Assembly (NCBI RefSeq): GCF_000332315.1
Contig: NZ_KB235937.1
Location: 132,588 to 196,587 of the forward strand
DNA length: 64,000 bases
Direction: 5' to 3'
Source of the DNA: Prochlorothrix hollandica PCC 9006 = CALU 1027
GTDB lineage: Bacteria; Cyanobacteriota; Cyanobacteriia; Prochlorotrichales; Prochlorotrichaceae
Position 1 is the stretch's first letter, and each line of letters opens with the position of its first letter. The position numbers and the translations under genes were made by a program. This document shows positions 1 through 64,000 of this stretch, in pieces. A model generated the notes under the pieces. That model had not been told where the DNA came from. It saw only the letters and a list, made by a program, of their open reading frames with translations, and searched no databases.

Positions 1-15
1 GGTGTCGGATAAATT

Positions 16-55
16 CGATACTGGTATCGTACTTTCATGCTAACCATGATAGCAT
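16..55. promoter_or_regulatory. Two short palindromes upstream of the small RHH ORF
   Basis: Two inverted repeats precede the small ORF that starts at 82. The first is CGATAC-TG-GTATCG at 16-29. The second is ATGCTA at 37-42 paired with TAGCAT at 50-55. Ribbon-helix-helix proteins often bind such dyads in their own promoters, so autoregulation is possible, but that is inference. Confidence 0.3.
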
Positions 56-81
56 AGATGGATAGACGATGGGTAGGCGCA

Positions 82-222
82 ATGGCGAAAGAAAGGCTCA
101 GTTTAAGGGTGTCGGGCGCTAGGTTGGCAAAGCTTAGGCGGATTGCGGAACAGAGAGAGAAGACGATGACCCAGCTTGTGGAAGACTGGATAGATCGGTT
201 GCAGGAAGAAAAGCCGTCCTAG
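82..222 (+). CDS. Small ribbon-helix-helix-like protein (46 aa)
   Basis: This 46-residue basic ORF begins MAKERLSLRVSG and ends in a tryptophan- and acid-containing helix (LVEDWIDRL). The pattern is one short beta strand followed by two helices, as in ribbon-helix-helix DNA-binding proteins and some antitoxins. No toxin gene follows it. Its stop codon lies inside a perfect 7-bp stem (CCGTCCT/AGGACGG, 214-230) followed by GGCTTTAGAC. That resembles the right-end hairpin of IS200/IS605 TnpB elements, so the gene may be a passenger or remnant of such an element whose remainder lies off the left edge. The ORF is short, and the family call rests only on residue pattern. Confidence 0.5.
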   Translation: MAKERLSLRVSGARLAKLRRIAEQREKTMTQLVEDWIDRLQEEKPS

Positions 223-240
223 AAGGACGGGGCTTTAGAC
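211..240 (+). mobile_element. IS200/IS605-like right-end hairpin (possible remnant)
   Basis: The stem CCGTCCT-AGA-AGGACGG lies at 214-230, flanked by AAG and GGCTT. Hairpins of this form, containing GTCCT and followed by GGGCTTTAGACC, are commonly seen at the right ends of TnpB-type elements in cyanobacteria. No tnpA or tnpB is visible in the window, so this can only be a remnant or an element edge. Confidence 0.35.
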
Positions 241-263
241 CCAGATTTTCGGTAATAAATCGG

Positions 264-512
264 CTAGTAATAGTCGGCTTCAGGCTGGGGCTGAACCAGT
301 GCAAAATTAGAGGGATCGTACATATAACGCACCGCCTCTTCTTCCAGACGGTGGACTTCATAGGCTTCAAGATGGCTAGTGGATCGCAGGGCCGCTAAAT
401 AACCATCCAGATACAGGCGAAGATCATCAAATCGATACCCTCGTTCCCACAGGGCGACCATGGCATCGGTAAGCCGTTGGTAGTGGCGAATTGTAGTAGC
501 GTCTTGAAGCAT
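264..512 (-). CDS. DUF6761 family protein (82 aa)
   Basis: This 82-residue cyanobacterial conserved protein of unknown function matches my recollection of the DUF6761 family. The pattern MLQDATTIRHYQ...DAMVALWERGYRFDDLRLYLDGYLA and the HRLEEEAVRYMYDP block are typical. It is predicted soluble and mostly helical, with no signal peptide. The full-length start is the ATG at 512. It stands alone, facing the small RHH ORF, with a 1.28-kb gene-free stretch upstream. No biochemical role is known to me. Confidence 0.8.
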   Translation of the reverse strand: MLQDATTIRHYQRLTDAMVALWERGYRFDDLRLYLDGYLAALRSTSHLEAYEVHRLEEEAVRYMYDPSNFALVQPQPEADYY

Positions 513-872
513 GGCGGAACCACCTAAAGTAAAATGTTATGGTTACAGTGTACAGAAGGGTAGATAAAGATAAATCGGACAAAAGTCGAGATTTAAGCTA
601 AGAATTATAGGTCTTAAGTTATAGGTCTTAAGGATGAAGATCAAGATATTCAGCGATCGCCGCCCCCCAGCCGGAATCCCCCGTTGATGACTTCAGGGAT
701 CAGAAGCACGTTTCAGTGATATCCACCGCGATCGATACCAGACCGTGAGAGCCGATCGGGGACGATTCGGATTTGGCCCATGCCATTGAACTCCCCCAGG
801 GTTACCTCCTATTTTAGCCACCAAGCAGGGACAAATCCCTAGAGGAAAATCTTTGAGTAGGAAGCCGTTTGA

Positions 873-975
873 TACAGCAGTCCGAAATGGGTCGTGTGGT
901 GTGGGTCCGCAGGGCGCACACTCCCCAAAGGGTTTCAGCCATGGAGATCCTTACAACTGATTTAGGGTTGCTGCA
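873..975 (+). repeat. Family-A element, copy A1 (103 bp)
   Basis: The element starts TACAGCAGTCC and ends GGGTTGCTGCA (consensus end TGCTGTA). The core has a diverged GTGTGGTGTG palindrome and AAGGGTTTCAGCC. Length equals that of most copies in the window (103 bp including both TA ends). Confidence 0.8.
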
Positions 976-1593
976 GACCTATTGGATAGACCTAGAATTC
1001 CCAAGGCAGACAGCGGTTTGATCTGGAATGACGCAACGGTTCAATTCTAAAGTCTTTTGGAAGAGTGGGTATCCCCCAGGGTCAGGGGGGAGGGGAGTAA
1101 CAACCATTACAAAACCCTAGGATTGATTTTGCTAGGGTTAGTTCCTAATGGGCCTATCCGAAAATCAAAGCGGAAGCACGACTTGGCTCTACTTCCCCCG
1201 AAATTTCCCCCTAGACCCATTCCCAGATCAAAATCTCCCTATGGCAAGGTTTTCCCTTGGGGTTGGGACGAGTGTAAGGGGTGCATCCCCGTCTTTGGGA
1301 CTGCACTCGACCCCAGGGCGGGAGCGGGGGCAACGTCCCTACCTGGCCCTCAAAAAACTAGGATGCACCCACTCTAAGGAAGTCCATACCTGAGAACCCT
1401 AGCTATGGCGTAGGCTGAACCCAACGGCGGAACCCTGAGGACGATTCCAACAGCCCGTTGGGGTTTAAGCAACCTGTTAACCCGTAATCCCATGTTTTGA
1501 GACCTTAAACCATAGGAAATAGCTCAAAGCCGAGATTTTAGATTACAGTCGAACTTAACCGACCTACTCAATACTCGTTCACCCAGACCAACG

Positions 1594-1685
1594 GGGCACC
1601 TCGAAAAATCCAAATTCTCGCCCCTGTGCTAACGCAAGAATAGGGGTTGGGTTGGGCGGCTTCGCCGCCCAACCCAATTAATTGA
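1594..1685 (+). repeat. Family-C element, copy C1 (right end lost)
   Basis: The left end GGGCACCTCG and the interior, including the GGCGGCTTCGCCGCC hairpin, match copies at 14244 and 34445. The right terminal CGAGGTGCCC is missing after AATTAATT, so this is a decayed copy. Confidence 0.75.
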
Positions 1686-1790
1686 ATCCAGTCAGGGCAA
1701 CTTGAGGATGGTTTCACATTCTGATAGTTCCCATATTCTGCCTTCAATCCTGTCATTTTCTCTGTCTTTAACCTTTACCACTCAAATTCT

Positions 1791-2552
1791 GTGAGTTCTG
1801 TTTCTACCCAGATTATTGAGGGGAACCCCCATTTACGATCGCTGCTGGGTTGGCATCTGCAGCAGCTCGGTTATGGTGTTTTCCAGTCGGCTAACTTGAC
1901 CCAAGGTCAAAGTGCCTTTCAGCGGCTTCAGCCTGACTTAATTATTCTAGATGCCGATCTGTCCGATGGCAGTGGGCTGGAGTTTTGCCGTTGGCTACGG
2001 CGGCAGTCCCCTGTGATGGTGCTGATTTTATCCACCCGTGTTACGGAGGCGGATATCGTCGCGGGGCTGAAGGCGGGCGCAGATGACTATTTGCCCAAAC
2101 CCTTTGGGATGCAAGAGTTTTTAGCGCGGGCTGATGCCTTAACCCGGCGCATTCGCAACCCCATTCCCCCTGCCTACCTCGATTACGGCGACTTGAAGGT
2201 GGATCTGGTGCAACGGCGGGTCAAGCTCAAGGACGAAACCATTGATTTAACGCCCCAGGAGTTCAGTCTGCTGTATGTTCTGGCCCAAGCCAGTGGTTTG
2301 CCCCTGAGCCGGTTGGAACTGCTACAACGGGCTTGGCCGGATGCCATTGATAACCCTCGCACGGTGGACACCCATATTTTGTCCCTGCGCAAAAAACTAG
2401 AAGTGGATCCCCGCCAGCCTAACCTAATTCAAACCGTGCGCAATGTGGGCTACCGCTTCAATGCGGAGGCCAGCCGCAAAGCGGCCCTGGCCAAAGGAAC
2501 CCCAGGGGCAGTGGTGTCTAATCTACGGCCCACCGCCGCAGCTTCATCCTGA
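1791..2552 (+). CDS. nblR: OmpR-family response regulator, NblR-like
   Basis: This is a 253-aa response regulator with an N-terminal receiver domain (about 5-120) and a C-terminal winged-helix DNA-binding domain (about 130-228). The phospho-acceptor position is D54 (IILDADLSDG), the switch serine is S81 and the conserved lysine is K103 (YLPKPFG). The usual N-terminal acidic pair is reduced to a single E10 (IIEGNPH). The helix region SRLELLQRAWPDAIDNPRTVDTHILSLRKKLE is the form I associate with NblR, which controls phycobilisome degradation in cyanobacteria and whose phosphorylation has been reported to be dispensable. NblR is therefore the best guess, but another OmpR-type regulator is possible. 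The start is a GTG. No kinase is adjacent, and a terminator follows. Confidence 0.75.
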   Translation: MSSVSTQIIEGNPHLRSLLGWHLQQLGYGVFQSANLTQGQSAFQRLQPDLIILDADLSDGSGLEFCRWLRRQSPVMVLILSTRVTEADIVAGLKAGADDYLPKPFGMQEFLARADALTRRIRNPIPPAYLDYGDLKVDLVQRRVKLKDETIDLTPQEFSLLYVLAQASGLPLSRLELLQRAWPDAIDNPRTVDTHILSLRKKLEVDPRQPNLIQTVRNVGYRFNAEASRKAALAKGTPGAVVSNLRPTAAASS

Positions 2553-2706
2553 GCAACCCCAGGTAGGGGCAAACCCCCTGGAGTGGCCACAGCACCCAGA
2601 GCCAGGATCGGCCTGGGAAACTGTCAAACGGTGCTGGACACCTCTGCCTAGGACATCACTGCCCTGGTGATGGCAAAAATTTCAAGCATTGCCTGTCTTC
2701 TCTAGG

Positions 2707-2739
2707 GCGACCTCCTACGGGTTAGGGGGTCGCTTTTTT
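2707..2739 (+). terminator. Rho-independent terminator after the response regulator
   Basis: A GCGACCTCC...GGGGGTCGC hairpin is followed by TTTTTT. It lies between the plus-strand regulator and the convergent uvrC. Confidence 0.8.
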
Positions 2740-2786
2740 CGGGGCAACTGTAGCCTCCCAACCGGGGCGATCGGCCTGGGGGAAAG

Positions 2787-4727
2787 TCACCCATCAGGAG
2801 AGGGCTGGGGGTGGAAATACTCGTAAATCTGTTGGGCGAGTTTGGGACCAATGCCAGGAACCGTGGCCAACTGGTCAGGGCTGGCGAGGCGGATATAGTC
2901 AATGGATCGAAATTGTGCCAAGAGTTCCTTTTGGCGGGTGTGACCGAGACCGGGAATCTCATCCAGCCGCGATCGGCGCAGGCGATCGCTGCGTTTTTGG
3001 CGATGGAAACTGACCGCAAAGCGGTGGGACTCGTCCCGCAAGCGGCGCAGCAGTTGCACTCCTGGCTGTTCCGGTGCTGTCACCAAGGGTTGGGATTGGC
3101 CCGGTAGAAAAATCTCCTCCCGCTTTTTCGCTAAGCTCACCACCCGCAGGTCTTCCAGCAGGTTCAACTCCTTCAGCACGGCCACCACCGCCGACAGTTG
3201 CCCCTTGCCCCCATCGATCATCACCAAGTCGGGCCAGTCAGCGAGATCAGCATCTGGGCGCAATAAACTGGGGCTGCGATCGCCCTGGGGTCGCAGTTCC
3301 CGACCTTGGGCCTTAGCGAGGCTGTGGCGACGGAAGCGACGACCGATAACCTCCGCCATACTGGCGAAATCGTCGGAGTGGCCAGCGGTCACCGTGGGAT
3401 CCTTGATTTTGTAGCGGCGGTAGTGCTGCTTGGCAGGCAGGCCATCGACAAAGACCACTTGGGAGGCCACCGCATCAGAGCCTTGGCTGTGGGAAATGTC
3501 ATAGCCTTCAATGCGCCGGGGCAAGTCTGGTAAGTCCAAAATTTCGGCGAGATCCTGGAGAGATTGGGCCTGACGATCGGCGGCCTGTTGGGTTCGGGCC
3601 AGTTCATAGCCCGCATTGCGCTCCACCAGGGCCACCAGTTCCGCCTTGCCCTGGCGCTGGGGCACCACAATCTCCACCTTGCGCCCCCGCCGTTGGCTCA
3701 AATACTGCCCCAAAATCTCGGTTTCCGGGAGGCCATGCTGCACCAGAATTTCCCCCGGAATCTCCACGGGATCCACCTGGGCATAATGCTCCTCCAGTAC
3801 CCGCTGCAAGAGACTGCCGGGGGTTTCCGCCTGGGCATCCGCCACAAAGCCCAATCGCCCCACCAGCCGCCCCGCCCGAATTTGAAAGATTTGCACACAG
3901 GCATGGATCTCGTCCGCCGCCAAGGCGATGGCATCTTGGGACACCGTATCATCGGGCAAGGCTACTTTTTGTTGGGCACCCAAGTGCTGTAACCCTTGCA
4001 GTTGATCGCGAAACTGGGCGGCTTGCTCAAAGTTGAGGGCAGCGGCGGCCTTGGCCATGTGCTGCTGGATCAGGGCTTCCAGTTCCTGGGTGCGTCCTTG
4101 GAAAACCATGGCTGCTTTGGCGACGGTGCGGTGGTAGTCCTCCGGGCTAATGCGTTGCTGACAGACCCCCGGACAGCGACCCAAGTCGTAATTGAGACAG
4201 GGGCGATCTTTAAAGAGGGGCTGGCGACGCTGGCGCAGGGGAAAGAGCCGTTGCACGAGACCAAGGGTCTGGCGCAGCAACCCGGTGTCCACATAGGGTC
4301 CATAGTAGCGGTCTTGGCTGTGGCCCATGCGCCGCTTGCGGGTGATAAAGAGACGGGGATAATCCTCGGACCAAGTAATGCAGAGATAGGGATATTTTTT
4401 GTCGTCTTTGAGCAGCACATTGAAGTGGGGTTGGTGCTGCTTAATCAGGTTGGATTCCAGGGCGAGGGCTTCGGCTTCGCTGTCGGTGACGATGAATTCA
4501 ATGTCTGCCACCTGTTGCACCATCAGGGCGATGCGGGGGCTGAGGGGTTGGCTGGGACGGAAGTAGGAGCGCACCCGCGATCGCAGGGTTTTGGATTTAC
4601 CAATGTAGAGAATTTGGTCCAGGCGATCGCGCATTAAATAGACCCCCGGCTCTGGGGGTATCGCTTTGAGCAGGGTCTCCAGGCGATCGGGGGTTTGCAG
4701 GAGGGGAACCACGGAATCTAGGGTCAC
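2787..4727 (-). CDS. uvrC: UvrABC excinuclease subunit C
   Basis: UvrC makes both incisions around DNA damage during nucleotide excision repair, working with UvrA and UvrB. In order the protein has a GIY-YIG nuclease domain (PGVYLM...ILYIGKSK...R...[15 protein letters not shown]), a UVR coiled segment ([14 protein letters not shown]), an RNase H-like 5' nuclease domain ([29 protein letters not shown]) and tandem helix-hairpin-helix motifs at the end ([15 protein letters not shown]). The reading frame is open further upstream to a TTG at 4838, but that 37-residue stretch is proline-rich and overlaps the preceding gene. The GTG at 4727, just before [16 protein letters not shown], gives the normal length of about 646 aa. 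Confidence 0.95.
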
Positions 4728-4789
4728 GGCACACACGGGCGGCGATGGGGATGGGTCAGGGTCGGGAACGGGGGCAACGGCAGTCAGCC

Positions 4790-7018
4790 CTAGGGGGCAA
4801 CCGGGGGGCGATCGGTACAGTGGTAGAGGCGGGACCAATAGCCCGGAGCCTCGGGATGGTCTTCGGTGCTGTAATGACAGCCCAAGGGTTCCACATCTTG
4901 GCGAGCTGCCGAAAAATTAAGAACCCACAGGGAGAGGGGGCGAGGGGCTTGGGCTAGGAAACGGTGGAGGGCTTGGGTGCCTTCTTCGCGATCGTGATCC
5001 CAATGGGCGAGGAAAAACTGGGGCGGTTGGGGGGGCAGTGGGGAGGAATCGAGGCGGGGGACAGCGTCATAAGCCTGGTGCAACTGCCACCCTAAACTGA
5101 GGAGTTGACCCGTTTCCCCGGTGGTGTGGTGCAGAAAGACCATGGCAACGGGAGCCTGCCCCCAGTCCCCTGGCCAATCCCCCTGCCATGCCTGGATTAA
5201 GCGCTGTACCATGACATCGGCTTGTTCGGTTTTTTGGTATAGCCCGTTATGGACCACGCTCCCACTCCCCAGGAGTCCCAAGGCCAGGATCAACACCACG
5301 CCCCACCGCTGTCCCTGGAGTTTTAGGGATCCCTTAAGTAAACCTGCCCCCCCCCGATCCCAGCCGGGAGCCAGTCCCCAGGCCACCGCCAGCAGCACCG
5401 CCGGCAAGACCACAAATTGATAACGGGGAGCCAGGGTCAGATCCAGTCCCCCGCCATAGACCAGCAGCAGAAAGAGGCTAGCACTGGCCAGGATTTGGCT
5501 GATCAACAGGGATGGAACGGTGAAGGCTGGAACGGTGAAGGCTGGCAGGGATCCCGGCACCAATCCCTGAGGGTTTAAAAACCTAGGCGCTACAAACTTA
5601 GGATCCAGAGGTCCAGAGTTCAGAGATCCAGAGTCCAGGGGTCCAGAGTCCAGGGGTCCAGCATCCAGAGATCCAGCATCCAGAGGTCCAGAGTCCAGAG
5701 ATCCAGCATCCAGAGATCCAGAGTCGAGAGATCCAGCATCCAGAGATCCAGAGTCCAGAGATCCAGAGTCCAGAGATCCAGAGTCCAGAGGTCCAGCATC
5801 CAGAGACTCTGGAGCAGCGGATCTGATCGCCGGGGATTGCGGAAGGGTAGCAACCTGAGACCCTCGATCGGGGTGTGACCGGGCAAACCCCAGGGTGAAG
5901 GCTAGATAGGTGATGCCCAGCAGCATCAGGGCGATCGCCCCCCCTTGCCAGCCCCAGGGCAGATCCGCTTCCAGGGGTGCCCCCATGACCATGGTGATCA
6001 ACCAGGCCAATAAGCGCCCCACCGGTTCCAGGACCCACAGCACCTGTTGCCCCAACCCCGATGCCTCTGTCCAGGACGATCGCGCCAGCCATTGGGTTAA
6101 ACCACTATCGCTAGGGGTGGAGGGCAAACGGGTCGCCAGACCTTGCCACAGCTTGAGTCCAATACTGGCAGTGATTCCCGTGGCTGCTGCCACCCCATAG
6201 AGCCGTTGCCACGATCGCGATCGTGCCTGGGACCGGGACATCCACCACACTCGCCCCAAGGCCACTGCCGCCGCCGCCAAGGCCAAACCATAGAAAAAAT
6301 GGGTGGCCAACCCCAAGCCGTTCAGAACAATCCAGGCCAAGATCTGGGACAGGGACAGGGGAACGTGGGTTTGAATCGATCGGACCCCCCGCCCAACAAA
6401 CCACAGCAGCAGCAAAATCCAGATCACACTCAAGGTGTAGTGGCGGGCTTCTTGGGCCAAATAGACCCCAAAGGGAGAGACGGCCATCAAGGCCGCGCTG
6501 AGGTGGGCTAGGGTTAAACGATGGGGGGAAGAACGACCCAGGCTGTGGGCCACCCCAAAGCTGAGGGGAATGGCCACCACCCCCAACAGGGCACTGAGGG
6601 CACGGCCCCCCACCAGGGAAACCCAGCCGTCCGAGGCGGGCCAGAGATGGAGCCACTGCTGGGTTAGTAAAAAGTAAAGGGGCGGATGGTTGCTTTCCGC
6701 CAGCAAGCGAGCCACCACGGATCCCGGTGTCCACAGACCGGGATAGCGCAGCGGCTGCAAGAGGGTATCCAGATCCATCAGGGTATCGACGGGAATCCCT
6801 TGATAGCCCTGACCCAGGCTAAACAACAGGGTGCTCCACTCATCAGCCCAGGGAGGTTTCAGTCCCAGGTTCCAAAACCGCAGCACCGCCCCCAACAGTG
6901 TCCACAACAACAGTGTCCACAACCCCAGACCCCCTAGCAGCCGCCTCCGGTGAACCGGAGATCCCTGGGGCGGTGGGACAGACCCCTCTGGGGTATGGGT
7001 CCAAGGGAGGGGTGCCAT
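4790..7018 (-). CDS. GT39-like integral membrane glycosyltransferase
   Basis: This 742-aa multi-spanning membrane protein looks like an ArnT/PMT (GT-C, family 39) glycosyltransferase, which moves a sugar from a polyprenyl-phosphate donor on the outer face of the membrane. An acidic pair lies in the first loop after TM1 ([12 protein letters not shown], near residue 55), followed by a conserved-looking [11 protein letters not shown] motif and then many hydrophobic segments. Unusually, a loop at about residues 400-470 is made almost entirely of [SP]LD[SA]G pentapeptides encoded by a 15-bp tandem array. The donor and acceptor cannot be told. It lies 4 bp downstream of pheA, and its tail overlaps only the optional uvrC extension. 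Confidence 0.8.
5608..5810 (-). repeat. In-frame 15-bp tandem array inside the glycosyltransferase gene
   Basis: About 13 units of a 15-bp repeat (variants of AGAGATCCAGAGTCC on the plus strand) encode (S/P)LD(S/A)G pentapeptides. Units differ by single bases, and the reading frame is kept throughout. The copy number probably varies between strains. Confidence 0.95.
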
Positions 7019-7022
7019 GGGT

Positions 7023-7856
7023 CTAAATCACTGCATAACTGCCAAACACCTTGAGCACCTTGGTGGCCTCCCCCAGGGCTTGGACCGCCGTTTGCACCGG
7101 GGCTTGATCCAGATCCCCCTCCAGATCTAAAAAGAAATGGTAATCCCCTAAGGACCGCTTGGTGGGACGGGACTCAATGCGGCTGAGGTTGATGTGGCGA
7201 TCGGCCAAAATTTGCAGGGGCCACAGCAACGCGCCGGGGGCATTGGAGTGGAGACTAAAGGCGAGGGAGGTGTGGGTGCCCTGGGTGGAGGGATCCAGGC
7301 TGACAACCCAAAAGCGGGTGCAATTATCTGGATAATCATTAATGGGATAGGCCAGCACCGGCAGGTGATAGAGATCGGCAGCGCGATGGGAGGCAATGAC
7401 TCCCCGCTGGGGATGCTGGGCCAGGGAACTGAGGGCGGCGGTGGTGGAGTCCAAGGCCAAACAGTTGGCCTGGGGCACATGGGTTTCGGTCCAAACTTGG
7501 CACTGGGCCAGGGCTTGGGGATGGGAACAAATTTCGGTTACCTGATCCAAGGTGGGGGCGTAGCTGATCAGGGCATGGGCAATGGGCAAAATCAGGGTGC
7601 GTTGAATTTGCAACTGGTCTAACTGCCAGAGCATGTCTAAGGTCACCGTCACACTACCCTCAATGGAATTTTCCACCGGCACCACGGCAAAATCAGCCCC
7701 ATGGTCGGCCACCCCCTGGAGGGTGCGGGCAATGCTGGTGTGGGGCTGGAGGACACAGGACTGGGAAAATTGTTGGCTGAGCCACTCGGCACAACGGGTT
7801 GCTGCCCATTCAGTGTAGGTGCCAGCAGGGCCAAGGTGGGCAACGGAAAGAACCAT
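7023..7856 (-). CDS. pheA: Prephenate dehydratase
   Basis: This monofunctional 277-aa enzyme converts prephenate to phenylpyruvate in phenylalanine synthesis. The catalytic domain starts AHLGPAGTYTEWAA and contains VPVENSIEGSV and the NCTRFWV signature with its key threonine. A C-terminal ACT domain (about 195-275) has the ESRPTKRSLGDYHFFLDLEGD motif, the site of phenylalanine feedback in this family. The start is the ATG at 7856. It sits between rnhB and the glycosyltransferase on the same strand. Confidence 0.95.
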   Translation of the reverse strand: MVLSVAHLGPAGTYTEWAATRCAEWLSQQFSQSCVLQPHTSIARTLQGVADHGADFAVVPVENSIEGSVTVTLDMLWQLDQLQIQRTLILPIAHALISYAPTLDQVTEICSHPQALAQCQVWTETHVPQANCLALDSTTAALSSLAQHPQRGVIASHRAADLYHLPVLAYPINDYPDNCTRFWVVSLDPSTQGTHTSLAFSLHSNAPGALLWPLQILADRHINLSRIESRPTKRSLGDYHFFLDLEGDLDQAPVQTAVQALGEATKVLKVFGSYAVI

Positions 7857-7913
7857 AGTCGGGGGGTCGGGAAAAGGGTCGGGGGAGGGACGAGCTGACA
7901 GACGGGCTTACAA

Positions 7914-7966
7914 ACAAGCTGAACAACGGGCTGAACAACGGGCTGAACAACGGGCTGACCGACGAG
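7914..7966. repeat. 12-bp tandem array between rnhB and pheA
   Basis: Four to five units of GCTGAACAACGG, with edge variants, end right next to the rnhB stop codon. Confidence 0.9.
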
Positions 7967-7967
7967 C

Positions 7968-8630
7968 CTACAACAGGGGCAATTGCTGGGATCGGCAGGG
8001 GGCAAAGGAGCGGCGGTGGCAAGGGGAAACCCCCAGGCGCTGTAGGGCCGATCGGTGTTGGGCCGTACCATAGCCCTTGTGTTGGGCTATGCCATAGCCG
8101 GGATAACGACTATCCAGGCGCACCATTAGATCATCCCGCCACACCTTGGCCACCACACTGGCGGCAGCAATGGCAAGGCAGTGGCGATCGCCCTGGATAA
8201 TCGCCCGCTGCGGGAGGCTTAACCCCGGAATCAACTGGTTACCATCAATCCAACACCACTGGGGCACCGGTTGCAACTTGGCAATGGCCCGGTGCATGGC
8301 CAAAAGGGAGGCTTGGAGAATATTAAGGCGATCGATTTCCGCCACGGAAGCCAACCCCAATTGACAATCCCAGGCCACAGATCGGATATGGCCCACCAGA
8401 CCCTGCCGTTGGCGGGGGGACAATTGCTTACTATCCCGCAAGCCAGCCCCCTGCAAGTCCCGGTTCTCCCCAGGGGGCAGAATCACCGCTGCGGCCACCA
8501 CCGGCCCACACAGCGCCCCCCGCCCCACCTCATCCACCCCCGCCACCCCTAGGCCGCGATCGACGGCAAACCCTAGGGGATCGGGGGGAATGTGGCGGTG
8601 AGGAGATCCGGGCTGCTTCCTAATCCCCAT
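7968..8630 (-). CDS. rnhB: Ribonuclease HII
   Basis: RNase HII nicks RNA-DNA hybrids and removes single ribonucleotides from DNA. The 220-aa protein has the acidic active-site motifs [14 protein letters not shown] (D and E), [17 protein letters not shown] and [13 protein letters not shown]. The [16 protein letters not shown] segment is the usual type-2 signature. The ATG at 8630 overlaps the end of rne by 11 bp, suggesting translational coupling. The rne-rnhB order is common in cyanobacteria. Confidence 0.95.
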
Positions 8631-10860
8631 CCCCAGAGGTAGCCGAAGAGCGGCGACGACGACGACGGTTTTCCGCTTGGGGCTTGGGTTTCGGTAAACT
8701 ACTCTCCTTGGGCACAGGGGTCTCTTTCAGGGAACCACTGTCCGTTAGGGAACCACTACCCCGAGGCTCCACTCGCGGCAGGATCAGGGGAGCGCTGGTG
8801 GGAGTGCCCACAGGCAAGGGGTTCAGGGCCGCCGTAATTTTAGGAATGGACGGTTGTTGGGTCGGTCGTGGGGTCGATCGGGACGGGACTTCCGCTGCCC
8901 GTGGCTCCGGGGCTGACCACGCACCCGCCATCATCGCCGCCGCCACCGTGGGAGACAGGCTAGGAGGCTCAGATCCGGTCTCAGAACCCTGGGATGGCTC
9001 ACTGGGATAGCGGGGGTCAAAGGTGTCCGACGGCAGATCTGTGGCCCCTGGATCCACCTCGTTGGGGGACTTAATCTGAATCACCACATTCCGGGGATTG
9101 TCCACGGACTGACCCGATAGAACCAAGGGCGAAATTCCCATCCAGGAATAAACCTCCTGCTCTGGTTCGGTCATGGCCACGGTGATCACTTCCGGAGGCT
9201 TACCCGGCACCCGTCCCCCCCGGCGGGCACCAAAACGGGGAGTCTCATTGGCACTGCCATACTCAGGGCGCAGGGGACGACGACTCTCGGAGCCATTGCC
9301 CAAAATCGGTGGGGCGATGGGAGCCGGCAGGTCTGGGGTAGTATCCAACGTCAGGGTGGAGCTACTGTCCCCATCCCCCTCGGTTCCCTCATTACCATTG
9401 CGTCGCCGCCGCCGCCGACTGCCCCCATCGCCATAATCCCCATCAGGGGTCTCAGACAGATCACGGCTCTCCCGACTGTCTGGCTCCGCCACCACGCGGC
9501 GCTCTGGCCACGAGGGCTTGGGTGGCTCAGGGGCAACATCGGGGAGCACCGGTGTGCGGGAGGGGACATCGGGCAGTGTCGTCCGGGGGCGCACCTCAAT
9601 CTCAGCGCTGAGATCCAGCTCTGGATCCCCCGGCAGGTGGATCGTGTGGCCGAGTCCCCCGCAGGTGGGGCAATGGCGACCAAAGATCTCGTAAATATTT
9701 TGGCCTTGGCGTTTGCGGGTCAGCTCCACCAGGCCCAACTCCGACAATTGGGCAATTTGGGGGCGGGCCTTATCGGCCTTGAGGGCTTCCTCAAAATGCT
9801 TCAGCACCTGCAACTGATCGCGGCGGGCATCCATATCAATGAAGTCCACCACGATCACCCCGGCCAAATTCCGCAAGCGCAATTGCCGTGCAATTTCCGT
9901 AGCCGCCTCAAAGTTGGTCCACAATACGGTTTCGCGGGCCGTGGACGATCGGGTAAACGATCCCGAGTTCACATCCACCACCGTCAAGGCTTCCGTCGGC
10001 TCAATGATAATGTAGCCCCCCGATGGCAAATCAACGCGGGGCTTGAGGGCTTCGCGAATGGCCGCATTGACCCGGAAATACTCCATGATTGAGGTGCGTT
10101 CCCGGTGCTGATCAATGAGCAAACCCAGGGGAATCCGCCCTGAACCCCAGTTCATCAAATGCTGTTTAACCCGCTTCAGACCGGCGACGGAGTCCACGAC
10201 AATGCGATTGACATCGGCATTATAAACATCCCGCAAAACCCGCTGGATAAAGTCGTCATCCCGGTTCATCAAGGCAGGGGCGCGGGTGTTGACCTGTTCC
10301 TGCTGCACCGTTTCCCACTGGCCTTGGAGGAATTCCAAATCCTCAATAATGGCTTCTTCCGCTACCCCTTCCGCTTCGGTGCGCACCAATAGCCCCATCC
10401 CGGCGGGCTTGACTAAAATGGCTAAGGCCCGCAGGCGACTGCGTTCATTTTCGCTGGAAATCCGCCGGGATAGATTCACCCCCCGCCGGAATGGCATTAA
10501 GACCAAGTAACGACCGGGCAAGGTGATATTACCCGTTAACCGAGGACCCTTATTGCCCGTCGGTTCCTTCATCACCTGCACCAACACTTGCTGCTGCGGC
10601 TCTAGGAGATCGGTGATGGCTCCGGCACTACGGCGCAAGCGCAGAGGTCCCAGGTCACTGACATGAATGAAACCGTTGCGATCGCTATCCCCAATATTGA
10701 CAAAGGCAGCATCAATACCCGGTAAAACATTCTCCACAACCCCCAAGTAAATATCCCCAATCTGATGGGTTCCTTGGGCAACAACCAACTCTTCGATTTG
10801 GTCTTCAGCAAAAACGGCGGCAATACGCTGTTGCTCGGCGATAATAATTTGTTTTGGCAT
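8620..10860 (-). CDS. rne: Ribonuclease E/G family endoribonuclease
   Basis: This 746-aa protein starts mRNA decay and processes rRNA. In order there is an S1-like RNA-binding region ([24 protein letters not shown]), the 5'-sensor/RNase H-like lobe, the catalytic aspartates ([11 protein letters not shown] and VVDFIDMD) and the zinc-link CPTCGGLG (near residue 410). The C-terminal half is low-complexity and acidic/proline-rich, ending [15 protein letters not shown]. The run of six arginines plus SSA is the cyanobacterial nonapeptide reported to bind polynucleotide phosphorylase. An internal RRRRRRNGN patch near residue 500 may be a second basic RNA-binding site. The upstream region carries a family-B element. 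Confidence 0.97.
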
Positions 10861-10901
10861 TCAAGTTCCTCAAATTGCTGTAGCGCTGAGGGGAGACTGT
10901 T

Positions 10902-10982
10902 GGGTATCAACTTAAGCCGGGATAGTGAGGCACGGAGCGCCCCACTGTCCCGTTAATCTTGTCCCGCTTTAAGCGGTAGCCC
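10902..10982 (+). repeat. Family-B element, copy B1 (81 bp, 8-bp target duplication)
   Basis: This copy defines family B well. GGGTATCAACTTAAGCC opens it and GCTTTAAGCGGTAGCCC closes it. It is flanked on both sides by AGACTGTT (10894-10901 and 10983-10990). It lies in the presumed rne leader. Confidence 0.9.
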
Positions 10983-11067
10983 AGACTGTTGACATTCTGA
11001 GATTTCCTGCGACCTCATCCCTCGACGGTTTTAAAAGACGGTGGTGGACGTTAGAGACACAGACAGA

Positions 11068-11170
11068 TACAGCACTCCTAAATCAGTTGTAAGGATCTCG
11101 ATAGCTGAAACCCTTGGTGTGGTGTGCCCCCTCCGGGGGCACACCACACGACCCATTTAGGACTGCTGTA
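11068..11170 (-). repeat. Family-A element, copy A2 (103 bp)
   Basis: Opposite orientation to A1. Ends are TACAGCACTCCTAAAT and ATTTAGGACTGCTGTA, with a GC-rich central palindrome. Confidence 0.9.
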
Positions 11171-11181
11171 GTGGTGTTGAG

Positions 11182-11232
11182 GTAGTGAAAAGACAGGCTG
11201 TAAGCCTTGTCGTACCGTTACGACTTCACTCC
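11182..11232 (-). repeat. Repeat D, copy 1 (51 bp)
   Basis: This segment matches the reverse complement of 53259-53309 almost perfectly. It has GTAGTGA/TCACT-type ends and an inner GTCGTACCGTTACGAC palindrome. Confidence 0.75.
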
Positions 11233-12817
11233 ATTGGGATCACTACCCACAAACACAATAGAGACACAAGCAAAATCAAGACCCGTTGGCCCGACAACCG
11301 GGTTCCTCGATGGGGAGACGGCGCAGCCGCCCCCTACAACCCTGATTCTCCCGTTGGCACCGGGCCAACACTGGGAATTATTCAAGGTGGCCAACCCCTT
11401 AAGATCGGGGGAACTGATCCAACCACGGGCCGACCCTCCCTACGACGCGGAGCAGCATGGGGGGTTGCGGAATCATCCCGACAGTGAGGAGAGACTTCCG
11501 CCATGGGGCAGGTTTCCCTGGATTTTCGGACAGATTTATTGTTTTACCCACGAATCTGAGGCAGATAATTCCGAGGCACACCTAACCCCAGGACGGGGAG
11601 AGGCATCGGCTGCCACTGACGTTAACCTGGTTTGGGCCAGGGGCTGAAGCCCTTGGGTCTCACCAGAGGCGAAAAACTGAGGGGGTGGGGCTGTAGTCCT
11701 AAGCCACGGTGGCTTTAGCCCAGGGGACTTCCTCCCCGATCGGGGAACCCTGAACTCAGGGGACACCCCAGCCCCAGCCTCCTCCAAAACCGCACTCTGG
11801 AACTTAGCCCCGATGGCTCCCATAACGGCACCAGACCGTTTGTGATATGGCTTTAACCAACCATGCCAGCTATTTCAGCCATTATTGCTCAGTTAAGGGC
11901 AGCGGTAGGGTTTGGCCTGACAGTCGCCTTAAACCAGGGGGCTTAAGACCTGTGATTCACACCGCCTTAGGTGAACCCAAGGCTAGATAGACCAAACCAG
12001 ACCCTGGGCTAGTTGTTAACGGAACGGACAACCATTCAAAGACTAGGAGGGCGGGGCTAAGACAACATAAGACAACAGTAGAAGTAGACCGCCTGAAACC
12101 AGTTCGAGAAGCCGCTGCCAGATGCAGAGGCACATCAGCCAAGGGGGAACACCCTTCCAGTCGGGGGTTGCTAGCCTCAGGGAAGGGGTGTCCTGATGGA
12201 GTCTGACAAAGGTCGTGCTAGGGAGGTTGCGATCGGGGCAAATTTCCCGTTACCTAGGGCCACTCCAGATCCCATGACACCTTGCATACCTGGCTACTCT
12301 CCCCATCCCATCCTTGGAATTTCTAACCGAGGCTTATCTTCACGCCACAGCCTTAATCGCACGGATTTGAGCAAGATATCCCGTTACCTTTGGTTATCGG
12401 CATACGGGCAGGATTGGAGGGCGATCGCCCTTAACCCAGAACCGAGTTACCCTGATGCCACCCCAGGGACGGGAAGCACAGGCCGAGGGTTGCGATCGTC
12501 TCCAATGACAGGGTTCTATCATTGCCCTTGGCTTAGAACGATCGCCCTTGGCCTAGAACGGTCGCCCTTAGCCCAGACTGGACGACCCCAGGCATTACTG
12601 CTAGCCAAACCATCTCTAATCTTTGAACCTGGCCCACAGCTTAATATACCTCAAAGCTAAGCATCTACTCGTCCTTTGGGGGGAAGAAAGCTGCGATCGA
12701 CGGCGGCAACCCGCCAGGGGCGACATCCATGGGGCTAGCCGCGACCCCCAACAGAGGCGATCGGGCTGCCCCGACACCCCCCACCCCAGCCCCCAGGACA
12801 ACCTGGTGATGACCGAG
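11233..12817. other. 1.6-kb gene-poor stretch
   Basis: I see no supportable gene. ORFs here (for example 12196-12660) lack recognisable domains and have a composition like the surrounding non-coding DNA. A three-unit array of about 21 bp, resembling GGCTTAGAACGATCGCCCTT, lies at 12528-12580. Confidence 0.5.
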
Positions 12818-14110
12818 TTATAACCGGGTCCAACTGGCTTCGATGGTCTCCAGCACTTGATCTAAGGGGACCCCGCTGAGGTAGTCCACCACCCCGCTGG
12901 CGAAGGTGCGGTTGACGGCACGGGGCATCAGATCCGAGCCATCATAGCGCAGGGTATCAGCAGACCCTAGAATCTCAATGTCCCGTTGGCTGAGACGATC
13001 GCCATAGGCATCAAGGCCCAGGGTCTGGTAGGGCGAGAGGTGCCCCCCAAAGGTCGCCCAAATGGCCTGGGATTCTGGGGTCAGCAAATAGGCCAAAAAA
13101 GCCTGCCCAGCTTTGGAGTCTTGGAGCATTCCCACCAAGAGATCCCCCACCACCAAGGGCCGACCATAGGCTGGATCGAGGGCGGGGAAGGGGAAAATAT
13201 CCACGGTTTCATCGGCCTGAACCCCTGGGGGGAAGAAGGCGGAAATGAAGCTGGCCTGCTGGTGCAGATAGCAACCGGGGGGATCGCTAAATAGGGGCAG
13301 GGGCGCATCTTGAAACGACAGGCTCAAGGCTCCCGTAGACCCTCCTAGGGTTTGCCGGGGATCCTGGGCAATGCGGCCAAACTGTTCAAAGGCTGCTTTG
13401 ACCGCCGGATGGGTAAAGGGGATTTGATGGCTGGTCCACTGATCGTAGATTTCCGGTCCACCGGTGCGCAGTAGCAAGGTTTCGATCCAATCGGTGCCCA
13501 CCCAGCCGGTGGAATCGCCACTGTCTAGGCCCAGACACCAGGGCACCCCCCCATCGGCGATGATGCGATCGCGCAGCGTTTCCCATTGCTCCCAGGTTTC
13601 GGGCACGGCATAACCCTTGGCGGCAAAGACCTGGGGACGATACCACACCAGACTTTTGAGATAGGTGCGCAGGGAAAAGCCATAGAGGCGATCGCCGACG
13701 GTACCCAAGGCCAAGAGATCTGGTGCAAAGGTGTCTGCTAGGGTGGGGCGATCGAGGAAGGTATCTAGGGGCACAAGTTGGCCACGATCGACAAAATCCC
13801 GTAACAGGCCCAGTTGGGGAAACAGAGCAAAGTCAGGGGGATCCCCGGCTTCCACCCGCACCGGCAACACCGTATCAAAGGCATCAGTGCCTTCATAAAC
13901 CACAGCAATACCCGTGGCTGCGGTAAACGGGGCAAACACCGCCGCCAATTCCGTTTCCCCGCTACCGGTGAGGGTCCCTAGAACCGTCAGGGTGGGGGAC
14001 GCAGCCGCCTTGGATCCAGCGCTAGGCTCACCACCACAGGCCACCAACAGCACCAGGGTCAGGGTCCACCCCAGGAGTCTCCACCACTGCTTCATGATCT
14101 GATTTGACAC
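12818..14110 (-). CDS. Sugar ABC-transporter substrate-binding lipoprotein (orphan)
   Basis: This 430-aa extracellular solute-binding protein (family 1, similar in style to alpha-glucoside or osmolyte binders) has a short basic N-terminus, a hydrophobic stretch and a lipobox LVLLVACGG. It should be lipid-anchored and periplasmic. Recognisable features are TGSGETELAAVFAPFTAATGI, EAGDPPDFALFPQ, TWEQWETLRDRI and a late LTPESQAIWATFGGHLSP. No permease or ATPase gene is nearby, so partners must lie elsewhere. The GTG at 14110 has GAGG 7 nt upstream. The ATG at 14095 is an alternative that also keeps the signal peptide. The GAGG falls in a stretch resembling a family-C element end. Confidence 0.85.
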   Translation of the reverse strand: MSNQIMKQWWRLLGWTLTLVLLVACGGEPSAGSKAAASPTLTVLGTLTGSGETELAAVFAPFTAATGIAVVYEGTDAFDTVLPVRVEAGDPPDFALFPQLGLLRDFVDRGQLVPLDTFLDRPTLADTFAPDLLALGTVGDRLYGFSLRTYLKSLVWYRPQVFAAKGYAVPETWEQWETLRDRIIADGGVPWCLGLDSGDSTGWVGTDWIETLLLRTGGPEIYDQWTSHQIPFTHPAVKAAFEQFGRIAQDPRQTLGGSTGALSLSFQDAPLPLFSDPPGCYLHQQASFISAFFPPGVQADETVDIFPFPALDPAYGRPLVVGDLLVGMLQDSKAGQAFLAYLLTPESQAIWATFGGHLSPYQTLGLDAYGDRLSQRDIEILGSADTLRYDGSDLMPRAVNRTFASGVVDYLSGVPLDQVLETIEASWTRL

Positions 14111-14140
14111 AAGGGCACCTCGATTAATCGGTTTTCAGGC

Positions 14141-14243
14141 TACAGCAGTCCAAAATGGGTCATTTGGTGTGCGCCCTCCGAGCGGACACCACACCAAGGG
14201 TTTCAGCTATCGAGATCCTTACAACTGATTCAGGATTGCTGTA
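14141..14243 (+). repeat. Family-A element, copy A3 (103 bp)
   Basis: TACAGCAGTCC to GGATTGCTGTA, same orientation as A1. Its right TA lies directly against family-C element C2. Confidence 0.9.
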
Positions 14244-14342
14244 GGGCACCTCAAAAAATCCAAATTTTCGCTCCGTGACTCAGGTAAGAATCAGGGTTGT
14301 GGCGGGCGGCTAAGCCGCCCAACCCAATTAACCGAGGTGCCC
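14244..14342 (+). repeat. Family-C element, copy C2 (99 bp, TGTA duplication)
   Basis: GGGCACCTC opens it and GAGGTGCCC closes it. The 4-bp TGTA occurs just before (14240-14243, the last bases of A3) and just after (14343-14346). C2 therefore inserted at the end of A3, or next to it. The inner GGCGGCTAAGCCGCC hairpin is intact. Confidence 0.9.
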
Positions 14343-14346
14343 TGTA

Positions 14347-14784
14347 TCAACTCCCCCAATTGACGTGCCATACCGAGTAATCGTGCAGTAACCTATAATT
14401 TTTAGACTTCTTATCTACTGCTTCTAACTCAGACAATGGAATAACAAACTGTTTCTTGTCTGACACTCTGGCCACAGGAACTGAAATATCCCTACCATGC
14501 TCAACCTTTGCATTGCCTAGGCTGTGTAATTTGTATTCTTCTTGGTATGAACCCCATTTTTCTTTTGATTTTTCATAGTCCTTTGGGTTTCCATAACCAA
14601 ATTCATATCGTTCTTCCCAACTGAAATATCCCATACTTTCAATGCCAGTTAGGATGCAAGGGCAAATTAATTTCGGCTTAAGCCATCGCAAGTAATGCTC
14701 AAGACTTTCTTCACTAACCCTTGGAATTTCAGCCAGCTTAAAAACAGACTTAATTCTGGCAGTCCCCGTATCATAGTTACCCAT
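14347..14784 (-). CDS. AT-rich protein of unknown function (145 aa)
   Basis: I do not recognise this protein. It is 145 aa, hydrophilic and rich in aromatic and charged residues, without signal peptide or membrane segment. The middle (YFSWEERYEFGYGNPKDYEKSKEKWGSY) is the most distinctive part, and there is a CPC motif near residue 42. Base composition is visibly more AT-rich than neighbouring genes, suggesting horizontal transfer. It lies between family-A and family-C elements: its stop codon sits 4 bp from C2, and A4 begins 18 bp before its ATG. The C-terminus may have been shortened by the neighbouring insertion. Confidence 0.6.
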   Translation of the reverse strand: MGNYDTGTARIKSVFKLAEIPRVSEESLEHYLRWLKPKLICPCILTGIESMGYFSWEERYEFGYGNPKDYEKSKEKWGSYQEEYKLHSLGNAKVEHGRDISVPVARVSDKKQFVIPLSELEAVDKKSKNYRLLHDYSVWHVNWGS

Positions 14785-14802
14785 AATTCACGTCAAACAA
14801 GT

Positions 14803-14905
14803 TACAGCAACCCTAAATCAGTTGTAAGGATCTCGAAGGCTGAAACCCTTGGTGTGGTGTGCCCCCTCCGGGGGCACACCACACGACCCATTTAGGACTG
14901 CTGTA
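14803..14905 (-). repeat. Family-A element, copy A4 (103 bp)
   Basis: TACAGCAACCCTAAAT to ATTTAGGACTGCTGTA. A perfect GTGTGGTGTGCCCCC/GGGGGCACACCACAC core palindrome is present. Confidence 0.95.
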
Positions 14906-15054
14906 TGTGGACAATGTAAGTCTAACGGTCTGAGGCTCACCGGACAACAGTTCGCTTTGCAGCACCACCGATGCTTTGCAGCACAACCGATAGAGTAATG
15001 ATCCCTTGCAAGTAACGAGGTTTAAGGGTTTCAGGAGATCTGCCAGTCAACCAG

Positions 15055-16275
15055 CTAACGATGTTCTGTGTTGAGGACTTGTTCTAGACGGCGACTGCCC
15101 AAGGACATGGCATAGCAAAAGGCCCAATAGAGCAGGCCAATGAAACAATAAACCTCCGCACTGCGCCCCACAAACTCTGGGTTGGCCATCACCGATCGAC
15201 TGAGTCCGAGCAATTCCAACAGACCGACAATGGATAACAGGGTTGTGTCTTGGAACAGGCTAATAAACTGACCGACAATGGAGGGAATCGAGACCTTGAG
15301 GGCTTGGGGCAACACCACCAAGCCAACGGTTAAGGGCGTACTTAAGCCCAAGGCATTGGCCGCTTCCACTTGGCCACGGGGGATGGCCTGGAGACCGCCT
15401 CGAATATTTTCCGCCATATAGGCCGCACTGAACAGGGTCAAGCCGACAATGGCTCGCAGCACGCGATCGGGCCGCATCCCCTCCGGCAAAAACAGGGGAA
15501 TCATCACCTGCCCCATGAACAGAATCGAAATGAGGGGCACCCCTCGAATCACTTCAATGTGAAACGTAGACAACCAACGAATGGCAGGCAGTTCACTTTG
15601 GCGACCCAGGGCCAACAGCACTCCCAGGGGAAAACAGAGCAAAATGCTGACCAGGGCTAAGAAGACCGTCAACAGCAGCCCACTCCAGTCACCGGTGGAG
15701 ACTACCGCGAGGCCAAATCCGCCGCGAATCAGCCACAGCCCCACAAAAAAGGCAGCAGACCAGGCCACGGGTAAAACTCGGTTGAGGCTGACCTGGGGCA
15801 GAAGCCGATCCCACAGGTATCCCCCCCAGGCTCCAGCGATCACCAGGATTAAAAGACCCAGCATGACACCCCGATACAACCAAGAGGTGGGGGTTAAGAC
15901 GGTAATGAGGGCCGCGATCGCCAGCCCCGACAACACGGGCAGAGTAAGCAGACGGGGCGATCGGCGGCTCAACCAGCCCCAGCTTAGGCCAGCCAAGGCA
16001 CTAATGAGGGCCAGCACCAACCACAGTCGCCACGACTGATCCGAGGGAAACCGCCCCCCCATCAGCAGGGGCAAGTTGGCCGGAATCACAGCCCATTGGG
16101 CTTCTGCGGTGGCCCATAGCCAAAACCCTCGGCCACTTTGCACCAATATCCAACCCACGATCAGCGTCAACAGGCTGCTAAACCAGTTACTAAACAGGTT
16201 GGTGCGACACCAGACAAGGGGGTTCTCCCGCTGCAACAGGGGAGGACGGCTAGGGGTGGTGGAAACCGAAGTCAT
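15055..16275 (-). CDS. natH: Polar amino-acid ABC transporter permease, NatH/AapM-type
   Basis: This is a 406-aa inner-membrane permease of the polar amino-acid (HAAT) uptake class. The C-terminal half is a typical BPD_transp_1 domain with an EIIRGVP-like start (HIEVIRGVPLISILFMGQ) and the EAA loop (GQVEAANALGLSTPLTVGLVVLPQALKVSIPSIVGQ), where the ATPase docks. The long N-terminal extension with extra membrane segments is usual for AapM/BztC/NatH. It follows the NatG-type permease by about 160 bp on the same strand. No ATP-binding gene follows. In some cyanobacteria the NatFGH permease uses the BgtA ATPase. Confidence 0.85.
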   Translation of the reverse strand: MTSVSTTPSRPPLLQRENPLVWCRTNLFSNWFSSLLTLIVGWILVQSGRGFWLWATAEAQWAVIPANLPLLMGGRFPSDQSWRLWLVLALISALAGLSWGWLSRRSPRLLTLPVLSGLAIAALITVLTPTSWLYRGVMLGLLILVIAGAWGGYLWDRLLPQVSLNRVLPVAWSAAFFVGLWLIRGGFGLAVVSTGDWSGLLLTVFLALVSILLCFPLGVLLALGRQSELPAIRWLSTFHIEVIRGVPLISILFMGQVMIPLFLPEGMRPDRVLRAIVGLTLFSAAYMAENIRGGLQAIPRGQVEAANALGLSTPLTVGLVVLPQALKVSIPSIVGQFISLFQDTTLLSIVGLLELLGLSRSVMANPEFVGRSAEVYCFIGLLYWAFCYAMSLGSRRLEQVLNTEHR

Positions 16276-16293
16276 GGCAGTAAGGGCATAGGG

Positions 16294-16343
16294 GGTGTAT
16301 CAACTTAAGCCGGGACGGTGGGAAGCAGAACGATGGGACGGTC
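16294..16343 (+). repeat. Partial family-B element between the two permease genes
   Basis: GTATCAACTTAAGCCGGGACGGTGG matches the left half of family B. The right half is degenerate. Confidence 0.6.
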
Positions 16344-16433
16344 TAGGGACGGCGGCGGCTGAATGCCAGCCCATCTCAAGGATGGGGAAAACGCCAACGC
16401 TATCTCGCCAGCAACGGGTGGATCTCTGCTGGG

Positions 16434-17600
16434 CTAGCGCTCCCTGAGTTGTACCCAGCGATTGAACCCATTCATCACCAGGGAAATGCTGAGATTAATG
16501 ATGAGATAGGTAGCCATCAGCACAATGAACACCTCCAGGGGTCGCCCAGTTTGGTTCAGGGTTGTGCTGGATACCGAGAATAGGTCCGGATAGCCGATGG
16601 CCAGGGCTAAGCTGGAATTTTTGGCCAGATTCATATACTGGCTGTTCAGGGGGGGAATAATGACCCGCAGTGCCTGGGGCAACACCACCAGCCGCATGAC
16701 TAAGCCTTGCTGAAGGCCGAGGGATCGGGCCGCTTCCCATTGGCCATTGGAGACCGACTGCACCCCCCCCCGCACAATTTCAGCGATAAAGGCAGCGGTA
16801 TAAACCACTAGACCCACCAAAACCCCTGCATACTCCACGGACAATTGCAATCCGCCCGTGCTGCGGCCAGAGGGGTCTAGGGTGGGGAAGTCCCATTGAA
16901 AGGCCACCGTCACCATCAGAACCATGGCCACCCACAACAGGACGAAAATGCCCAATTGAGTCTGGGCCGGACTGCCCTGCTCCACCATTAAATAGGTGCG
17001 CCAGCGCCAGACCACTAGGCTCACCACCAGGGTAATGGCTAGCAATCCTAACCACAGATAAAAACCGCGATCGAGGATGGGCCAGGGCAACTGTATTGCC
17101 GCCCGACTCATGAAGATAGACCCAGGCAGTTGCAGCGGTTCGCGGGGGCGGGGCAAACTCAGAAAAACAACAAAATACCAAAACAGCAATTGCAACAAGA
17201 GGGGTGTATTGCGAATCACTTCCACATAGACTTGGCTCAATTTCCGCACCAGCCAGTTTTGGGAAAAACTGGCAATGCCCACCACGGTGCCCACCACGCT
17301 GGTGGCCACTAGTCCCAAAATAATAATTTTAAATGTGTTTAAAACTCCGGCGACGATCGCCCGACCATAGGGATCCGTGGCACTGTAATCAATTAGGGTT
17401 TCGCCAATGCTGAACCCTGCGGGACTCTTGAGAAAACTGAAGGAGAAGACAAGTCCAGTGCGGCGTAAATTGAGATTAAAGTTATGAAATAGTAGGGCGT
17501 AACCCCCAAACACCAGGGCTAGCACAACCCCTTGAAAAATTATTTTCCAAACGCGATCGTCCCGCCACAGGGGCGTTGTCTGGGATTCGTTAGCAGTCAT
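16434..17600 (-). CDS. natG: Polar amino-acid ABC transporter permease, NatG/AapQ-type
   Basis: This 388-aa integral membrane permease is the partner of the downstream NatH-type protein. The N-terminus is cytoplasmic with a first TM near residue 25. The family-specific periplasmic region (SFSFLKSPAGFSIGETLIDYS) follows, then the permease domain with YVEVIRNTPLLLQLLFWYF. The EAA loop is SNGQWEAARSLGLQQGLVMRLVVLPQALRVIIPPLNSQYMNLAKNSSLA. Length and layout fit AapQ/BztB/NatG. The start is the ATG at 17600, preceded by about 240 bp holding nested repeats after natF. Confidence 0.88.
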   Translation of the reverse strand: MTANESQTTPLWRDDRVWKIIFQGVVLALVFGGYALLFHNFNLNLRRTGLVFSFSFLKSPAGFSIGETLIDYSATDPYGRAIVAGVLNTFKIIILGLVATSVVGTVVGIASFSQNWLVRKLSQVYVEVIRNTPLLLQLLFWYFVVFLSLPRPREPLQLPGSIFMSRAAIQLPWPILDRGFYLWLGLLAITLVVSLVVWRWRTYLMVEQGSPAQTQLGIFVLLWVAMVLMVTVAFQWDFPTLDPSGRSTGGLQLSVEYAGVLVGLVVYTAAFIAEIVRGGVQSVSNGQWEAARSLGLQQGLVMRLVVLPQALRVIIPPLNSQYMNLAKNSSLALAIGYPDLFSVSSTTLNQTGRPLEVFIVLMATYLIINLSISLVMNGFNRWVQLRER

Positions 17601-17654
17601 GGGCTAAAGGGCCGCTAAATAGTGTTGGGAAGAGTCATGGGGAAAATCGCCGAA

Positions 17655-17838
17655 GGCTATCAACATTAAGCCGGGATAGTGGAGTACTGAACACCCCACT
17701 GTCCCGTTAATTTCGTCCCGCTGTACAGCAACCCTAAATCAGTTGCAAGGATCTCGACGACTGAAACCCTTTGGGTGGTGTGCGCCTGGAGGGCGCACAC
17801 CAAACGACCTATTTAGGATGGCTGTAGGCGGAAAACCC
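17655..17838 (+). repeat. Family-B element B3 interrupted by family-A element A5
   Basis: The B left part (GGCTATCAACATTAAGCC...TCCCGCTG) ends at TA. A complete A element follows (17724-17826), then the B right part (GGCGGAAAACCC). Removing A5 leaves about 81-83 bp, the normal B length. A therefore inserted into B at a TA dinucleotide. Confidence 0.85.
17724..17826 (-). repeat. Family-A element, copy A5, nested in B3 (103 bp)
   Basis: TACAGCAACCCTAAAT to ATTTAGGATGGCTGTA, with the central GTGTGCGCC/GGCGCACAC palindrome. Confidence 0.9.
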
Positions 17839-17839
17839 T

Positions 17840-18952
17840 TTAGCGGAAAGGAGGAGAATACATTAATCCACCGTCATTCCAGAGCTTATTCAAACCGCGA
17901 GGAATACCATCGCCAATGCTACGGTCATACATCTCACCGTAGTTGCCCACCGCTTTAACGGCATTGAGCATAAAGTCATTTTCAAGGCCCAATTGGGTAC
18001 CAAAATCCCCTTCAGCCCCCAAGAAAGCCTTGATATCTTTACTATCAGTGCTGCTGGCAATTTGATCAACATTGGCTTGGGTAATGCCAAATTCCTCAGC
18101 TTGGAACAAGCCAAAGGTCACCCATTTCACCACATCAAACCACTGGGAATCATTATTCATAGTGACAGGTCCCAGGGGTTCCTTAGACATCGACACATCT
18201 AAGAGAATATGGTCTTCAGGGGTGGGGAACTGAGTACGACGGGCGAACAGTTGAGACTTATCCGAGGTGAAACCATCGCAACGTTCTTCCAGATAGGCTT
18301 GCACCGCTTCGGTTCCATCTTGGAACTTAACATCGGTGTAGGTTACACCCAATTCTGTCATCCGAGAGGTGAGGTTCAACTCGGTGGTTGTACCGGTTTC
18401 CACACAGATGGAAAGACCATCCATGTCTTCCAGGCTCGTAACACCGCTATCGGCCCGCACCATCATGCCCTGGGCATCATAAAACGTGGTGGGTGCAAAT
18501 TCCATGGCGTTGCCGCCCGTTGCATCCCGACTGAGGGTCCAGGTCGTGTTCCGAGCCAACATATCCACCTCACCCCCCCGGAGAGCAGTGAACCGTTCAG
18601 TGGAGTCTAAGTTACGGTATTCCACCGCTTCTGGATCGCCGAAAACCGCAGCGGCTACAGCCTTACAAACATCAACGTCCAAACCAGAATAGGATCCATC
18701 GGTCGCCACGAAGCTAAAACCAGGAATTGTCCCTTCCACCCCGCAGATCAGTTTACCCCTGGCCTTCACTGCCTCTAAACGGCTGCCAGCGGGGGCAGTG
18801 CTATCAGTACTGGTGGCAGTGGCAGTGGTCGTCTCATCAGTGGCTGTACTTGAGGTTGATTCTGAGCTAGGTTCACAGGCTGCTAAGGGTGCCAACAGCA
18901 GCAACATCGTTAAAAAACGAGTCGTCCATTTTTTAATCATGGTTATCTTCAC
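17840..18952 (-). CDS. natF: Polar amino-acid ABC transporter substrate-binding lipoprotein, NatF/AapJ-type
   Basis: This 370-aa periplasmic binding protein (SBP family 3) feeds the NatG/NatH permeases. It has a basic signal peptide, a lipobox LLAPLAACEP and a Ser/Thr-rich linker (about 30-55), followed by RGKLICGVEGTIPGFSF, SGLDVDVCKAVAAAVFGD, DMLARNTTWTLSRD and the late NYGEMYDRSIG segment. These are characteristic of AapJ/BztA general amino-acid binders. MKITMIKKW may start at the second Met. The stop codon lies 2 bp from the edge of the B3/A5 composite repeat. Confidence 0.9.
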   Translation of the reverse strand: MKITMIKKWTTRFLTMLLLLAPLAACEPSSESTSSTATDETTTATATSTDSTAPAGSRLEAVKARGKLICGVEGTIPGFSFVATDGSYSGLDVDVCKAVAAAVFGDPEAVEYRNLDSTERFTALRGGEVDMLARNTTWTLSRDATGGNAMEFAPTTFYDAQGMMVRADSGVTSLEDMDGLSICVETGTTTELNLTSRMTELGVTYTDVKFQDGTEAVQAYLEERCDGFTSDKSQLFARRTQFPTPEDHILLDVSMSKEPLGPVTMNNDSQWFDVVKWVTFGLFQAEEFGITQANVDQIASSTDSKDIKAFLGAEGDFGTQLGLENDFMLNAVKAVGNYGEMYDRSIGDGIPRGLNKLWNDGGLMYSPPFR

Positions 18953-20101
18953 AGAAATAGATCCGAATAAAACTGATACTCATTACGTCAGGCTAAAATG
19001 CCCGAATTCAGGCTTTTTGAATCCTAACACACTGCTAGAAACCTGAAAACCTCAACTTCAGAGGCTTTAATCCTATTAAAGGACTATTACAGCCCCTGAA
19101 GTGATTGTCTAACCGTTTAAAGATCCTTGGGATTAACGGGTCTCATCAAAAATTTGGGTAGAAACCCCGTGCTGAACCACGGCTTTACACAGAACCCTTG
19201 CGGGCACTGGTTTTTAATTGCCGATAAGGCCGAGAACCAGCAAACTCGTTTAAGTCCCCTCCCACAACACAGCTAAGATGGCTTGTCTTACAACGCCTTA
19301 CCAATAAGGCTTAGAGGGAATCCGGACTAGGGAAGTATCCGGAGGTCTGTGCCAAGTTGTGTCTCAGTGTGGTAGTCACTACTTACGTTGCCTAAATTGG
19401 TTTAGGCAAGCTCCATCCTTTAGGGCGGAGTTAGTGACCCTAGATTTAATGTCGCCACTAGAATTTATCCCTGCCCTAGGCTCTAGGCTCCTAGGCTCTA
19501 TCCTTCAACCTTTACGAATCTTAAAAGATGGTGCTCTCAGAAAATGTAGCGAATAGATCAAAATGGACAGCTTCCGCTGAGGGACAAAAGGGATACCCTT
19601 AGCCAGGGTTAGCGCGATGGAAAGATGCCTAGGTTAGAGCTAAATGGGTTCAATAGAGACGAAAATTTATAGCAGACTCAAACACGAAAAACTAGGCTTG
19701 TCGCTTAAAGCGGGACCAGATTAACGGGACAGTGGGGCATTTTCGTACTCCACTATCCCGGATTAAGTTGACACCCAAAAACTATAAAGATGCAACGCTC
19801 AGCAGACCGGGCGAAATAAAAAATAACCTAGTTTGAGAAGGGCTGAAGCTCTGTAACCGTCCCAGAGACTCCGATCGAGGTTGATAGGGAACGAGTTTAA
19901 AGGGTTTCAGCTATGTCAGGCTGAAACGATTAATCTTCATTAAATACCGGTGACAGTTACGTTCGTAATAACGACTTCAGTCGTTCCCCTCTAGGAAGCT
20001 ATGGACCTGAGCGACTGAAGTCGCTACTACAAACCTGAGCGACTGAAGTCGCTACCCCCTCGACGGGCCAGGATCGATTTTCTCACTGGAACTGAGGTTG
20101 T
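18953..20101. other. 1.15-kb gene-free stretch with hairpins
   Basis: No gene is supported. The stretch contains a TTGCCTAAA-TTGG-TTTAGGCAA perfect hairpin (19388-19409), followed at once by a CTCCATCC...GGGCGGAG imperfect hairpin of IS200/IS605 style. It also contains a family-B copy (about 19698-19776) and two direct copies of CCTGAGCGACTGAAGTCGCT near 20006 and 20034. Confidence 0.5.
19698..19776 (-). repeat. Family-B element, copy B4
   Basis: Reverse orientation: CGCTTAAAGCGGGACCAGATTAACGGGACAGTGGGG-type left part, and CTATCCCGGATTAAGTTGACACCC at the other end. The central palindrome is diverged. Confidence 0.8.
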
Positions 20102-20410
20102 TTAACGTTGGTGTTGATAATCGCCTAGGGCTGCATAAAGCTGAGAGAGACAGCTAGACGGTATTAAATCCAGTAAAGGAATCTGCCGCTGACCTCCCCC
20201 GAGGGGCACGAGGTAATGACTGAGCAACGATCGCAACGCCTCCAGGGTTAGGCGATCGTCCTGGAGCAAGGGATAGACTTGTTCAGCCAGGGGGACATGG
20301 AGCTTAGCATCATTCAAGTAGAGATGCCATTTAGCGACATCCACATAGGCTGATTCGCCAATCACAGCGGCTAGTTTCTCAATTTCTTGACTGCTGGCGG
20401 ATAATGTCAT
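20102..20410 (-). CDS. DUF3181 family protein
   Basis: This is a cyanobacterial conserved protein of about 102 aa. The segment IEKLAAVIGESAYVDVAKWHLYLNDAKLHVPLAEQVYPLL matches the DUF3181 family as I know it. Function is unknown. It is soluble and helical with no signal sequence. The frame is open to a TTG at 20446, but the ATG at 20410 gives the usual N-terminus. It lies 59 bp downstream of the 2TM-domain gene on the same strand, so the two are probably co-transcribed. Confidence 0.8.
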   Translation of the reverse strand: MTLSASSQEIEKLAAVIGESAYVDVAKWHLYLNDAKLHVPLAEQVYPLLQDDRLTLEALRSLLSHYLVPLGGGQRQIPLLDLIPSSCLSQLYAALGDYQHQR

Positions 20411-20469
20411 GGGTCTTAAAGCCTCATCACAACAGCGACTGGACAACGGTTAAACCCGAAGAAACTGCG

Positions 20470-20811
20470 TTAGGGTTGCTCCGGGGACGAGGGGGCTTCG
20501 TCTGGGGTTACGGTGGCATCCTCTTCGAGTTCTGTGGCTAACTCCTGTTGCCAATTTCCCTGGGCTGCGGCTTCAATGCGACGGTAGTCCGCCAGGATAA
20601 AGACATAGCACCCATGACTGACAAGGCCCAAGAGCCAAACCCCGGAGACGATGGAGAGGTTGTCCCAGGGATGATTCAGAAGCTGGAAAAACCACAGCCC
20701 GGAGTTTACGGCTAAATAAATAGCGGCATGGAGGGCAAAGTTAATAAAATCTTCCAGGCGGCGAAAGGCCGGATCATTGCGATCGGGGGTACGAGGCCAA
20801 CGGGGAGGCAT
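20470..20811 (-). CDS. 2TM domain-containing membrane protein
   Basis: This 113-aa protein has two closely spaced hydrophobic helices (about 25-45 and 55-75) with the pattern RRLEDFINFALHAAIYLAVNSGLWFFQLL...WLLGLVSHGCYVF. That is the 2TM domain found in many cyanobacterial small membrane proteins. An acidic, proline-rich tail (ATELEEDATVTPDEAPSSPEQP) follows. The role is unknown. The start is the ATG at 20811. A 16-bp tandem array lies immediately upstream. Confidence 0.8.
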   Translation of the reverse strand: MPPRWPRTPDRNDPAFRRLEDFINFALHAAIYLAVNSGLWFFQLLNHPWDNLSIVSGVWLLGLVSHGCYVFILADYRRIEAAAQGNWQQELATELEEDATVTPDEAPSSPEQP

Positions 20812-20822
20812 AAATTTGAACT

Positions 20823-20955
20823 ACTACAGGGTTGGATGACTACAGAGTTGGACTACTACAGAGTTGAGCGGCTACAGAGTTAAGCGGCTACAGAGTTAAG
20901 CAGCTACAGAGTTAAGCGGCTACAGAGTTAAGCGGCTACAGAGTTAAACGACGAC
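20823..20955. repeat. 16-bp tandem array upstream of the 2TM gene
   Basis: About eight units of AGCGGCTACAGAGTTA with decreasing identity towards the gene. It occupies the expected promoter/leader of the 2TM-DUF3181 pair. Confidence 0.9.
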
Positions 20956-21130
20956 AGAGCATTACCATTTTGCCAAACTATGGCCAACCCCGTAGGGAGA
21001 TTTTGCGGAGGGGAAGGGAGAGTTTCACTCAAATAATGCTGTTGGTCGATGGCGATCGCTAGCATCTGTTGGCCTGGGTCATGATGCCTCATCCCATTGG
21101 CTGGACCCTCTCGAACGTTGAGATGGGATT

Positions 21131-21222
21131 GTCGAGTTGTACTCGACCCTAAGCCGACTACAAGTCGGCTCTCCCAGGGAGATTATCGAGTCTCCCATGG
21201 GGATTGTCGAGTTGTACTCGAC
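21131..21222. repeat. Duplicated palindrome GTCGAGTTGTACTCGAC
   Basis: The same 17-bp dyad occurs at 21131-21147 and 21206-21222. Between them is AGCCGACT-ACA-AGTCGGCT (21152-21170). The dyads could be operators or small hairpins upstream of the ABC ATPase gene, and no function can be assigned. Confidence 0.6.
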
Positions 21223-21362
21223 ATTATTGGAGTGAAACTCTCGGGGAAGGGGTTAGCCGATCGGGGCTATAGTCAAGCTAAACAGCGTTCCACGGCCCTG
21301 ATACCCTAGATCCGTCGCGGATAGCCCCCCAGATACCCCCATCCCCCCTGCCGTCCCCCACT

Positions 21363-22115
21363 ATGGATATGCCATTATTACAGGTTCAGAACCTGGGGTT
21401 TACCCCCAGCCTGGGACAGCCACCCCTCCTCCAAACCCTATCGTTTACCCTGTCGCCGGGACAAACCCAACTGCTGGCAGGGGCACCGGGCAGTGGCAAA
21501 ACCTTGGCGCTGCGGCTCTTAAATGGCCTGGAGACAGCGTCCGAGGGGATGATCTGGCTCAATCAGAAACCCAGGGATCAGTGGGAGATGACGGACTGGC
21601 GGCGATCGATCGTGGCCGTCAGCAGCCAACCCCATCTATTGGGGCTGAGTGTCCAAGACAACCTGACCTACCCCTTACACCTGCAAAACCTGGGTTCCCC
21701 AGTGGTGGCCGATCGCCTTGCGGAAATCATAGACCTACTGGAACTGCCTCAGGAGTTGCTGCGATCCACGGCCCCCCTCCTCTCCCAGCCCCAACAACAG
21801 CAGGTAGCCATTGGCCGCGCCTTGATGCTCCATCCCCCCTTTCTGGTGTTGGATGAACCCAGCCACCCCTGGCCCGAACCCTTGGCGGCACGCCTCTGGC
21901 AACGGTTGCAGGGTTGGGTTCAGCAGCAGCGGTTAGGGCTAGTGGTCACCAGCCGCCACCTCCCCCCCTATGTCCAAGGGTTAGACCGGGTAGTGTTGCT
22001 CGATCGCGGGCGCTGTTGCCCCGCTGCGGCCCTGACGGAGGGCAGTCGGGATCAGATTCAACACTGGCTCCACACCCAAAGCCAGCGGGAAGCGGCGGAT
22101 TGGGGCGATGCCTAA
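21363..22115 (+). CDS. Orphan ABC-transporter ATP-binding protein
   Basis: This is a 250-aa ABC ATPase. Walker A is GAPGSGKT (about residue 42-49), the Q-loop region is AVSSQPHLLGLSVQDNL, Walker B is PFLVLDEP and the H-loop is VTSRH. The signature motif is degenerate: LLSQPQQQQVAIGRAL in place of LSGGQ. After Walker B the D-loop is SHPWPEP rather than the usual SALD. The overall shape is closest to FetA/YbbL-type single-domain ATPases. No membrane partner is adjacent, and it converges on cobK. Substrate is unknown. Degeneration in two motifs may mean weak or regulatory ATPase activity. Confidence 0.8.
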   Translation: MDMPLLQVQNLGFTPSLGQPPLLQTLSFTLSPGQTQLLAGAPGSGKTLALRLLNGLETASEGMIWLNQKPRDQWEMTDWRRSIVAVSSQPHLLGLSVQDNLTYPLHLQNLGSPVVADRLAEIIDLLELPQELLRSTAPLLSQPQQQQVAIGRALMLHPPFLVLDEPSHPWPEPLAARLWQRLQGWVQQQRLGLVVTSRHLPPYVQGLDRVVLLDRGRCCPAAALTEGSRDQIQHWLHTQSQREAADWGDA

Positions 22116-22164
22116 TAGACTGGGCAGGGTTCAGCGCGGGGGCAAGAGTTCTACGGTCAAACCA

Positions 22165-22983
22165 TCAGTCTGGGGAGGGCAGAGACTGGTGTAAAGCCTG
22201 CTGACAAAGGGCGATCGCCGTCGCCCGATCGCCGGTTTGCTGGGGATAGGCGACCCAAGGACGGGGGATCAAAATCAAGGGAATCCCCAGTTCCTGGGCC
22301 ACTTGTCGTTTCACCGCCTCCCCGCCCGCCGTGCCGGAAGCTTTGGCCACCACCAGGGAAATGTCCCACTGTCGCCACAGCGATCGCTCCAACTCCAGAC
22401 TCACCGGCGGACGGAGCGCCACCAGGTTACGGCCACTAAACCCTGAGTCCAGGGCAGTTTTGAGGGCAATTTCAGAGGGCAAAATGCGGGCAAAGAGGGT
22501 GGCGCGATCGTGCCAAATTTGGAACTGAGGCAGTAACCGATAGCCCACCACCAACAGGACCCGATGGCCTCCTAAGGGCAAATCCTGGGGGTCAAAGTCG
22601 GCAGTCTGGGCCGCAGCCAGAGATTCCCCCAACTGGATCCTTTCATAGCGGATATAGGGAAGGGATGCCAGGGCCGCAGCGGCGATCGCCCCCTGGGACA
22701 CCACCGTAGCAAAGGGATGGGACGCATCCAAAATGCCCCCAATGGTCTGTTCCTGGAGAAACCCAGCCATGGACTCTGGCCCTAAGATGCCCACCTGAAC
22801 CTGCAAGAGGGGATGGGTCGGATAGAGGGATCGGGCTGCTGCTGTCGTGACCGTGACCACCGTCGGCAGTTGGGCTGCTACCAGTGCCTCGGCTAACTGG
22901 GCGCTGTCTTGGGTCCCCCCGATCAGCCAAATTTTAACCCTGGTGGTGGTGCAGTTCTGGGGACGATCGGGTTTAGCCATCAC
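22165..22983 (-). CDS. cobK: Precorrin-6A reductase
   Basis: CobK/CbiJ reduces the macrocycle of precorrin-6A (or its cobalt form) with NADPH in cobalamin synthesis. The 272-aa protein has the N-terminal nucleotide-binding start VKIWLIGGTQDSAQLAEAL, the family motif ILDASHPFAT (about 85-95), YIRYER, and the C-terminal VVAKASGTAGGEAVKRQVAQELGIPLILI block. The start may be the ATG at 22983 or 22980. It begins 5 bp after the FAD-oxidoreductase gene, so the two form an operon. Confidence 0.92.
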   Translation of the reverse strand: MMAKPDRPQNCTTTRVKIWLIGGTQDSAQLAEALVAAQLPTVVTVTTAAARSLYPTHPLLQVQVGILGPESMAGFLQEQTIGGILDASHPFATVVSQGAIAAAALASLPYIRYERIQLGESLAAAQTADFDPQDLPLGGHRVLLVVGYRLLPQFQIWHDRATLFARILPSEIALKTALDSGFSGRNLVALRPPVSLELERSLWRQWDISLVVAKASGTAGGEAVKRQVAQELGIPLILIPRPWVAYPQQTGDRATAIALCQQALHQSLPSPD

Positions 22984-22988
22984 CTACC

Positions 22989-24461
22989 CTAGACATGACC
23001 CGTCCGTTTCCAGTTAAAAAACCAACGCAACGCCATTTCTTGACGGGGGTGGCGCTGGAATTGGAGGTGCTGCCACTGCTGCTGCCAATCGGTCAACACC
23101 GCAAAACTCCAGGGATCTGCGGCCTGGGTGAGCAAGGCGGGGAGGGGGGTTCCCTGGGCGATCGCCCCCGTCATCAGGGCCAATAAGGGCACTAGATCAC
23201 GACCACAGCCGTGAAATCCCACAATTTTGCCCCGCCGGTTAAGAATCACCTTGGCCATCTGGGGCAGGCCCGTTAGGGGATCCTGGCAGTGGGCCATGAG
23301 GCTGGTCATGGGTCCCAGGGATCTGTAGCGCTGGCTTTGGGGTTCCGTCAGGCCCACCCGCACCAGGGGCAGGGGCAGGGGCAAGGTATAGGGAAGATGG
23401 GCATAATCCATGGGGCGATGGCTTTGGTTCAGGGCATGATCGAGGGCGATCGCCCCTTCCTGCACCGCCAACAGGGGCAAATCATAGCCCCCCAACCGGG
23501 CACCACAGGCGTAAATCTGGGGGTGGGGCGTTTGTAAATAGCCGTTGACGGGAATGGGGCTGTGACTCCCCCGTTGGATCCAAGGCTGGAGGCGATCGGG
23601 GGTTCGATCGCCCTGACCATAGATATCGGGACTCACCACGGTAGCACTGGCCACGGTAGCACTCGCCACGGTAGCACTCGCCACGGTAGCACTCGCCCCA
23701 GTAGCACTCGCCACGGCAGACCCATCTAGCCACAGCGCTTGGGCAATGGGGGATTGCTGTTGCCCCACCACCCTCACCCCCTGGGGATGGCTCTCCACCC
23801 GTAGGGCTGGGTTGCCTGTTATGACCCTGATCCCTTGGGCCTCCCAGTGGTGTTGGTAATGGGCACTAATGTCGGGATCTTCCTGGGGGAGAAGATGGGT
23901 CGTGGCCACCGTCAGAGTCACCTGACAACCCCAGCCCTGAAGGCAGGCAGCCCAGGCCAACGTTTGGGGAGAAGATCCCACCATAATCCAAGACTGGGGC
24001 AAGTCAGGGGGGGGATCCTGGAGCAGCCCCTGGGCTGTAAAGGGGGAAACGGTCTCCAAGCCAGGGAGGGCTGGAATCTGGGGGATTGAACCCAGGGCCA
24101 AGAGATAGCGCCGCGATCGCAGCAGCCGTTGTCCCACCCTCAACCCTAAGGGGGAATTGCCGTGAAATTCCAGGGTCTCTGTCCGGCGATCGACAGCGAT
24201 GACATCAATGCCCGTCAAGGCCAAGGTGTCTGCCCCCAGGGGGTCAGCCAGCCGGAGCCGGTCCAGGTGCTGCGATCGCCACTGCACCCAGGATTGTCCC
24301 CCCCAGGGCAAAGGCCAAGGGAACCCCCCGGTATCCAGTGCCGGGGATGCCTCATCGGTGGGGAAGACCCAGGCAACCCTGGCCAGCCAGTGCCCAGCCC
24401 GCAGTGCTGCCTGGTGGGCCGCTAGGGTTGCCCCCACCACCACCACGTCATAGTCATACAT
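22989..24461 (-). CDS. FAD/NAD(P)-dependent oxidoreductase (disulfide-reductase fold, no redox cysteines)
   Basis: This 490-aa flavoprotein resembles pyridine-nucleotide disulfide oxidoreductases. It has an N-terminal FAD-binding strand (YDVVVVGATLAAHQAALRA), a second dinucleotide fold (SWIMVGSSPQTLAWAACLQGWGCQVTLTV) and the FAD-contacting IYACGARLGGYDLPLLAVQEG. The C-terminal dimerisation-type region includes VRVGLTEPQ and KVILNRRGKIVGFHGCG. The CxxxxC pair expected near residue 45 is absent, so it is not a classical disulfide reductase. A 15-bp array inserts (ASATV)n after residue 240. The position just upstream of cobK suggests co-expression, but a cobalamin role is only inference. Confidence 0.75.
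   Translation of the reverse strand: MYDYDVVVVGATLAAHQAALRAGHWLARVAWVFPTDEASPALDTGGFPWPLPWGGQSWVQWRSQHLDRLRLADPLGADTLALTGIDVIAVDRRTETLEFHGNSPLGLRVGQRLLRSRRYLLALGSIPQIPALPGLETVSPFTAQGLLQDPPPDLPQSWIMVGSSPQTLAWAACLQGWGCQVTLTVATTHLLPQEDPDISAHYQHHWEAQGIRVITGNPALRVESHPQGVRVVGQQQSPIAQALWLDGSAVASATGASATVASATVASATVASATVVSPDIYGQGDRTPDRLQPWIQRGSHSPIPVNGYLQTPHPQIYACGARLGGYDLPLLAVQEGAIALDHALNQSHRPMDYAHLPYTLPLPLPLVRVGLTEPQSQRYRSLGPMTSLMAHCQDPLTGLPQMAKVILNRRGKIVGFHGCGRDLVPLLALMTGAIAQGTPLPALLTQAADPWSFAVLTDWQQQWQHLQFQRHPRQEMALRWFFNWKRTGHV
23636..23715 (-). repeat. In-frame 15-bp tandem array in the oxidoreductase gene
   Basis: Five units of CACGGTAGCACTCGC (plus strand) encode repeated ASATV pentapeptides, in a loop between conserved blocks. 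Confidence 0.95.
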
Positions 24462-24489
24462 GAGCTAGTGCGATATTGAGTGCGCTATG

Positions 24490-24570
24490 GGGCTACCCAC
24501 TTAAGGCGAAAACGTGGGGCGCTCCGCGCCCCCAGATCCCATTAATCCTGTCCCGTTTTAAGGAGAAGCC
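24490..24570 (+). repeat. Family-B element, copy B5 (diverged, 81 bp)
   Basis: The CTTAAGGCG start, TGGGGCGCTCCGCGCCCCC core, and ATTAATCCTGTCCCGTTTTAAGG right part fit family B with several changes. Confidence 0.75.
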
Positions 24571-24609
24571 CCGATATTGAGGGCGAGGGAGCATCCCAGT
24601 TTGGCAACT

Positions 24610-24706
24610 CCCTCATCCCCCAGCCCCGTCTCCCAGGGCGGGAGAAGGGGAGCCAGAATGTTCAAAGTCCCTCTCCCTTTCTGGGAGAGGGATTTAGGGT
24701 GAGGGC
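24610..24706. repeat. Widespread cyanobacterial CCCTCA...TGAGGG repeat
   Basis: This is an imperfect inverted repeat of about 97 bp, opening CCCTCATCCCCCAGCCCCG and closing GGGATTTAGGGTGAGGG. Repeats of this wording are common in cyanobacterial intergenic DNA. It lies between the FAD oxidoreductase and the RNase II-type gene. Confidence 0.7.
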
Positions 24707-24765
24707 AGCCAACGCGGGATGCATCCGAGGGAGATCGAGGTATGGCATCGAGGCATGGGATCCAG

Positions 24766-26811
24766 TTAAGTGACCGATTGCATGGCTGCATCCAGAACCA
24801 CCTGCTGGAACTGAATCACATCCCGGCGGGGATCGACATGGCTCACCCGCAGATGAATTTGATCCCCCAGGCGCACCGTGCGGTCAAAGCGAGTCGCCAA
24901 CTCTAAGCCCAAATCCTCCAACAGAATCAGCGCCAGGTTTTCATGCTCCCGCAGCCACCGCAGCACCAAGGCAGGCCACACCTGATTGCCCTGACGACGG
25001 AGATATTCCAGCCCCCAATAGCGGTTGGTTTGGCGCTCCACCAGGGTGGCCTCATAGGAGGTGCTGCTGGCACTGACCAGCAATTCCTGCATTTTTTCCG
25101 GGGTAAAGGGCAGACTGTCACCCCGCAGGTGAGCCTTAATTTGGAAATGGGCCAGAAAATCACTATAGCGACGGATGGGGGAAGTCACCTGGGTGTAGGT
25201 GGCCAGCCCCAAACTGGCATGGCGGGCGGGGGTGAGGCTCACCTCACTGCGGGGCATACAGCGACGAATGGCACAGTCCCGCACCGGACCGGGGGGCAGT
25301 AAAGCCAACTCGTCATCCGGGGGCAGTTCCGGCTGGGGCTGATGGCGGAAGGGCAAGGCCAAGTCATGGGTTTGGCCATAGTGCCCCGCCACTTCTCCGG
25401 CCAAAATCATCATTTCTGCCACCAACTGCCGGGAAGCCGACTCCTCCAGCACATCGATGGTGATTTCCTCGGCATCGGACACCTTAATGGAGGCTTCCGG
25501 CATCCGAATGGTGATCGATCCCTGGGACTCTCGCCATTGTTGGCGACGGACGGCCCATTTATGCAAGGTGCCTAGCTCGGCCTCGGCTTGAATCCCCAAC
25601 TCCAGCATTTCATCCACATCCTCATAGGTAAGGCGATAGGTGGGCTGAACTGTACTGGGGACAATGCAATAGTCCTCGACGGCACCGCTGTCGGTCAGAA
25701 TGACCCCAAAGCTGAGGGCACCACAGCGTTTACCCTGAATCAAGCTCATGGGTCCGGTGGCCAGATCCTTAGGGAACATGGGCACCATGCCGGTGGGCAA
25801 ATAGAGGGTCGTGCTGCGACGGCGAGCCTCCAGATCTAAGGCATCTTCAGGGGAAACCCAACGGGTGGGGTCAGCAATGTGGATCCACAAACGTTCTTGA
25901 CCGGAGTCTAAGACCTCCACGCTTAAACCATCGTCAATTTCCTGGGTGCTCTCATCGTCAATGGTGTAGGTCTTGAGGTGGCTGAGGTCCCGCCGATCGC
26001 CATCGGGATCAACGGGGGGATTCTGCAACAAGGAGTGGGTCACATCGAGCACCTTTTGGGCAAAGTGGATGGAAATTTGACTGCGGCGCAGAAATAAGTT
26101 CTCATGAACATCCCAGAGTCCCAGATCGATCAACAGTTGCAAGGCCGCTTCTGGGGTATCCGATCGCTGCAAGGATGTCAGCAATTCGCTAGCCGGTGCC
26201 CGGTGCTTAGCCTCCGCGCCAAAGGTGGCCAAGTTCTCTAAGGAGTCCAACCAAGGACGATCGTCGTCATCCCAGGCGGGGCGATCGGTTCCCGGCTGGG
26301 GATCCGCTGTCCAAGCCATGGCTTGGGCGACCCGTTGGGTAAAGACCTGCCACTGCACCTGGCGCTGGGTTTCCACCTCCTGTTGATGCCTGAGTTCGGT
26401 CACCTGGGCCAGGGATCGGGGTTCGTAGCTATCTTTGCGTTGCTTAAAGTAGAGCTTATCTTCCGATAGTAAATAGTGGGCTGCATAACAATGCTCCGGT
26501 TCCTGGGCGGAGAACAACAGCAACGCTAAGTCTAAAGGCGTTGTCGGTGTCCCCTCTTCCACCAGAAATTCCCAGGCCACTTCCAAGGCAGACTCATCTA
26601 AATAGGGTTCCAGGGCTGCCCGAAACTTAGCAATCTGCTCCGGGCGATAGCTCTGGCCCTGTACTTCATAGGCAATTTGACGGGGGTGTAAGGTGTGAGA
26701 CTGTCCCCGCTCATCGATCGCAATCCAATGTTTTTTACCCTCAGGACGATCCAAGACCGCAAGCCGTCGATCGGCTCCCTGGCGAAACTCAATCAGGGTT
26801 CCCTTATCCAC
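24766..26811 (-). CDS. RNase II/RNase R family 3'-5' exoribonuclease
   Basis: This protein of about 680 aa has a central RNB catalytic domain. The acidic cluster TIDDESTQEIDDGLSVE (near residue 290) should hold the metal-binding aspartates, followed by HIADPTRWVSPEDALDLEARRRSTTLYLP and the late TQVTSPIRRYSDFLAHFQIKAHLRG motif. The C-terminus has a short S1/OB-like strand set. The N-terminal part (TLIEFRQG...AVLDRPEGKKHWIAIDERG) replaces the cold-shock domains of enterobacterial RNase II/R and is typical of cyanobacteria. It should degrade structured or unstructured RNA from the 3' end. The GTG at 26811 gives the conserved start. A TTG at 26859 is also in frame. Confidence 0.88.
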   Translation of the reverse strand: MDKGTLIEFRQGADRRLAVLDRPEGKKHWIAIDERGQSHTLHPRQIAYEVQGQSYRPEQIAKFRAALEPYLDESALEVAWEFLVEEGTPTTPLDLALLLFSAQEPEHCYAAHYLLSEDKLYFKQRKDSYEPRSLAQVTELRHQQEVETQRQVQWQVFTQRVAQAMAWTADPQPGTDRPAWDDDDRPWLDSLENLATFGAEAKHRAPASELLTSLQRSDTPEAALQLLIDLGLWDVHENLFLRRSQISIHFAQKVLDVTHSLLQNPPVDPDGDRRDLSHLKTYTIDDESTQEIDDGLSVEVLDSGQERLWIHIADPTRWVSPEDALDLEARRRSTTLYLPTGMVPMFPKDLATGPMSLIQGKRCGALSFGVILTDSGAVEDYCIVPSTVQPTYRLTYEDVDEMLELGIQAEAELGTLHKWAVRRQQWRESQGSITIRMPEASIKVSDAEEITIDVLEESASRQLVAEMMILAGEVAGHYGQTHDLALPFRHQPQPELPPDDELALLPPGPVRDCAIRRCMPRSEVSLTPARHASLGLATYTQVTSPIRRYSDFLAHFQIKAHLRGDSLPFTPEKMQELLVSASSTSYEATLVERQTNRYWGLEYLRRQGNQVWPALVLRWLREHENLALILLEDLGLELATRFDRTVRLGDQIHLRVSHVDPRRDVIQFQQVVLDAAMQSVT

Positions 26812-26997
26812 CCGCCGTGACTCAACTTTTTTTACAAAACCACCAGTAGTCTCCCCCAAACCATCCCCAGGCTTACCACAGTACGGAGTTCGCCTTGACG
26901 GTTGGGTGGGGTTCCCAGGAACTGATCAGCCCCGAACCCGCAACCTCCACCCTGCCAGGATGACCGTTGGGGTTCTGGAGTAATTCAGGGAATTTCT

Positions 26998-27165
26998 CTA
27001 GAAAAACCAGACCTAGAAAAACCAGACCCAGAAGAACCAGACCTAGAAAAACGGGTATCAACTTAAGCCGGGACAGTGGGGCGCTCCGCGCCCCACTGTC
27101 CCGTTAATCTTGTCCCGCTTTAAGCGGGAACCCGAAAAACCAGACCCAGAAAAACCAGAAGAAAG
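26998..27165. repeat. 16-bp tandem array split by family-B element B6
   Basis: Units such as CCTAGAAAAACCAGAC run from 26998 to 27052 and resume at 27134-27165. B6 sits between them. Removing B6 plus one GAAAAAC restores an uninterrupted unit. Confidence 0.9.
27053..27133 (+). repeat. Family-B element, copy B6 (81 bp)
   Basis: This is a near-consensus B: GGGTATCAACTTAAGCC start, TGGGGCGCTCCGCGCCCCA core and GCTTTAAGCGGGAACCC end. The target duplication is GAAAAAC (7 bp clear). Confidence 0.95.
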
Positions 27166-27247
27166 CTAGACCGTAAGCCCCTTTCTTCCCCGTTCTCCAT
27201 CAATCCCCTGTCTATGCTTGCATGTCCCTCGACACTTTGAAAACCTC

Positions 27248-28069
27248 TTAGCTCACAATGCCCGACCACTGCACCTTCTTTTCCCCTGTACGGCGATAGG
27301 AGAAAAAATGCTGCGGCTCTTGATAGGTGCAATGGGGAGCAACGGAGATCTGGGCCGGATCAATCCCCAACGCCGCCAATTGTAAGCAGTTGACCCGACG
27401 CACATCTAAACGCACCCGATCGGGATCGGGATCGCTCAACAGGGGAGAGTCAGATAAATCCTGTAACTGAGCCAGCACCTCGCCATCACTGAGATCCGAT
27501 CCCACCAGAGAACGGCCCACCGCCACCGCCACCGTCCGTTCCACCTGGTAGACCTCACCCCCAATGGCCGGACCCAGGGCAATACGGAGATGGGACAATT
27601 GGCTACCCTGGTTCTGAAACTGCTGGATGGCCAGGGGCACAATGCGAGCCGCCGTACCGCGCCACCCGGCATGAACGGCAGCGGTTCGCCCTGTTTTAGC
27701 ATCCCCAATTAACACCGGGGTACAGTCTGCCGTGGCCACCCACACCGCTTCCTGGGGTCCCGTCGTCACCAAACCGTCCCCCCGATCCAATGGTCCCCGA
27801 TGTTCCATCATCTGTGCCCCCAATGCACCCTGGATGGCGTGGGTATCTAGGGTACGCAACACCTGGTTGCCATGAACCTGCTGGAGACGATAGACCGCTG
27901 CGGTGGAATCCAAGACTTCCACCATATCTGTGGGACTACGGGGCCACCATTGGTGGGTAAAAAAACCATGGGTCCAAGCATCCAAAATGCTACACCGCAG
28001 GTAGGGCAACCGATTCCACTCTTCCCAATACCAAGTTTGCATAGTGATTTCACTCAGCGTTGCGCTCAT
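27248..28069 (-). CDS. pgeF: Polyphenol-oxidase/laccase-domain (PgeF/YfiH) protein
   Basis: This 273-aa protein belongs to the YfiH/DUF152 family. Members have been shown to act on purine nucleosides, and PgeF edits peptidoglycan by removing wrong first residues. The zinc-binding residues are visible: QQVHGNQV (His), VATADCTPVLI (Cys) and AAVHAGWRGTAARIV (His). The C-terminal CTYQEPQHFFSYRRTGE is the expected end block. An alternative start is the second Met (MQTWYW). An 8-bp tandem array lies just upstream of the ATG. Confidence 0.88.
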   Translation of the reverse strand: MSATLSEITMQTWYWEEWNRLPYLRCSILDAWTHGFFTHQWWPRSPTDMVEVLDSTAAVYRLQQVHGNQVLRTLDTHAIQGALGAQMMEHRGPLDRGDGLVTTGPQEAVWVATADCTPVLIGDAKTGRTAAVHAGWRGTAARIVPLAIQQFQNQGSQLSHLRIALGPAIGGEVYQVERTVAVAVGRSLVGSDLSDGEVLAQLQDLSDSPLLSDPDPDRVRLDVRRVNCLQLAALGIDPAQISVAPHCTYQEPQHFFSYRRTGEKKVQWSGIVS

Positions 28070-28101
28070 GGTCTGATGATCAACCGCCCCCCATTAATTC
28101 G

Positions 28102-28152
28102 GTCATGCGGTCATGCGGTCATGCGGTCATGCACTCATACGGTGATGCACTC
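28102..28152. repeat. 8-bp tandem array (GGTCATGC) upstream of pgeF
   Basis: Four close copies of GGTCATGC are followed by degenerate CACTCAT-type units. The array lies about 30 bp before the pgeF start codon, in its likely promoter. Confidence 0.85.
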
Positions 28153-28420
28153 ATGCACTGACGCAATAGGCGATCGCTGATGCAGCGGGAGCCTGCCCTT
28201 AGACTAGTCGGAACACCGACCCATTCCTCCCCGACCCCCCGGATTTTGGCCAGGGTTTCAGACAGCGGGATTAGGGTACATTCCAGGGTGCTTACGGGGA
28301 GGGGGGGACAGGGAAAACATCAAATACTCCCCCAGCAACAGGCCAAAATCATGGGCAAGCCCTGGGCAGTTTCAGCATAGATCCCAGGGTCACCTAGATT
28401 GCCTGGGGGGGATTGTCAAC
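28153..28420. other. Gene-free spacer between pgeF and the low-complexity protein gene
   Basis: I see no gene, hairpin with a T tract or repeat family here beyond a GCGATCGC palindrome near 28170. Confidence 0.4.
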
Positions 28421-29080
28421 TTACCACAAGGCTGGGATAGGCGTATCGGCTCCCCCTGACTCTGCGCTGGCTGGGCCAGACTGGGTTGGGGTTGAGTCGC
28501 CTGCGGTTCCATCTGGGTTAGCCGCAGAATTAACGGAAGCGGAGGGTGCGGAATCCCCAGCGGCGGTGGGTTGTTCCCCAGCACTAGGAACCGATGCCGG
28601 TGCTTGGGCGGTGGGGGTATCCGGCAATTGGTTAGATACCGTTTCAATGACAGATAGAGGCTGGGCCGCAGGGGATCCCGGTGCGGGGGGTCCATACAGG
28701 TCGCCTTCGGCGGTGGCTGGGGTAGAGCCAGCGGGAGTATCCCCCCCTAAGGTTTGGCCCGTTGCTGGGGGAGTATTTATAGTTGCCGGGTCTGCGTTAT
28801 CTTCTGGGTTACTTCCCCCTGTGAAAAAGGAGAAAATGCGGTTGAGACGATCGCCAACAGTAACATCGCCAACAGTAACATCGGGTTCGGCAGCATCGGG
28901 TTCAGCAGCAGCATCGGGTTCGGCAGCACCCGGATCGTTGGAGCGGTTAGCTTCTGGGGTCAGATCCGAGGTTGAAGTGTTGTCGCCATCGGCTTGTAAG
29001 TATTCCACCACGCGATCGGCCCCAATAAAGGCCGCACTGGCAGCAACGGCAACGAGAAAGACGGTAATCCACTGCAACAT
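28421..29080 (-). CDS. N-terminally anchored low-complexity protein, function unknown
   Basis: This 219-aa protein has one N-terminal hydrophobic helix (LQWITVFLVAVAASAAFIGA). It then continues as an almost entirely disordered Ala/Pro/Asp/Ser/Thr-rich chain containing short repeats (AAEPDAAEPD, VTVGDVTVGD). I do not recognise a family. GTGAGG lies about 7 nt before the ATG at 29080, which supports a real start. It is probably exposed on the periplasmic side of a membrane, or cytoplasmic with a tail, and orientation cannot be settled. Codon choice resembles neighbouring genes. Confidence 0.55.
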   Translation of the reverse strand: MLQWITVFLVAVAASAAFIGADRVVEYLQADGDNTSTSDLTPEANRSNDPGAAEPDAAAEPDAAEPDVTVGDVTVGDRLNRIFSFFTGGSNPEDNADPATINTPPATGQTLGGDTPAGSTPATAEGDLYGPPAPGSPAAQPLSVIETVSNQLPDTPTAQAPASVPSAGEQPTAAGDSAPSASVNSAANPDGTAGDSTPTQSGPASAESGGADTPIPALW

Positions 29081-30091
29081 AAGTTGACCTCACTACGGAG
29101 GGTAGGGTTAAACGACTAGAGGGGTTGAGCGTAGGGCCAGACCTGGGGCGATTTGGGGCGACCTGGGGTGACCTGGGACTGAGAAGTAGCAAGCCCCATC
29201 AACAGGGCGATCGTTCGGGGGCTTGCTCCAAAACCGCGACGCTAATATGCCCTGTCTAATATGCCCTGTCTAACATGCCCTATGTCCAGGGTGCCTTGTT
29301 GCCTCCCCATCCACAAGGGACAACGGCGATCGATCGCCCCAAGGACCCTGCTCAAGGATCCTACTGAACCAACGGCTTACCCCGATCACCCCCTAGACTC
29401 AGCCCTAGGATGACCAGAGACCCCCAGGGGAAGTTACCCCAGATTGTGGGTGCCCGATCGGGTATGGCAGGTTTTGTTTTACAGGTTTTGTTTTACAGGT
29501 TTTGTTTTACAGGTCTGGTTTTACAGGTCTGGTTTTACAGGTCTAATGTCAACACCCCATCAAATCTTAATCTAGACAGCCTGAACCGCTGGGGGGATCA
29601 GAGCGCCATGGGACGGCCAGAGTTACCTAAAAGCCCCAGGGGACAAGGATTCCCCAGGATGCCCTGAGGCAGCGGCCCAGGGCCGCTGCCCTGACAGGGG
29701 TACCAAACTTTCTGCCCAAACCCCAGAAATGTCCGGACATAGGGACTAAGGTTAAGTTTTGATTAAAGGAGATAAAAAGGGGGATGGGTGGGCAGCCCAA
29801 ATCAGCCCTAAATCATTGCCACAGCCACCGGAGAGTAGGACTGACCACCGGCACCAGTCTCTAAACCTATGGCCAAACCCTGGGGCGGACTGACTTTAAC
29901 CCACAGGTCCGACGACTAAACAATCTGCCCCGTCAAGACAATGGGGTTGGCCAATCTCCAAGGCACAGTCAATCTCTAAGCCCAACGCATCTAGTGGCAA
30001 CGCATCTAGTGGCAACGCATCTAGTGGCAACACAGTGGTCTTACCTAGATTATAGGTCGATATTATGGGCCGATCGATTATCGGCAGAACC
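29081..30091. other. 1-kb gene-free stretch before the amt gene, with two tandem arrays
   Basis: A 14-bp array (GTTTTGTTTTACAG and variants, about five units) lies at 29472-29545. A 15-bp array (GCAACGCATCTAGTG, three units) lies at 29983-30035. No gene is supported. Confidence 0.7.
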
Positions 30092-30132
30092 GTATCTAAT
30101 TCTACGACATCAACTCCCCACGGTCATAGATA
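30092..30132 (+). promoter_or_regulatory. NtcA-type activated promoter of the amt-kinase gene
   Basis: GTA-N8-TAC is present exactly (GTATCTAATTCTAC, 30092-30105). After 21 nt comes TAGATA (30127-30132), a fair -10 box. NtcA-activated promoters in cyanobacteria typically have GTAN8TAC about 22 nt upstream of the -10, replacing the -35 box. The predicted transcript start is near 30139, leaving a leader of about 60 nt before the ATG at 30203. The sequence match is direct; regulation by NtcA and 2-oxoglutarate is inferred. Confidence 0.75.
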
Positions 30133-30202
30133 CTAATGGGTAGCCTGATCCCCCCCACCCACCAGGGTGTTGTTCCCCTTGCTGACAGAGGTTGAGTACT
30201 CC

Positions 30203-32518
30203 ATGATCGATTCCTTTTGGTTACTGATCTCCTCTGGTCTGATCTTTATGATGCAGCCCGGCTTTATGTGTTTAGAAGCCGGGTTGATCCGTGCCAAAAA
30301 TAGCACCAATGTCGCGATTAAAAATTTTGTAGATTTTGGGATCTCGGTGCTGCTGTTTTGGGCGATCGGCTACGGCTTGATGTTTGGCACCACCCACCAG
30401 GGCTGGATTGGCACCAATAATTTCTTAATGCCCTTAGAAGTAAACCCAGAGCGAGCCAGCTTTTTTATTTTCCAGGTCATGTTTTGCAGCACCGCCATTA
30501 CGATCATTTCCGGGGCGGTGGCAGAGCGCTTGCGTTTTCCGGCTTATCTCCTCATTACCTGCGTCACCTCTGGTTTGATCTATCCCATCTTTGGCCATTG
30601 GGCCTGGAATGGTTTTGCCACGCCCTTACACACTGGCTGGTTACGGCACCTGGGTTTTGTGGACTTTTCCGGCTCCACCGTGGTTCATAGTATTGGCGGT
30701 TGGGTCGCCCTAGCTGCCCTGTTGGTGCTGGGACCGCGCCAAGGCCGTTTTCCCCCCCATAGCCCTGCCCAGATCATTCCTGCCTCGAACCTTCCCCTAT
30801 CGGTGTTGGGGACGTTTTTAATTTGGGTAGGGTGGCTAGGGTTTAACGGGGGCAATACCTTGATGTTTGACGATCGCGTGGCGGGCATCCTGGGCCATAC
30901 AGTCATGGCGGGGGCAACGGGAATGATCGTGGCCCTAGTCCTGGGGTGGTGGCTGCGGGGTGCCCCCGATGTACCCATGCTGATCAATGGTTCCCTGGGG
31001 GGACTGGTGGGTGTTACCGCCTCCTGTCATGTGATCACCACGGCCCAATCGGTCATTATTGGGGCCGTGGCGGCGGCGATCGTCGTGGCCTGCGATCGCT
31101 TTCTGGAATCCCTACGCATTGATGATGCCGTGGGAGCCGTCGCCGTCCATACCGGAGCTGGCATCTGGGGTACCTTAGCCGTGGCTCTATTTGGCAACTT
31201 AGAGCTGATGGGCCTGGATATGAGCCGTTGGCAACATCTCCAAGTGCAACTGCTGGGCATCGCCACAGCTTTCCTCTGGGGGTTTGTCTTGCCCTACCTC
31301 CTCTTTCGCACCATTAATACTTGGTTCCCCTTTCGCGTCTCCGCAGCCCAAGAGGAATCCGGTCTCAATAGTTCCGAGCACAATATCCGGGAAGAGATTC
31401 AGGACCTATTCCAGGTGATGGAACGGCAAGCCCAAGCCCAGGACTTGAGCCTGCGGGTGCCGGTGGAACCTTTTACGGAAGTGGGGCGCATTGCCCAACG
31501 CTATAACCAGGTTATGGATGCCTTACAAGAGGCAATTTTGCGCACAGAAGCCATTGTCAACACCGCTGCCGATGCCATCCTCACCTTCCGGGAGTCAGAC
31601 TTACAAATCCTCAGCGCCAACCCCAGTGCCAGTCAGATTTTCGGGCGATCGATTCCAGACCTCTGTAGCCTCACCCTCCGGGATCTGATCGCCGATAACA
31701 GTCGCTTGCCAACGTCAATGATAGAGTCGATCGCGGTAGCAAATACGGGACAGAGCTGTAACATTTATCAAGAATTTCAAGGCCAGCAGGTGGATGGCCA
31801 GGGGGTTCCCCTAGAAGGCAGTATGGCCAAGGCGACCTTGGGCGATCGATCCTTTTTAACCGGCATTTTTCGGGACATTTCAGAGCGGAAACAGGCCGAA
31901 ACTCAAATGCAGTCCCTCATGGCCCAGCTTCAGCACACATCCCTCGCCCTCCAAAACAAGAATCAAGATCTTGAAACCGCCATGCATCGCTTGCAGCGCA
32001 CCCAAGCCCAACTGGTGCAACAGGAAAAAATGGCTAGTCTCGAAAAAATGGTGGGGGGCATTGCCCACGAATTTAATAATCCTGTCAACTATATTTTTGG
32101 TAACTTAGTCCATTTACAGCAGTACGCCCACGATCTGCTCAACTTGCTGCAATCCTACCAAAACCACTTTCCCAACCCCGGCCCAGCCATTCAACAACAG
32201 ATGGAGACCATCGATCTAGACTTCGTGCAAGACGACTTGCCCAAAATTCTCCATTCCATTCAACAGGGGGCGATCCGCATCCGAGATATCGTACAATCCC
32301 TGAGAATCTTTTCCCGATTGGATGAGGCTAGTCTCAAGCGAGTAGACCTCCACAGTGGCTTAGACAGTACCCTACTCCTGCTCCAGGGTCGGTTGCGGGG
32401 CAGTGGCGGATTCCCCAGCATTGAAGTCCGCAAAACCTATGAACCCGTACCTCTGGTGGAATGTTATGCCGGCTCTCTGGGGATCACGCCGAAGACTGTT
32501 AAATATGATACCATTTGA
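30203..32518 (+). CDS. amt: Ammonium transporter-PAS-histidine kinase fusion (N-terminal part; kinase split)
   Basis: The first 390 or so residues form an Amt/Rh ammonium channel (MIDSFWLLISSGLIFMMQPGFMCLEAGL, NVAIKNFVDFGISVLLFW, and HTGAGIWGTLAVALFGN near the end). A HAMP-like linker, a PAS domain (EAIVNTAADAILTF...) and a coiled coil follow. A HisKA domain comes next, with the phospho-accepting histidine at H622 (GGIAHEFNNPVNYIFGNL). The chain then reads VECYA and enters a 132-bp inserted element, ending out of frame at 32518. The ATP-binding domain continues in the next ORF. Amt-kinase fusions are known as ammonium sensors. The start is the ATG at 30203, with a GTG at 30167 in frame upstream. 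Confidence 0.9.
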   Translation: MIDSFWLLISSGLIFMMQPGFMCLEAGLIRAKNSTNVAIKNFVDFGISVLLFWAIGYGLMFGTTHQGWIGTNNFLMPLEVNPERASFFIFQVMFCSTAITIISGAVAERLRFPAYLLITCVTSGLIYPIFGHWAWNGFATPLHTGWLRHLGFVDFSGSTVVHSIGGWVALAALLVLGPRQGRFPPHSPAQIIPASNLPLSVLGTFLIWVGWLGFNGGNTLMFDDRVAGILGHTVMAGATGMIVALVLGWWLRGAPDVPMLINGSLGGLVGVTASCHVITTAQSVIIGAVAAAIVVACDRFLESLRIDDAVGAVAVHTGAGIWGTLAVALFGNLELMGLDMSRWQHLQVQLLGIATAFLWGFVLPYLLFRTINTWFPFRVSAAQEESGLNSSEHNIREEIQDLFQVMERQAQAQDLSLRVPVEPFTEVGRIAQRYNQVMDALQEAILRTEAIVNTAADAILTFRESDLQILSANPSASQIFGRSIPDLCSLTLRDLIADNSRLPTSMIESIAVANTGQSCNIYQEFQGQQVDGQGVPLEGSMAKATLGDRSFLTGIFRDISERKQAETQMQSLMAQLQHTSLALQNKNQDLETAMHRLQRTQAQLVQQEKMASLEKMVGGIAHEFNNPVNYIFGNLVHLQQYAHDLLNLLQSYQNHFPNPGPAIQQQMETIDLDFVQDDLPKILHSIQQGAIRIRDIVQSLRIFSRLDEASLKRVDLHSGLDSTLLLLQGRLRGSGGFPSIEVRKTYEPVPLVECYAGSLGITPKTVKYDTI

Positions 32519-32602
32519 ATGAAGGGTTGTTATTGGAATCCTGTCTGTACAAAGCTTTTACGGATCATTACCCAAGCTTATCAGCCTCATTCCCAGAGAG
32601 CC
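32471..32602. mobile_element. 132-bp non-autonomous element (MITE) inside the kinase gene
   Basis: Terminal inverted repeats are GGCTCTCTGGG-G/A-AT: left GGCTCTCTGGGGAT, right end ATTCCCAGAGAGCC. The 8-bp GTTATGCC flanks it on both sides (32463-32470 and 32603-32610). GG-starting ends with an 8-bp duplication fit the ISL3 family. It has no coding capacity. Removing the element and one duplication (140 bp) rejoins VECYA to KELNQV in frame, restoring the conserved kinase sequence. Confidence 0.93.
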
Positions 32603-32991
32603 GTTATGCCAAAGAACTGAACCAGGTTTGTTTGCATATTTTGAGCAATGCCATTGATGCCCTCTATGAGGCTATGGTTATCAACCAGGCCAAAGGCATC
32701 GATTTTCATCCCGCCATTGACATCAAAATTCTAGCGATATCTGATCAGGAGCGAGTGTCTATTCAAATCCATAATAATGGCCCAGAAATTCCCCAAAATA
32801 TTCAATCTAAACTCTTTGATCCGTTCTTCACCACTAAACCGGTGGGACAAGGTGTGGGATTGGGTCTAGCGGAAAGTTATAAAATCATTGTTGATCAACA
32901 TGGGGGTGATCTATGGTGCCAATCATCTCCCCATGGCACCACCTTTAGCCTCTCCATTCCCATCACCCAAGCTGCCTATCTAAAGTCATGA
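32515..32991 (+). CDS. Detached histidine-kinase ATP-binding domain (C-terminal part of the amt-kinase)
   Basis: This frame carries the HATPase_c domain severed from the preceding gene: the N box LNQVCLHILSNAIDALYEA, then FDPFFTTKPVGQGVGLGLAESYKIIVDQHGG (F and G boxes) and GTTFSLSIP. It is in the -1 frame relative to the upstream part. The first 30 residues come from the inserted element. A TTG at 32515 overlaps the upstream TGA (TTGA), so re-initiation is conceivable. Without it the kinase is a pseudogene. No Shine-Dalgarno is obvious. Confidence 0.85.
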   Translation: MNEGLLLESCLYKAFTDHYPSLSASFPESRYAKELNQVCLHILSNAIDALYEAMVINQAKGIDFHPAIDIKILAISDQERVSIQIHNNGPEIPQNIQSKLFDPFFTTKPVGQGVGLGLAESYKIIVDQHGGDLWCQSSPHGTTFSLSIPITQAAYLKS

Positions 32992-32998
32992 CGATGAA

Positions 32999-33079
32999 GG
33001 CTTACCGCTTACAGCAAGACAAGACTAACGGGACAGTGGGGCACGGATCGCCCCACTGTCCCGGATTAAGTTGATACCC
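32999..33079 (-). repeat. Family-B element, copy B7 (81 bp), supplies a stop codon
   Basis: Flanks ACGATGAA (32991-32998) and AAGATGAA (33080-33087) match at 7 of 8 positions. The right end GTTGATACCC, read on the minus strand, gives the last three codons and the TAA of the alpha/beta hydrolase. Confidence 0.88.
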
Positions 33080-34040
33080 AAGATGAACCCATAACCACCG
33101 TCTGGAGCCAGTCTAAAACCCAAGTGTTGACCCGATCGGGACACTCATCTTGTAAACAATGGCCTGCCCCGTCCACCATGATCAATTGCAGGCGGGGGTT
33201 TAAAGCTCCACAACGGGCCGCTAATAGGGGAGGCACCAGACGATCAGCCTGACCCCACAGCAACAAGAGGGGCACCTGTAACTGGGGCAACACCTGCTTG
33301 GCGCGATAGGGCGGGGGAACCTGGGCCATCCCACGGCTGATAAACCGTAACGCTTGGGCAGCATGGCGATCGCGGGCCGGTGCCGACACCATCTGCTGCA
33401 ACCCCTCATCCACCACCGCCGTCTCCCCATAGGCACTGGCCAAGGCAGGGTAAAGAATACGGGGCGATCGCACCAACGCCAACAGTGGGTTAATCAACCA
33501 TGGCCCGGTGAGCGCCAGTTGCATAGCCTGACCCAAGGGTCGCCCCCAACGCTGCAAACCCCGCATCAGTTTGGTGACCATTACTGGTAAATCCGGCAAC
33601 AGCACCGAGTTATCGGGCAAATTCACCCAAACTAATCCCCTGACCATGGCCGGAGCCTGAACCGCCACCGTCATCGCCACCACCGAACCCAGGGAATTGC
33701 CCACCAGCACCACCGGCTCCCCCACAAAGGTACGCCAAAAGTCTTGCACCATCTCTCCCCAGAACACTGGGCTATAGGGGGCCGCAGCCTTTTGGGATGC
33801 CCCAAACCCCAACAAGTCCAAGGCATAAACCGTGGTGTATTGACCCCAGACCGGGAGGTTCTGTCGCCAATGATAGGAACTCGCCCCAAACCCATGGAGA
33901 CAGATCAAGGGAGGGTAAAGCGGGGACCCCGATTCCGGGGGGCGATCGGGACTGAGGGTGCAGTAGGACACCTGCCATCCCCGCCAATACCAGTCCCGCA
34001 TCTGGGGCATCATCGGGGAAGAGGGGGGTAATGCAGTCAT
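33066..34040 (-). CDS. Alpha/beta hydrolase
   Basis: This 324-aa alpha/beta-hydrolase fold protein has the oxyanion motif CLHGFGASSYHW and the nucleophile elbow VLVGNSLGSVVAM (Ser near residue 118). The acid is in LLWGQADRLVP and the catalytic histidine in DGAGHCLQDE. It resembles the plastid/cyanobacterial group of esterase-like hydrolases, and the substrate cannot be inferred. The start is the ATG at 34040. Its last residues (VST) and stop codon are encoded by repeat B7, so the native C-terminus has been replaced or trimmed. Confidence 0.85.
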   Translation of the reverse strand: MTALPPSSPMMPQMRDWYWRGWQVSYCTLSPDRPPESGSPLYPPLICLHGFGASSYHWRQNLPVWGQYTTVYALDLLGFGASQKAAAPYSPVFWGEMVQDFWRTFVGEPVVLVGNSLGSVVAMTVAVQAPAMVRGLVWVNLPDNSVLLPDLPVMVTKLMRGLQRWGRPLGQAMQLALTGPWLINPLLALVRSPRILYPALASAYGETAVVDEGLQQMVSAPARDRHAAQALRFISRGMAQVPPPYRAKQVLPQLQVPLLLLWGQADRLVPPLLAARCGALNPRLQLIMVDGAGHCLQDECPDRVNTWVLDWLQTVVMGSSWVST

Positions 34041-34255
34041 AGGGAAAAACTAAGTCCTAGCAGGAGAGGGACAGGGGGGCACATGTCAGGGTTGGGGGGG
34101 TGCATCGTAGGGGCGAAGCATGGGCGGCAAAACTTGGGGCGATCACCCAGAGAATACCTGCGCCCATGCTTCGCCCGTACCCAAAATGGGGGCATTGACC
34201 TCCCCTGATTTCAATCCGATCCTGCCCCCCCAATGACGAGATGCGCCCGGGACAG

Positions 34256-34334
34256 GGTTCCCGCTTCAAGCGGGACAAGATTAATGGAATAGTGGGGCGC
34301 GGAGCGCCCCACTGTCCCGGCTTAAGTGGATACC
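34256..34334 (-). repeat. Family-B element, copy B8
   Basis: GGGTTCCCGCTTCAAGCGGGACAAG-type end on the left and GGCTTAAGTGGATACCC on the right. Flanks end in CCGGGACA and GAGGGACA, an imperfect 8-bp duplication. Confidence 0.85.
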
Positions 34335-34346
34335 CGAGGGACAGGT

Positions 34347-34444
34347 CTATTTTAAGTTCCGTTTTAAGTTCCGTTTTAAGTTCCGTTTTAAGTTCCGTTT
34401 TAAGTTCCGTTTTAAATTCCGTTTTAAATTCCGTTTTAAATTCC
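34347..34444. repeat. 12-bp tandem array (GTTTTAAGTTCC)
   Basis: About eight units occur before C3, and 1-2 more after it (34544-34561). Confidence 0.95.
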
Positions 34445-34543
34445 GGGCACCTCGAAAAATCCAAATTCTCGCCCCTGTGCCAACGCAAGAATAGGGGTTG
34501 TGGCGGGCGGCGAAGCCGCCCAACCCAATTAATCGAGGTGCCC
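34445..34543 (+). repeat. Family-C element, copy C3 (99 bp, TTCC duplication)
   Basis: Perfect terminal repeats GGGCACCTCG...CGAGGTGCCC. TTCC lies directly on each side (34441-34444 and 34544-34547). It is inserted within the 12-bp array. Same length as C2. Confidence 0.95.
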
Positions 34544-34927
34544 TTCCGTTTTAAATTCCGTAACAATTCTGAGGGGAACGGGGAAAAATGATGGGCTAGA
34601 TGGCTGAAATAGGGCAAGATTAACCTTAAGGTAACCTTGACTGGGCTGATCCATGGCCTAAGTTAAGAATCCGGGGAGAACTACTCCAGGCGGGGCTACC
34701 CTTCACCCCGCCCCACATCTAGACAGTAGACCTGATGGCACCCCCCAGGCAACAGAGGCATACCCCTAGGGCGGCAAACAGTCTAATCATGGAAAACAAC
34801 CCAGAATTTGGGTTTAAAGCGATCATTAGGCTGGTATTAGACCGATCGAAATCATAGCTCCTACGGTAGCTTTTTGTAACGATTCGACACCGAGAGTTCT
34901 AGCCCCCAACCCTTACCTCCCTGGTCC

Positions 34928-35626
34928 ATGAACACACCTGAGTCTGTTGATCCCATCACCCTCCTACACCAAGACGTAAACCTCTGGAACCAGTGGCGTG
35001 AGCAAAACCTAGACACCAAAATTAGTCTGCGGGGTTTGGATTTACATGGTCTACACCTGATTCGCGCCAACTTCAATGGCTTAAATTTGACCGGGGTAGA
35101 CCTCAGTGATGCCGATCTCAGTGGAGCCAGCCTCATTGGAACCAACCTACGGCGAGCCGATCTCTCAGGGGCCAAACTCATTGGCTGTAGTTTAGTGGGG
35201 GCAAAGCTAATCGGTGCCGACCTGAGCCATGCCAACTTAGTGGCATCCAAGCTCATCAGCGCCCAACTGGTGGGGGCAGACTTGAGTGATGCTAACCTTA
35301 GTAACGCTAATTTACGCAAAGCGGATCTATTGGGGGCAGAACTGCGGGATACCCAGTGCCACCAGGCGGACTTTACGGAAGCAGACTTAACCCGTGCCTG
35401 CTTAGGAAATGCCGATCTCCAGGAGGCTATTTTTAAGCATACTAATTTGACGCGGGCCAGTTTTAATGGGGCCAAACTGAAGGGGGTGGATCTGCGGCAC
35501 TCCCTGTTAACGGATGCAGCCCTGGGCCATGCCTACTTAGTGGGGGCCATTATGAATCAAACCGTTCTCCAGACAACCCACCTCAATCCCGACTTACTCA
35601 GGGGTGTGGTCATTCAAGACACCTAG
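34928..35626 (+). CDS. Pentapeptide-repeat protein
   Basis: This 232-aa protein is built from about 30 A(D/N)Lxx-type pentapeptides (for example ADLSG, ANLSN, ADLTR), beginning near residue 30 after a short helical N-terminus with DVNLWNQWREQNL. These repeats fold as a right-handed quadrilateral beta helix. Such proteins are abundant in cyanobacteria and mostly of unknown function. No signal peptide or partner domain is seen. The repeats here belong to the protein family and are not one of the recent 15-bp expansions, because the codons vary. It stands alone between repeat-rich spacers. Confidence 0.93.
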   Translation: MNTPESVDPITLLHQDVNLWNQWREQNLDTKISLRGLDLHGLHLIRANFNGLNLTGVDLSDADLSGASLIGTNLRRADLSGAKLIGCSLVGAKLIGADLSHANLVASKLISAQLVGADLSDANLSNANLRKADLLGAELRDTQCHQADFTEADLTRACLGNADLQEAIFKHTNLTRASFNGAKLKGVDLRHSLLTDAALGHAYLVGAIMNQTVLQTTHLNPDLLRGVVIQDT

Positions 35627-35714
35627 GGCAACGGGGCTAGCAACTTAAAGCGGAAACCCAGTTACAGGAGGGGTGGCCGGGTCGAGACAGGGTTAAAACA
35701 GAGTCAGACCCTAG

Positions 35715-36082
35715 GGCTTACCGCTTACAGCGGGACAAGATTAACGGGACAGTGGTAATTATTCAGGGGTCCACAGGAGAATGAGGGTTTCAGGCTCTAG
35801 ACAACAGACCTTAGGCGATGTGAGAGGGGCCATTTCACTGGGGTGGGTTCACCGATTTTGGTAGGGGCAATCCCCCCGTGGTTGCCCCGGTTGTGGGTCG
35901 CCAAGAGGGTCGGCACGGGGGCGAGAACCCTACCCGAGGTCAATTGTTCCAAGGTGAAATGCACCCCGTTGATCCGGCTCTGACCGGAGATCGTGGGGCT
36001 GAAACCCGACTCATTTCCCCCTGAATAGTTACGGGACAGTGGGGCGCTCCGCGCCCCGCTGTCCCGGATTAAGTTGATACCC
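35715..36082 (-). repeat. Family-B element B9 interrupted by a 276-bp element
   Basis: The B halves are 35715-35755 and 36032-36082. Removing the 276-bp insert and one copy of its 11-bp duplication leaves exactly 81 bp. Confidence 0.92.
35756..36031. mobile_element. 276-bp non-autonomous element nested in B9 (11-bp target duplication)
   Basis: The ends are TAATTATTCAGGGG and CCCCTGAATAGTTA, matching at 13 of 14 positions when inverted. CGGGACAGTGG is duplicated at 35745-35755 and 36032-36042. Homology of the ends continues to a GGGTTTCAG/CTGAAACCC pair. There is no coding capacity. The 11-bp duplication would suit IS4-type transposases, which is inference only. Confidence 0.9.
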
Positions 36083-36089
36083 GACTAGG

Positions 36090-36156
36090 GGACTAGAACA
36101 CACAAAACCAGAACACACAAAACTAGAACACACAAAACCAGAACACACAAAACCAA
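36090..36156. repeat. 15-bp tandem array (AGAACACACAAAACC) abutting the glgB 3' end
   Basis: Four units end a few bases from the glgB stop codon. Confidence 0.95.
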
Positions 36157-36161
36157 GTCCT

Positions 36162-38507
36162 TTAGTCTTGGCCATAGGGTTGACGATCGCGATCTAAGCG
36201 AAACATCAACACCCCTAACGGGGGCAAACATAAATCCAAAGAATAGGGGTGATTGTGGAACGGCCATTCCTCCGCCCATTTGCCCCCCAAATTGCCCATA
36301 TTACTGCCCCCATATTCCCGCGCATCACTGTTAAACAGTTCCGTATAAAAGCCAAATTCCGGAACTCCAATGCGGTAGTGGGCATGGGGCTGGGGCGTAA
36401 AGTTACAAACCACCACCCCAAAGTCCTGGGGATCGGCCCCCCGCCGGAGAAACGAAATGACACTGTGGCGGTTGTCACTACAATCAATCCAGTCAAACCC
36501 CGATTCCTGGAAATCCTGGCTATACAGGGCCGGTTGACTGCGGTACAGGTGATTCAGATCCTGAAGAAAACGTTTCAACTGGTGATGTAAGGGATCCTTA
36601 AGAAGCTGTTGATTTAAATCCCCCCAGACATTCCACTCTTCCCACTGCCCCAGTTCCAGGCCCATAAATAGGGTTTTTTTGCCGGGGTGGGCATACATAA
36701 ACCCACAAAGGCAGCGAACATTGGCGAACTTCTGCCACTCATCACCGGGCATCTTACTCAGGATCGACCCTTGGCCCCGCACCACATCATCGTGGGATAA
36801 CACCAACATAAAGTTCTCGCTGTGGTGATACCACATGGGGAAGGTGACGTTGTTGTGGTGGAATTGGCGCAGGCCCGGTTCCATGGTGAAATAATCCAAC
36901 ACATCATGGGTCCAGCCTAAATTCCATTTGGCATTAAAGCCTAACCCCCCCACATAGGTGGGCCAGGAAACCATGGGCCAGACCGTGGATTCTTCCGCGA
37001 TCGACAAAATCCCAGGAAACTGGCTAAACAACACCTGGTTCAGTTGCCGCAGAAAATCGGCAGCCTCAATATTTTCCCGGCCCCCATACTGGTTGGTGAC
37101 CCATTCCCCAGCCTTGCGACCATAATCTAAGTACAACATGGAAGCCACAGCATCGACGCGAATACCATCAATGTGGTATTTGTCGAACCAAAAGAGGGCA
37201 TTGGCAATCAGAAAATTACGCACTTCCGGACGATCGTAATCAAACACCAAGGTGCCCCACTCCGGCTGTTGCCCTTTGCGGGGATCTGCATATTCATAGA
37301 GGGGCGTGCCATCAAAATCCCCTAAGCCATGTTCATCCTTGGCAAAGTGCCCCGGCACCCAGTCCAAAATAACCCCCAATCCCTGGTGGTGGCACTGATC
37401 AATGAAATACATTAACCCTTCTGGATCCCCAAACCGAGACGTGGGGGCATAGTAGCCCGTGACTTGGTAGCCCCAAGACCCGTCAAAGGGGTGTTCCGCT
37501 AAGGGCAGAAGTTCCACATGGGTATACCCCAGTTCCAGCACATAGGGAATGAGGGAATGGGCCAATTCCCGATAGGACAAGAAACGGGATCGGGGTTGGT
37601 AGCCGGAAATGGGAACGGGGACGAAGGGGATAGGGGTAGACCTATCCGAGGGCAGAAGCGGGGGATCCTCCGTGGCGGTATGTCGCCAGGATCCCAGGTG
37701 AACCTCGTAGATGGCAATGGGCTGGCTGAGGGGATCCCGTTGCCCCCGTTGCTGGAGCCAGTCCCCATCCTGCCAGGTGTAGCGATCGAGATCCGTAACA
37801 ATGGAAGCGGTGCGAGGGCGAACTTCGTGGTAAAAACCAACGGGGTCAGACTTTTGATAGATCTGCCCCTGGGCGGTTTGCACCTCATATTGGTAGCGAT
37901 CGCCCAGATCACAGCCGGGAATAAAGAGGATCCAAATGCCTGCCGCCGTGGGCTGCATCTGATGCTGTCGCCCCTGCCACTGGTTCACATCGCCAATGAT
38001 GGAAACCCCCAGGGCGGCGGGTGCCCACAGGGCAAAGTAAACTCCAGCAATCCCCTCCAGCGTTAAGGGATGGGCACCCAGCTTGTCATAGAGACGCAGA
38101 TGCTTCCCCGCCTGAAATAAGGTTCGATCGTCATCCGTCCAATAATCAGACCGAAAGCCATAGGGATCATAAAAGATCTGCTGTTGCCCGGTGGCAGTTT
38201 CCAGGCGCAATTGATAGGGACGACCAGAACGACCGAGTTCAGCGGCGATCGGCCCCTCGAAAAAATGGGGATGGTGGCGAGGAGTGAGGGGATAGTCTTC
38301 GCCATCATCCCCAGTCACAACCCCCACGGCCACGGCCTGGGGCAGATAGGTGCGCACCACCCAACCCTCTCCCCCCGATCCTGCCAATGCCACCTCCGAT
38401 GCCGATCCAGATGCCAATAGCCGATGGCAACCCAGGAGGGAAAAGGGATCAGGATGGCGATTTTGAACGACTAATTCAACCTGTTCAGGGGAAAGGCTGG
38501 GTATCAT
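36162..38507 (-). CDS. glgB: 1,4-alpha-glucan branching enzyme
   Basis: This 781-aa GH13 enzyme makes alpha-1,6 branches in glycogen. In order it has two beta-sandwich N-terminal modules (HPDPFSLLGCH at the start, VYFALWAPAALGVSIIGDVNQW near 155) and the barrel with GVILDWVPGHFAKDEHGL. The nucleophile is in IDGIRVDAVASMLYLDY and the acid/base in ILSIAEEST. The fourth region is LSHDDVVRGQGSILSKMPGD, where the usual sequence is HDEVVHGK. The catalytic Asp after His is kept, but the next Glu is Asp and His is Arg. An all-beta C-terminal domain follows. The variant motif suggests one of the divergent cyanobacterial branching-enzyme paralogues. Confidence 0.95.
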   Translation of the reverse strand: MIPSLSPEQVELVVQNRHPDPFSLLGCHRLLASGSASEVALAGSGGEGWVVRTYLPQAVAVGVVTGDDGEDYPLTPRHHPHFFEGPIAAELGRSGRPYQLRLETATGQQQIFYDPYGFRSDYWTDDDRTLFQAGKHLRLYDKLGAHPLTLEGIAGVYFALWAPAALGVSIIGDVNQWQGRQHQMQPTAAGIWILFIPGCDLGDRYQYEVQTAQGQIYQKSDPVGFYHEVRPRTASIVTDLDRYTWQDGDWLQQRGQRDPLSQPIAIYEVHLGSWRHTATEDPPLLPSDRSTPIPFVPVPISGYQPRSRFLSYRELAHSLIPYVLELGYTHVELLPLAEHPFDGSWGYQVTGYYAPTSRFGDPEGLMYFIDQCHHQGLGVILDWVPGHFAKDEHGLGDFDGTPLYEYADPRKGQQPEWGTLVFDYDRPEVRNFLIANALFWFDKYHIDGIRVDAVASMLYLDYGRKAGEWVTNQYGGRENIEAADFLRQLNQVLFSQFPGILSIAEESTVWPMVSWPTYVGGLGFNAKWNLGWTHDVLDYFTMEPGLRQFHHNNVTFPMWYHHSENFMLVLSHDDVVRGQGSILSKMPGDEWQKFANVRCLCGFMYAHPGKKTLFMGLELGQWEEWNVWGDLNQQLLKDPLHHQLKRFLQDLNHLYRSQPALYSQDFQESGFDWIDCSDNRHSVISFLRRGADPQDFGVVVCNFTPQPHAHYRIGVPEFGFYTELFNSDAREYGGSNMGNLGGKWAEEWPFHNHPYSLDLCLPPLGVLMFRLDRDRQPYGQD

Positions 38508-38587
38508 GGCTCATCTAATCCATAAAGACTTGAATCCGCTAGGCTATTAACGTTGCCAGTTAAGTTAACCCTTGGAGAAGCCTTGCC

Positions 38588-38941
38588 ATGCCCCTAATCA
38601 AAGTACAAACCTCCCTAGCAGCCCCTGAACCCCAGGCGACAGAAACCCTGCTCAAGAGACTCTCTGCCAGCCTTGCTCAACACCTAAGCAAGCCGGAATC
38701 CTATGTCATGACTGCCTTGGAACCGGCAATCGCCATGACCTTTGGGGGCACCACCGAACCCGTCTGTTATGTGGAAATCAAAAGCGTAGGAACCATGAGT
38801 TCCCAACAAACCAAGGCCATGAGCCAAGACTTTTGCCAATACATCAGCGACAGTCTCGGCGTGCCTCGCAACCGGATTTATATTGAATTTTGTGATGCCC
38901 CAGGCTACCTCTGGGGCTGGGATGGTCACACCTTTGGTTAA
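38588..38941 (+). CDS. MIF-like / phenylpyruvate tautomerase family protein
   Basis: This 117-aa protein of the macrophage-migration-inhibitory-factor fold begins MPLIKVQTS. The Pro after Met would be the catalytic N-terminal proline. PVCYVEIKSVG and VPRNRIYIEFCDAPGYLWGWDGHTF are the conserved parts, and the final GWDGHTF matches the family's usual end. Such small trimeric proteins tautomerise phenylpyruvate-like substrates in vitro, and their role in cyanobacteria is unclear. GGAGA lies about 10 nt before the ATG. It converges on rpsJ. Confidence 0.9.
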   Translation: MPLIKVQTSLAAPEPQATETLLKRLSASLAQHLSKPESYVMTALEPAIAMTFGGTTEPVCYVEIKSVGTMSSQQTKAMSQDFCQYISDSLGVPRNRIYIEFCDAPGYLWGWDGHTFG

Positions 38942-39029
38942 TCAGACCCTCTGCCCTACAGCACACCGACACCCTAGGACTGATCCCCAGAATTAGGCAG
39001 AGATGGCAGGATGGCATCCCTAACAGTAA

Positions 39030-39063
39030 AAGGCTTTGCAGTTCCAAGGTTCAGCAAAGCCTT
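39030..39063. terminator. Inverted repeat between MIF-like gene and rpsJ
   Basis: A perfect 10-bp stem AAGGCTTTGC/GCAAAGCCTT with a 14-nt loop. On the minus strand it ends in TTTTAC. It probably ends transcripts from one or both sides. Confidence 0.55.
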
Positions 39064-39218
39064 ATCCAGTACACCCTGGCCACGGTTCACAGTCCAGGAA
39101 TGTTGATGCTAAACATAATGCCCATTGCCCCAGCTTCCCCTAGATCGTAACGGCGGAGGGATCAGGGTTGGTCAGTGGGGAAACGGGTAGAGGATCGATC
39201 GTAGCGTTGGCCCAGGAT

Positions 39219-39536
39219 CTACAACTTGACTTCAATATCCACCCCAGAAGGTAAGTCCAGCTTCATCAGGGCATCAATGGTTTTAGAAGAGGGACGGTAA
39301 ATATCAATAATCCGGCGGTGGGTGCGGCGCTCGAAGTGTTCGCGGGAATCTTTGTCCACGTGGGGCGATCGCAGAACACAATAAATCTTGCGCTTGGTGG
39401 GCAGGGGAATAGGCCCAACAGCCATGGCATTGGTGCGGTTAGCCGTGCTAACAATGCGCTCGCAGGAGGTATCCAGGAGGCGACGATCGAAGGCTTGAAG
39501 ACGAATACGAATTTTTTGCTGCTGGAGGGTAGCCAT
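39219..39536 (-). CDS. rpsJ: 30S ribosomal protein S10
   Basis: This 105-aa protein matches S10 ([61 protein letters not shown]). It binds 16S rRNA in the small-subunit head and, as NusE, takes part in antitermination. It is the last gene of the str cluster here (rpsL-rpsG-fusA-tuf-rpsJ), the usual order in cyanobacteria. Confidence 0.98.
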
Positions 39537-39878
39537 AATTGGGGTGGGGTCAGATTCAGTTGGATAGGTTCGGATTAAAACAATGGGGGCAGGCAGTGCC
39601 CTGACGGGGAGAATAGCCTAAGCGCCTTAGCTTACAGCGGCACAGTTGCCATCAGGGAACCAACGACAGTCTAGTGGCCAAAACAGGAAAAACAGAAGCG
39701 GGAGATTTCTGGGTTAGGCCAACCTGACCTCGGCAAGGCTAAGGTCAACGATTGAACTCTGGTCTGCGATCGTAGTCCTAATTCAACATCAGGACTACGC
39801 CTCAGACGACCCCAGAAATCAAGAACGGTGGTTTTAAGCCCAAAGCTATTAAGCCAAGAGCTATTAAGCCAAGAGCTG
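39537..39878. other. tuf-rpsJ spacer
   Basis: This spacer holds a 15-bp array next to the tuf stop and about 250 bp without clear features. No terminator with a T tract is seen. Confidence 0.5.
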
Positions 39879-39892
39879 TTAAGCCAAGATCT
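39838..39892 (-). repeat. 15-bp tandem array duplicating the end of tuf
   Basis: On the minus strand, units of CTTGGCTTAAYAGCT run on from the tuf terminus. The last codons and stop codon of tuf (TTGGCTTAA) are themselves the first unit, so the stop is repeated downstream three more times. Confidence 0.9.
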
Positions 39893-41108
39893 TAGACACC
39901 ACACCGGCTCCGATGGTGCGGCCACCCTCACGGATAGCAAAACGCATCCCCTGCTCAATGGCAATGGGGTTGATCAGATCGACGGTCATTTTGATGCGAT
40001 CGCCGGGCATCACCATTTCCACTTCCGTACCATCATCAGCGGTGAACGCAGCAATGGTACCGGTCACGTCGGTGGTACGCACATAGAACTGGGGCTTATA
40101 GCCAGAGAAAAATGGAGTGTGACGGCCACCTTCTTCCTTTTTCAGCACATAAACCTCAGACTCGAACTTGGTATGGGGGGTGATACTGCGACTCTTGGCC
40201 AACACCATACCGCGCTCCAGATCTTCCTTCTGAATACCCCGCAGCAGCACGCCAACGTTATCCCCAGCCATCCCTTCATCCAACAACTTCCGGAACATTT
40301 CTACGCCGGTTACGATGGATTTGCGGGTATCGCGGATACCAATGATTTCGATTTCTTCGCCCACCTTGACCTTACCGCGCTCAATACGACCGGTGGCCAC
40401 GGTTCCACGACCGGTAATGGAGAAGACATCCTCAATGGCCATCAGGAACGGCTTATCAATATCCCGTTCGGGGGTGGGGATAAAGGCATCCACTTCAGCC
40501 ATCAATTTGTGGATTTTATCAACCCACTCATTTTCACTTTGCTTCGTGGTGCCTTTAGCAATCATAGCGTCCACAGCCTGGAGGGCCGATCCCGCCACAA
40601 TGGGAATACTGTCGCCATCAAAACCATATTCGGTCAGGAGTTCACGAACTTCCAGTTCCACCAATTCCAGCAGTTCATCATCGTCCACCATGTCCTGCTT
40701 ATTCAGGAAGACCACGATGTTAGGCACACCCACCTGCTTCGCCAGCAGAATATGCTCGCGGGTTTGGGGCATGGGACCATCAGCCGCAGACACCACGAGA
40801 ATGGCACCGTCCATTTGAGCGGCACCGGTGATCATGTTCTTCACATAATCAGCGTGACCAGGGCAATCCACGTGGGCATAGTGACGCTCTGCGGTCTCAT
40901 ACTCAACGTGGGCCGTGTTGATGGTGATACCCCGTGCTTTCTCTTCAGGGGCCGCATCAATCTCATCGTACTTTTTAGCCTTAGCCTGACCCAGGGCTGC
41001 CAGGGTTAAGGTAATTGCCGCAGTCAGCGTTGTCTTGCCGTGGTCAACGTGGCCAATGGTACCGATGTTGACGTGGGGTTTATTCCGTTCAAATTTTTCG
41101 CGTGCCAT
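39879..41108 (-). CDS. tuf: Elongation factor Tu
   Basis: This 409-aa protein, the usual cyanobacterial length, delivers aminoacyl-tRNA to the ribosome. GTPase motifs are GHVDHGKTT (G1), the DEID...[13 protein letters not shown] switch region, DCPGHADYV (G3), NKQD (G4) and SAL (G5). Domains 2 and 3 follow, with the final [13 protein letters not shown]. It lies downstream of fusA by about 145 bp. Confidence 0.99.
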
Positions 41109-41253
41109 TTAACATTTATCCCTTTTTACTGATTAGACATTTCCGGAAACGAAGGCAGAAATGGGGCAAGGCCAAACTTCTGCTTCGATCCTGGCCAAGA
41201 ACTGGGTTGGAATCATGGCAGAACCGCGCTGACCACTGTTTATCCAGCAATGC

Positions 41254-43332
41254 CTAGTAGGCGTTCCCTTTGCTTTTAGCAATGATGGTCTCTGCAACGT
41301 TGCGAGGCACCTCTGCATAGTGGCTGAATTCCATGGAAAATATACCGCGACCCTGGGTCATGGATCGAATATCTGTGGCATATCCAAACATTTCAGCCAG
41401 AGGCACTGTAGCCGTCACCTTGGCAATTTCTTCCTCGGTGACCTGCCCCTCGATTTGACCGCGACGAGAGATCAGATCTCCCATGATACCACCCATGAAG
41501 TCTTCAGGAACTTCGACTTCAACCTTCATCGTCGGCTCTAAAAGAACCGGAGAAGCTTTCATGACGGCATCCTTAATGGCCAAGGAACCTGCAATCTTAA
41601 AGGCCATCTCAGATGAGTCTACGTCGTGATAGGAACCATCCACTAAGGTGACCTTTAAGTCAATCACTGGATAGCCCGCTAAGATGCCCGAATCACAAGT
41701 TTCTTGGATCCCCTGGGCTGAAGGGTTGATGTATTCCCTAGGAATTGTACCGCCGACAACCTTGGAATGAAACTCAAAGCCACTCCCTTCTGGGGCGGGT
41801 TCCACGTCGATCACCACATGGCCATATTGCCCCTTGCCCCCACTCTGGCGAATAAACCGGCCTTCCGTGCGCACCGCTGCCCGAATGGTTTCCCGATAGG
41901 CCACCTGGGGAGCGCCAATGTTGGCCCCCACCTTATATTCCCGTAACATGCGATCGACGAGAATCTCTAAGTGCAATTCTCCCATGCCCGCAATCACGGT
42001 TTGATTGGTTTCGGGGTTAATGCTAACGCGGAAAGTGGGATCCTCTTCCGAAAGGGCTTGGAGTGCTTTGGCCAGCTTCTCCATGTCCTGTTTGGTTTTT
42101 GGCTCCACTGCTACGGAAATCACCGGTTCGGGGACATACAAGGATTCCAGAATTACCGGGTGATCCTCAGGACAGAGGGTATCGCCGGTAAAGGTGTCTC
42201 GCAGCCCCAGCACAGCCCCCAAATCCCCGGCCCGCAGTTCTTCCACTTCGATGCGATCGTCGGCTTTGAGAATAATTAACCGGGAAACCCGCTCCTTTTT
42301 ATCTTTAGTGGAGTTATAGACATAGCTGCCTTTACTCAACACCCCCGAATAGACCCGTATAAATGTGAGGCGACCATAGGGATCCGCCATAATTTTAAAG
42401 GCTAAGGCGGCCAAGGGTTCCTCGTCGGAGGAATGGCGATCGACCTCCGTGCCATCGGGCAGATGACCTTGGATGGCAGGAACATCCAAGGGAGACGGTA
42501 GATAATCCACCACGGCATCCAGCAAAGCCTGAACCCCACGGTTTTTAAAAGCAGAACCACAGAGAACCGGCACCAGATGATCGGTGACGGTACCCCGGCG
42601 CAGGGCCGATCGGATTTCCGTCTCTGTCACCGGTTTTCCCTCTAAATACTTGGCCATGATGACATCATCGACATCAGCCAGGGCTTCCACCAGCTTGCCG
42701 TGCCACTCTTGGGCCAGTTCCTGGAGATCATCGGGAATATCGAGATCCTCAATGTCTGTTCCCAGATCATTGGTGTTGATTCTGGCCCGCATCCGCACCA
42801 AGTCAATCACCCCTCGAAAGTCCCCTTCAGCACCGATGGGAATTTGGATCAGCACGGCATTGGCTTTAAGGCGATCCAGCAGTTGCTCATACACCCGGTA
42901 AAAACTGGCACCGGTGCGATCCATCTTGTTGATAAAGGCAATGCGGGGAACTTTATAGCGATCGGCCTGCCGCCACACTGTTTCCGACTGGGGCTGTACT
43001 CCCCCCACGGAACAAAAGACAGCAATCACCCCATCCAACACCCGCATGGAACGCTCCACCTCAATGGTGAAATCTACGTGACCGGGGGTATCAATAATAT
43101 TAATGTGGTGCTCGCGCCAGTTGGTGCTGATAGCCGCAGCCGTAATGGTAATGCCCCGCTCCCGCTCCTGCTCCATCCAATCAGTGACAGCGGTGCCGTC
43201 ATGCACCTCCCCAAGTTTGTGGACGATGCCTGAGTAGAACAGGATCCGTTCAGTAGTGGTAGTTTTACCGGCATCAATGTGGGCCGCAATACCAATATTG
43301 CGCACCCGATCCAGGGGAATAGTACGTGCCAC
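41254..43332 (-). CDS. fusA: Elongation factor G
   Basis: This 692-aa translocation GTPase has [19 protein letters not shown] (G1), [10 protein letters not shown] (G2), DTPGHVDFT (G3) and NKMD (G4). Domains II-V include [11 protein letters not shown] and the domain IV-V region [23 protein letters not shown]. Length and motifs indicate the canonical factor rather than the truncated EF-G2 type. It is separated from rpsG by an unusually long 625-bp spacer. Confidence 0.99.
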
Positions 43333-43427
43333 GGTGATCTCCTTGAGGTTGCGAAATCAAGTACCGCTATTAACGTCCGACTCCAGCAACCATGCTATTA
43401 AAGGCAATAAAAAAGCTATAGACACTT

Positions 43428-43654
43428 GGCTATCAACTTAGGCCGCGATAGTTTAGGCCGCAATAGTTTAGGCCAGAATAGTTTAGGCCGCAATATAGCA
43501 ACCCTAAATCAGTTGTAAGGATCTCGACGGCTGAAACCCTTGGTGTGGTGTGCCCCCTCCGGGGGCACACCACACGACCCATTTAGGACTGCTGTAGTGG
43601 GGCACGGAGCACCCCACTGTTCCGTTAATCTGGTCCCGCTTTCAGCGGTAAGCC
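43428..43654 (+). repeat. Family-B element B12 with internal amplification and nested A6
   Basis: The B left end (GGCTATCAACTTAGGCC) is followed by about four tandem copies of the B segment TTAGGCCGCAATAGT. The last copy is interrupted at ATA|GT by A6 (43494-43596). The right part of B resumes with GTGGGGCACGGAGCACCCCAC and ends GGTAAGCC. Confidence 0.85.
43494..43596 (-). repeat. Family-A element, copy A6, nested in B12 (103 bp)
   Basis: TATAGCAACCCTAAAT (one change from consensus) to ATTTAGGACTGCTGTA. Confidence 0.9.
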
Positions 43655-43957
43655 AGTTTTAAGGAAGGGCAATGAATGACCCTCGCCCTCCTTGGCCCCA
43701 TGGGTCTATGACAAGACAGGGTTCATTAGGGTAGCGATCGCCCAGGGCAATAGTCTAGGACTGTAGAGCTAGGACTGTAGAGCTAGGACTGTATCAATCC
43801 TAACTATTTAAATTCTATACCCATTGCCCCTAAGATCCCTAAGACTATGGGATTACACCACAATTGAACCCCCTCGGCAGACTCAGCGACCGGATCCACC
43901 ACCCAACTGAGGGGTTGGGGTTTAAACCCCAGGCTGCAATCCTAAAGTCAGAGCATT

Positions 43958-44428
43958 CTAATAGCGGTAGTGGGCGAAGGCTTTGTTGGCTTCCGCCATG
44001 CGGTGGGTTTCTTCCCGACGGCGCACAGCATTACCGGTTTCATTGGCGGCATCCATCAACTCATTGGCCAGTTTGATGGTCATGGATTTACCGGAGCGTT
44101 CACGGGAAAAGCGCACGAGCCAGCGCAGGGCTAGGGCAGTGCCGCGATCGGCGCGAACTTCCATGGGAACCTGATAGGTGGCACCCCCAACACGGCGAGC
44201 ACGAACTTCCACCAGGGGCGTGGCATTACGCACTGCTTTTTCAAATAATTCAACCGGTTCTGAGCCGGTACGCTCTTCAATGGTCTTGAAGGCGTTGTAC
44301 AACATACCAGAAGCCAAGGAACGCTTGCCACTTTGCATCAAGCGAGCCACCATCATGCTGACAAGGCGACTGTTGTAAACAGAATCGGGGGTAACGTTTC
44401 TCTTCTGAGCGCGATTACGACGAGACAT
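43958..44428 (-). CDS. rpsG: 30S ribosomal protein S7
   Basis: This 156-aa S7 begins [23 protein letters not shown] and ends [18 protein letters not shown]. It organises the 3' domain of 16S rRNA and is usually the autoregulator of the str operon. It lies 254 bp downstream of rpsL, with B10 in between. Confidence 0.99.
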
Positions 44429-44475
44429 TCTCTAAAATAATTCCCAAAAAAAACTGCCAAAACCCTGGAATAGGG

Positions 44476-44556
44476 GGGTATCAACCTAAGCCGGGGCTGG
44501 GGGGCGCTCCGCGCCCCCCAGTCCCGTTAATCTTGTCCCGCTTTAAGCGGGAACCC
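44476..44556 (+). repeat. Family-B element, copy B10 (81 bp, perfect 8-bp duplication)
   Basis: GAATAGGG lies directly on both sides (44468-44475 and 44557-44564). GGGTATCAACCTAAGCC start and GCTTTAAGCGGGAACCC end. It lies inside the rpsL-rpsG spacer. Confidence 0.95.
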
Positions 44557-44682
44557 GAATAGGGCATCAAAATGGGGATTAGAAATCCCCCGCTGAGTCT
44601 AAAGATGATGGTTCATTGTTCTTAGCCCAGGGGGTGAAGCCAGAGTCGGCAGGTCTGGGCAATGAACGTTACCTAGCTAACA

Positions 44683-45060
44683 TTACTTAGCTTTGGGGCG
44701 CTTGGCTCCATACTTGGAACGCGCTTGCTTACGATCCTTCACCCCTGCGGTATCCAGGGTACCCCGGATGACATGGTAGCGAACCCCAGGTAGATCCTTA
44801 ACCCGACCGCCTCGAATCATAACCACGGAATGCTCCTGCAAGTTATGACCAATTCCAGGAATATAGGCCGTCACTTCAAAACCGGAGGTGAGGCGAACCC
44901 GAGCAACTTTGCGCAGGGCAGAGTTAGGCTTTTTAGGGGTAGTGGTGTAGACCCTGGTACAGACACCACGGCGCTGGGGGCAGCTTTTGAGGGCGGGTGA
45001 CTTGGTTTTCTTGCGGGCTACGCGGCGTTCATCGCGAATGAGTTGCTGAATGGTAGGCAT
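44683..45060 (-). CDS. rpsL: 30S ribosomal protein S12
   Basis: This 125-aa S12 has the decoding-centre loops [18 protein letters not shown] and [13 protein letters not shown]. The aspartate in VKDLPG is the residue methylthiolated by RimO, whose gene is also in this window (55559). It is the first gene of the str operon. The upstream region separates it from tsaD on the same strand by about 265 bp, including A7. Confidence 0.99.
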
Positions 45061-45231
45061 TGTGGGGGAAGGGCGCGTTTCGTTTTGAAAAAACTTACAA
45101 ACGCTTACGATAGCCGAAAGAGGGGGATTCTGTCAAACTCGCTACTTCTATTTCAGAAATTTAAAATTGCTGCTGTACTTTAGCCTGACTGGCCATAACT
45201 TGATACCTTATTTCATCATTCATTCCTGAGC

Positions 45232-45343
45232 TACAGCAGTCCTACAGCAGTCCTACAGCAGTCCTAAATGGGTCGTGTGGTGTGCACACCACACAAGGGG
45301 TTTCAGCGATCGAGAGCCTTACCACTAATTTAGGGTTGCTGTA
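45232..45343 (+). repeat. Family-A element, copy A7, supplies the tsaD stop codon
   Basis: The body at 45254-45343 is short (about 90 bp, reduced central palindrome). It is preceded by two extra copies of its 11-bp end TACAGCAGTCC. The right end, read on the minus strand (TACAGCAACCCTAAATTAG), encodes the last residues TATLN and the stop codon of tsaD. Confidence 0.88.
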
Positions 45344-46386
45344 TATAGCTCCATCACCTGTTCCAACGCTAGCCGCGATCGCACCCCCAGATCCAGGGAC
45401 GATCGATGGCCACGCTGAAAATGATCAGCCGCCGCACAGGCAATCATCGCCGCATTGTCCGTACAGAGATGCAGCGGCGGGAACACTGCCTGTAGTCCTC
45501 GATCGCGGGCCGCAGCGGTCAACGTTTGCCGTAACCCCCGGTTGGCTGCCACCCCGCCTCCCACGGCGATCGTCCCCAGCCCTAAATCTAAGGCCGCCGC
45601 GATCGCCCGTTTAGTCAGGGATTGCGCCACCGTTGCCTGAAAGCTCGCCGCTAAATCCGCCAGGGGTAACTCAACATGAGCGGGTAGATCCGTCCGTAGC
45701 CGTTGGGTCAGCCGCAGCATCGCCGTTTTCAAACCGCTAAAACTGGAATCATAGGGATGGTACCCCCCGCCGGGGAGGGAAATACGGCCCTCCGGTAACG
45801 GGAACGCCTTGGCGTTGCCCTGGGCTGCGAGGCGATCGATCACCGGACCGCCGGGATACCCCAGATCCAACAGCCGCGCCACCTTATCAAAGGCTTCCCC
45901 CGCCGCATCATCCCGGGTCTGCCCCACGGTGCCATAGACCCCACAGTCTTTGACATGGATCAAACTTGTGTGGCCTCCCGACACCAATAGACAGAGAAAC
46001 GGTGGCTTTAAATCGGGCTGATCTAAATAGGTGGCATAAATATGGCCCTCCAGGTGATGAACCCCCAAAAACGCCTTGTTTTGCACCAGGGCCAGGGTTT
46101 TGCCCGCCATCAGGCCCACCAGCAACGCCCCCACCAACCCCGGAGCCACCGTTGCGCCAATGGCATCAATGTCAGCCCACGACAACTGGGCTTGGGTCAG
46201 GGCTTCCGTGATGGCAGGGTTGACGGCTTCCAAATGCTGACGGGAAGCCACCTCCGGCACCACTCCGCCATAATGGCGATGGGTCTCGATTTGCGATCGC
46301 ACCACACTGCTTAAAACTTGACGATTATTTACAATTGCAACGGCGGTTTCGTCACAACTTGTTTCAATCCCTAGAAGTGTTGCCAT
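45325..46386 (-). CDS. tsaD: tRNA N6-adenosine threonylcarbamoyltransferase TsaD
   Basis: TsaD transfers the threonylcarbamoyl group to A37 of ANN-decoding tRNAs. The 353-aa protein has the N-terminal phosphate-binding [16 protein letters not shown] and the metal-ligand motif [11 protein letters not shown] (two His). Further blocks are [36 protein letters not shown] and CTDNAAMIA with the metal-binding Asp. The start is the ATG at 46386. The last residues and TAG come from repeat A7, so the original C-terminus has been replaced. Confidence 0.96.
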
Positions 46387-46898
46387 TCACTGATACGTTT
46401 ATTAAATATTTGCGCCAAATTATGCGTTATTTGTAAACGCCATTTTGGCCAAGCCTGGGGGAAACCCAACTGGGGGTTTCTTTCATCATACCGACTTCCA
46501 GAAACCTATTTATGCGAGGGAACCGGTGGCAACGACCGTCCCTTGGCGGGGTTAGTCTAGGCTGGCTCCTAGCCTTAGGATTATTCTGAAACTGAACCGG
46601 TGCATGTCCCTGATGGCGGGTGATTTCTGGGTTGGCTAATGGGTTTATGAACCTAGTCCGTCCATGTCCTGAAACCCTTGTCACGGCAAGTGTTCCTGGT
46701 GTTCAGAGTAGTTAATGGGGGACAGTCCTAGACTAGTTTCACGTTATCTCACCGTTAGCCTTGGGTATGGGTTTCTGCGATCGTCTCGTTATCCCCTTGA
46801 TGCCTCAGCGTTGGCCTTTAGACTTCCGTCTACCATCGATATCAAGGGGACTCCTGTAAGAAAAGCTTTTTGTTTTGTTATTGAAGGGAAACAATTCC
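46387..46898. other. Divergent spacer between tsaD and psaF
   Basis: Both promoters must lie here. A GAAACCC...GGGTTTC stem (46461-46480) is the only clear hairpin. No gene is supported. Confidence 0.5.
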
Positions 46899-47378
46899 AT
46901 GCGACGATTGTTTGCTCTCGTTTTCGCTGCCTTAGTTTGGTTTAGCGCTGTTCCTGCCGCTTCTGCCGCCGTTGCGGGCTTAACCCCCTGTAGCGAGTCC
47001 GCTGCCTTTATTGCACGGGCTGAAGCAGCAGCAACCCCCCAAGCAGAAGCACGTTTTGAAAGCTACGCCTCTGCTCTATGTGGCGAAGAAGGGCTACCTC
47101 ACCTGATTGTGGATGGACGTTGGAGCCATGCGGGTGACTTTATCATCCCCGGCTTAATGTTCCTCTATATCGCAGGCTGGATTGGCTGGGTTGGTCGGGC
47201 TTATCTGATCGAAGTGCACAAGCGCAAAGATCCCGTCAACTACGAAATCTTTATTGACGTACCCTTGGCGATGCAGTGTGCGTTTTCTGGCTTCACCTGG
47301 CCTGTTGCGGCCTTCCAGGAGTTTTCCTCTGGAACCTTAACGGTGGCCGATAGTCAGGTTACCACCTCCCCTCGCTAA
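46899..47378 (+). CDS. psaF: Photosystem I reaction center subunit III (PsaF)
   Basis: PsaF is a photosystem I subunit near the plastocyanin/cytochrome c6 docking side. The protein has a thylakoid-targeting signal (MRRLFALVFAALVWFSAVPAASA). The mature N-terminus contains the two conserved cysteines (TPCSES and SALCGEE), followed by GLPHLIVDGRWSHAGDFIIPGLMFLYIAGWIGWVGR with the transmembrane helix, and DVPLAMQCAFSGFTWPVAAFQE. The start is the ATG at 46899; a frame extension to 46875 lacks support. psaJ follows by 96 bp, the usual psaFJ operon. Confidence 0.98.
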   Translation: MRRLFALVFAALVWFSAVPAASAAVAGLTPCSESAAFIARAEAAATPQAEARFESYASALCGEEGLPHLIVDGRWSHAGDFIIPGLMFLYIAGWIGWVGRAYLIEVHKRKDPVNYEIFIDVPLAMQCAFSGFTWPVAAFQEFSSGTLTVADSQVTTSPR

Positions 47379-47474
47379 GCTAGGCCCATCCCTAGAACCC
47401 TAGCCCAGAGGAGTGCCGACTGTTTAGAGTCTGGCTTCGCCCTTGTCTCAGACAACCTTTAAGGACATGCCCCT

Positions 47475-47603
47475 ATGGATCCTAACTTCGCCAAGTTTAT
47501 GACCAGTGCGCCCGTCGTGGCTACACTGTGGTTGACCTTTACGGCTGGTTTGCTCATTGAAGTAAACCGCTTCCTGCCCGACTTGCTGTTCCATCCCCTC
47601 TAG
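47475..47603 (+). CDS. psaJ: Photosystem I reaction center subunit IX (PsaJ)
   Basis: This 42-aa one-helix protein begins [20 protein letters not shown] and ends [11 protein letters not shown]. That is the PsaJ pattern (short N-terminus, one TM helix, LLFHPL-type end). It packs beside PsaF in photosystem I. Its position directly after psaF confirms the call. Confidence 0.96.
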
Positions 47604-47916
47604 GGTGAACCCTGGGGATTATAGGCGCTTTGGGCATTGCCTGGATTGTCCCATCCCCTGGAATCTGGCCTTCACCCTGGCCTCTGCTGGCTTAACTCTC
47701 CTGAGGGGAGCTAACCGGCTCTAGAGTTTCCCTCTACAGCGGCAATCTTTGCCCAGTGGGGGTAAGCGCTGGGGTGTTTGGATCCATTCTTAAACTATCG
47801 TTAGACCGTCGTTAGACCGTTTTTAATCACCCGGTTGATCCCTCCCCTGCGACGGGCCAACCCTCAGGTTGATAGTGGTTGACAGTGGTCTATTACAAAA
47901 TTTGGAAGAACTAGGG

Positions 47917-47951
47917 GGGCAATCATCTAAACGATGATTGCCCTTTTTTTA
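47917..47951 (+). terminator. Rho-independent terminator of psaFJ
   Basis: GGGCAATCATC-TAAAC-GATGATTGCCC with an 11-bp perfect stem followed by TTTTTTT. It lies about 315 bp after psaJ. Confidence 0.93.
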
Positions 47952-47992
47952 TTACATTTGGGCCGACGGTAGACCCCGATCGCCACCTCTCT

Positions 47993-48054
47993 AGTTCCCC
48001 TCTCTAGTTCCCCTCTCTAGTTCCCCTCTCTAGTTCCCCTCTCTAGTTCCCCTT
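47993..48054. repeat. 13-bp tandem array (TCTCTAGTTCCCC)
   Basis: About five near-identical units, non-coding. Confidence 0.95.
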
Positions 48055-48441
48055 GTTCATCGCCCCCACAGCGGCAACTACAGCACCAGCCCCGACCTAG
48101 AGCTGGTTTTGTCCCCGTTCCCATATTCCGTGTATACGGAGAGAACGCGCCAGGGATCATCGCGTTAATGGTTGCAAATTTAGGCAGACATAGATCTTTA
48201 CGTCTTGGATCAGAAAAGGCTAGAACAGAGGGGAGAGACTAGAATAAGATTGATTTGGATCACGATCGCATCCTCAGCCATCGCACACAGAACGATCTCA
48301 CCGATCACAATTGTCTGTGCTTCGATCGCTGTACCCGCGATCGTCGCCCGTCGTCCATTGCCCTGAAGGCTCATCGGAGTCTTGAGCTTGCTGTGGATTG
48401 CAGACCGATGACAACGACCTAAGCTGATGGATCTGTAGTTA

Positions 48442-48544
48442 TACAGCAATCCTAAATCAGTTTTAAGGATCTCGATGGCTGAAACCCTCTGTGTGGTGTG
48501 CGCCCTCCGGGCGCACACCACGCAACCCATTTGGGACTGCTGTA
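48442..48544 (-). repeat. Family-A element, copy A8 (103 bp)
   Basis: TACAGCAATCCTAAAT to CATTTGGGACTGCTGTA, with GTGTGGTGTGCGCCC/GGGCGCACACCAC core. Confidence 0.92.
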
Positions 48545-48795
48545 GATCTGTAGTTATAGATCTGTAGTTCCTGAAAATCTGGCTAGGTCTAAGATCAAGA
48601 CCATGGGGTTTGCCCAGGGGTGGCCTTGTTGTCATCCACCAACTCTAGGCTTCTTCCCAAAGCAGAGAGATTGACCCCACAGCGGAAGGCTATCCCTCCT
48701 GTTGGCAGAGGTCTCATCGTTCCTGGGGTGGTATGGGTTAGGGTCTCCCAATCCTACTGCCTGCCCTCTACGCCGTCTTAACTGCGAAAATCGCA

Positions 48796-49239
48796 ATGAA
48801 CTATTCCTCCTCAACCCCCTCATCTTTACCGGCACCTTGCATTATTGATCAGGGTACGTTAGTCCATAAAGAAGATATTCGTCGAATTCTGTCTGATTTG
48901 GGTCAGGTGCATTACATTCACCTCCAAGATGATTGCGTGATCCAAGAGGGTGATGGCTATGTTTTAGAGGTGTTTGCCGACAGTATTCAGGCAACCCTAG
49001 TGGCCAACCATGCCCTGTATCTCAATGTCCATAGCTTTGACTATTTAGAGCTGGGTCGTCCCCAGGATCAAACCTGTTATTTTGATTTGGTTCAAGATAA
49101 CCGCCGTCTCCGCCTCATACCCCTGTCTAATCCCCTCCAAGGGGGCGATGCCCGCAACCTCAATTCCGCCGCCCTGGAAGCCATGATGACGGATGTGCTG
49201 TCGGCCAGTTGGGATGCTCAACTGGATGACGACGACTAA
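48796..49239 (+). CDS. Conserved cyanobacterial hypothetical protein (147 aa)
   Basis: The core EDIRRILSDLGQVHYIHLQDDCVIQEGDGYVLEVFADSIQATLVANHALYLNVHSFDYLELG is a pattern I recall from a conserved cyanobacterial protein of unknown function. The N-terminus is Ser/Pro-rich and the end acidic (DAQLDDDD). There is no signal peptide or membrane segment. The start is the ATG at 48796. It lies alone, with A9 following about 130 bp after the stop. Confidence 0.78.
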   Translation: MNYSSSTPSSLPAPCIIDQGTLVHKEDIRRILSDLGQVHYIHLQDDCVIQEGDGYVLEVFADSIQATLVANHALYLNVHSFDYLELGRPQDQTCYFDLVQDNRRLRLIPLSNPLQGGDARNLNSAALEAMMTDVLSASWDAQLDDDD

Positions 49240-49368
49240 GACCCTGGGTTGCCCAACCCCAGACCGAGACCATCGTTGCAGCGATCAACGTTCCAGGAGA
49301 CCACGGTTCCCAGACATCCCAGGTTCAGGGGGCTGTCTGGGACGAGTCGATTGTTCCAATTCTGTCGA

Positions 49369-49471
49369 TACAGCAACCCTAAATCAGTTGTAAGGATCTC
49401 GACGGCTGAAACCCTTGGTGTGGTGTGCCCCCTCCGGGGGCACACCACACGACCCATTTAGGACTGCTGTA
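49369..49471 (-). repeat. Family-A element, copy A9 (103 bp), upstream of tgt
   Basis: TACAGCAACCCTAAAT to ATTTAGGACTGCTGTA, with the same perfect GC-rich core as A2 and A4. Confidence 0.95.
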
Positions 49472-49615
49472 TGTCGGCTTCATGTCGATGGGTCGGCTTA
49501 ATATAGTCGGCTCGATATCGAGGTGCCCTAAGGTGTACTATTCTGTCTTGGCGTGGGTTTCCTCGGTGAACAGTGAGGGGAAAGGGCCACGACTTGTTTT
49601 TCCTTTTGTTTTTCC

Positions 49616-50785
49616 TTGCCGAGAATTCCATTGTTAAATTTTCAGTTTCACTGCCAAGCCCAGTGTTCCCACAGTCATGCGCGGGCAGGGCAATGGACAA
49701 CGCCCCATGGGGTGGTGGAAACCCCTCGCTTTATGCCCGTGGGCACCACCGCCACCGTCAAGGGGGTCACCCCGGCCCAACTGGTGGATACCGGGGCACA
49801 GATGGTCTTAGCCAATACCTACCATTTGCATCTGCAACCCGGTGAATCCATTGTGGCCAAAGCTGGGGGGCTACATTCCTTTATGCAGTGGTCTGGTCCC
49901 CTCCTGACGGATTCCGGGGGGTTTCAGGTGTTTAGCCTCAGTGGGCTGCGCAAGATTCAAGAAGATGGGGTCACCTTTCGATCGCCCCGGGATGGTCGCA
50001 CCATTCACCTCACCCCCGAAAAATCCATTGAGATTCAGAACCAGTTGGGGGCTGATGTGATCATGGCCTTTGATGAATGTCCCCCCTATCCCGCCACCCG
50101 CGAGGAGGTGACAGCGGCCACCGATCGCACCTACCGTTGGCTCCAGCGATGTATAGCGGCTCACCAGCGTTCCGATCAGGCACTGTTTGGGATTGTCCAG
50201 GGGGGAACATTTTTAGATTTACGGGCTAAAACGGCCCAGTCTTTGGTGGAATTGGATCTACCGGGTTATGCCATTGGTGGAGTCAGCGTTGGGGAACCTG
50301 CCGCCTTTATCCAGGCCATTGTGGCGGCGACGGCTCCCCTGCTGCCGGTGGATAAGCCCCGCTATTTGATGGGGGTGGGGACCTATCGGGAGATGGCCCA
50401 AGCCATTGCGGCGGGGATTGATTTATTTGATTGTGTCATTCCCACCCGCCTCGCCCGCCATGGGGCTGTGTTGAGCCAGGGCCATCGTTGGAACATTAAA
50501 AACGCCCAATACCGGGAAGACTTCACCCCTTTGGATGACACTTGCCCCTGCTATACCTGCCAAACCTTTAGTCGGGCCTATTTGAACCATTTGGTGCGAT
50601 CGCGGGAGGTTCTCGCCTATACCCTGCTGTCGATCCACAACATTACGGAACTGGTGCGCTTTACCCAACGCATTCGCGCCAGCATTCTGGACGATCGCTT
50701 TACGGAGGAGTTTGCCCCCTACCTCCAGCCCGATCCCCTGCCCAGCGAAGAACCCTTTGTCTCTTCCCTTCTACAGCAATCCTGA
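49616..50785 (+). CDS. tgt: tRNA-guanine transglycosylase
   Basis: Tgt exchanges guanine for preQ1 at the wobble position of GUN-anticodon tRNAs. The 389-aa protein has the [15 protein letters not shown] start block, [13 protein letters not shown] (general-acid Asp), [19 protein letters not shown] and [14 protein letters not shown] (nucleophile Asp). The zinc site is [17 protein letters not shown]. Homology begins at [17 protein letters not shown], but no ATG is available. The start must be a TTG (49616 or 49631). The last residues QQS and the TGA come from the repeat A10. Confidence 0.95.
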
Positions 50786-50874
50786 ATCAGTTGTAAGGAT
50801 CTCGATGGCGGAAACCCTTTGTGTGGTTAGCACCGGGAAGGCGCACACCACACGACCCCTTTCGGACTGCTGTA
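50772..50874 (-). repeat. Family-A element, copy A10 (103 bp), supplies the tgt stop codon
   Basis: TACAGCAATCCTGAATC begins inside the tgt reading frame: CTA CAG CAA TCC TGA. The end is TTTCGGACTGCTGTA. The central palindrome is partly degenerate. Confidence 0.9.
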
Positions 50875-50911
50875 GATCAGGAGATCAGACACTATCTCTG
50901 ATCTCCCAGCC

Positions 50912-51493
50912 ATGAACCCCTTGCCTCTTCCCTCGCCGAACGCCAGAGCCGCCATGAACCGTGCCTTCCGCCCCCATTGGGATGAATATTTTCTGCTGGT
51001 GGCCAAGCTAGTCGCCACCCGATCCACCTGTTTGGCCTGTCCGGTGGGTGCCGTGATTGTGAAAGATCGCCAAATTTTGGCCACCGGCTACAATGGTCCC
51101 CCCGCTGGGTCTCCCCACTGCACCGATCAGGGGTTTTGTTACGGTGATCTGGAGCATTGTGGCCAAAGCCGATCGCTGCCGTCGCGATCGATCCACGCCG
51201 AAGCCAATGCCATTGCCTATGCTGCCAAGCATGGTGTTTCCGTGAATGGGGCGGTCATCTATGCCACCAAGGAGCCGTGTTTGGCCTGTCTTAAAGCCAT
51301 TATTGCGGCGGGTATTGACCAGGTTTTCTATGAAACCCCCAGCCACCCTGGTGATGCGGATGTGGTGCGGGACTCCTTTGTGGCGGCGGGGTTAGTGCAG
51401 TTACAGCGTTTACAGATTTCCCCCGCAGCGTTAACCAAAGCCGTCACCTTTCTGGAACAACCGATGCTGAGCCAGATGGTGGATCCCCCCTAG
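50912..51493 (+). CDS. Deoxycytidylate deaminase family protein (ComEB-like)
   Basis: This 193-aa zinc-dependent deaminase likely converts dCMP to dUMP for thymidylate synthesis. The zinc motif is SIHAEANAIAYAA (H and catalytic E) with TKEPCLACLKAIIAAGI (the two Cys). CPVGAVIVKDRQILATGYNGPPAGSPHC and the cysteine-rich CYGDLEHCG insertion are typical of the dCMP-deaminase group. The start is the ATG at 50912 or, more like homologues, the ATG at 50954 (MNRAFRPHWDEYF). Repeat A10 lies 37 bp upstream. It converges on recF with 15 bp between the stops. Confidence 0.9.
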   Translation: MNPLPLPSPNARAAMNRAFRPHWDEYFLLVAKLVATRSTCLACPVGAVIVKDRQILATGYNGPPAGSPHCTDQGFCYGDLEHCGQSRSLPSRSIHAEANAIAYAAKHGVSVNGAVIYATKEPCLACLKAIIAAGIDQVFYETPSHPGDADVVRDSFVAAGLVQLQRLQISPAALTKAVTFLEQPMLSQMVDPP

Positions 51494-51508
51494 TTTCTGT
51501 CCTGGATC

Positions 51509-52780
51509 CTAGATCACTTGCCCCCCCTCCACGGTCAAAATTTGGGAGTCCCGCCGCCAGTGGGCATCAAAGGCTCCCAGATGGGTGGTGGTGATCAGGG
51601 TTTGAAAGCGATCGTCAATGGCTTCCAACAGTTGGTTTTGGCGTTTGAGATCCAGCTCCGCCAAGACATCATCCAGCAACAACACCGGCGGCTCCCCAAT
51701 CACGGTTTCCAGTAACTCCAACTCCGCCAACTTGATGGCTAGCACCACGGTTCGCTGTTGTCCTTGGGAGCCATAGTGGCGGGCCGGGGTCTCATTAATC
51801 CACAGTTCCACCTCATCCCGGTGGGGTCCCACCAGGGAATTGCCCTGGGATCGTTCGGCGGCAGATCGATCGCCCATACGATCTAAAAAAAGAGCTTGTA
51901 AATAGTCTGGATTATCCAGCAAGTCCGGCTGATCACCGCTGACATTGGGCAAATACTGGATCCGTAATAGCTCCCGACAGCCACTAATGCGTTGGTGCCA
52001 CTGTTGGGCCAGGGGAGCCAAGCGGTGCAAGGCTCGCTGTCGTCGCCGCATCACCTGGGTTCCCAGGCTGGCCAGTTGGGCATCCCACAGGGCCAACTCA
52101 GAGGTTGGGGACAAGGGATCCGCCGAACCATCGTCCCACCCTGGGCTAGCCTCTGCCCCCCAGGCTTCCTGAGCCAGGGCTTGATCGTCTGGGAACAGGG
52201 AATGATCCATCGCTGACCCTTGGGCTAAGCCCTGGCCACCCTTGCCTAGACGATTGCCCCGGTTGACCCCAGGGAGATCCTGTCGCAGCAGGGCGTTGCG
52301 TTGCCGGAGCACCCGGCCATACTGCTGCAAGAGATGGGCAGCCACCGGTTCCAACTGCATCAGTAGGCCATCAATCCAATCCCGCCGCTGGCCCGGACCA
52401 CCCCGCACTAAGTCCAAATCCAGGGACGAAAATTGCACCGCATTGAGGGTCCCCAGGAGATCCAGTTGGCGGCGCAGGGTTTCTGTGTTGAGTAAGGCGG
52501 TGCGACGACCGGAGACCCGTAGGGTCAGGCCCACTTTATAAAACCCCAAATCCCGTTGCAGAAAGGCGGTGATGTCGCCGCTGTCGTGGCTATCCTGCAC
52601 CAAGTCCCGATCGCGGCTAACACGGTGCGATCGCAGGCTGGCCAACAGTTCCACCGCTTCCAACAGGTTCGACTTGCCCTGAGCATTGTCCCCCACCACC
52701 AGGGTCTTGGGGGCCGTAAAGGTCACGGTTTGATCGGTGTAGTTCCGAAAATGGCGCAGGTGGAGGTGCTGTAGAAACAT
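51509..52780 (-). CDS. recF: DNA replication/repair protein RecF
   Basis: RecF binds gapped DNA and helps RecOR load RecA. The N-terminus is [21 protein letters not shown], and Walker A is [15 protein letters not shown]. The family blocks [62 protein letters not shown] and the Walker B/D-loop [20 protein letters not shown] follow. At 423 aa it is longer than usual because of a Gly/Asp/Ser-rich insertion of about 50 residues (near 175-225, [15 protein letters not shown]...). The ATG at 52780 fits homologues, and an in-frame extension reaches 52846. Confidence 0.95.
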
Positions 52781-53057
52781 GAGGGGGTAGCCATACCAGG
52801 GGTAAATGGTGTTATAATCTTGCAACCCGCTGAACAGTGCAGCCACAGTCTAGCCATAGTCTAGCCACAGTCTAGCCACTGATAGAATTCAGCACTAGGG
52901 TGACTTCTTGGCTTCCTCTTCTGGTACATTGTTTTAGGTCTATGGGTTAGGTCTGGGTCTTAGATTTGCCCTTGGGGCATTCTTGGGCTTGATTCAGACT
53001 CACCCTGTTCCGTTGTAAGCTCTGGCTTACCTAGATTGACTAGTTTCCCCATGGTTA
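52781..53057. other. Spacer between recF and the tRNA gene
   Basis: A short 12-bp array (AGTCTAGCCACA-type, about three units) at 52845-52880 is the only structure seen. Confidence 0.6.
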
Positions 53058-53130
53058 GGGCATGTAGCTCAGTGGATAGAGCATCAGATTCCGGTTCTGA
53101 GGGTCGGGGGTTCGAATCCCTTCATGCTCG
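53058..53130 (+). tRNA. tRNA-Arg (anticodon CCG)
   Basis: The cloverleaf is complete. Acceptor GGGCATG pairs with CATGCTC (one G-U), the D arm is GCTC...GAGC, and the anticodon stem CAGA/TCTG encloses TTCCGGT with anticodon CCG. The T arm GGGGG-TTCGAAT-CCCTT-type contains the TTCGAAT loop, and the discriminator is G. CCA is not encoded. Confidence 0.93.
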
Positions 53131-53139
53131 TTTGATAAT

Positions 53140-53235
53140 TATGTTTTGCTGGCCTTCGTTTTGCTGGCCTTCGTTTGGCTAGCCTTAGTTTTACTGGCCT
53201 TCGCTTGGCTAGCGTTCGTTTTGCTGGCCTGCCTA
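53140..53235. repeat. 15-bp tandem array (TTCGTTTTGCTGGCC) after the tRNA gene
   Basis: About six imperfect units begin roughly 10 nt after the tRNA 3' end. The minus ORF across it is a by-product. Confidence 0.88.
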
Positions 53236-53258
53236 CAATCCTGGGCAGTAATCCAAAC

Positions 53259-53309
53259 GTAGTGAGGTCGTAACGGTACGACAAGGCTCACAACCTGTCT
53301 TTTCACTAC
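53259..53309 (+). repeat. Repeat D, copy 2 (51 bp)
   Basis: GTAGTGAGGTCGTAACGG to GTCTTTTCACTAC, the inverted match of 11182-11232. The ends form a GTAGTGA/TCACTAC inverted repeat. Confidence 0.78.
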
Positions 53310-53676
53310 CTAAACAGCACTACCCAATCCTTTGGCCGTCCCATCTGAGACTGGGCCTAATGGGAGTGATCCGGTCTGCCCTGGGCTGCTGCTATTCCTT
53401 AGCCACCCAGGGTTTTAGGATTCAGAAGCCACCCAGGGTTTTAGGGTCAGATTTTGATCAGAATTCTGAATTCTGATCATTCAAAAACTCTGATGGCAAC
53501 GGATGGGTGATTTAAATGGGTCATTAAACCAGTTCCTGCTGGGCTGAGCCGCCAGTTTTGGGGCCGATCGGCCCACCCTGGCCCACCCTGGCCCGCCATT
53601 AGCGATGGTATTCGCCCCGGTATCGGGGGGCATCTCCTACCCCCCCCACAGACCCTGGCTGATCCAGCAGCGAGGA
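53310..53676. other. Spacer between repeat D2 and btpA
   Basis: It holds short direct repeats (AGCCACCCAGGGTTTTAGG twice near 53401-53450) and a GATCAGAATTCTGAATTCTGATC palindrome region near 53455. No gene is seen. Confidence 0.5.
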
Positions 53677-54540
53677 CTAACGGCTAATCACGGCGTTTTT
53701 GGCGGCGATCGTGGCCGTAGTGCTCTGGAGGCTAGACCTTGCCAAGCCCTCCTGCATGGACTCCAAGAATCGGCCCACCCGCACGGGGTCAATGCACTGA
53801 TCCCGCTGACCATTGCGTTTGAGGGACGAGGAGACGATGACACCATCGGCAGACTGAATCAAGGTGCCGATATTGTCCCAACTGGCCCCACTGCCAATAA
53901 AGACCGGGGTTGATTGGGCAGCGGCCTTCGCCAGTTCCAAATCCTGGAGATCGGGGGGGCTACTGGTGGACCAGCCAGAGAGGATGATCCCATCGGCTAA
54001 GCCCCGCTGAATCGTGTCTTGAACGGCCACTGTCAGGTTGGGGGTGCCCAGGGGGCGAGCATGTTTAACCAGCACATCTGCCAAAATTTTGACATCACTG
54101 CCCAGTTCCCTGCGGTAACGCAGTAATTCATAGGCATTACCTTCAATTAGCCCCTGATCTGTGGCCATAACTCCCGTTAGGACATTGACCCGAATGAACT
54201 GGGCATTGACACAGGCTGCCACTGCCATGGCGCTACAGGCATCATTTCGCAACATATTAATGCCCACGGGCAGGGGGACGAGATGGCGAATACGCTGCAC
54301 GGCCAAACTCATGGCACTGACCACAGCGGGATCAACCCGATCCTTGGTAAAGGGAGCATCGAAAAAATTTTCCACAAGAATGCCATGGGCACCTCCTGCG
54401 GCTAGGGCTGTGGCTTCCTGTTCAGCCCGCTCAAAAACAGCCTGGAGACTCCCGCCCCAACGGGGGGAGGTGGGTAAGGGAAGAAGATGAACCACACCTA
54501 TGACGGGATGAGGCGTTTGAAAAATTTGATTCAGATCCAC
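53677..54540 (-). CDS. btpA: BtpA family protein (photosystem I biogenesis)
   Basis: This 287-aa protein of the BtpA family has a TIM-barrel type. Blocks are VIGVVHLLPLPTSPRWGG, GAHGILVENFFDAPF, LPVGINMLRNDACSAMAVA, FIRVNVLTGVMATDQGLIEG and VFIGSGASWDNIGTLIQSADGVIVSSSLKR. In Synechocystis BtpA is needed to stabilise photosystem I reaction-centre proteins. The molecular activity is unclear, and homologues outside phototrophs exist. The start is the ATG at 54540. Confidence 0.93.
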   Translation of the reverse strand: MDLNQIFQTPHPVIGVVHLLPLPTSPRWGGSLQAVFERAEQEATALAAGGAHGILVENFFDAPFTKDRVDPAVVSAMSLAVQRIRHLVPLPVGINMLRNDACSAMAVAACVNAQFIRVNVLTGVMATDQGLIEGNAYELLRYRRELGSDVKILADVLVKHARPLGTPNLTVAVQDTIQRGLADGIILSGWSTSSPPDLQDLELAKAAAQSTPVFIGSGASWDNIGTLIQSADGVIVSSSLKRNGQRDQCIDPVRVGRFLESMQEGLARSSLQSTTATIAAKNAVISR

Positions 54541-55558
54541 GCGCTTGTCGTCTGCCGTTTCGGACTTTACGGATTGAGAAGACCGATCCTAGCACTGGAA
54601 TGGAGGCACGGCTCTACGTTTGGAGATTGCATCACCCGTCACCGTCCCACCCCACCACCTGTGATCTGCCCTACGTCAAGAAGCCAACCTGAGCAGGGTG
54701 GCAGTCTTCGCTAGCCAATTGTATCAGTCGGCTGTCCTCGTCCATCCCTTGCCCTGGGGGAAATGGTGGGGGCAGGGGAGGGGCAGTAAAAATATTGAGT
54801 TTTATTACGAAAATGGGGTACTATGGCAACGAGTATCAAAGCAACAGCTTCAAGCCCCTGGGTGATGCTCTGTTTGTTTCTAGTCACTGTTACCAGTGTT
54901 TTAATCGTATCTCCGTGATCCCTGGCATCATCTTGATGATCCCTGGTGTGGTGATGCTCTAAAAACTCTTCAAGGTGTCTCGGCTTTCCCTAAAAATCTA
55001 CCCGCAAGCATTCACGTTGAGTCCTTATCTTGTTAGGATAGGTTGGGCTTAGGGCCAGTATAAAACCTTAGGACTAGCGCAAACGTTTTAAGGGTTAGTG
55101 TCGGTTATATTGATCCTTGAGCAATATCGACCTTGAACAATCTAGGCTGAAAACTAGGCTGAAAAAGTCTCCCCTAGGGCCAGATAAAACACCCAAGCAA
55201 ACATCCAAGCAAACACCCAAGCAAACACCCATCAATTTCGAGAAAAATCAACATCGAGCACAGCAGCGATATAACAGCAATACACTTGTCAAATCTTAAG
55301 ACTATCTGTGTTTAGTTTGTATTAAAGCGCGGGACTCGATCATCAACGTTAAAGGCGCGATCGCAGATACCTCCAGCGTCCCTCAGGACATGGTGGAAGC
55401 CAATACCCCTGGGATGGTTTTAGCCCGGTTTAGGTGTCGTTGTGGTCGCAGCTTAGTCTGGGGTTATGGTTTTAGTAAACCTCAGGTTTGCTCACGGAAT
55501 CCATAACGATCCTAGACTGCTCCTACCCCTGTCTTCAAGGCAACACCACCCTGACCCC
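54541..55558. other. 1-kb stretch between btpA and rimO
   Basis: The stretch holds a possible small membrane-protein ORF (54823-54918) overlapped by another ORF (54813-54962), and a 12-bp array (CAAGCAAACACC-type) at 55190-55230. The rest shows no clear feature. Confidence 0.5.
54823..54918 (+). CDS. Possible 31-aa single-helix membrane protein
   Basis: The ORF reads MATSIKATASSPWVMLCLFLVTVTSVLIVSP, with the second half forming one hydrophobic helix like the small photosynthetic-complex subunits. I cannot match it to PsaI, PsaM, PsbX, PetL or other known small subunits. GGGG lies about 5 nt upstream. A 49-aa ORF in another frame (54813-54962) overlaps it, and only one or neither is likely real. 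Confidence 0.25.
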   Translation: MATSIKATASSPWVMLCLFLVTVTSVLIVSP

Positions 55559-56914
55559 ATGGAACACAAGCCAACTATTGCGATCGCCCATTTGGGATGT
55601 GAGAAAAACCGTATTGATACCGAGCATATGCTGGGCTTACTGGTGGAAGCCGGTTACCCCATTGACCTCAACGAAGAAGCCGCCGATTACGTCGTTGTGA
55701 ATACCTGTAGTTTCATCCAAGCTGCCCGAGAAGAGTCGGTGCGCACCTTGGTGGGGCTGGCGGAAGATGGTAAAAAAATCATTATTTCTGGCTGTATGGC
55801 CCAGCATTTCCAGGAGCAACTCCTAGAGGAATTGCCGGAAGCAGTGGCCCTGGTGGGCACGGGAGATTATCACAAAATCGTTGACGTGATTGAACAGGTA
55901 GAGCAGGGCAATCGGGTTACAGCGGTGTCCCAAAACCCCACCTACATTGCTGATGAAACCGTTCCCCGCTACCGCACCACCACCGAGGCGGTGGCCTACC
56001 TGAGGGTGGCGGAGGGCTGTGACTACCGCTGTGCGTTTTGTATTATTCCCCACCTGCGGGGCAACCAACGATCGCGCCCCATGGAATCGATCGTGGCAGA
56101 GGCCCAGCAACTGGCCGCTGAAGGGGTACAGGAAATTATTTTAATCTCCCAAATTACCACTAATTACGGCTTAGACCTCTATGGCAAGCCCCAGTTGGCG
56201 GAGTTGCTGCGGGCACTGGGCCAGGTGGATGTGCCTTGGATTCGGATGCATTACACCTATCCGACCGGATTAACCCCGTCAGTCATTGCTGCCATCCAAG
56301 AGACCCCCAATGTTCTGCCCTATTTAGACCTACCCCTGCAACATTCCCACCCAGAGATTCTGCGGGCCATGAACCGGCCCTGGCAGGGTCAGGTCAATGA
56401 TGATCTCATGGTTCGGCTGAAGACGGCACTGCCCCAGGCAGTGTTTCGCACCACCTTTATTGTGGGCTTTCCCGGAGAGACCGAGGCGCATTTTGAGCAT
56501 CTCCTGGCCTTTGTGGAGCGTCATCAGTTTGACCATGTGGGGGTGTTCACCTTCTCCGAGGAAGAAGGAACTCCTGCCTATGGCTTGCCGAACCCAGTCC
56601 CCGCCTCGGTGATGGAAGAGCGGCGCGATCGCCTGATGGCGATGCAGCAGCCCATTGCTGCGCGGAAAAACCAGGGTGAGATTGGCAAAGTGGTGGATGT
56701 GCTCATTGAGCAAGAACATCCCACTACTGGGATCAAAATTGGACGTAGTGCTCGGTTTGCTCCAGAGGTAGATGGAGTGGTCTATGTCCAAGGGGATGCT
56801 CGCCTGGGGATGACGGTTCCCGTCAAAATCACGGGGGCTGATCTCTATGACCTTCAGGGTCATGTGGCCACTGCCGCAGAGGTGATGGGACAGCCATTAC
56901 TGGCGGTGTTCTAG
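55559..56914 (+). CDS. rimO: Ribosomal protein S12 methylthiotransferase RimO
   Basis: RimO is a radical-SAM enzyme that adds a methylthio group to the conserved aspartate of S12. The 451-aa protein has an N-terminal UPF0004 cluster domain ([29 protein letters not shown]: three Cys). The radical-SAM motif is [13 protein letters not shown], followed by [17 protein letters not shown] and [18 protein letters not shown]-terminal TRAM domain (from about residue 380) follows. The ATG at 55559 matches homologues; the frame is open to 55466. The next gene is a CrhR-type helicase, as in Synechocystis, where rimO-crhR form one operon. Confidence 0.96.
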
Positions 56915-57345
56915 GGTTTATGCCCTAGGTTAATCTACCTCAGCTTCCATGTGATGTCCTTCCAGGGCGGGCCTCCTGTCCTCCCCTGGAGCCTCTAGTT
57001 CAGCCCTGAACTGGAGGGAGATGAGTTCTTGCTTAATAGACTGTTCCGGGACTTCACGGGTTATCCCCGCTGGGCGGGAGTAACGTCTGGGTTTTGGGAT
57101 TGGTTCGCTAACTCCGGCAAGGATTTGGGTAGCTCAGGCCCGCACCATGGGCCTGGTTTAAGGGTGTTGGACGGTCTGGTGGGATCGAACTGTTGTTTGG
57201 GACTGCTGTGGGGAACTTCTGGTGGGGAACCCTGGCTTCCTTCCCTGTGGTTCCCGCTCCTCGCCTTCCCTCGCCCCCTGTCCCGAAAACAGGTGTGCTT
57301 AAACAGGATTTCGACCCTTACAACGTGGCAATTACGAGGATTTCT
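56915..57345. other. rimO-crhR spacer
   Basis: This 431-bp spacer probably contains the crhR leader or an internal promoter. No gene is supported, and ORFs here are fragments without known patterns. Confidence 0.5.
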
Positions 57346-58950
57346 ATGACCCTTTCATTCAAAAGCCTTGGTCTTTCTGAAGCCCGCATTCAACACCTTG
57401 AAAAGTTGGAGTTCCAATCCCCCACCTCTATCCAAGCGGAGGCGATTCCCCATCTTTTGGCAGGACGGGATGTGATGGGGCAGGCCCAGACGGGTACAGG
57501 CAAAACGGCGGCCTTTGCGTTGCCGATTCTAGAAGGTGTGGATCCCCACAATCGGGCGGTGCAAGCCTTGATTTTGACTCCAACCCGAGAATTGGCGATG
57601 CAGGTGGCCCAGGCCATTAGTCAGTTCAACAGCGATCGCCAAATCCATGTGCTGACGGTTTATGGCGGACAGTCCATTGATCAGCAAATCAGCCGCCTCC
57701 ACCGAGGTTGTCAAGTGGTGGTGGGTACCCCAGGGCGGGTGTTGGATTTGTTGGGTCGCGGTGACCTGCGCCTGAACCAGGTGAGCTGGTTGGTGCTGGA
57801 TGAAGCCGATGAGATGCTGAGTATGGGCTTCATTAACGATGTGGAAACCATCTTGGCCCAGGCTCCTCCGGAGCGGCAGACCGCTTTTTTCTCGGCCACT
57901 ATGCCCCCGACGATTCGGGCACTGGTGACCAAGTTCCTGCGATCGCCCATCACCATCACCATTGAGCAGTCCAAGGCTTCCCCGGCCCGCATTAACCAGT
58001 ATGCCTACCTGGTGCCCCGTGGTTGGACAAAAATCCGCGCTCTGCTCCCCATTTTGGAACTGGAGGAACCGGAATCCGCCATTATCTTTGTGCGCACCCG
58101 CCGCACTGCCATGGAGTTGACCAGCCAATTGCAGGCTGCCGGTCATAGCGTCGATGAGTACCATGGGGACCTCAGCCAAACCCAACGGGAGCGGCTGTTG
58201 CTGCGTTTCCGCCAGCGCCAAGTGCGGTTGGTGGTGGCCACGGATATTGCGTCCCGTGGGATCCATGTGGATGATCTCAGCCATGTCATTAACTTTGACC
58301 TGCCGGACAACCTGGAGAACTTTGTCCACCGGGTGGGTCGCACGGGTCGTGCCGGTAAGGAAGGCACGGCTATTACCTTGGGCCAAGGCTACGATCGCCG
58401 TCGCCTCAAGGAAATCGAGCGCCACATTCGCCAGCAACTGGAGTCCCGCTCCATTCCCACCCGTGCCGAAATTGAAGCCCACCACCTGGAAAAGCTGAAA
58501 GCTCAGGTGCGGGAAGCCCTCAGCAGCGAGCGCTTGGCTTCATTCTTGCCCATTGTGGCCCAACTGGCGGAAGAGGACTATGAGTCCCACACCATTGCCG
58601 CTGCTGCCTTGCAGATGGCCTACGATCGCACCCGTCCCGCTTGGATGCGTTTGGCTCCCGAAGATGATGTGGTGGATCGGCCCCAACCCGTCAAGCGTCA
58701 GGGGGGTGGTCGTCGTGTCCAAACCGGTGCTGGTAATCGTGGCGGCTATCGCCAAGATGCTCCCCAAGGGGATGGCTGGAACCGGGATGGCGATCGGCCC
58801 CGGCCCAAGCGTAACAGCCGTCGTACCTATGATCCCTCCGGTCATGCTCACCACGATCGCGGCCAAGATCAAAACCATGGTCGCCGTCCTGTGGCCAACT
58901 ACGATCGCAGCCCCGACTCCGATGGCATGTTGGCTGGCAAAGATAGCTAG
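57346..58950 (+). CDS. crhR: DEAD-box RNA helicase, CrhR-type
   Basis: This 534-aa ATP-dependent RNA helicase has FKSLGLSEARIQHLEKLEF...PTSIQAEAIP (Q motif), AQTGTGKT (I), PTRELAMQ (Ia), GTPGRVLD (Ib), LDEADEML (II) and FSATMPP (III). Motifs IV-VI are IIFVRT, VATDIASRGIHVDDL and HRVGRTGRAG. A dimerisation/RNA-binding extension and a Gly/Arg/Asp-rich tail follow. In Synechocystis CrhR responds to redox and cold and remodels RNA. GAGGA lies 5 nt before the ATG at 57346. Conserved position after rimO supports the call. A terminator follows. Confidence 0.9.
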   Translation: MTLSFKSLGLSEARIQHLEKLEFQSPTSIQAEAIPHLLAGRDVMGQAQTGTGKTAAFALPILEGVDPHNRAVQALILTPTRELAMQVAQAISQFNSDRQIHVLTVYGGQSIDQQISRLHRGCQVVVGTPGRVLDLLGRGDLRLNQVSWLVLDEADEMLSMGFINDVETILAQAPPERQTAFFSATMPPTIRALVTKFLRSPITITIEQSKASPARINQYAYLVPRGWTKIRALLPILELEEPESAIIFVRTRRTAMELTSQLQAAGHSVDEYHGDLSQTQRERLLLRFRQRQVRLVVATDIASRGIHVDDLSHVINFDLPDNLENFVHRVGRTGRAGKEGTAITLGQGYDRRRLKEIERHIRQQLESRSIPTRAEIEAHHLEKLKAQVREALSSERLASFLPIVAQLAEEDYESHTIAAAALQMAYDRTRPAWMRLAPEDDVVDRPQPVKRQGGGRRVQTGAGNRGGYRQDAPQGDGWNRDGDRPRPKRNSRRTYDPSGHAHHDRGQDQNHGRRPVANYDRSPDSDGMLAGKDS

Positions 58951-59035
58951 GGGATAGCTGTCCCAGGGGTTGCCCTGGGATCCACCCCACCGGTGATCGA
59001 GCGTTAACCGTTGCCCTGGTCACCCCGTCAAGATG

Positions 59036-59082
59036 AGGTTGGTAGCCCCCACGAGATGGGTGGGGGTTGCTAGCCTTTTTTG
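59036..59082 (+). terminator. Rho-independent terminator of rimO-crhR
   Basis: A GGTAGCCCCCAC...GTGGGGGTTGCTAGCC hairpin followed by TTTTTT, about 90 bp after the crhR stop. Confidence 0.88.
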
Positions 59083-59092
59083 TTGCCGTTCC

Positions 59093-59173
59093 GGCTGACC
59101 GCTTAAAGCGGGACAAGATGACCGGGACAGTGGGGCGCGAAGCGCCCCACTGTCCCGGCTTAAGTTGATAGCC
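59093..59173 (-). repeat. Family-B element, copy B13 (81 bp)
   Basis: It runs from GGCTGACCGCTTAAAGCGG to CGGCTTAAGTTGATAGCC with a perfect TGGGGCGC/GCGCCCCA core. The last 18 bp (CCGGCTTAAGTTGATAGCC-type) are repeated once more at 59181-59199. Confidence 0.92.
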
Positions 59174-59213
59174 ATCGTTTCCGGCTTAAGTTGATAGCCG
59201 TTTTCCGCAGCAT

Positions 59214-59252
59214 AAAAAAACCGTAGCAGGCTTGGGGTATGCCTTGCTACGG
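59214..59252 (-). terminator. Rho-independent terminator of htpG
   Basis: On the minus strand a CCGTAGCAAGGC...GCCTGCTACGG stem is followed by TTTTTTT. It lies about 55 bp after the htpG stop. Confidence 0.92.
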
Positions 59253-59306
59253 TGGAGGGGTCTGGGGATTCAGACCTGACAGACTTCGGGTCAAAACCGG
59301 CGAGGT

Positions 59307-61286
59307 CTAGCGTTGGGTCAGTTGGGTTAGCACTTGGTTCGATCGGGTCACAAAGCCCTTCATGCCCTCCGCATCAAAGCCCTTTTGGGCCATCAAGGCC
59401 AAGTCATAAACATGCTGGCAAAGGGTCGTGGCCAGTTCCCCCGATGCCGATGTTCCAGAACCGGTAATGATGCTGCCCTGGCTGAGGGTCATCAGGTTTT
59501 GGATCAGGGGATGGTTAGAGTTGACCATGAGCACATGATCATCGGGGAATTGTAGCCCATCCTGTTGCAGCATGGCGGCCATTTCCTGCATCCGGCGGGT
59601 TGCTTCCGGCATCAGAACGATCGCAGGCGGTGTACTGGCATCATCCCCCTTTAAGGCTTGGACTTTGACGTTGACCCGTGGCTTATTAATGGCCTGGTCA
59701 AACAGGTCTTTAATTTGGTCGCTACGGGTTTTATTGGTGCCGGGATCAATGATTTCCTGGGCCTTATCCTGATCCATCAAACTCTCATCCAGATCGGCAT
59801 CGACCCGGGAGAATTTAACGTCAGAATATTCCTGTTCCAAGAAGGGAATAAAGTGGGTATCGATGAAGGAATCCATCACCAGCACTTCCAAGCCTTGGCC
59901 CTGGTGGAGAGCAATATAGGTGGCTTGGCCGGCTTCATCGGTGGCGTAATAGACCCGATTTTCGTGTTTCCCTTGATTACGCTCCAGGTATTCCTTCAGG
60001 GTACTGTAGTAGTTGCCTTTGCCGTCTTTGGCTAGTTCTGCCCCATCGGTGGCCGTTTCTGTCCAGACATCATCACTACTGGCCTGTACTTCCACCTTGG
60101 GGGTGTCCGCTGCTCCTCCCAGGTCCCCAGTGGTGCGATAGATGATCAGGTCTTCCACCTGTTTTTTGAACTTGTCGTCGTTGATGGCTCCGAACTTCAC
60201 GAAGGTGCTTAAGTCCTGCCAGCTCTTAACATAGGCGCTGCGATCGTCCCGATACACTTCCTTGAGGCGATCGCCCACTTTCTTGGCAATAAAGTTAGCA
60301 ATGCTGCGCACCTTGCGATCGACTTGGAGAGCGCTACGGGACACGTTTAAGGGAATATCTGGGCTGTCGATGACTCCCCGCATGGGCAACAGGAACCGGG
60401 GAACCACTTCTTCACAGTGATCACTGACAAAGACCTGGTTACAAAATAGCTTGATCTCCCCTTTGGTAATGTCCACATCGGGGCGGAGTTTGGGGAAATA
60501 AAGAATGCCATTGACCAGGAATGGATAGTCGGTATTCAAGTGAACCCACAGCAGGGGATCTTCCTGAAACGGATAAAGGTAGCGGTAGAATTCCAGGTAA
60601 TCTTCATCGGTTAAGTCCCGGGGCGACTGCCGCCAAATGGCCTTTTGCCGGTTGACCATTTCCCCGTCCATTTTGATGGGGAAGGGCATGAAGTCGCAGT
60701 ACCGCTTGATGAGGGTGCGAATACGGCTGGCTTCTAGGAATTCCAGTTCCTCTTTCTGGAGGTGGAGAGTAATGGTGGTGCCCCGATCGCTGCGATCGGA
60801 ATCCGTCAGTTCAAAGGTGGGTGATCCGTCACAGCGCCAATGGACGGCCTGGGCGTTTTCTTGATAGGACAGGGTATCAATTTCCACCTCGCGGGCCACA
60901 ATAAAAGAAGAGTAGAACCCTAAGCCAAAGTGGCCAATAATGGCATCGGAACCCTGGCCTTTGAATTTTTCAATAAATTCTTCCGCACTGGAAAAGGCCA
61001 CCTGGTTAATATATTTCTTGACCTCCTCAGCGGTCATGCCAATGCCATTATCGCTAATGCTGAGGGTCTTTTTATCTTTGTCGATGGCAATGGTAATTTC
61101 AGGATCCCCAATGGCTCCTTGGAAGTCGCCGCCGTAGGACACCATTTTTAATTTATTAATGGCATCCACAGCGTTGGAAACCAATTCCCGCAAGAAAATC
61201 TCATGTTCTGAATAGAGAGATTTCTTGATAATCGGAAAGATATTTTCAGTATGGATACTGATTTGACCCTTTTCCAATACAGTCAT
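59307..61286 (-). CDS. htpG: Molecular chaperone HtpG (Hsp90)
   Basis: This 659-aa bacterial Hsp90 protects proteins under heat, light and other stress. The GHKL ATP-binding domain shows SLYSEHEIFLRELVSNAVDAINKL, ISDNGIGMTAEEV and the lid/G box IGHFGLGFYSSFIVA. The middle domain follows (GVIDSPDIPLNVSRSALQ with the catalytic-loop Arg). The C-terminal dimerisation domain ends without an EEVD motif, as expected in bacteria. The start is the ATG at 61286. It has its own terminator. Confidence 0.97.
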   Translation of the reverse strand: MTVLEKGQISIHTENIFPIIKKSLYSEHEIFLRELVSNAVDAINKLKMVSYGGDFQGAIGDPEITIAIDKDKKTLSISDNGIGMTAEEVKKYINQVAFSSAEEFIEKFKGQGSDAIIGHFGLGFYSSFIVAREVEIDTLSYQENAQAVHWRCDGSPTFELTDSDRSDRGTTITLHLQKEELEFLEASRIRTLIKRYCDFMPFPIKMDGEMVNRQKAIWRQSPRDLTDEDYLEFYRYLYPFQEDPLLWVHLNTDYPFLVNGILYFPKLRPDVDITKGEIKLFCNQVFVSDHCEEVVPRFLLPMRGVIDSPDIPLNVSRSALQVDRKVRSIANFIAKKVGDRLKEVYRDDRSAYVKSWQDLSTFVKFGAINDDKFKKQVEDLIIYRTTGDLGGAADTPKVEVQASSDDVWTETATDGAELAKDGKGNYYSTLKEYLERNQGKHENRVYYATDEAGQATYIALHQGQGLEVLVMDSFIDTHFIPFLEQEYSDVKFSRVDADLDESLMDQDKAQEIIDPGTNKTRSDQIKDLFDQAINKPRVNVKVQALKGDDASTPPAIVLMPEATRRMQEMAAMLQQDGLQFPDDHVLMVNSNHPLIQNLMTLSQGSIITGSGTSASGELATTLCQHVYDLALMAQKGFDAEGMKGFVTRSNQVLTQLTQR

Positions 61287-61639
61287 AGGCTCTGCCTTTT
61301 ATTCCTCGTGGATTAATCCGGCAAATGAGTTGCCATGATTTTTTTGCCACTGTCTATCGTCAGTCATTGCCAGAACTTTGACAGCTAGGGTTATACGCGA
61401 TCGAAGTGCGGATCTCCCTACTCAACGGGACTCCCCTGGGTAGTCCTAGCTTAAAATTGGTGATTTGAGGATGTTTTCAGCAAGGATCTTGGGTCTCTCT
61501 GCCCAGGTTTGCAAAAAAATCCCCGACCTTAAATTTTAAAGTCAGGGCTATGGACGCTGAGGGTCAATCCTGCTTGACTGACAAAAAATTCGAGCGTCTG
61601 TCTAGTGGTACCGCGATCGACCTAGAGCTAGGCTGAGGG
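61287..61639. other. Spacer between ycf48 and htpG
   Basis: It contains the ycf48 terminator and presumably the htpG promoter. The psbE-psbF-psbL-psbJ genes, which often follow ycf48, are not here. Confidence 0.6.
61513..61548 (-). terminator. Rho-independent terminator downstream of ycf48
   Basis: On the minus strand CCCTGACTTTAAA pairs with TTTAAGGTCGGGG (two G-U pairs), followed by ATTTTTTT. Confidence 0.8.
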
Positions 61640-62740
61640 CTAAGCTACCGAGTCCTCCGCCGTACCGATGTACTTGAGGATAATGCCCCGTTGACCGAGG
61701 ACAAAGCCCTTGGTGGGGTTGAGGAACAGGACCCGGTAAAAGTTCGAGGGAATATTGTCCACCGCTTCATCCTTGAGCCAGGTGTCCCCATCATCCAGGC
61801 TGACGATGAGGGTACCGCCGCCCCCCGTGGCCCACAGTTCATTGGGGGTTCGATAGCCCAAATCCAGCAGTCCCCAGTTATTGCGTTTTTCGGCACTGAT
61901 GTACTCAGCCCAGTTGTCATAATCACTGGCTTCGCTATTACTGGCTTCGCTATTACTGGCTTCACTAAACTGAACGCCGCCCCCCCGGCCCAAAATCCAA
62001 AAGCGACCATCGCTGCCAAAGCCCATATTCTGTAAGCGGCGGGAGGAGTTGCGATTGTGGGGAACCCAGGTGTCGTCACCGGGGGTATAGGCACTGAAGA
62101 AGCTACCCCGCTCTGCCACCGCCAGATAACGACCATCGTCACTGCGGGCCAAGTTAATGATGGTGTCAGAGCCATATTGCACCAACCCCTTCCAGTTGCT
62201 GCCCCCATCCGTGGTGCGGTAGATGGCCCCTAAATCCGTGACCAGTTCCGCTGAGTTGTCGGCGAGGGCCGTGATCATCAGGGGAGAACCGGGCAATTGG
62301 GCGCTGAGGTAAATTTCTGACCAAGTGCTGCCGCCATCATCGGTGTGGAGGAGCAGGGAGGGTTGCCCGACGATCCACCCTTCTTGATCGTCAAAGCTAA
62401 TGGAGGACAGACGGTAGCGATCGCTATCTAAGGGCAAATCCCGTTGGCTCCAAGAGTCCCCTCCATCGGTGGTTTCCAGGAGGGTGGAGTTGGCTCCCAC
62501 CATCCAGCCCCGATTGGGATCGCCGGTGAAGGCCAAGTCCAGCACGGTTTGCTCCGTGGGCAAGATCACCTGTTGCCAGGGGTTGCCATCCAAGGCGGCA
62601 ATGGTTCTCGCACAACTGCTACAGAAGATCACGAGGGTGACCAGAATAGCCCCCTGTCCTAGGCGTTGCCCCAAGGATTTCAGGGAAGCCAGGGCGGGAT
62701 GGCGGGTTAGGCGGATAAATGGATCAATGGAAAACTGCAT
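61640..62740 (-). CDS. ycf48: Photosystem II assembly factor Ycf48 (Hcf136)
   Basis: This 366-aa lumenal lipoprotein helps assemble the photosystem II reaction centre, binding early D1. It has a lipobox-like end to the signal sequence (LVIFCSSCART). Seven beta-propeller/BNR-type repeats follow (GWMVGANSTLLETTDGGDSW, WIVGQPSLLLHTDDGGSTW, AIYRTTDGGSNW, ELWATGGGGTLIVSLDDGDTW). An arginine-rich stretch (NRNSSRR) lies on one blade, as in known Ycf48. A (SEASN)n insertion, encoded by a 15-bp array, lies near residue 265. rubA lies upstream as in other cyanobacteria, but separated by repeats. Confidence 0.95.
   Translation of the reverse strand: MQFSIDPFIRLTRHPALASLKSLGQRLGQGAILVTLVIFCSSCARTIAALDGNPWQQVILPTEQTVLDLAFTGDPNRGWMVGANSTLLETTDGGDSWSQRDLPLDSDRYRLSSISFDDQEGWIVGQPSLLLHTDDGGSTWSEIYLSAQLPGSPLMITALADNSAELVTDLGAIYRTTDGGSNWKGLVQYGSDTIINLARSDDGRYLAVAERGSFFSAYTPGDDTWVPHNRNSSRRLQNMGFGSDGRFWILGRGGGVQFSEASNSEASNSEASDYDNWAEYISAEKRNNWGLLDLGYRTPNELWATGGGGTLIVSLDDGDTWLKDEAVDNIPSNFYRVLFLNPTKGFVLGQRGIILKYIGTAEDSVA
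61924..61967 (-). repeat. In-frame 15-bp tandem array in ycf48
   Basis: About three units of ACTGGCTTCGCTATT (plus strand) encode SEASN pentapeptides in a propeller loop. Confidence 0.95.
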
Positions 62741-62774
62741 CGAAACCCCTTAATCTCTCAATTTATATGTTATT

Positions 62775-62885
62775 TACAGCAACCCTAAATCAGTTGTAAG
62801 GATCTCGACGGCTGAAACCCTTGGTGTGGTGTGCCCCCTCGGGGGGCAGGGGGGCACACCACACGACCCATTTAGGACTGCTGTA
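62775..62885 (-). repeat. Family-A element, copy A11 (111 bp)
   Basis: TACAGCAACCCTAAAT to ATTTAGGACTGCTGTA. The central loop is enlarged by about 8 bp of G-rich sequence. Confidence 0.92.
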
Positions 62886-62897
62886 GAACCTGATCGG

Positions 62898-63003
62898 GTA
62901 TCAACTTAAGCCGGGACAGTGGGGGGTAGTGATCCAAGCTGAGACCCTTTGGGTGGTGTGCGCCCGGACAGCGCACACCACACGACCCCTTTCGGACTGC
63001 TGT
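62898..63003. repeat. Fragment of family B joined to a 5'-truncated family-A element (A12)
   Basis: GGGTATCAACTTAAGCCGGGAC (B left end) runs into GTAGTGATCC and then a family-A body (GAGACCCTTTGGGTGGTGTG...CGGACTGCTGT). It is a rearranged composite between rubA and ycf48. Confidence 0.75.
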
Positions 63004-63069
63004 CTAGCACTACCCACCACAGGATCCCTTGCGGACTGCTGTATGCAGAACGGTCTCGGTTGACTGGGT

Positions 63070-63618
63070 TTACTTGAAACCGTAAAAGCTCATGAGAAAC
63101 AAAAAGGCCACCACCAAGCTGCCAAAAATGAGCAGCCGTTTTTGGGATGGGGTCATGACATTACCCCCCAGGCCATAGGTCAAATTCTCTTGAAAGCCAG
63201 AGGGCTTTTCCTTGGGTCCAATGTTAATAAACTGGATTTTGGGGGCACGGCAGACGGGGCAAGACCAAGTGCCCGGAATGTCCTGGAATAAGGTGCCGGG
63301 GGTTAAGGTGCGGCCATCCCCATCGGCTGGCTCATAGACATAGCCACAGGCCCGACATTCATGGCGATCGAGGCTGGGGAGAACAAATTCTGGGACGGTT
63401 TCCGGTTCTGTTGCTTGATTGACCGCCTGATTGTCCGCCTGATCCAGGGTCGGTTCTGCCTCGTTCTCCGCTATCGCAGCAGCAGCTACCGAACTCTCTT
63501 GAGTAGGGTCTTGAGTAGGGTCTTGAGTAGGGTTTAGAGACCCAGGGCTGAGATCTACAGCAGTGGGATCCGATGGGGGTATATCCCCAGGGCCAGAGGG
63601 GGGGGTTGCAATACTCAT
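63070..63618 (-). CDS. rubA: Membrane-anchored rubredoxin RubA
   Basis: This rubredoxin of about 182 aa is needed for photosystem assembly in oxygenic phototrophs. A Ser/Pro/Glu-rich N-terminal part of about 90 residues precedes the iron site HECRACGYVYEP...TWSCPVCRAPKIQF (two CxxC pairs). A C-terminal membrane helix (LLIFGSLVVAFLFLMSFYGF) follows. The N-terminal part includes TQDPTQDPTQES from a 12-bp array (63498-63535). The ATG at 63618 is chosen because the open frame beyond it enters repeat A13. It lies upstream of ycf48. Confidence 0.94.
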   Translation of the reverse strand: MSIATPPSGPGDIPPSDPTAVDLSPGSLNPTQDPTQDPTQESSVAAAAIAENEAEPTLDQADNQAVNQATEPETVPEFVLPSLDRHECRACGYVYEPADGDGRTLTPGTLFQDIPGTWSCPVCRAPKIQFINIGPKEKPSGFQENLTYGLGGNVMTPSQKRLLIFGSLVVAFLFLMSFYGFK

Positions 63619-63644
63619 AGGTTTAGGGCTAGGTCTAGGGGTAA

Positions 63645-63761
63645 TACAGCAGTCCGAGATGGGTTGTGTGGTCTGTGGCCGGAGGGCGCACACCACGCCA
63701 AGGGTTTCAGCCATCGAGATCCTGGCAACAAGATCCTGGCAACTGATTTAGGATTGCTGTA
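63645..63761 (+). repeat. Family-A element, copy A13 (117 bp), in the rubA leader
   Basis: TACAGCAGTCCGAGAT to GATTTAGGATTGCTGTA. A 14-bp internal duplication (AGATCCTGGCAACA) explains the extra length. It starts 26 bp before the rubA ATG. Confidence 0.9.
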
Positions 63762-63865
63762 GATGAAAATTTTTTAACAAATCCTTACAAAACTCTATCA
63801 GATTATCGCTGGCACTGGATCTAGATTTTACGGGGGAGTTCAGGGGTAACCCCAGGGCGGGTCGC

Positions 63866-63935
63866 TTTGACTCTGGCTAGCTTTGACTCTGGCTAGCTTT
63901 GACTCTGGCTAGCTTTTACTCTGGCTAGCTTTTAC
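63866..63935. repeat. 16-bp tandem array (CTTTGACTCTGGCTAG)
   Basis: About 4-5 units, non-coding, near the right edge of the window. The remaining bases to 64000 show no recognised gene. Confidence 0.93.
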
Positions 63936-64000
63936 TCTGGGGTGATGGCACAATGGGTCAGTGCCACGGCATTGGATAGCAAGATAGGGAGAAGCGCAAC

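Follow-up and report, generated by a model that had tools for sequence, protein, structure and literature searches.

An 81-bp MITE family in Prochlorothrix hollandica that shares its ends with DUF6399 insertion sequences and carries its hairpin loop in both orientations

An 81-bp element upstream of the RNase E/G gene

The window, a 64-kb stretch of the Prochlorothrix hollandica genome, carries an RNase E/G gene (rne; RNase_E_G match) at 8620-10860 on the minus strand and, 42 bp upstream of its start codon, an 81-bp non-coding element (10902-10982), hereafter B1. The preliminary description had reported the same 8-mer on both sides of B1, and we confirmed an exact 8-bp repeat, AGACTGTT, directly adjoining the element. 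B1 could possibly have a regulatory effect on the RNase E/G gene. Other copies of the same family (family B) adjoin genes for RNase II (24766-26859), a DEAD-box helicase (57193-58950) and ribosomal protein S7 (43958-44428). The features of B1 are listed below, the duplications as read from the sequence.

10894-10901: left 8-bp target duplication AGACTGTT of B1
10902-10982, plus strand: family-B MITE copy B1, 81 bp
10902-10925, plus strand: L end of B1; the family consensus GGGTATCAACTTAAGCCGGGACAG matches, at 24 of 24 positions, the end on the 3' side of the transposase gene in DUF6399 insertion sequences (ISs) of other cyanobacteria
10918-10952, plus strand: central hairpin of B1 with a 16-bp stem and a 3-nt loop (GGA in B1)
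10961-10982, plus strand: R end of B1 with a small hairpin; its CTTGTCCCGCTT (starting at 10958) is found again upstream of the DUF6399 remnant of this genome
10983-10990: right 8-bp target duplication AGACTGTT of B1

About a dozen copies had been described in the window, and our search returned 14 family-B matches, approximately 10 of them full-length. Apart from B1, these are the following.

16297-16326, plus strand: fragment (L end)
17655-17734, plus strand: diverged copy
19695-19776, minus strand: copy with an exact 8-bp duplication TAGTTTTT (plus strand AAAAACTA)
24491-24571, plus strand: diverged copy, duplication 6/8
27053-27133, plus strand: copy identical to the consensus, 7-bp duplication GAAAAAC, within a short tandem repeat
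32999-33079, minus strand: copy with a 7/8 duplication (TTCATCTT/TTCATCGT), overlapping the 3' end of the ORF at 33066-34040
34255-34335, minus strand: copy, duplication 6/8
35715-35764, minus strand: fragment (R half)
36024-36082, minus strand: copy truncated beside another repeat end (CGTAACTATTCAGGGGG)
43596-43654, plus strand: fragment without the L end, directly next to a family-A repeat
44476-44556, plus strand: copy B10, exact duplication GAATAGGG, compensatory stem changes
59093-59173, minus strand: copy, duplication 5/8
62896-62931, plus strand: fragment (L end)

The same 8-mer was recovered on both sides of B10, as had been stated for this copy, and the 7/8, imperfect and 7-bp duplications claimed for three others were found in the copies at 32999-33079 (7/8), 34255 (6/8) and 27053 (exact), respectively. 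A second repeat family of ~106 bp, with TACAGCAGTCC and a GGTGTGCCCCCTCCGGGGGCACACC hairpin, has at least nine copies in the window (11068-11173, 14803-14908, 43494-43599, 48442-48547, 49369-49474 and others), some of which are abutted by family-B fragments, and a third family of ~100 bp (GGGCACCTCGAAAAATCC...GGTGCCC) occurs at 1594-1693, 14244-14343 and 34445-34544. Many short tandem arrays with units of 12, 15 or 16 bp were also seen (5555-5851, 20808-20967, 23616-23734, 34331-34450, 36092-36166 and 63859-63956). The sequence CGTAACTATTCAGGGGG (window ~36010-36030; L224; L085 near 5900) directly adjoins truncated family-B copies as well as the DUF6399 remnant described below, and possibly represents the terminus of a further mobile element that inserts into family-B sequences.

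Copy number, target duplications and insertion sites

A family-B profile built from 30 copies was searched in 845 kb, corresponding to 15% of the 5.65-Mb genome, and gave 64 matches compared to none in a Markov-shuffled control, which extrapolates to ~350-430 matches in the whole genome, about 300 being nearly full-length. In a genome search, the 40 of 400 candidates that were scored all aligned over 81 of 81 positions with an identity of at least 94%. Divergence from the consensus ranged from 0 to 24% among unbiased copies, with a median of ~8%; family B has expanded over some time, and a few of its members are near-identical. Among the 66 copies for which both flanks were available, 36 showed an 8-bp duplication with at most one mismatch (exact in 21), compared to a chance rate of ~0.2% when left and right flanks were paired across different copies. 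Flank identity was sharply highest at a length of 8 (73%, versus 41% at 7 and 35% at 9), and a few copies had exact duplications of 6, 7, 11 or 12 bp. These numbers agree with the earlier view of a numerous family with 8-bp duplications. The accompanying claim of recent activity held only in part, given this divergence and the failure to find an intact transposase of the matching type in the assembly.

Sixty of the 64 copies lie outside ORFs of at least 150 aa, such ORFs making up 72.5% of the sequence (p = 5e-29). The relatives searched were kin at class level only, none being of the same genus, family or order. Two sites within the genome itself take the place of orthologous empty sites: taking out the element and one duplication at 27053 restores the phase of the short tandem repeat, and the copy at C5:70837 sits within a member of another repeat family whose other members have no insert. 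The two family-B ends, GGGTATCAACTTAAGCC and GGGTTCCCGCTTAAAGC, both start with GGGT and agree at 11 of 17 positions, i.e., they are imperfect inverted repeats, related in the way the preliminary description had proposed. Altered copies were also observed in this genome, namely a 109-bp rearranged copy with an exact duplication AGCCAGAG (L222) and a 65-bp copy that has lost the greater part of its hairpin and shows a 7/8 duplication (L223).

DUF6399 insertion sequences with the same ends

The search for a transposase gene bounded by the same ends, which had been suggested beforehand, was successful in other cyanobacteria and not in this genome. An exact scan of the 24-bp left end GGGTATCAACTTAAGCCGGGAYAG over 84,980 prokaryote genomes (257 Gb) returned 18 places, in cyanobacterial records only (Leptolyngbyaceae, Nodosilinea, Shackletoniella and a cyanobacterial MAG). 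At L049, L050 and L055, this end bounds a 1.75-kb IS with a single gene, encoding a ~530-aa DUF6399 protein, and with exact 8-bp duplications (CTCTTTCA, AATTTGGG and TGCTGCCC, respectively); DUF6399 ISs with the close end variant GGGTAACAACTTAAGCCGGGA likewise had exact 8-bp duplications (L107, GATCAGAG; L108, ATTCGAGT). L105 and L106 show the L055 and L049 elements again, respectively, so that five independent DUF6399 ISs were counted. The L end of the MITE corresponds to the IS end on the 3' side of its gene at up to 24 of 24 bases. The R end (CTTAAAGCGGGACAAGA) is similar to the end on the 5' side (L050: CACAAAGCGGGACAAAA), where the L050 IS also has the R-end sequence AAAGCGGGACAA. Compared to known ISs, the R end fits the 5' ends less closely than the L end fits the 3' ends. 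Short elements with the same ends and an exact duplication co-occur with such ISs in the MAG MO_188.B28 (L061, with the L050 IS) and in G268 (L214, with the L105 IS). In Nodosilinea nodulosa (L057), the ORF of an IS1-like transposase starts a short way within an IS end of the DUF6399 type and seems to be nested there.

Each of the seven full-length transposases that we used matched DUF6399 (Pfam PF19936; best E 8e-58), a family to which Pfam assigns unknown function and which is found here within complete ISs with ends and target duplications; our literature search found no paper mentioning DUF6399. A protein search detected relatives in 32 of 291 genomes of the class. Viral contigs yielded neither a relative of the DUF6399 transposase nor one of the L end, and there were no matches in phages and plasmids. 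Candidate catalytic residues D128, D182 and E434 (L055 numbering) are invariant, and an AlphaFold model of the transposase built from three sequences was poor (pLDDT 48). When compared to ISL3, the DUF6399 protein scored below the curated cut-offs, with 15.9 bits against PF01610 (cut-off 23) and 14.8 against NF033550 (cut-off 180), and hhalign against an ISL3 alignment gave an E value of 4e-4 with a probability of 36%. The likeness is local, in the region of the second Asp (VSVADLFH compared to IQVADRFH) and in a VEGxN in the C-terminus, and the sub-threshold Pfam ISL3 match spans the C-terminal Glu. Both groups of ISs have 8-bp duplications and ends starting with GG, whereas the DUF6399 protein has ~530 aa compared to ~390 aa for ISL3, and the end sequence differs. 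On this weak, sub-threshold similarity, the DUF6399 enzyme appears ISL3-like and was not treated as an ISL3 member; most probably, it is a DDE transposase and a remote relation of ISL3, with a putative RNase H-like DDE fold.

In the genome of P. hollandica, the only DUF6399 trace found was a remnant at C4:195886-196071 with a 63-aa N-terminal match. The R-end 12-mer CTTGTCCCGCTT occurs outside MITE copies once in 845 kb, 150 bp upstream of this remnant. An intact DUF6399 gene was found neither in this assembly nor in that of G003, a cyanobacterium of another family with a similar element (see below), both assemblies being fragmented or gapped. Since the assembly has many 100-N gaps, with about 40 gaps in 845 kb, an intact copy could be hidden, and the statement that there is no intact partner speaks of the assembly.

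Loop orientation and the proposed origin of family B

In its folded form (-50.8 kcal/mol, z -8.1), the consensus has a 16-bp stem closed by a 3-nt loop and, in addition, the small R-end hairpin; the 3-nt loop is the most variable site of the family. In an unbiased sample, it read TCC in 17 copies and GGA in 11 (19 and 21, respectively, with added copies). A covariance model of the element, run over 291 genomes, matched in G003 and identified related-end elements in G094, G167 and G268; the other inspected matches were GC-rich hairpins unlike the element, and the two-hairpin MITE was seen in two genomes only. In G003, an element of ~80 bp with the layout of family B was matched at least 40 times, with duplications of at least 7/8 in 12 of 24 examined copies versus 0 of 5,000 null pairings, and its loop read TTC in 14 cases, GAA in 11, and TGC and GCA once each. 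Five stem pairs differ on both sides between the home genome and G003, i.e., in a compensatory manner. Inside the home genome, 92 stem changes were one-sided and 8 two-sided, with 6.2 two-sided changes expected by independence. Loop orientation in the home genome was independent of relatedness (nearest-neighbour agreement 0.45 versus 0.49 expected, p = 0.76), and R-end sites had a strong relatedness signal (p < 0.001). Two founder lineages, one with TCC and one with GGA, were rejected as an explanation because the loop has no phylogenetic signal while other sites have it. Template switching has been documented to invert the loops or spacers of hairpins and to homogenise their arms (PMC8794818, PMC8604942). 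As it gives both loop parity and compensatory stems, these can arise without RNA selection, and loop inversion is best explained by template switching during replication.

We consider family B to be a MITE with a DUF6399 IS partner and a template-switched palindrome loop, and assign this explanation as a whole a probability of about 0.83. The MITE would keep only the two recognition ends of an IS and no coding capacity, the autonomous element being the 1.75-kb IS with its single gene for the ~530-aa DUF6399 protein. This transposase would move family B in trans through a putative DDE chemistry, cutting the target with an 8-bp stagger, and polymerase template switching during replication most likely inverts the loop and keeps the arms matched.

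An alternative explanation is that the autonomous element belongs to another IS family with family-B ends and either lies in the assembly gaps, one of which is entered by an L end (C5:437015), or was lost from the strain. This is very unlikely, as the genome has six L-end sites that are not MITE-like and none of them borders a recognisable transposase gene, so that they were rejected as autonomous copies, and the only autonomous elements found anywhere with these ends are DUF6399 ISs. Two of the L-end sites are the rearranged and shortened MITEs L222 and L223. The genome also contains at least seven intact, identical copies of an ISL3-family IS, which produces 8-bp duplications too (exact GTTTAATC in the one copy analysed). 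Its ends (GGCTCTCTGGGAATGAGGC) are unlike GGGTATCAACTTAAGCC, however, and MITE mobility normally needs matching ends, so that this IS was rejected as the driver and its having moved family B is highly improbable.

The lowest probability falls to the idea that the element serves mainly as a functional RNA or a structural DNA repeat (terminator, REP-like or riboregulator) with a hairpin under selection. Its very stable fold, intergenic placement and compensatory stem changes relative to G003 would suit such a role, and REP/BIME repeats are likewise numerous intergenic GC-rich hairpins; in family B, in contrast, every copy is delimited by two defined ends and comes with an 8-bp duplication of its target, whereas REPs are not known to have target duplications. 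The duplications show transposition, the element matched no Rfam family, stems erode uncompensated within the genome, with two-sided changes close to the number expected by independence, and template switching yields compensatory changes and loop inversion without selection.

With no coding capacity, terminal inverted repeats, target duplications, high copy number and ends common to an autonomous element, family B is firmly supported as a MITE, i.e., an ordinary kind of element, and its interest lies in the DUF6399 link and the apparent loop flipping. Prokaryotic MITEs such as Correia and Nezha of Anabaena are short, non-coding, present in high copy number and moved in trans by an IS transposase (PMC10969869). 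Family B resembles them in its terminal inverted repeats, target duplications, intergenic location and apparent IS dependence, and differs from known MITEs, the Nezha ends not being compared, in its DUF6399 IS partner and its 16-bp palindrome with an apparently freely inverting 3-nt loop. By analogy with parvovirus terminal hairpins, the hairpin might even flip at or near each copying event as part of replication or transposition, which would hold the loop at an orientation equilibrium with continually re-matched arms; we regard this as unlikely, and if it were true, mobile copies would need the palindrome.

Linking these MITEs to DUF6399 would give a Pfam family of unknown function a concrete role, as the enzyme that transposes a group of cyanobacterial ISs. 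The palindromes, near-identical and present by the hundred, each with 3 nt of loop that can be read, would also constitute a natural record of template switching: as the loop occurs both ways near parity in two distant cyanobacteria and is unlinked to descent in the home genome, the rate of hairpin inversion could be directly measurable.
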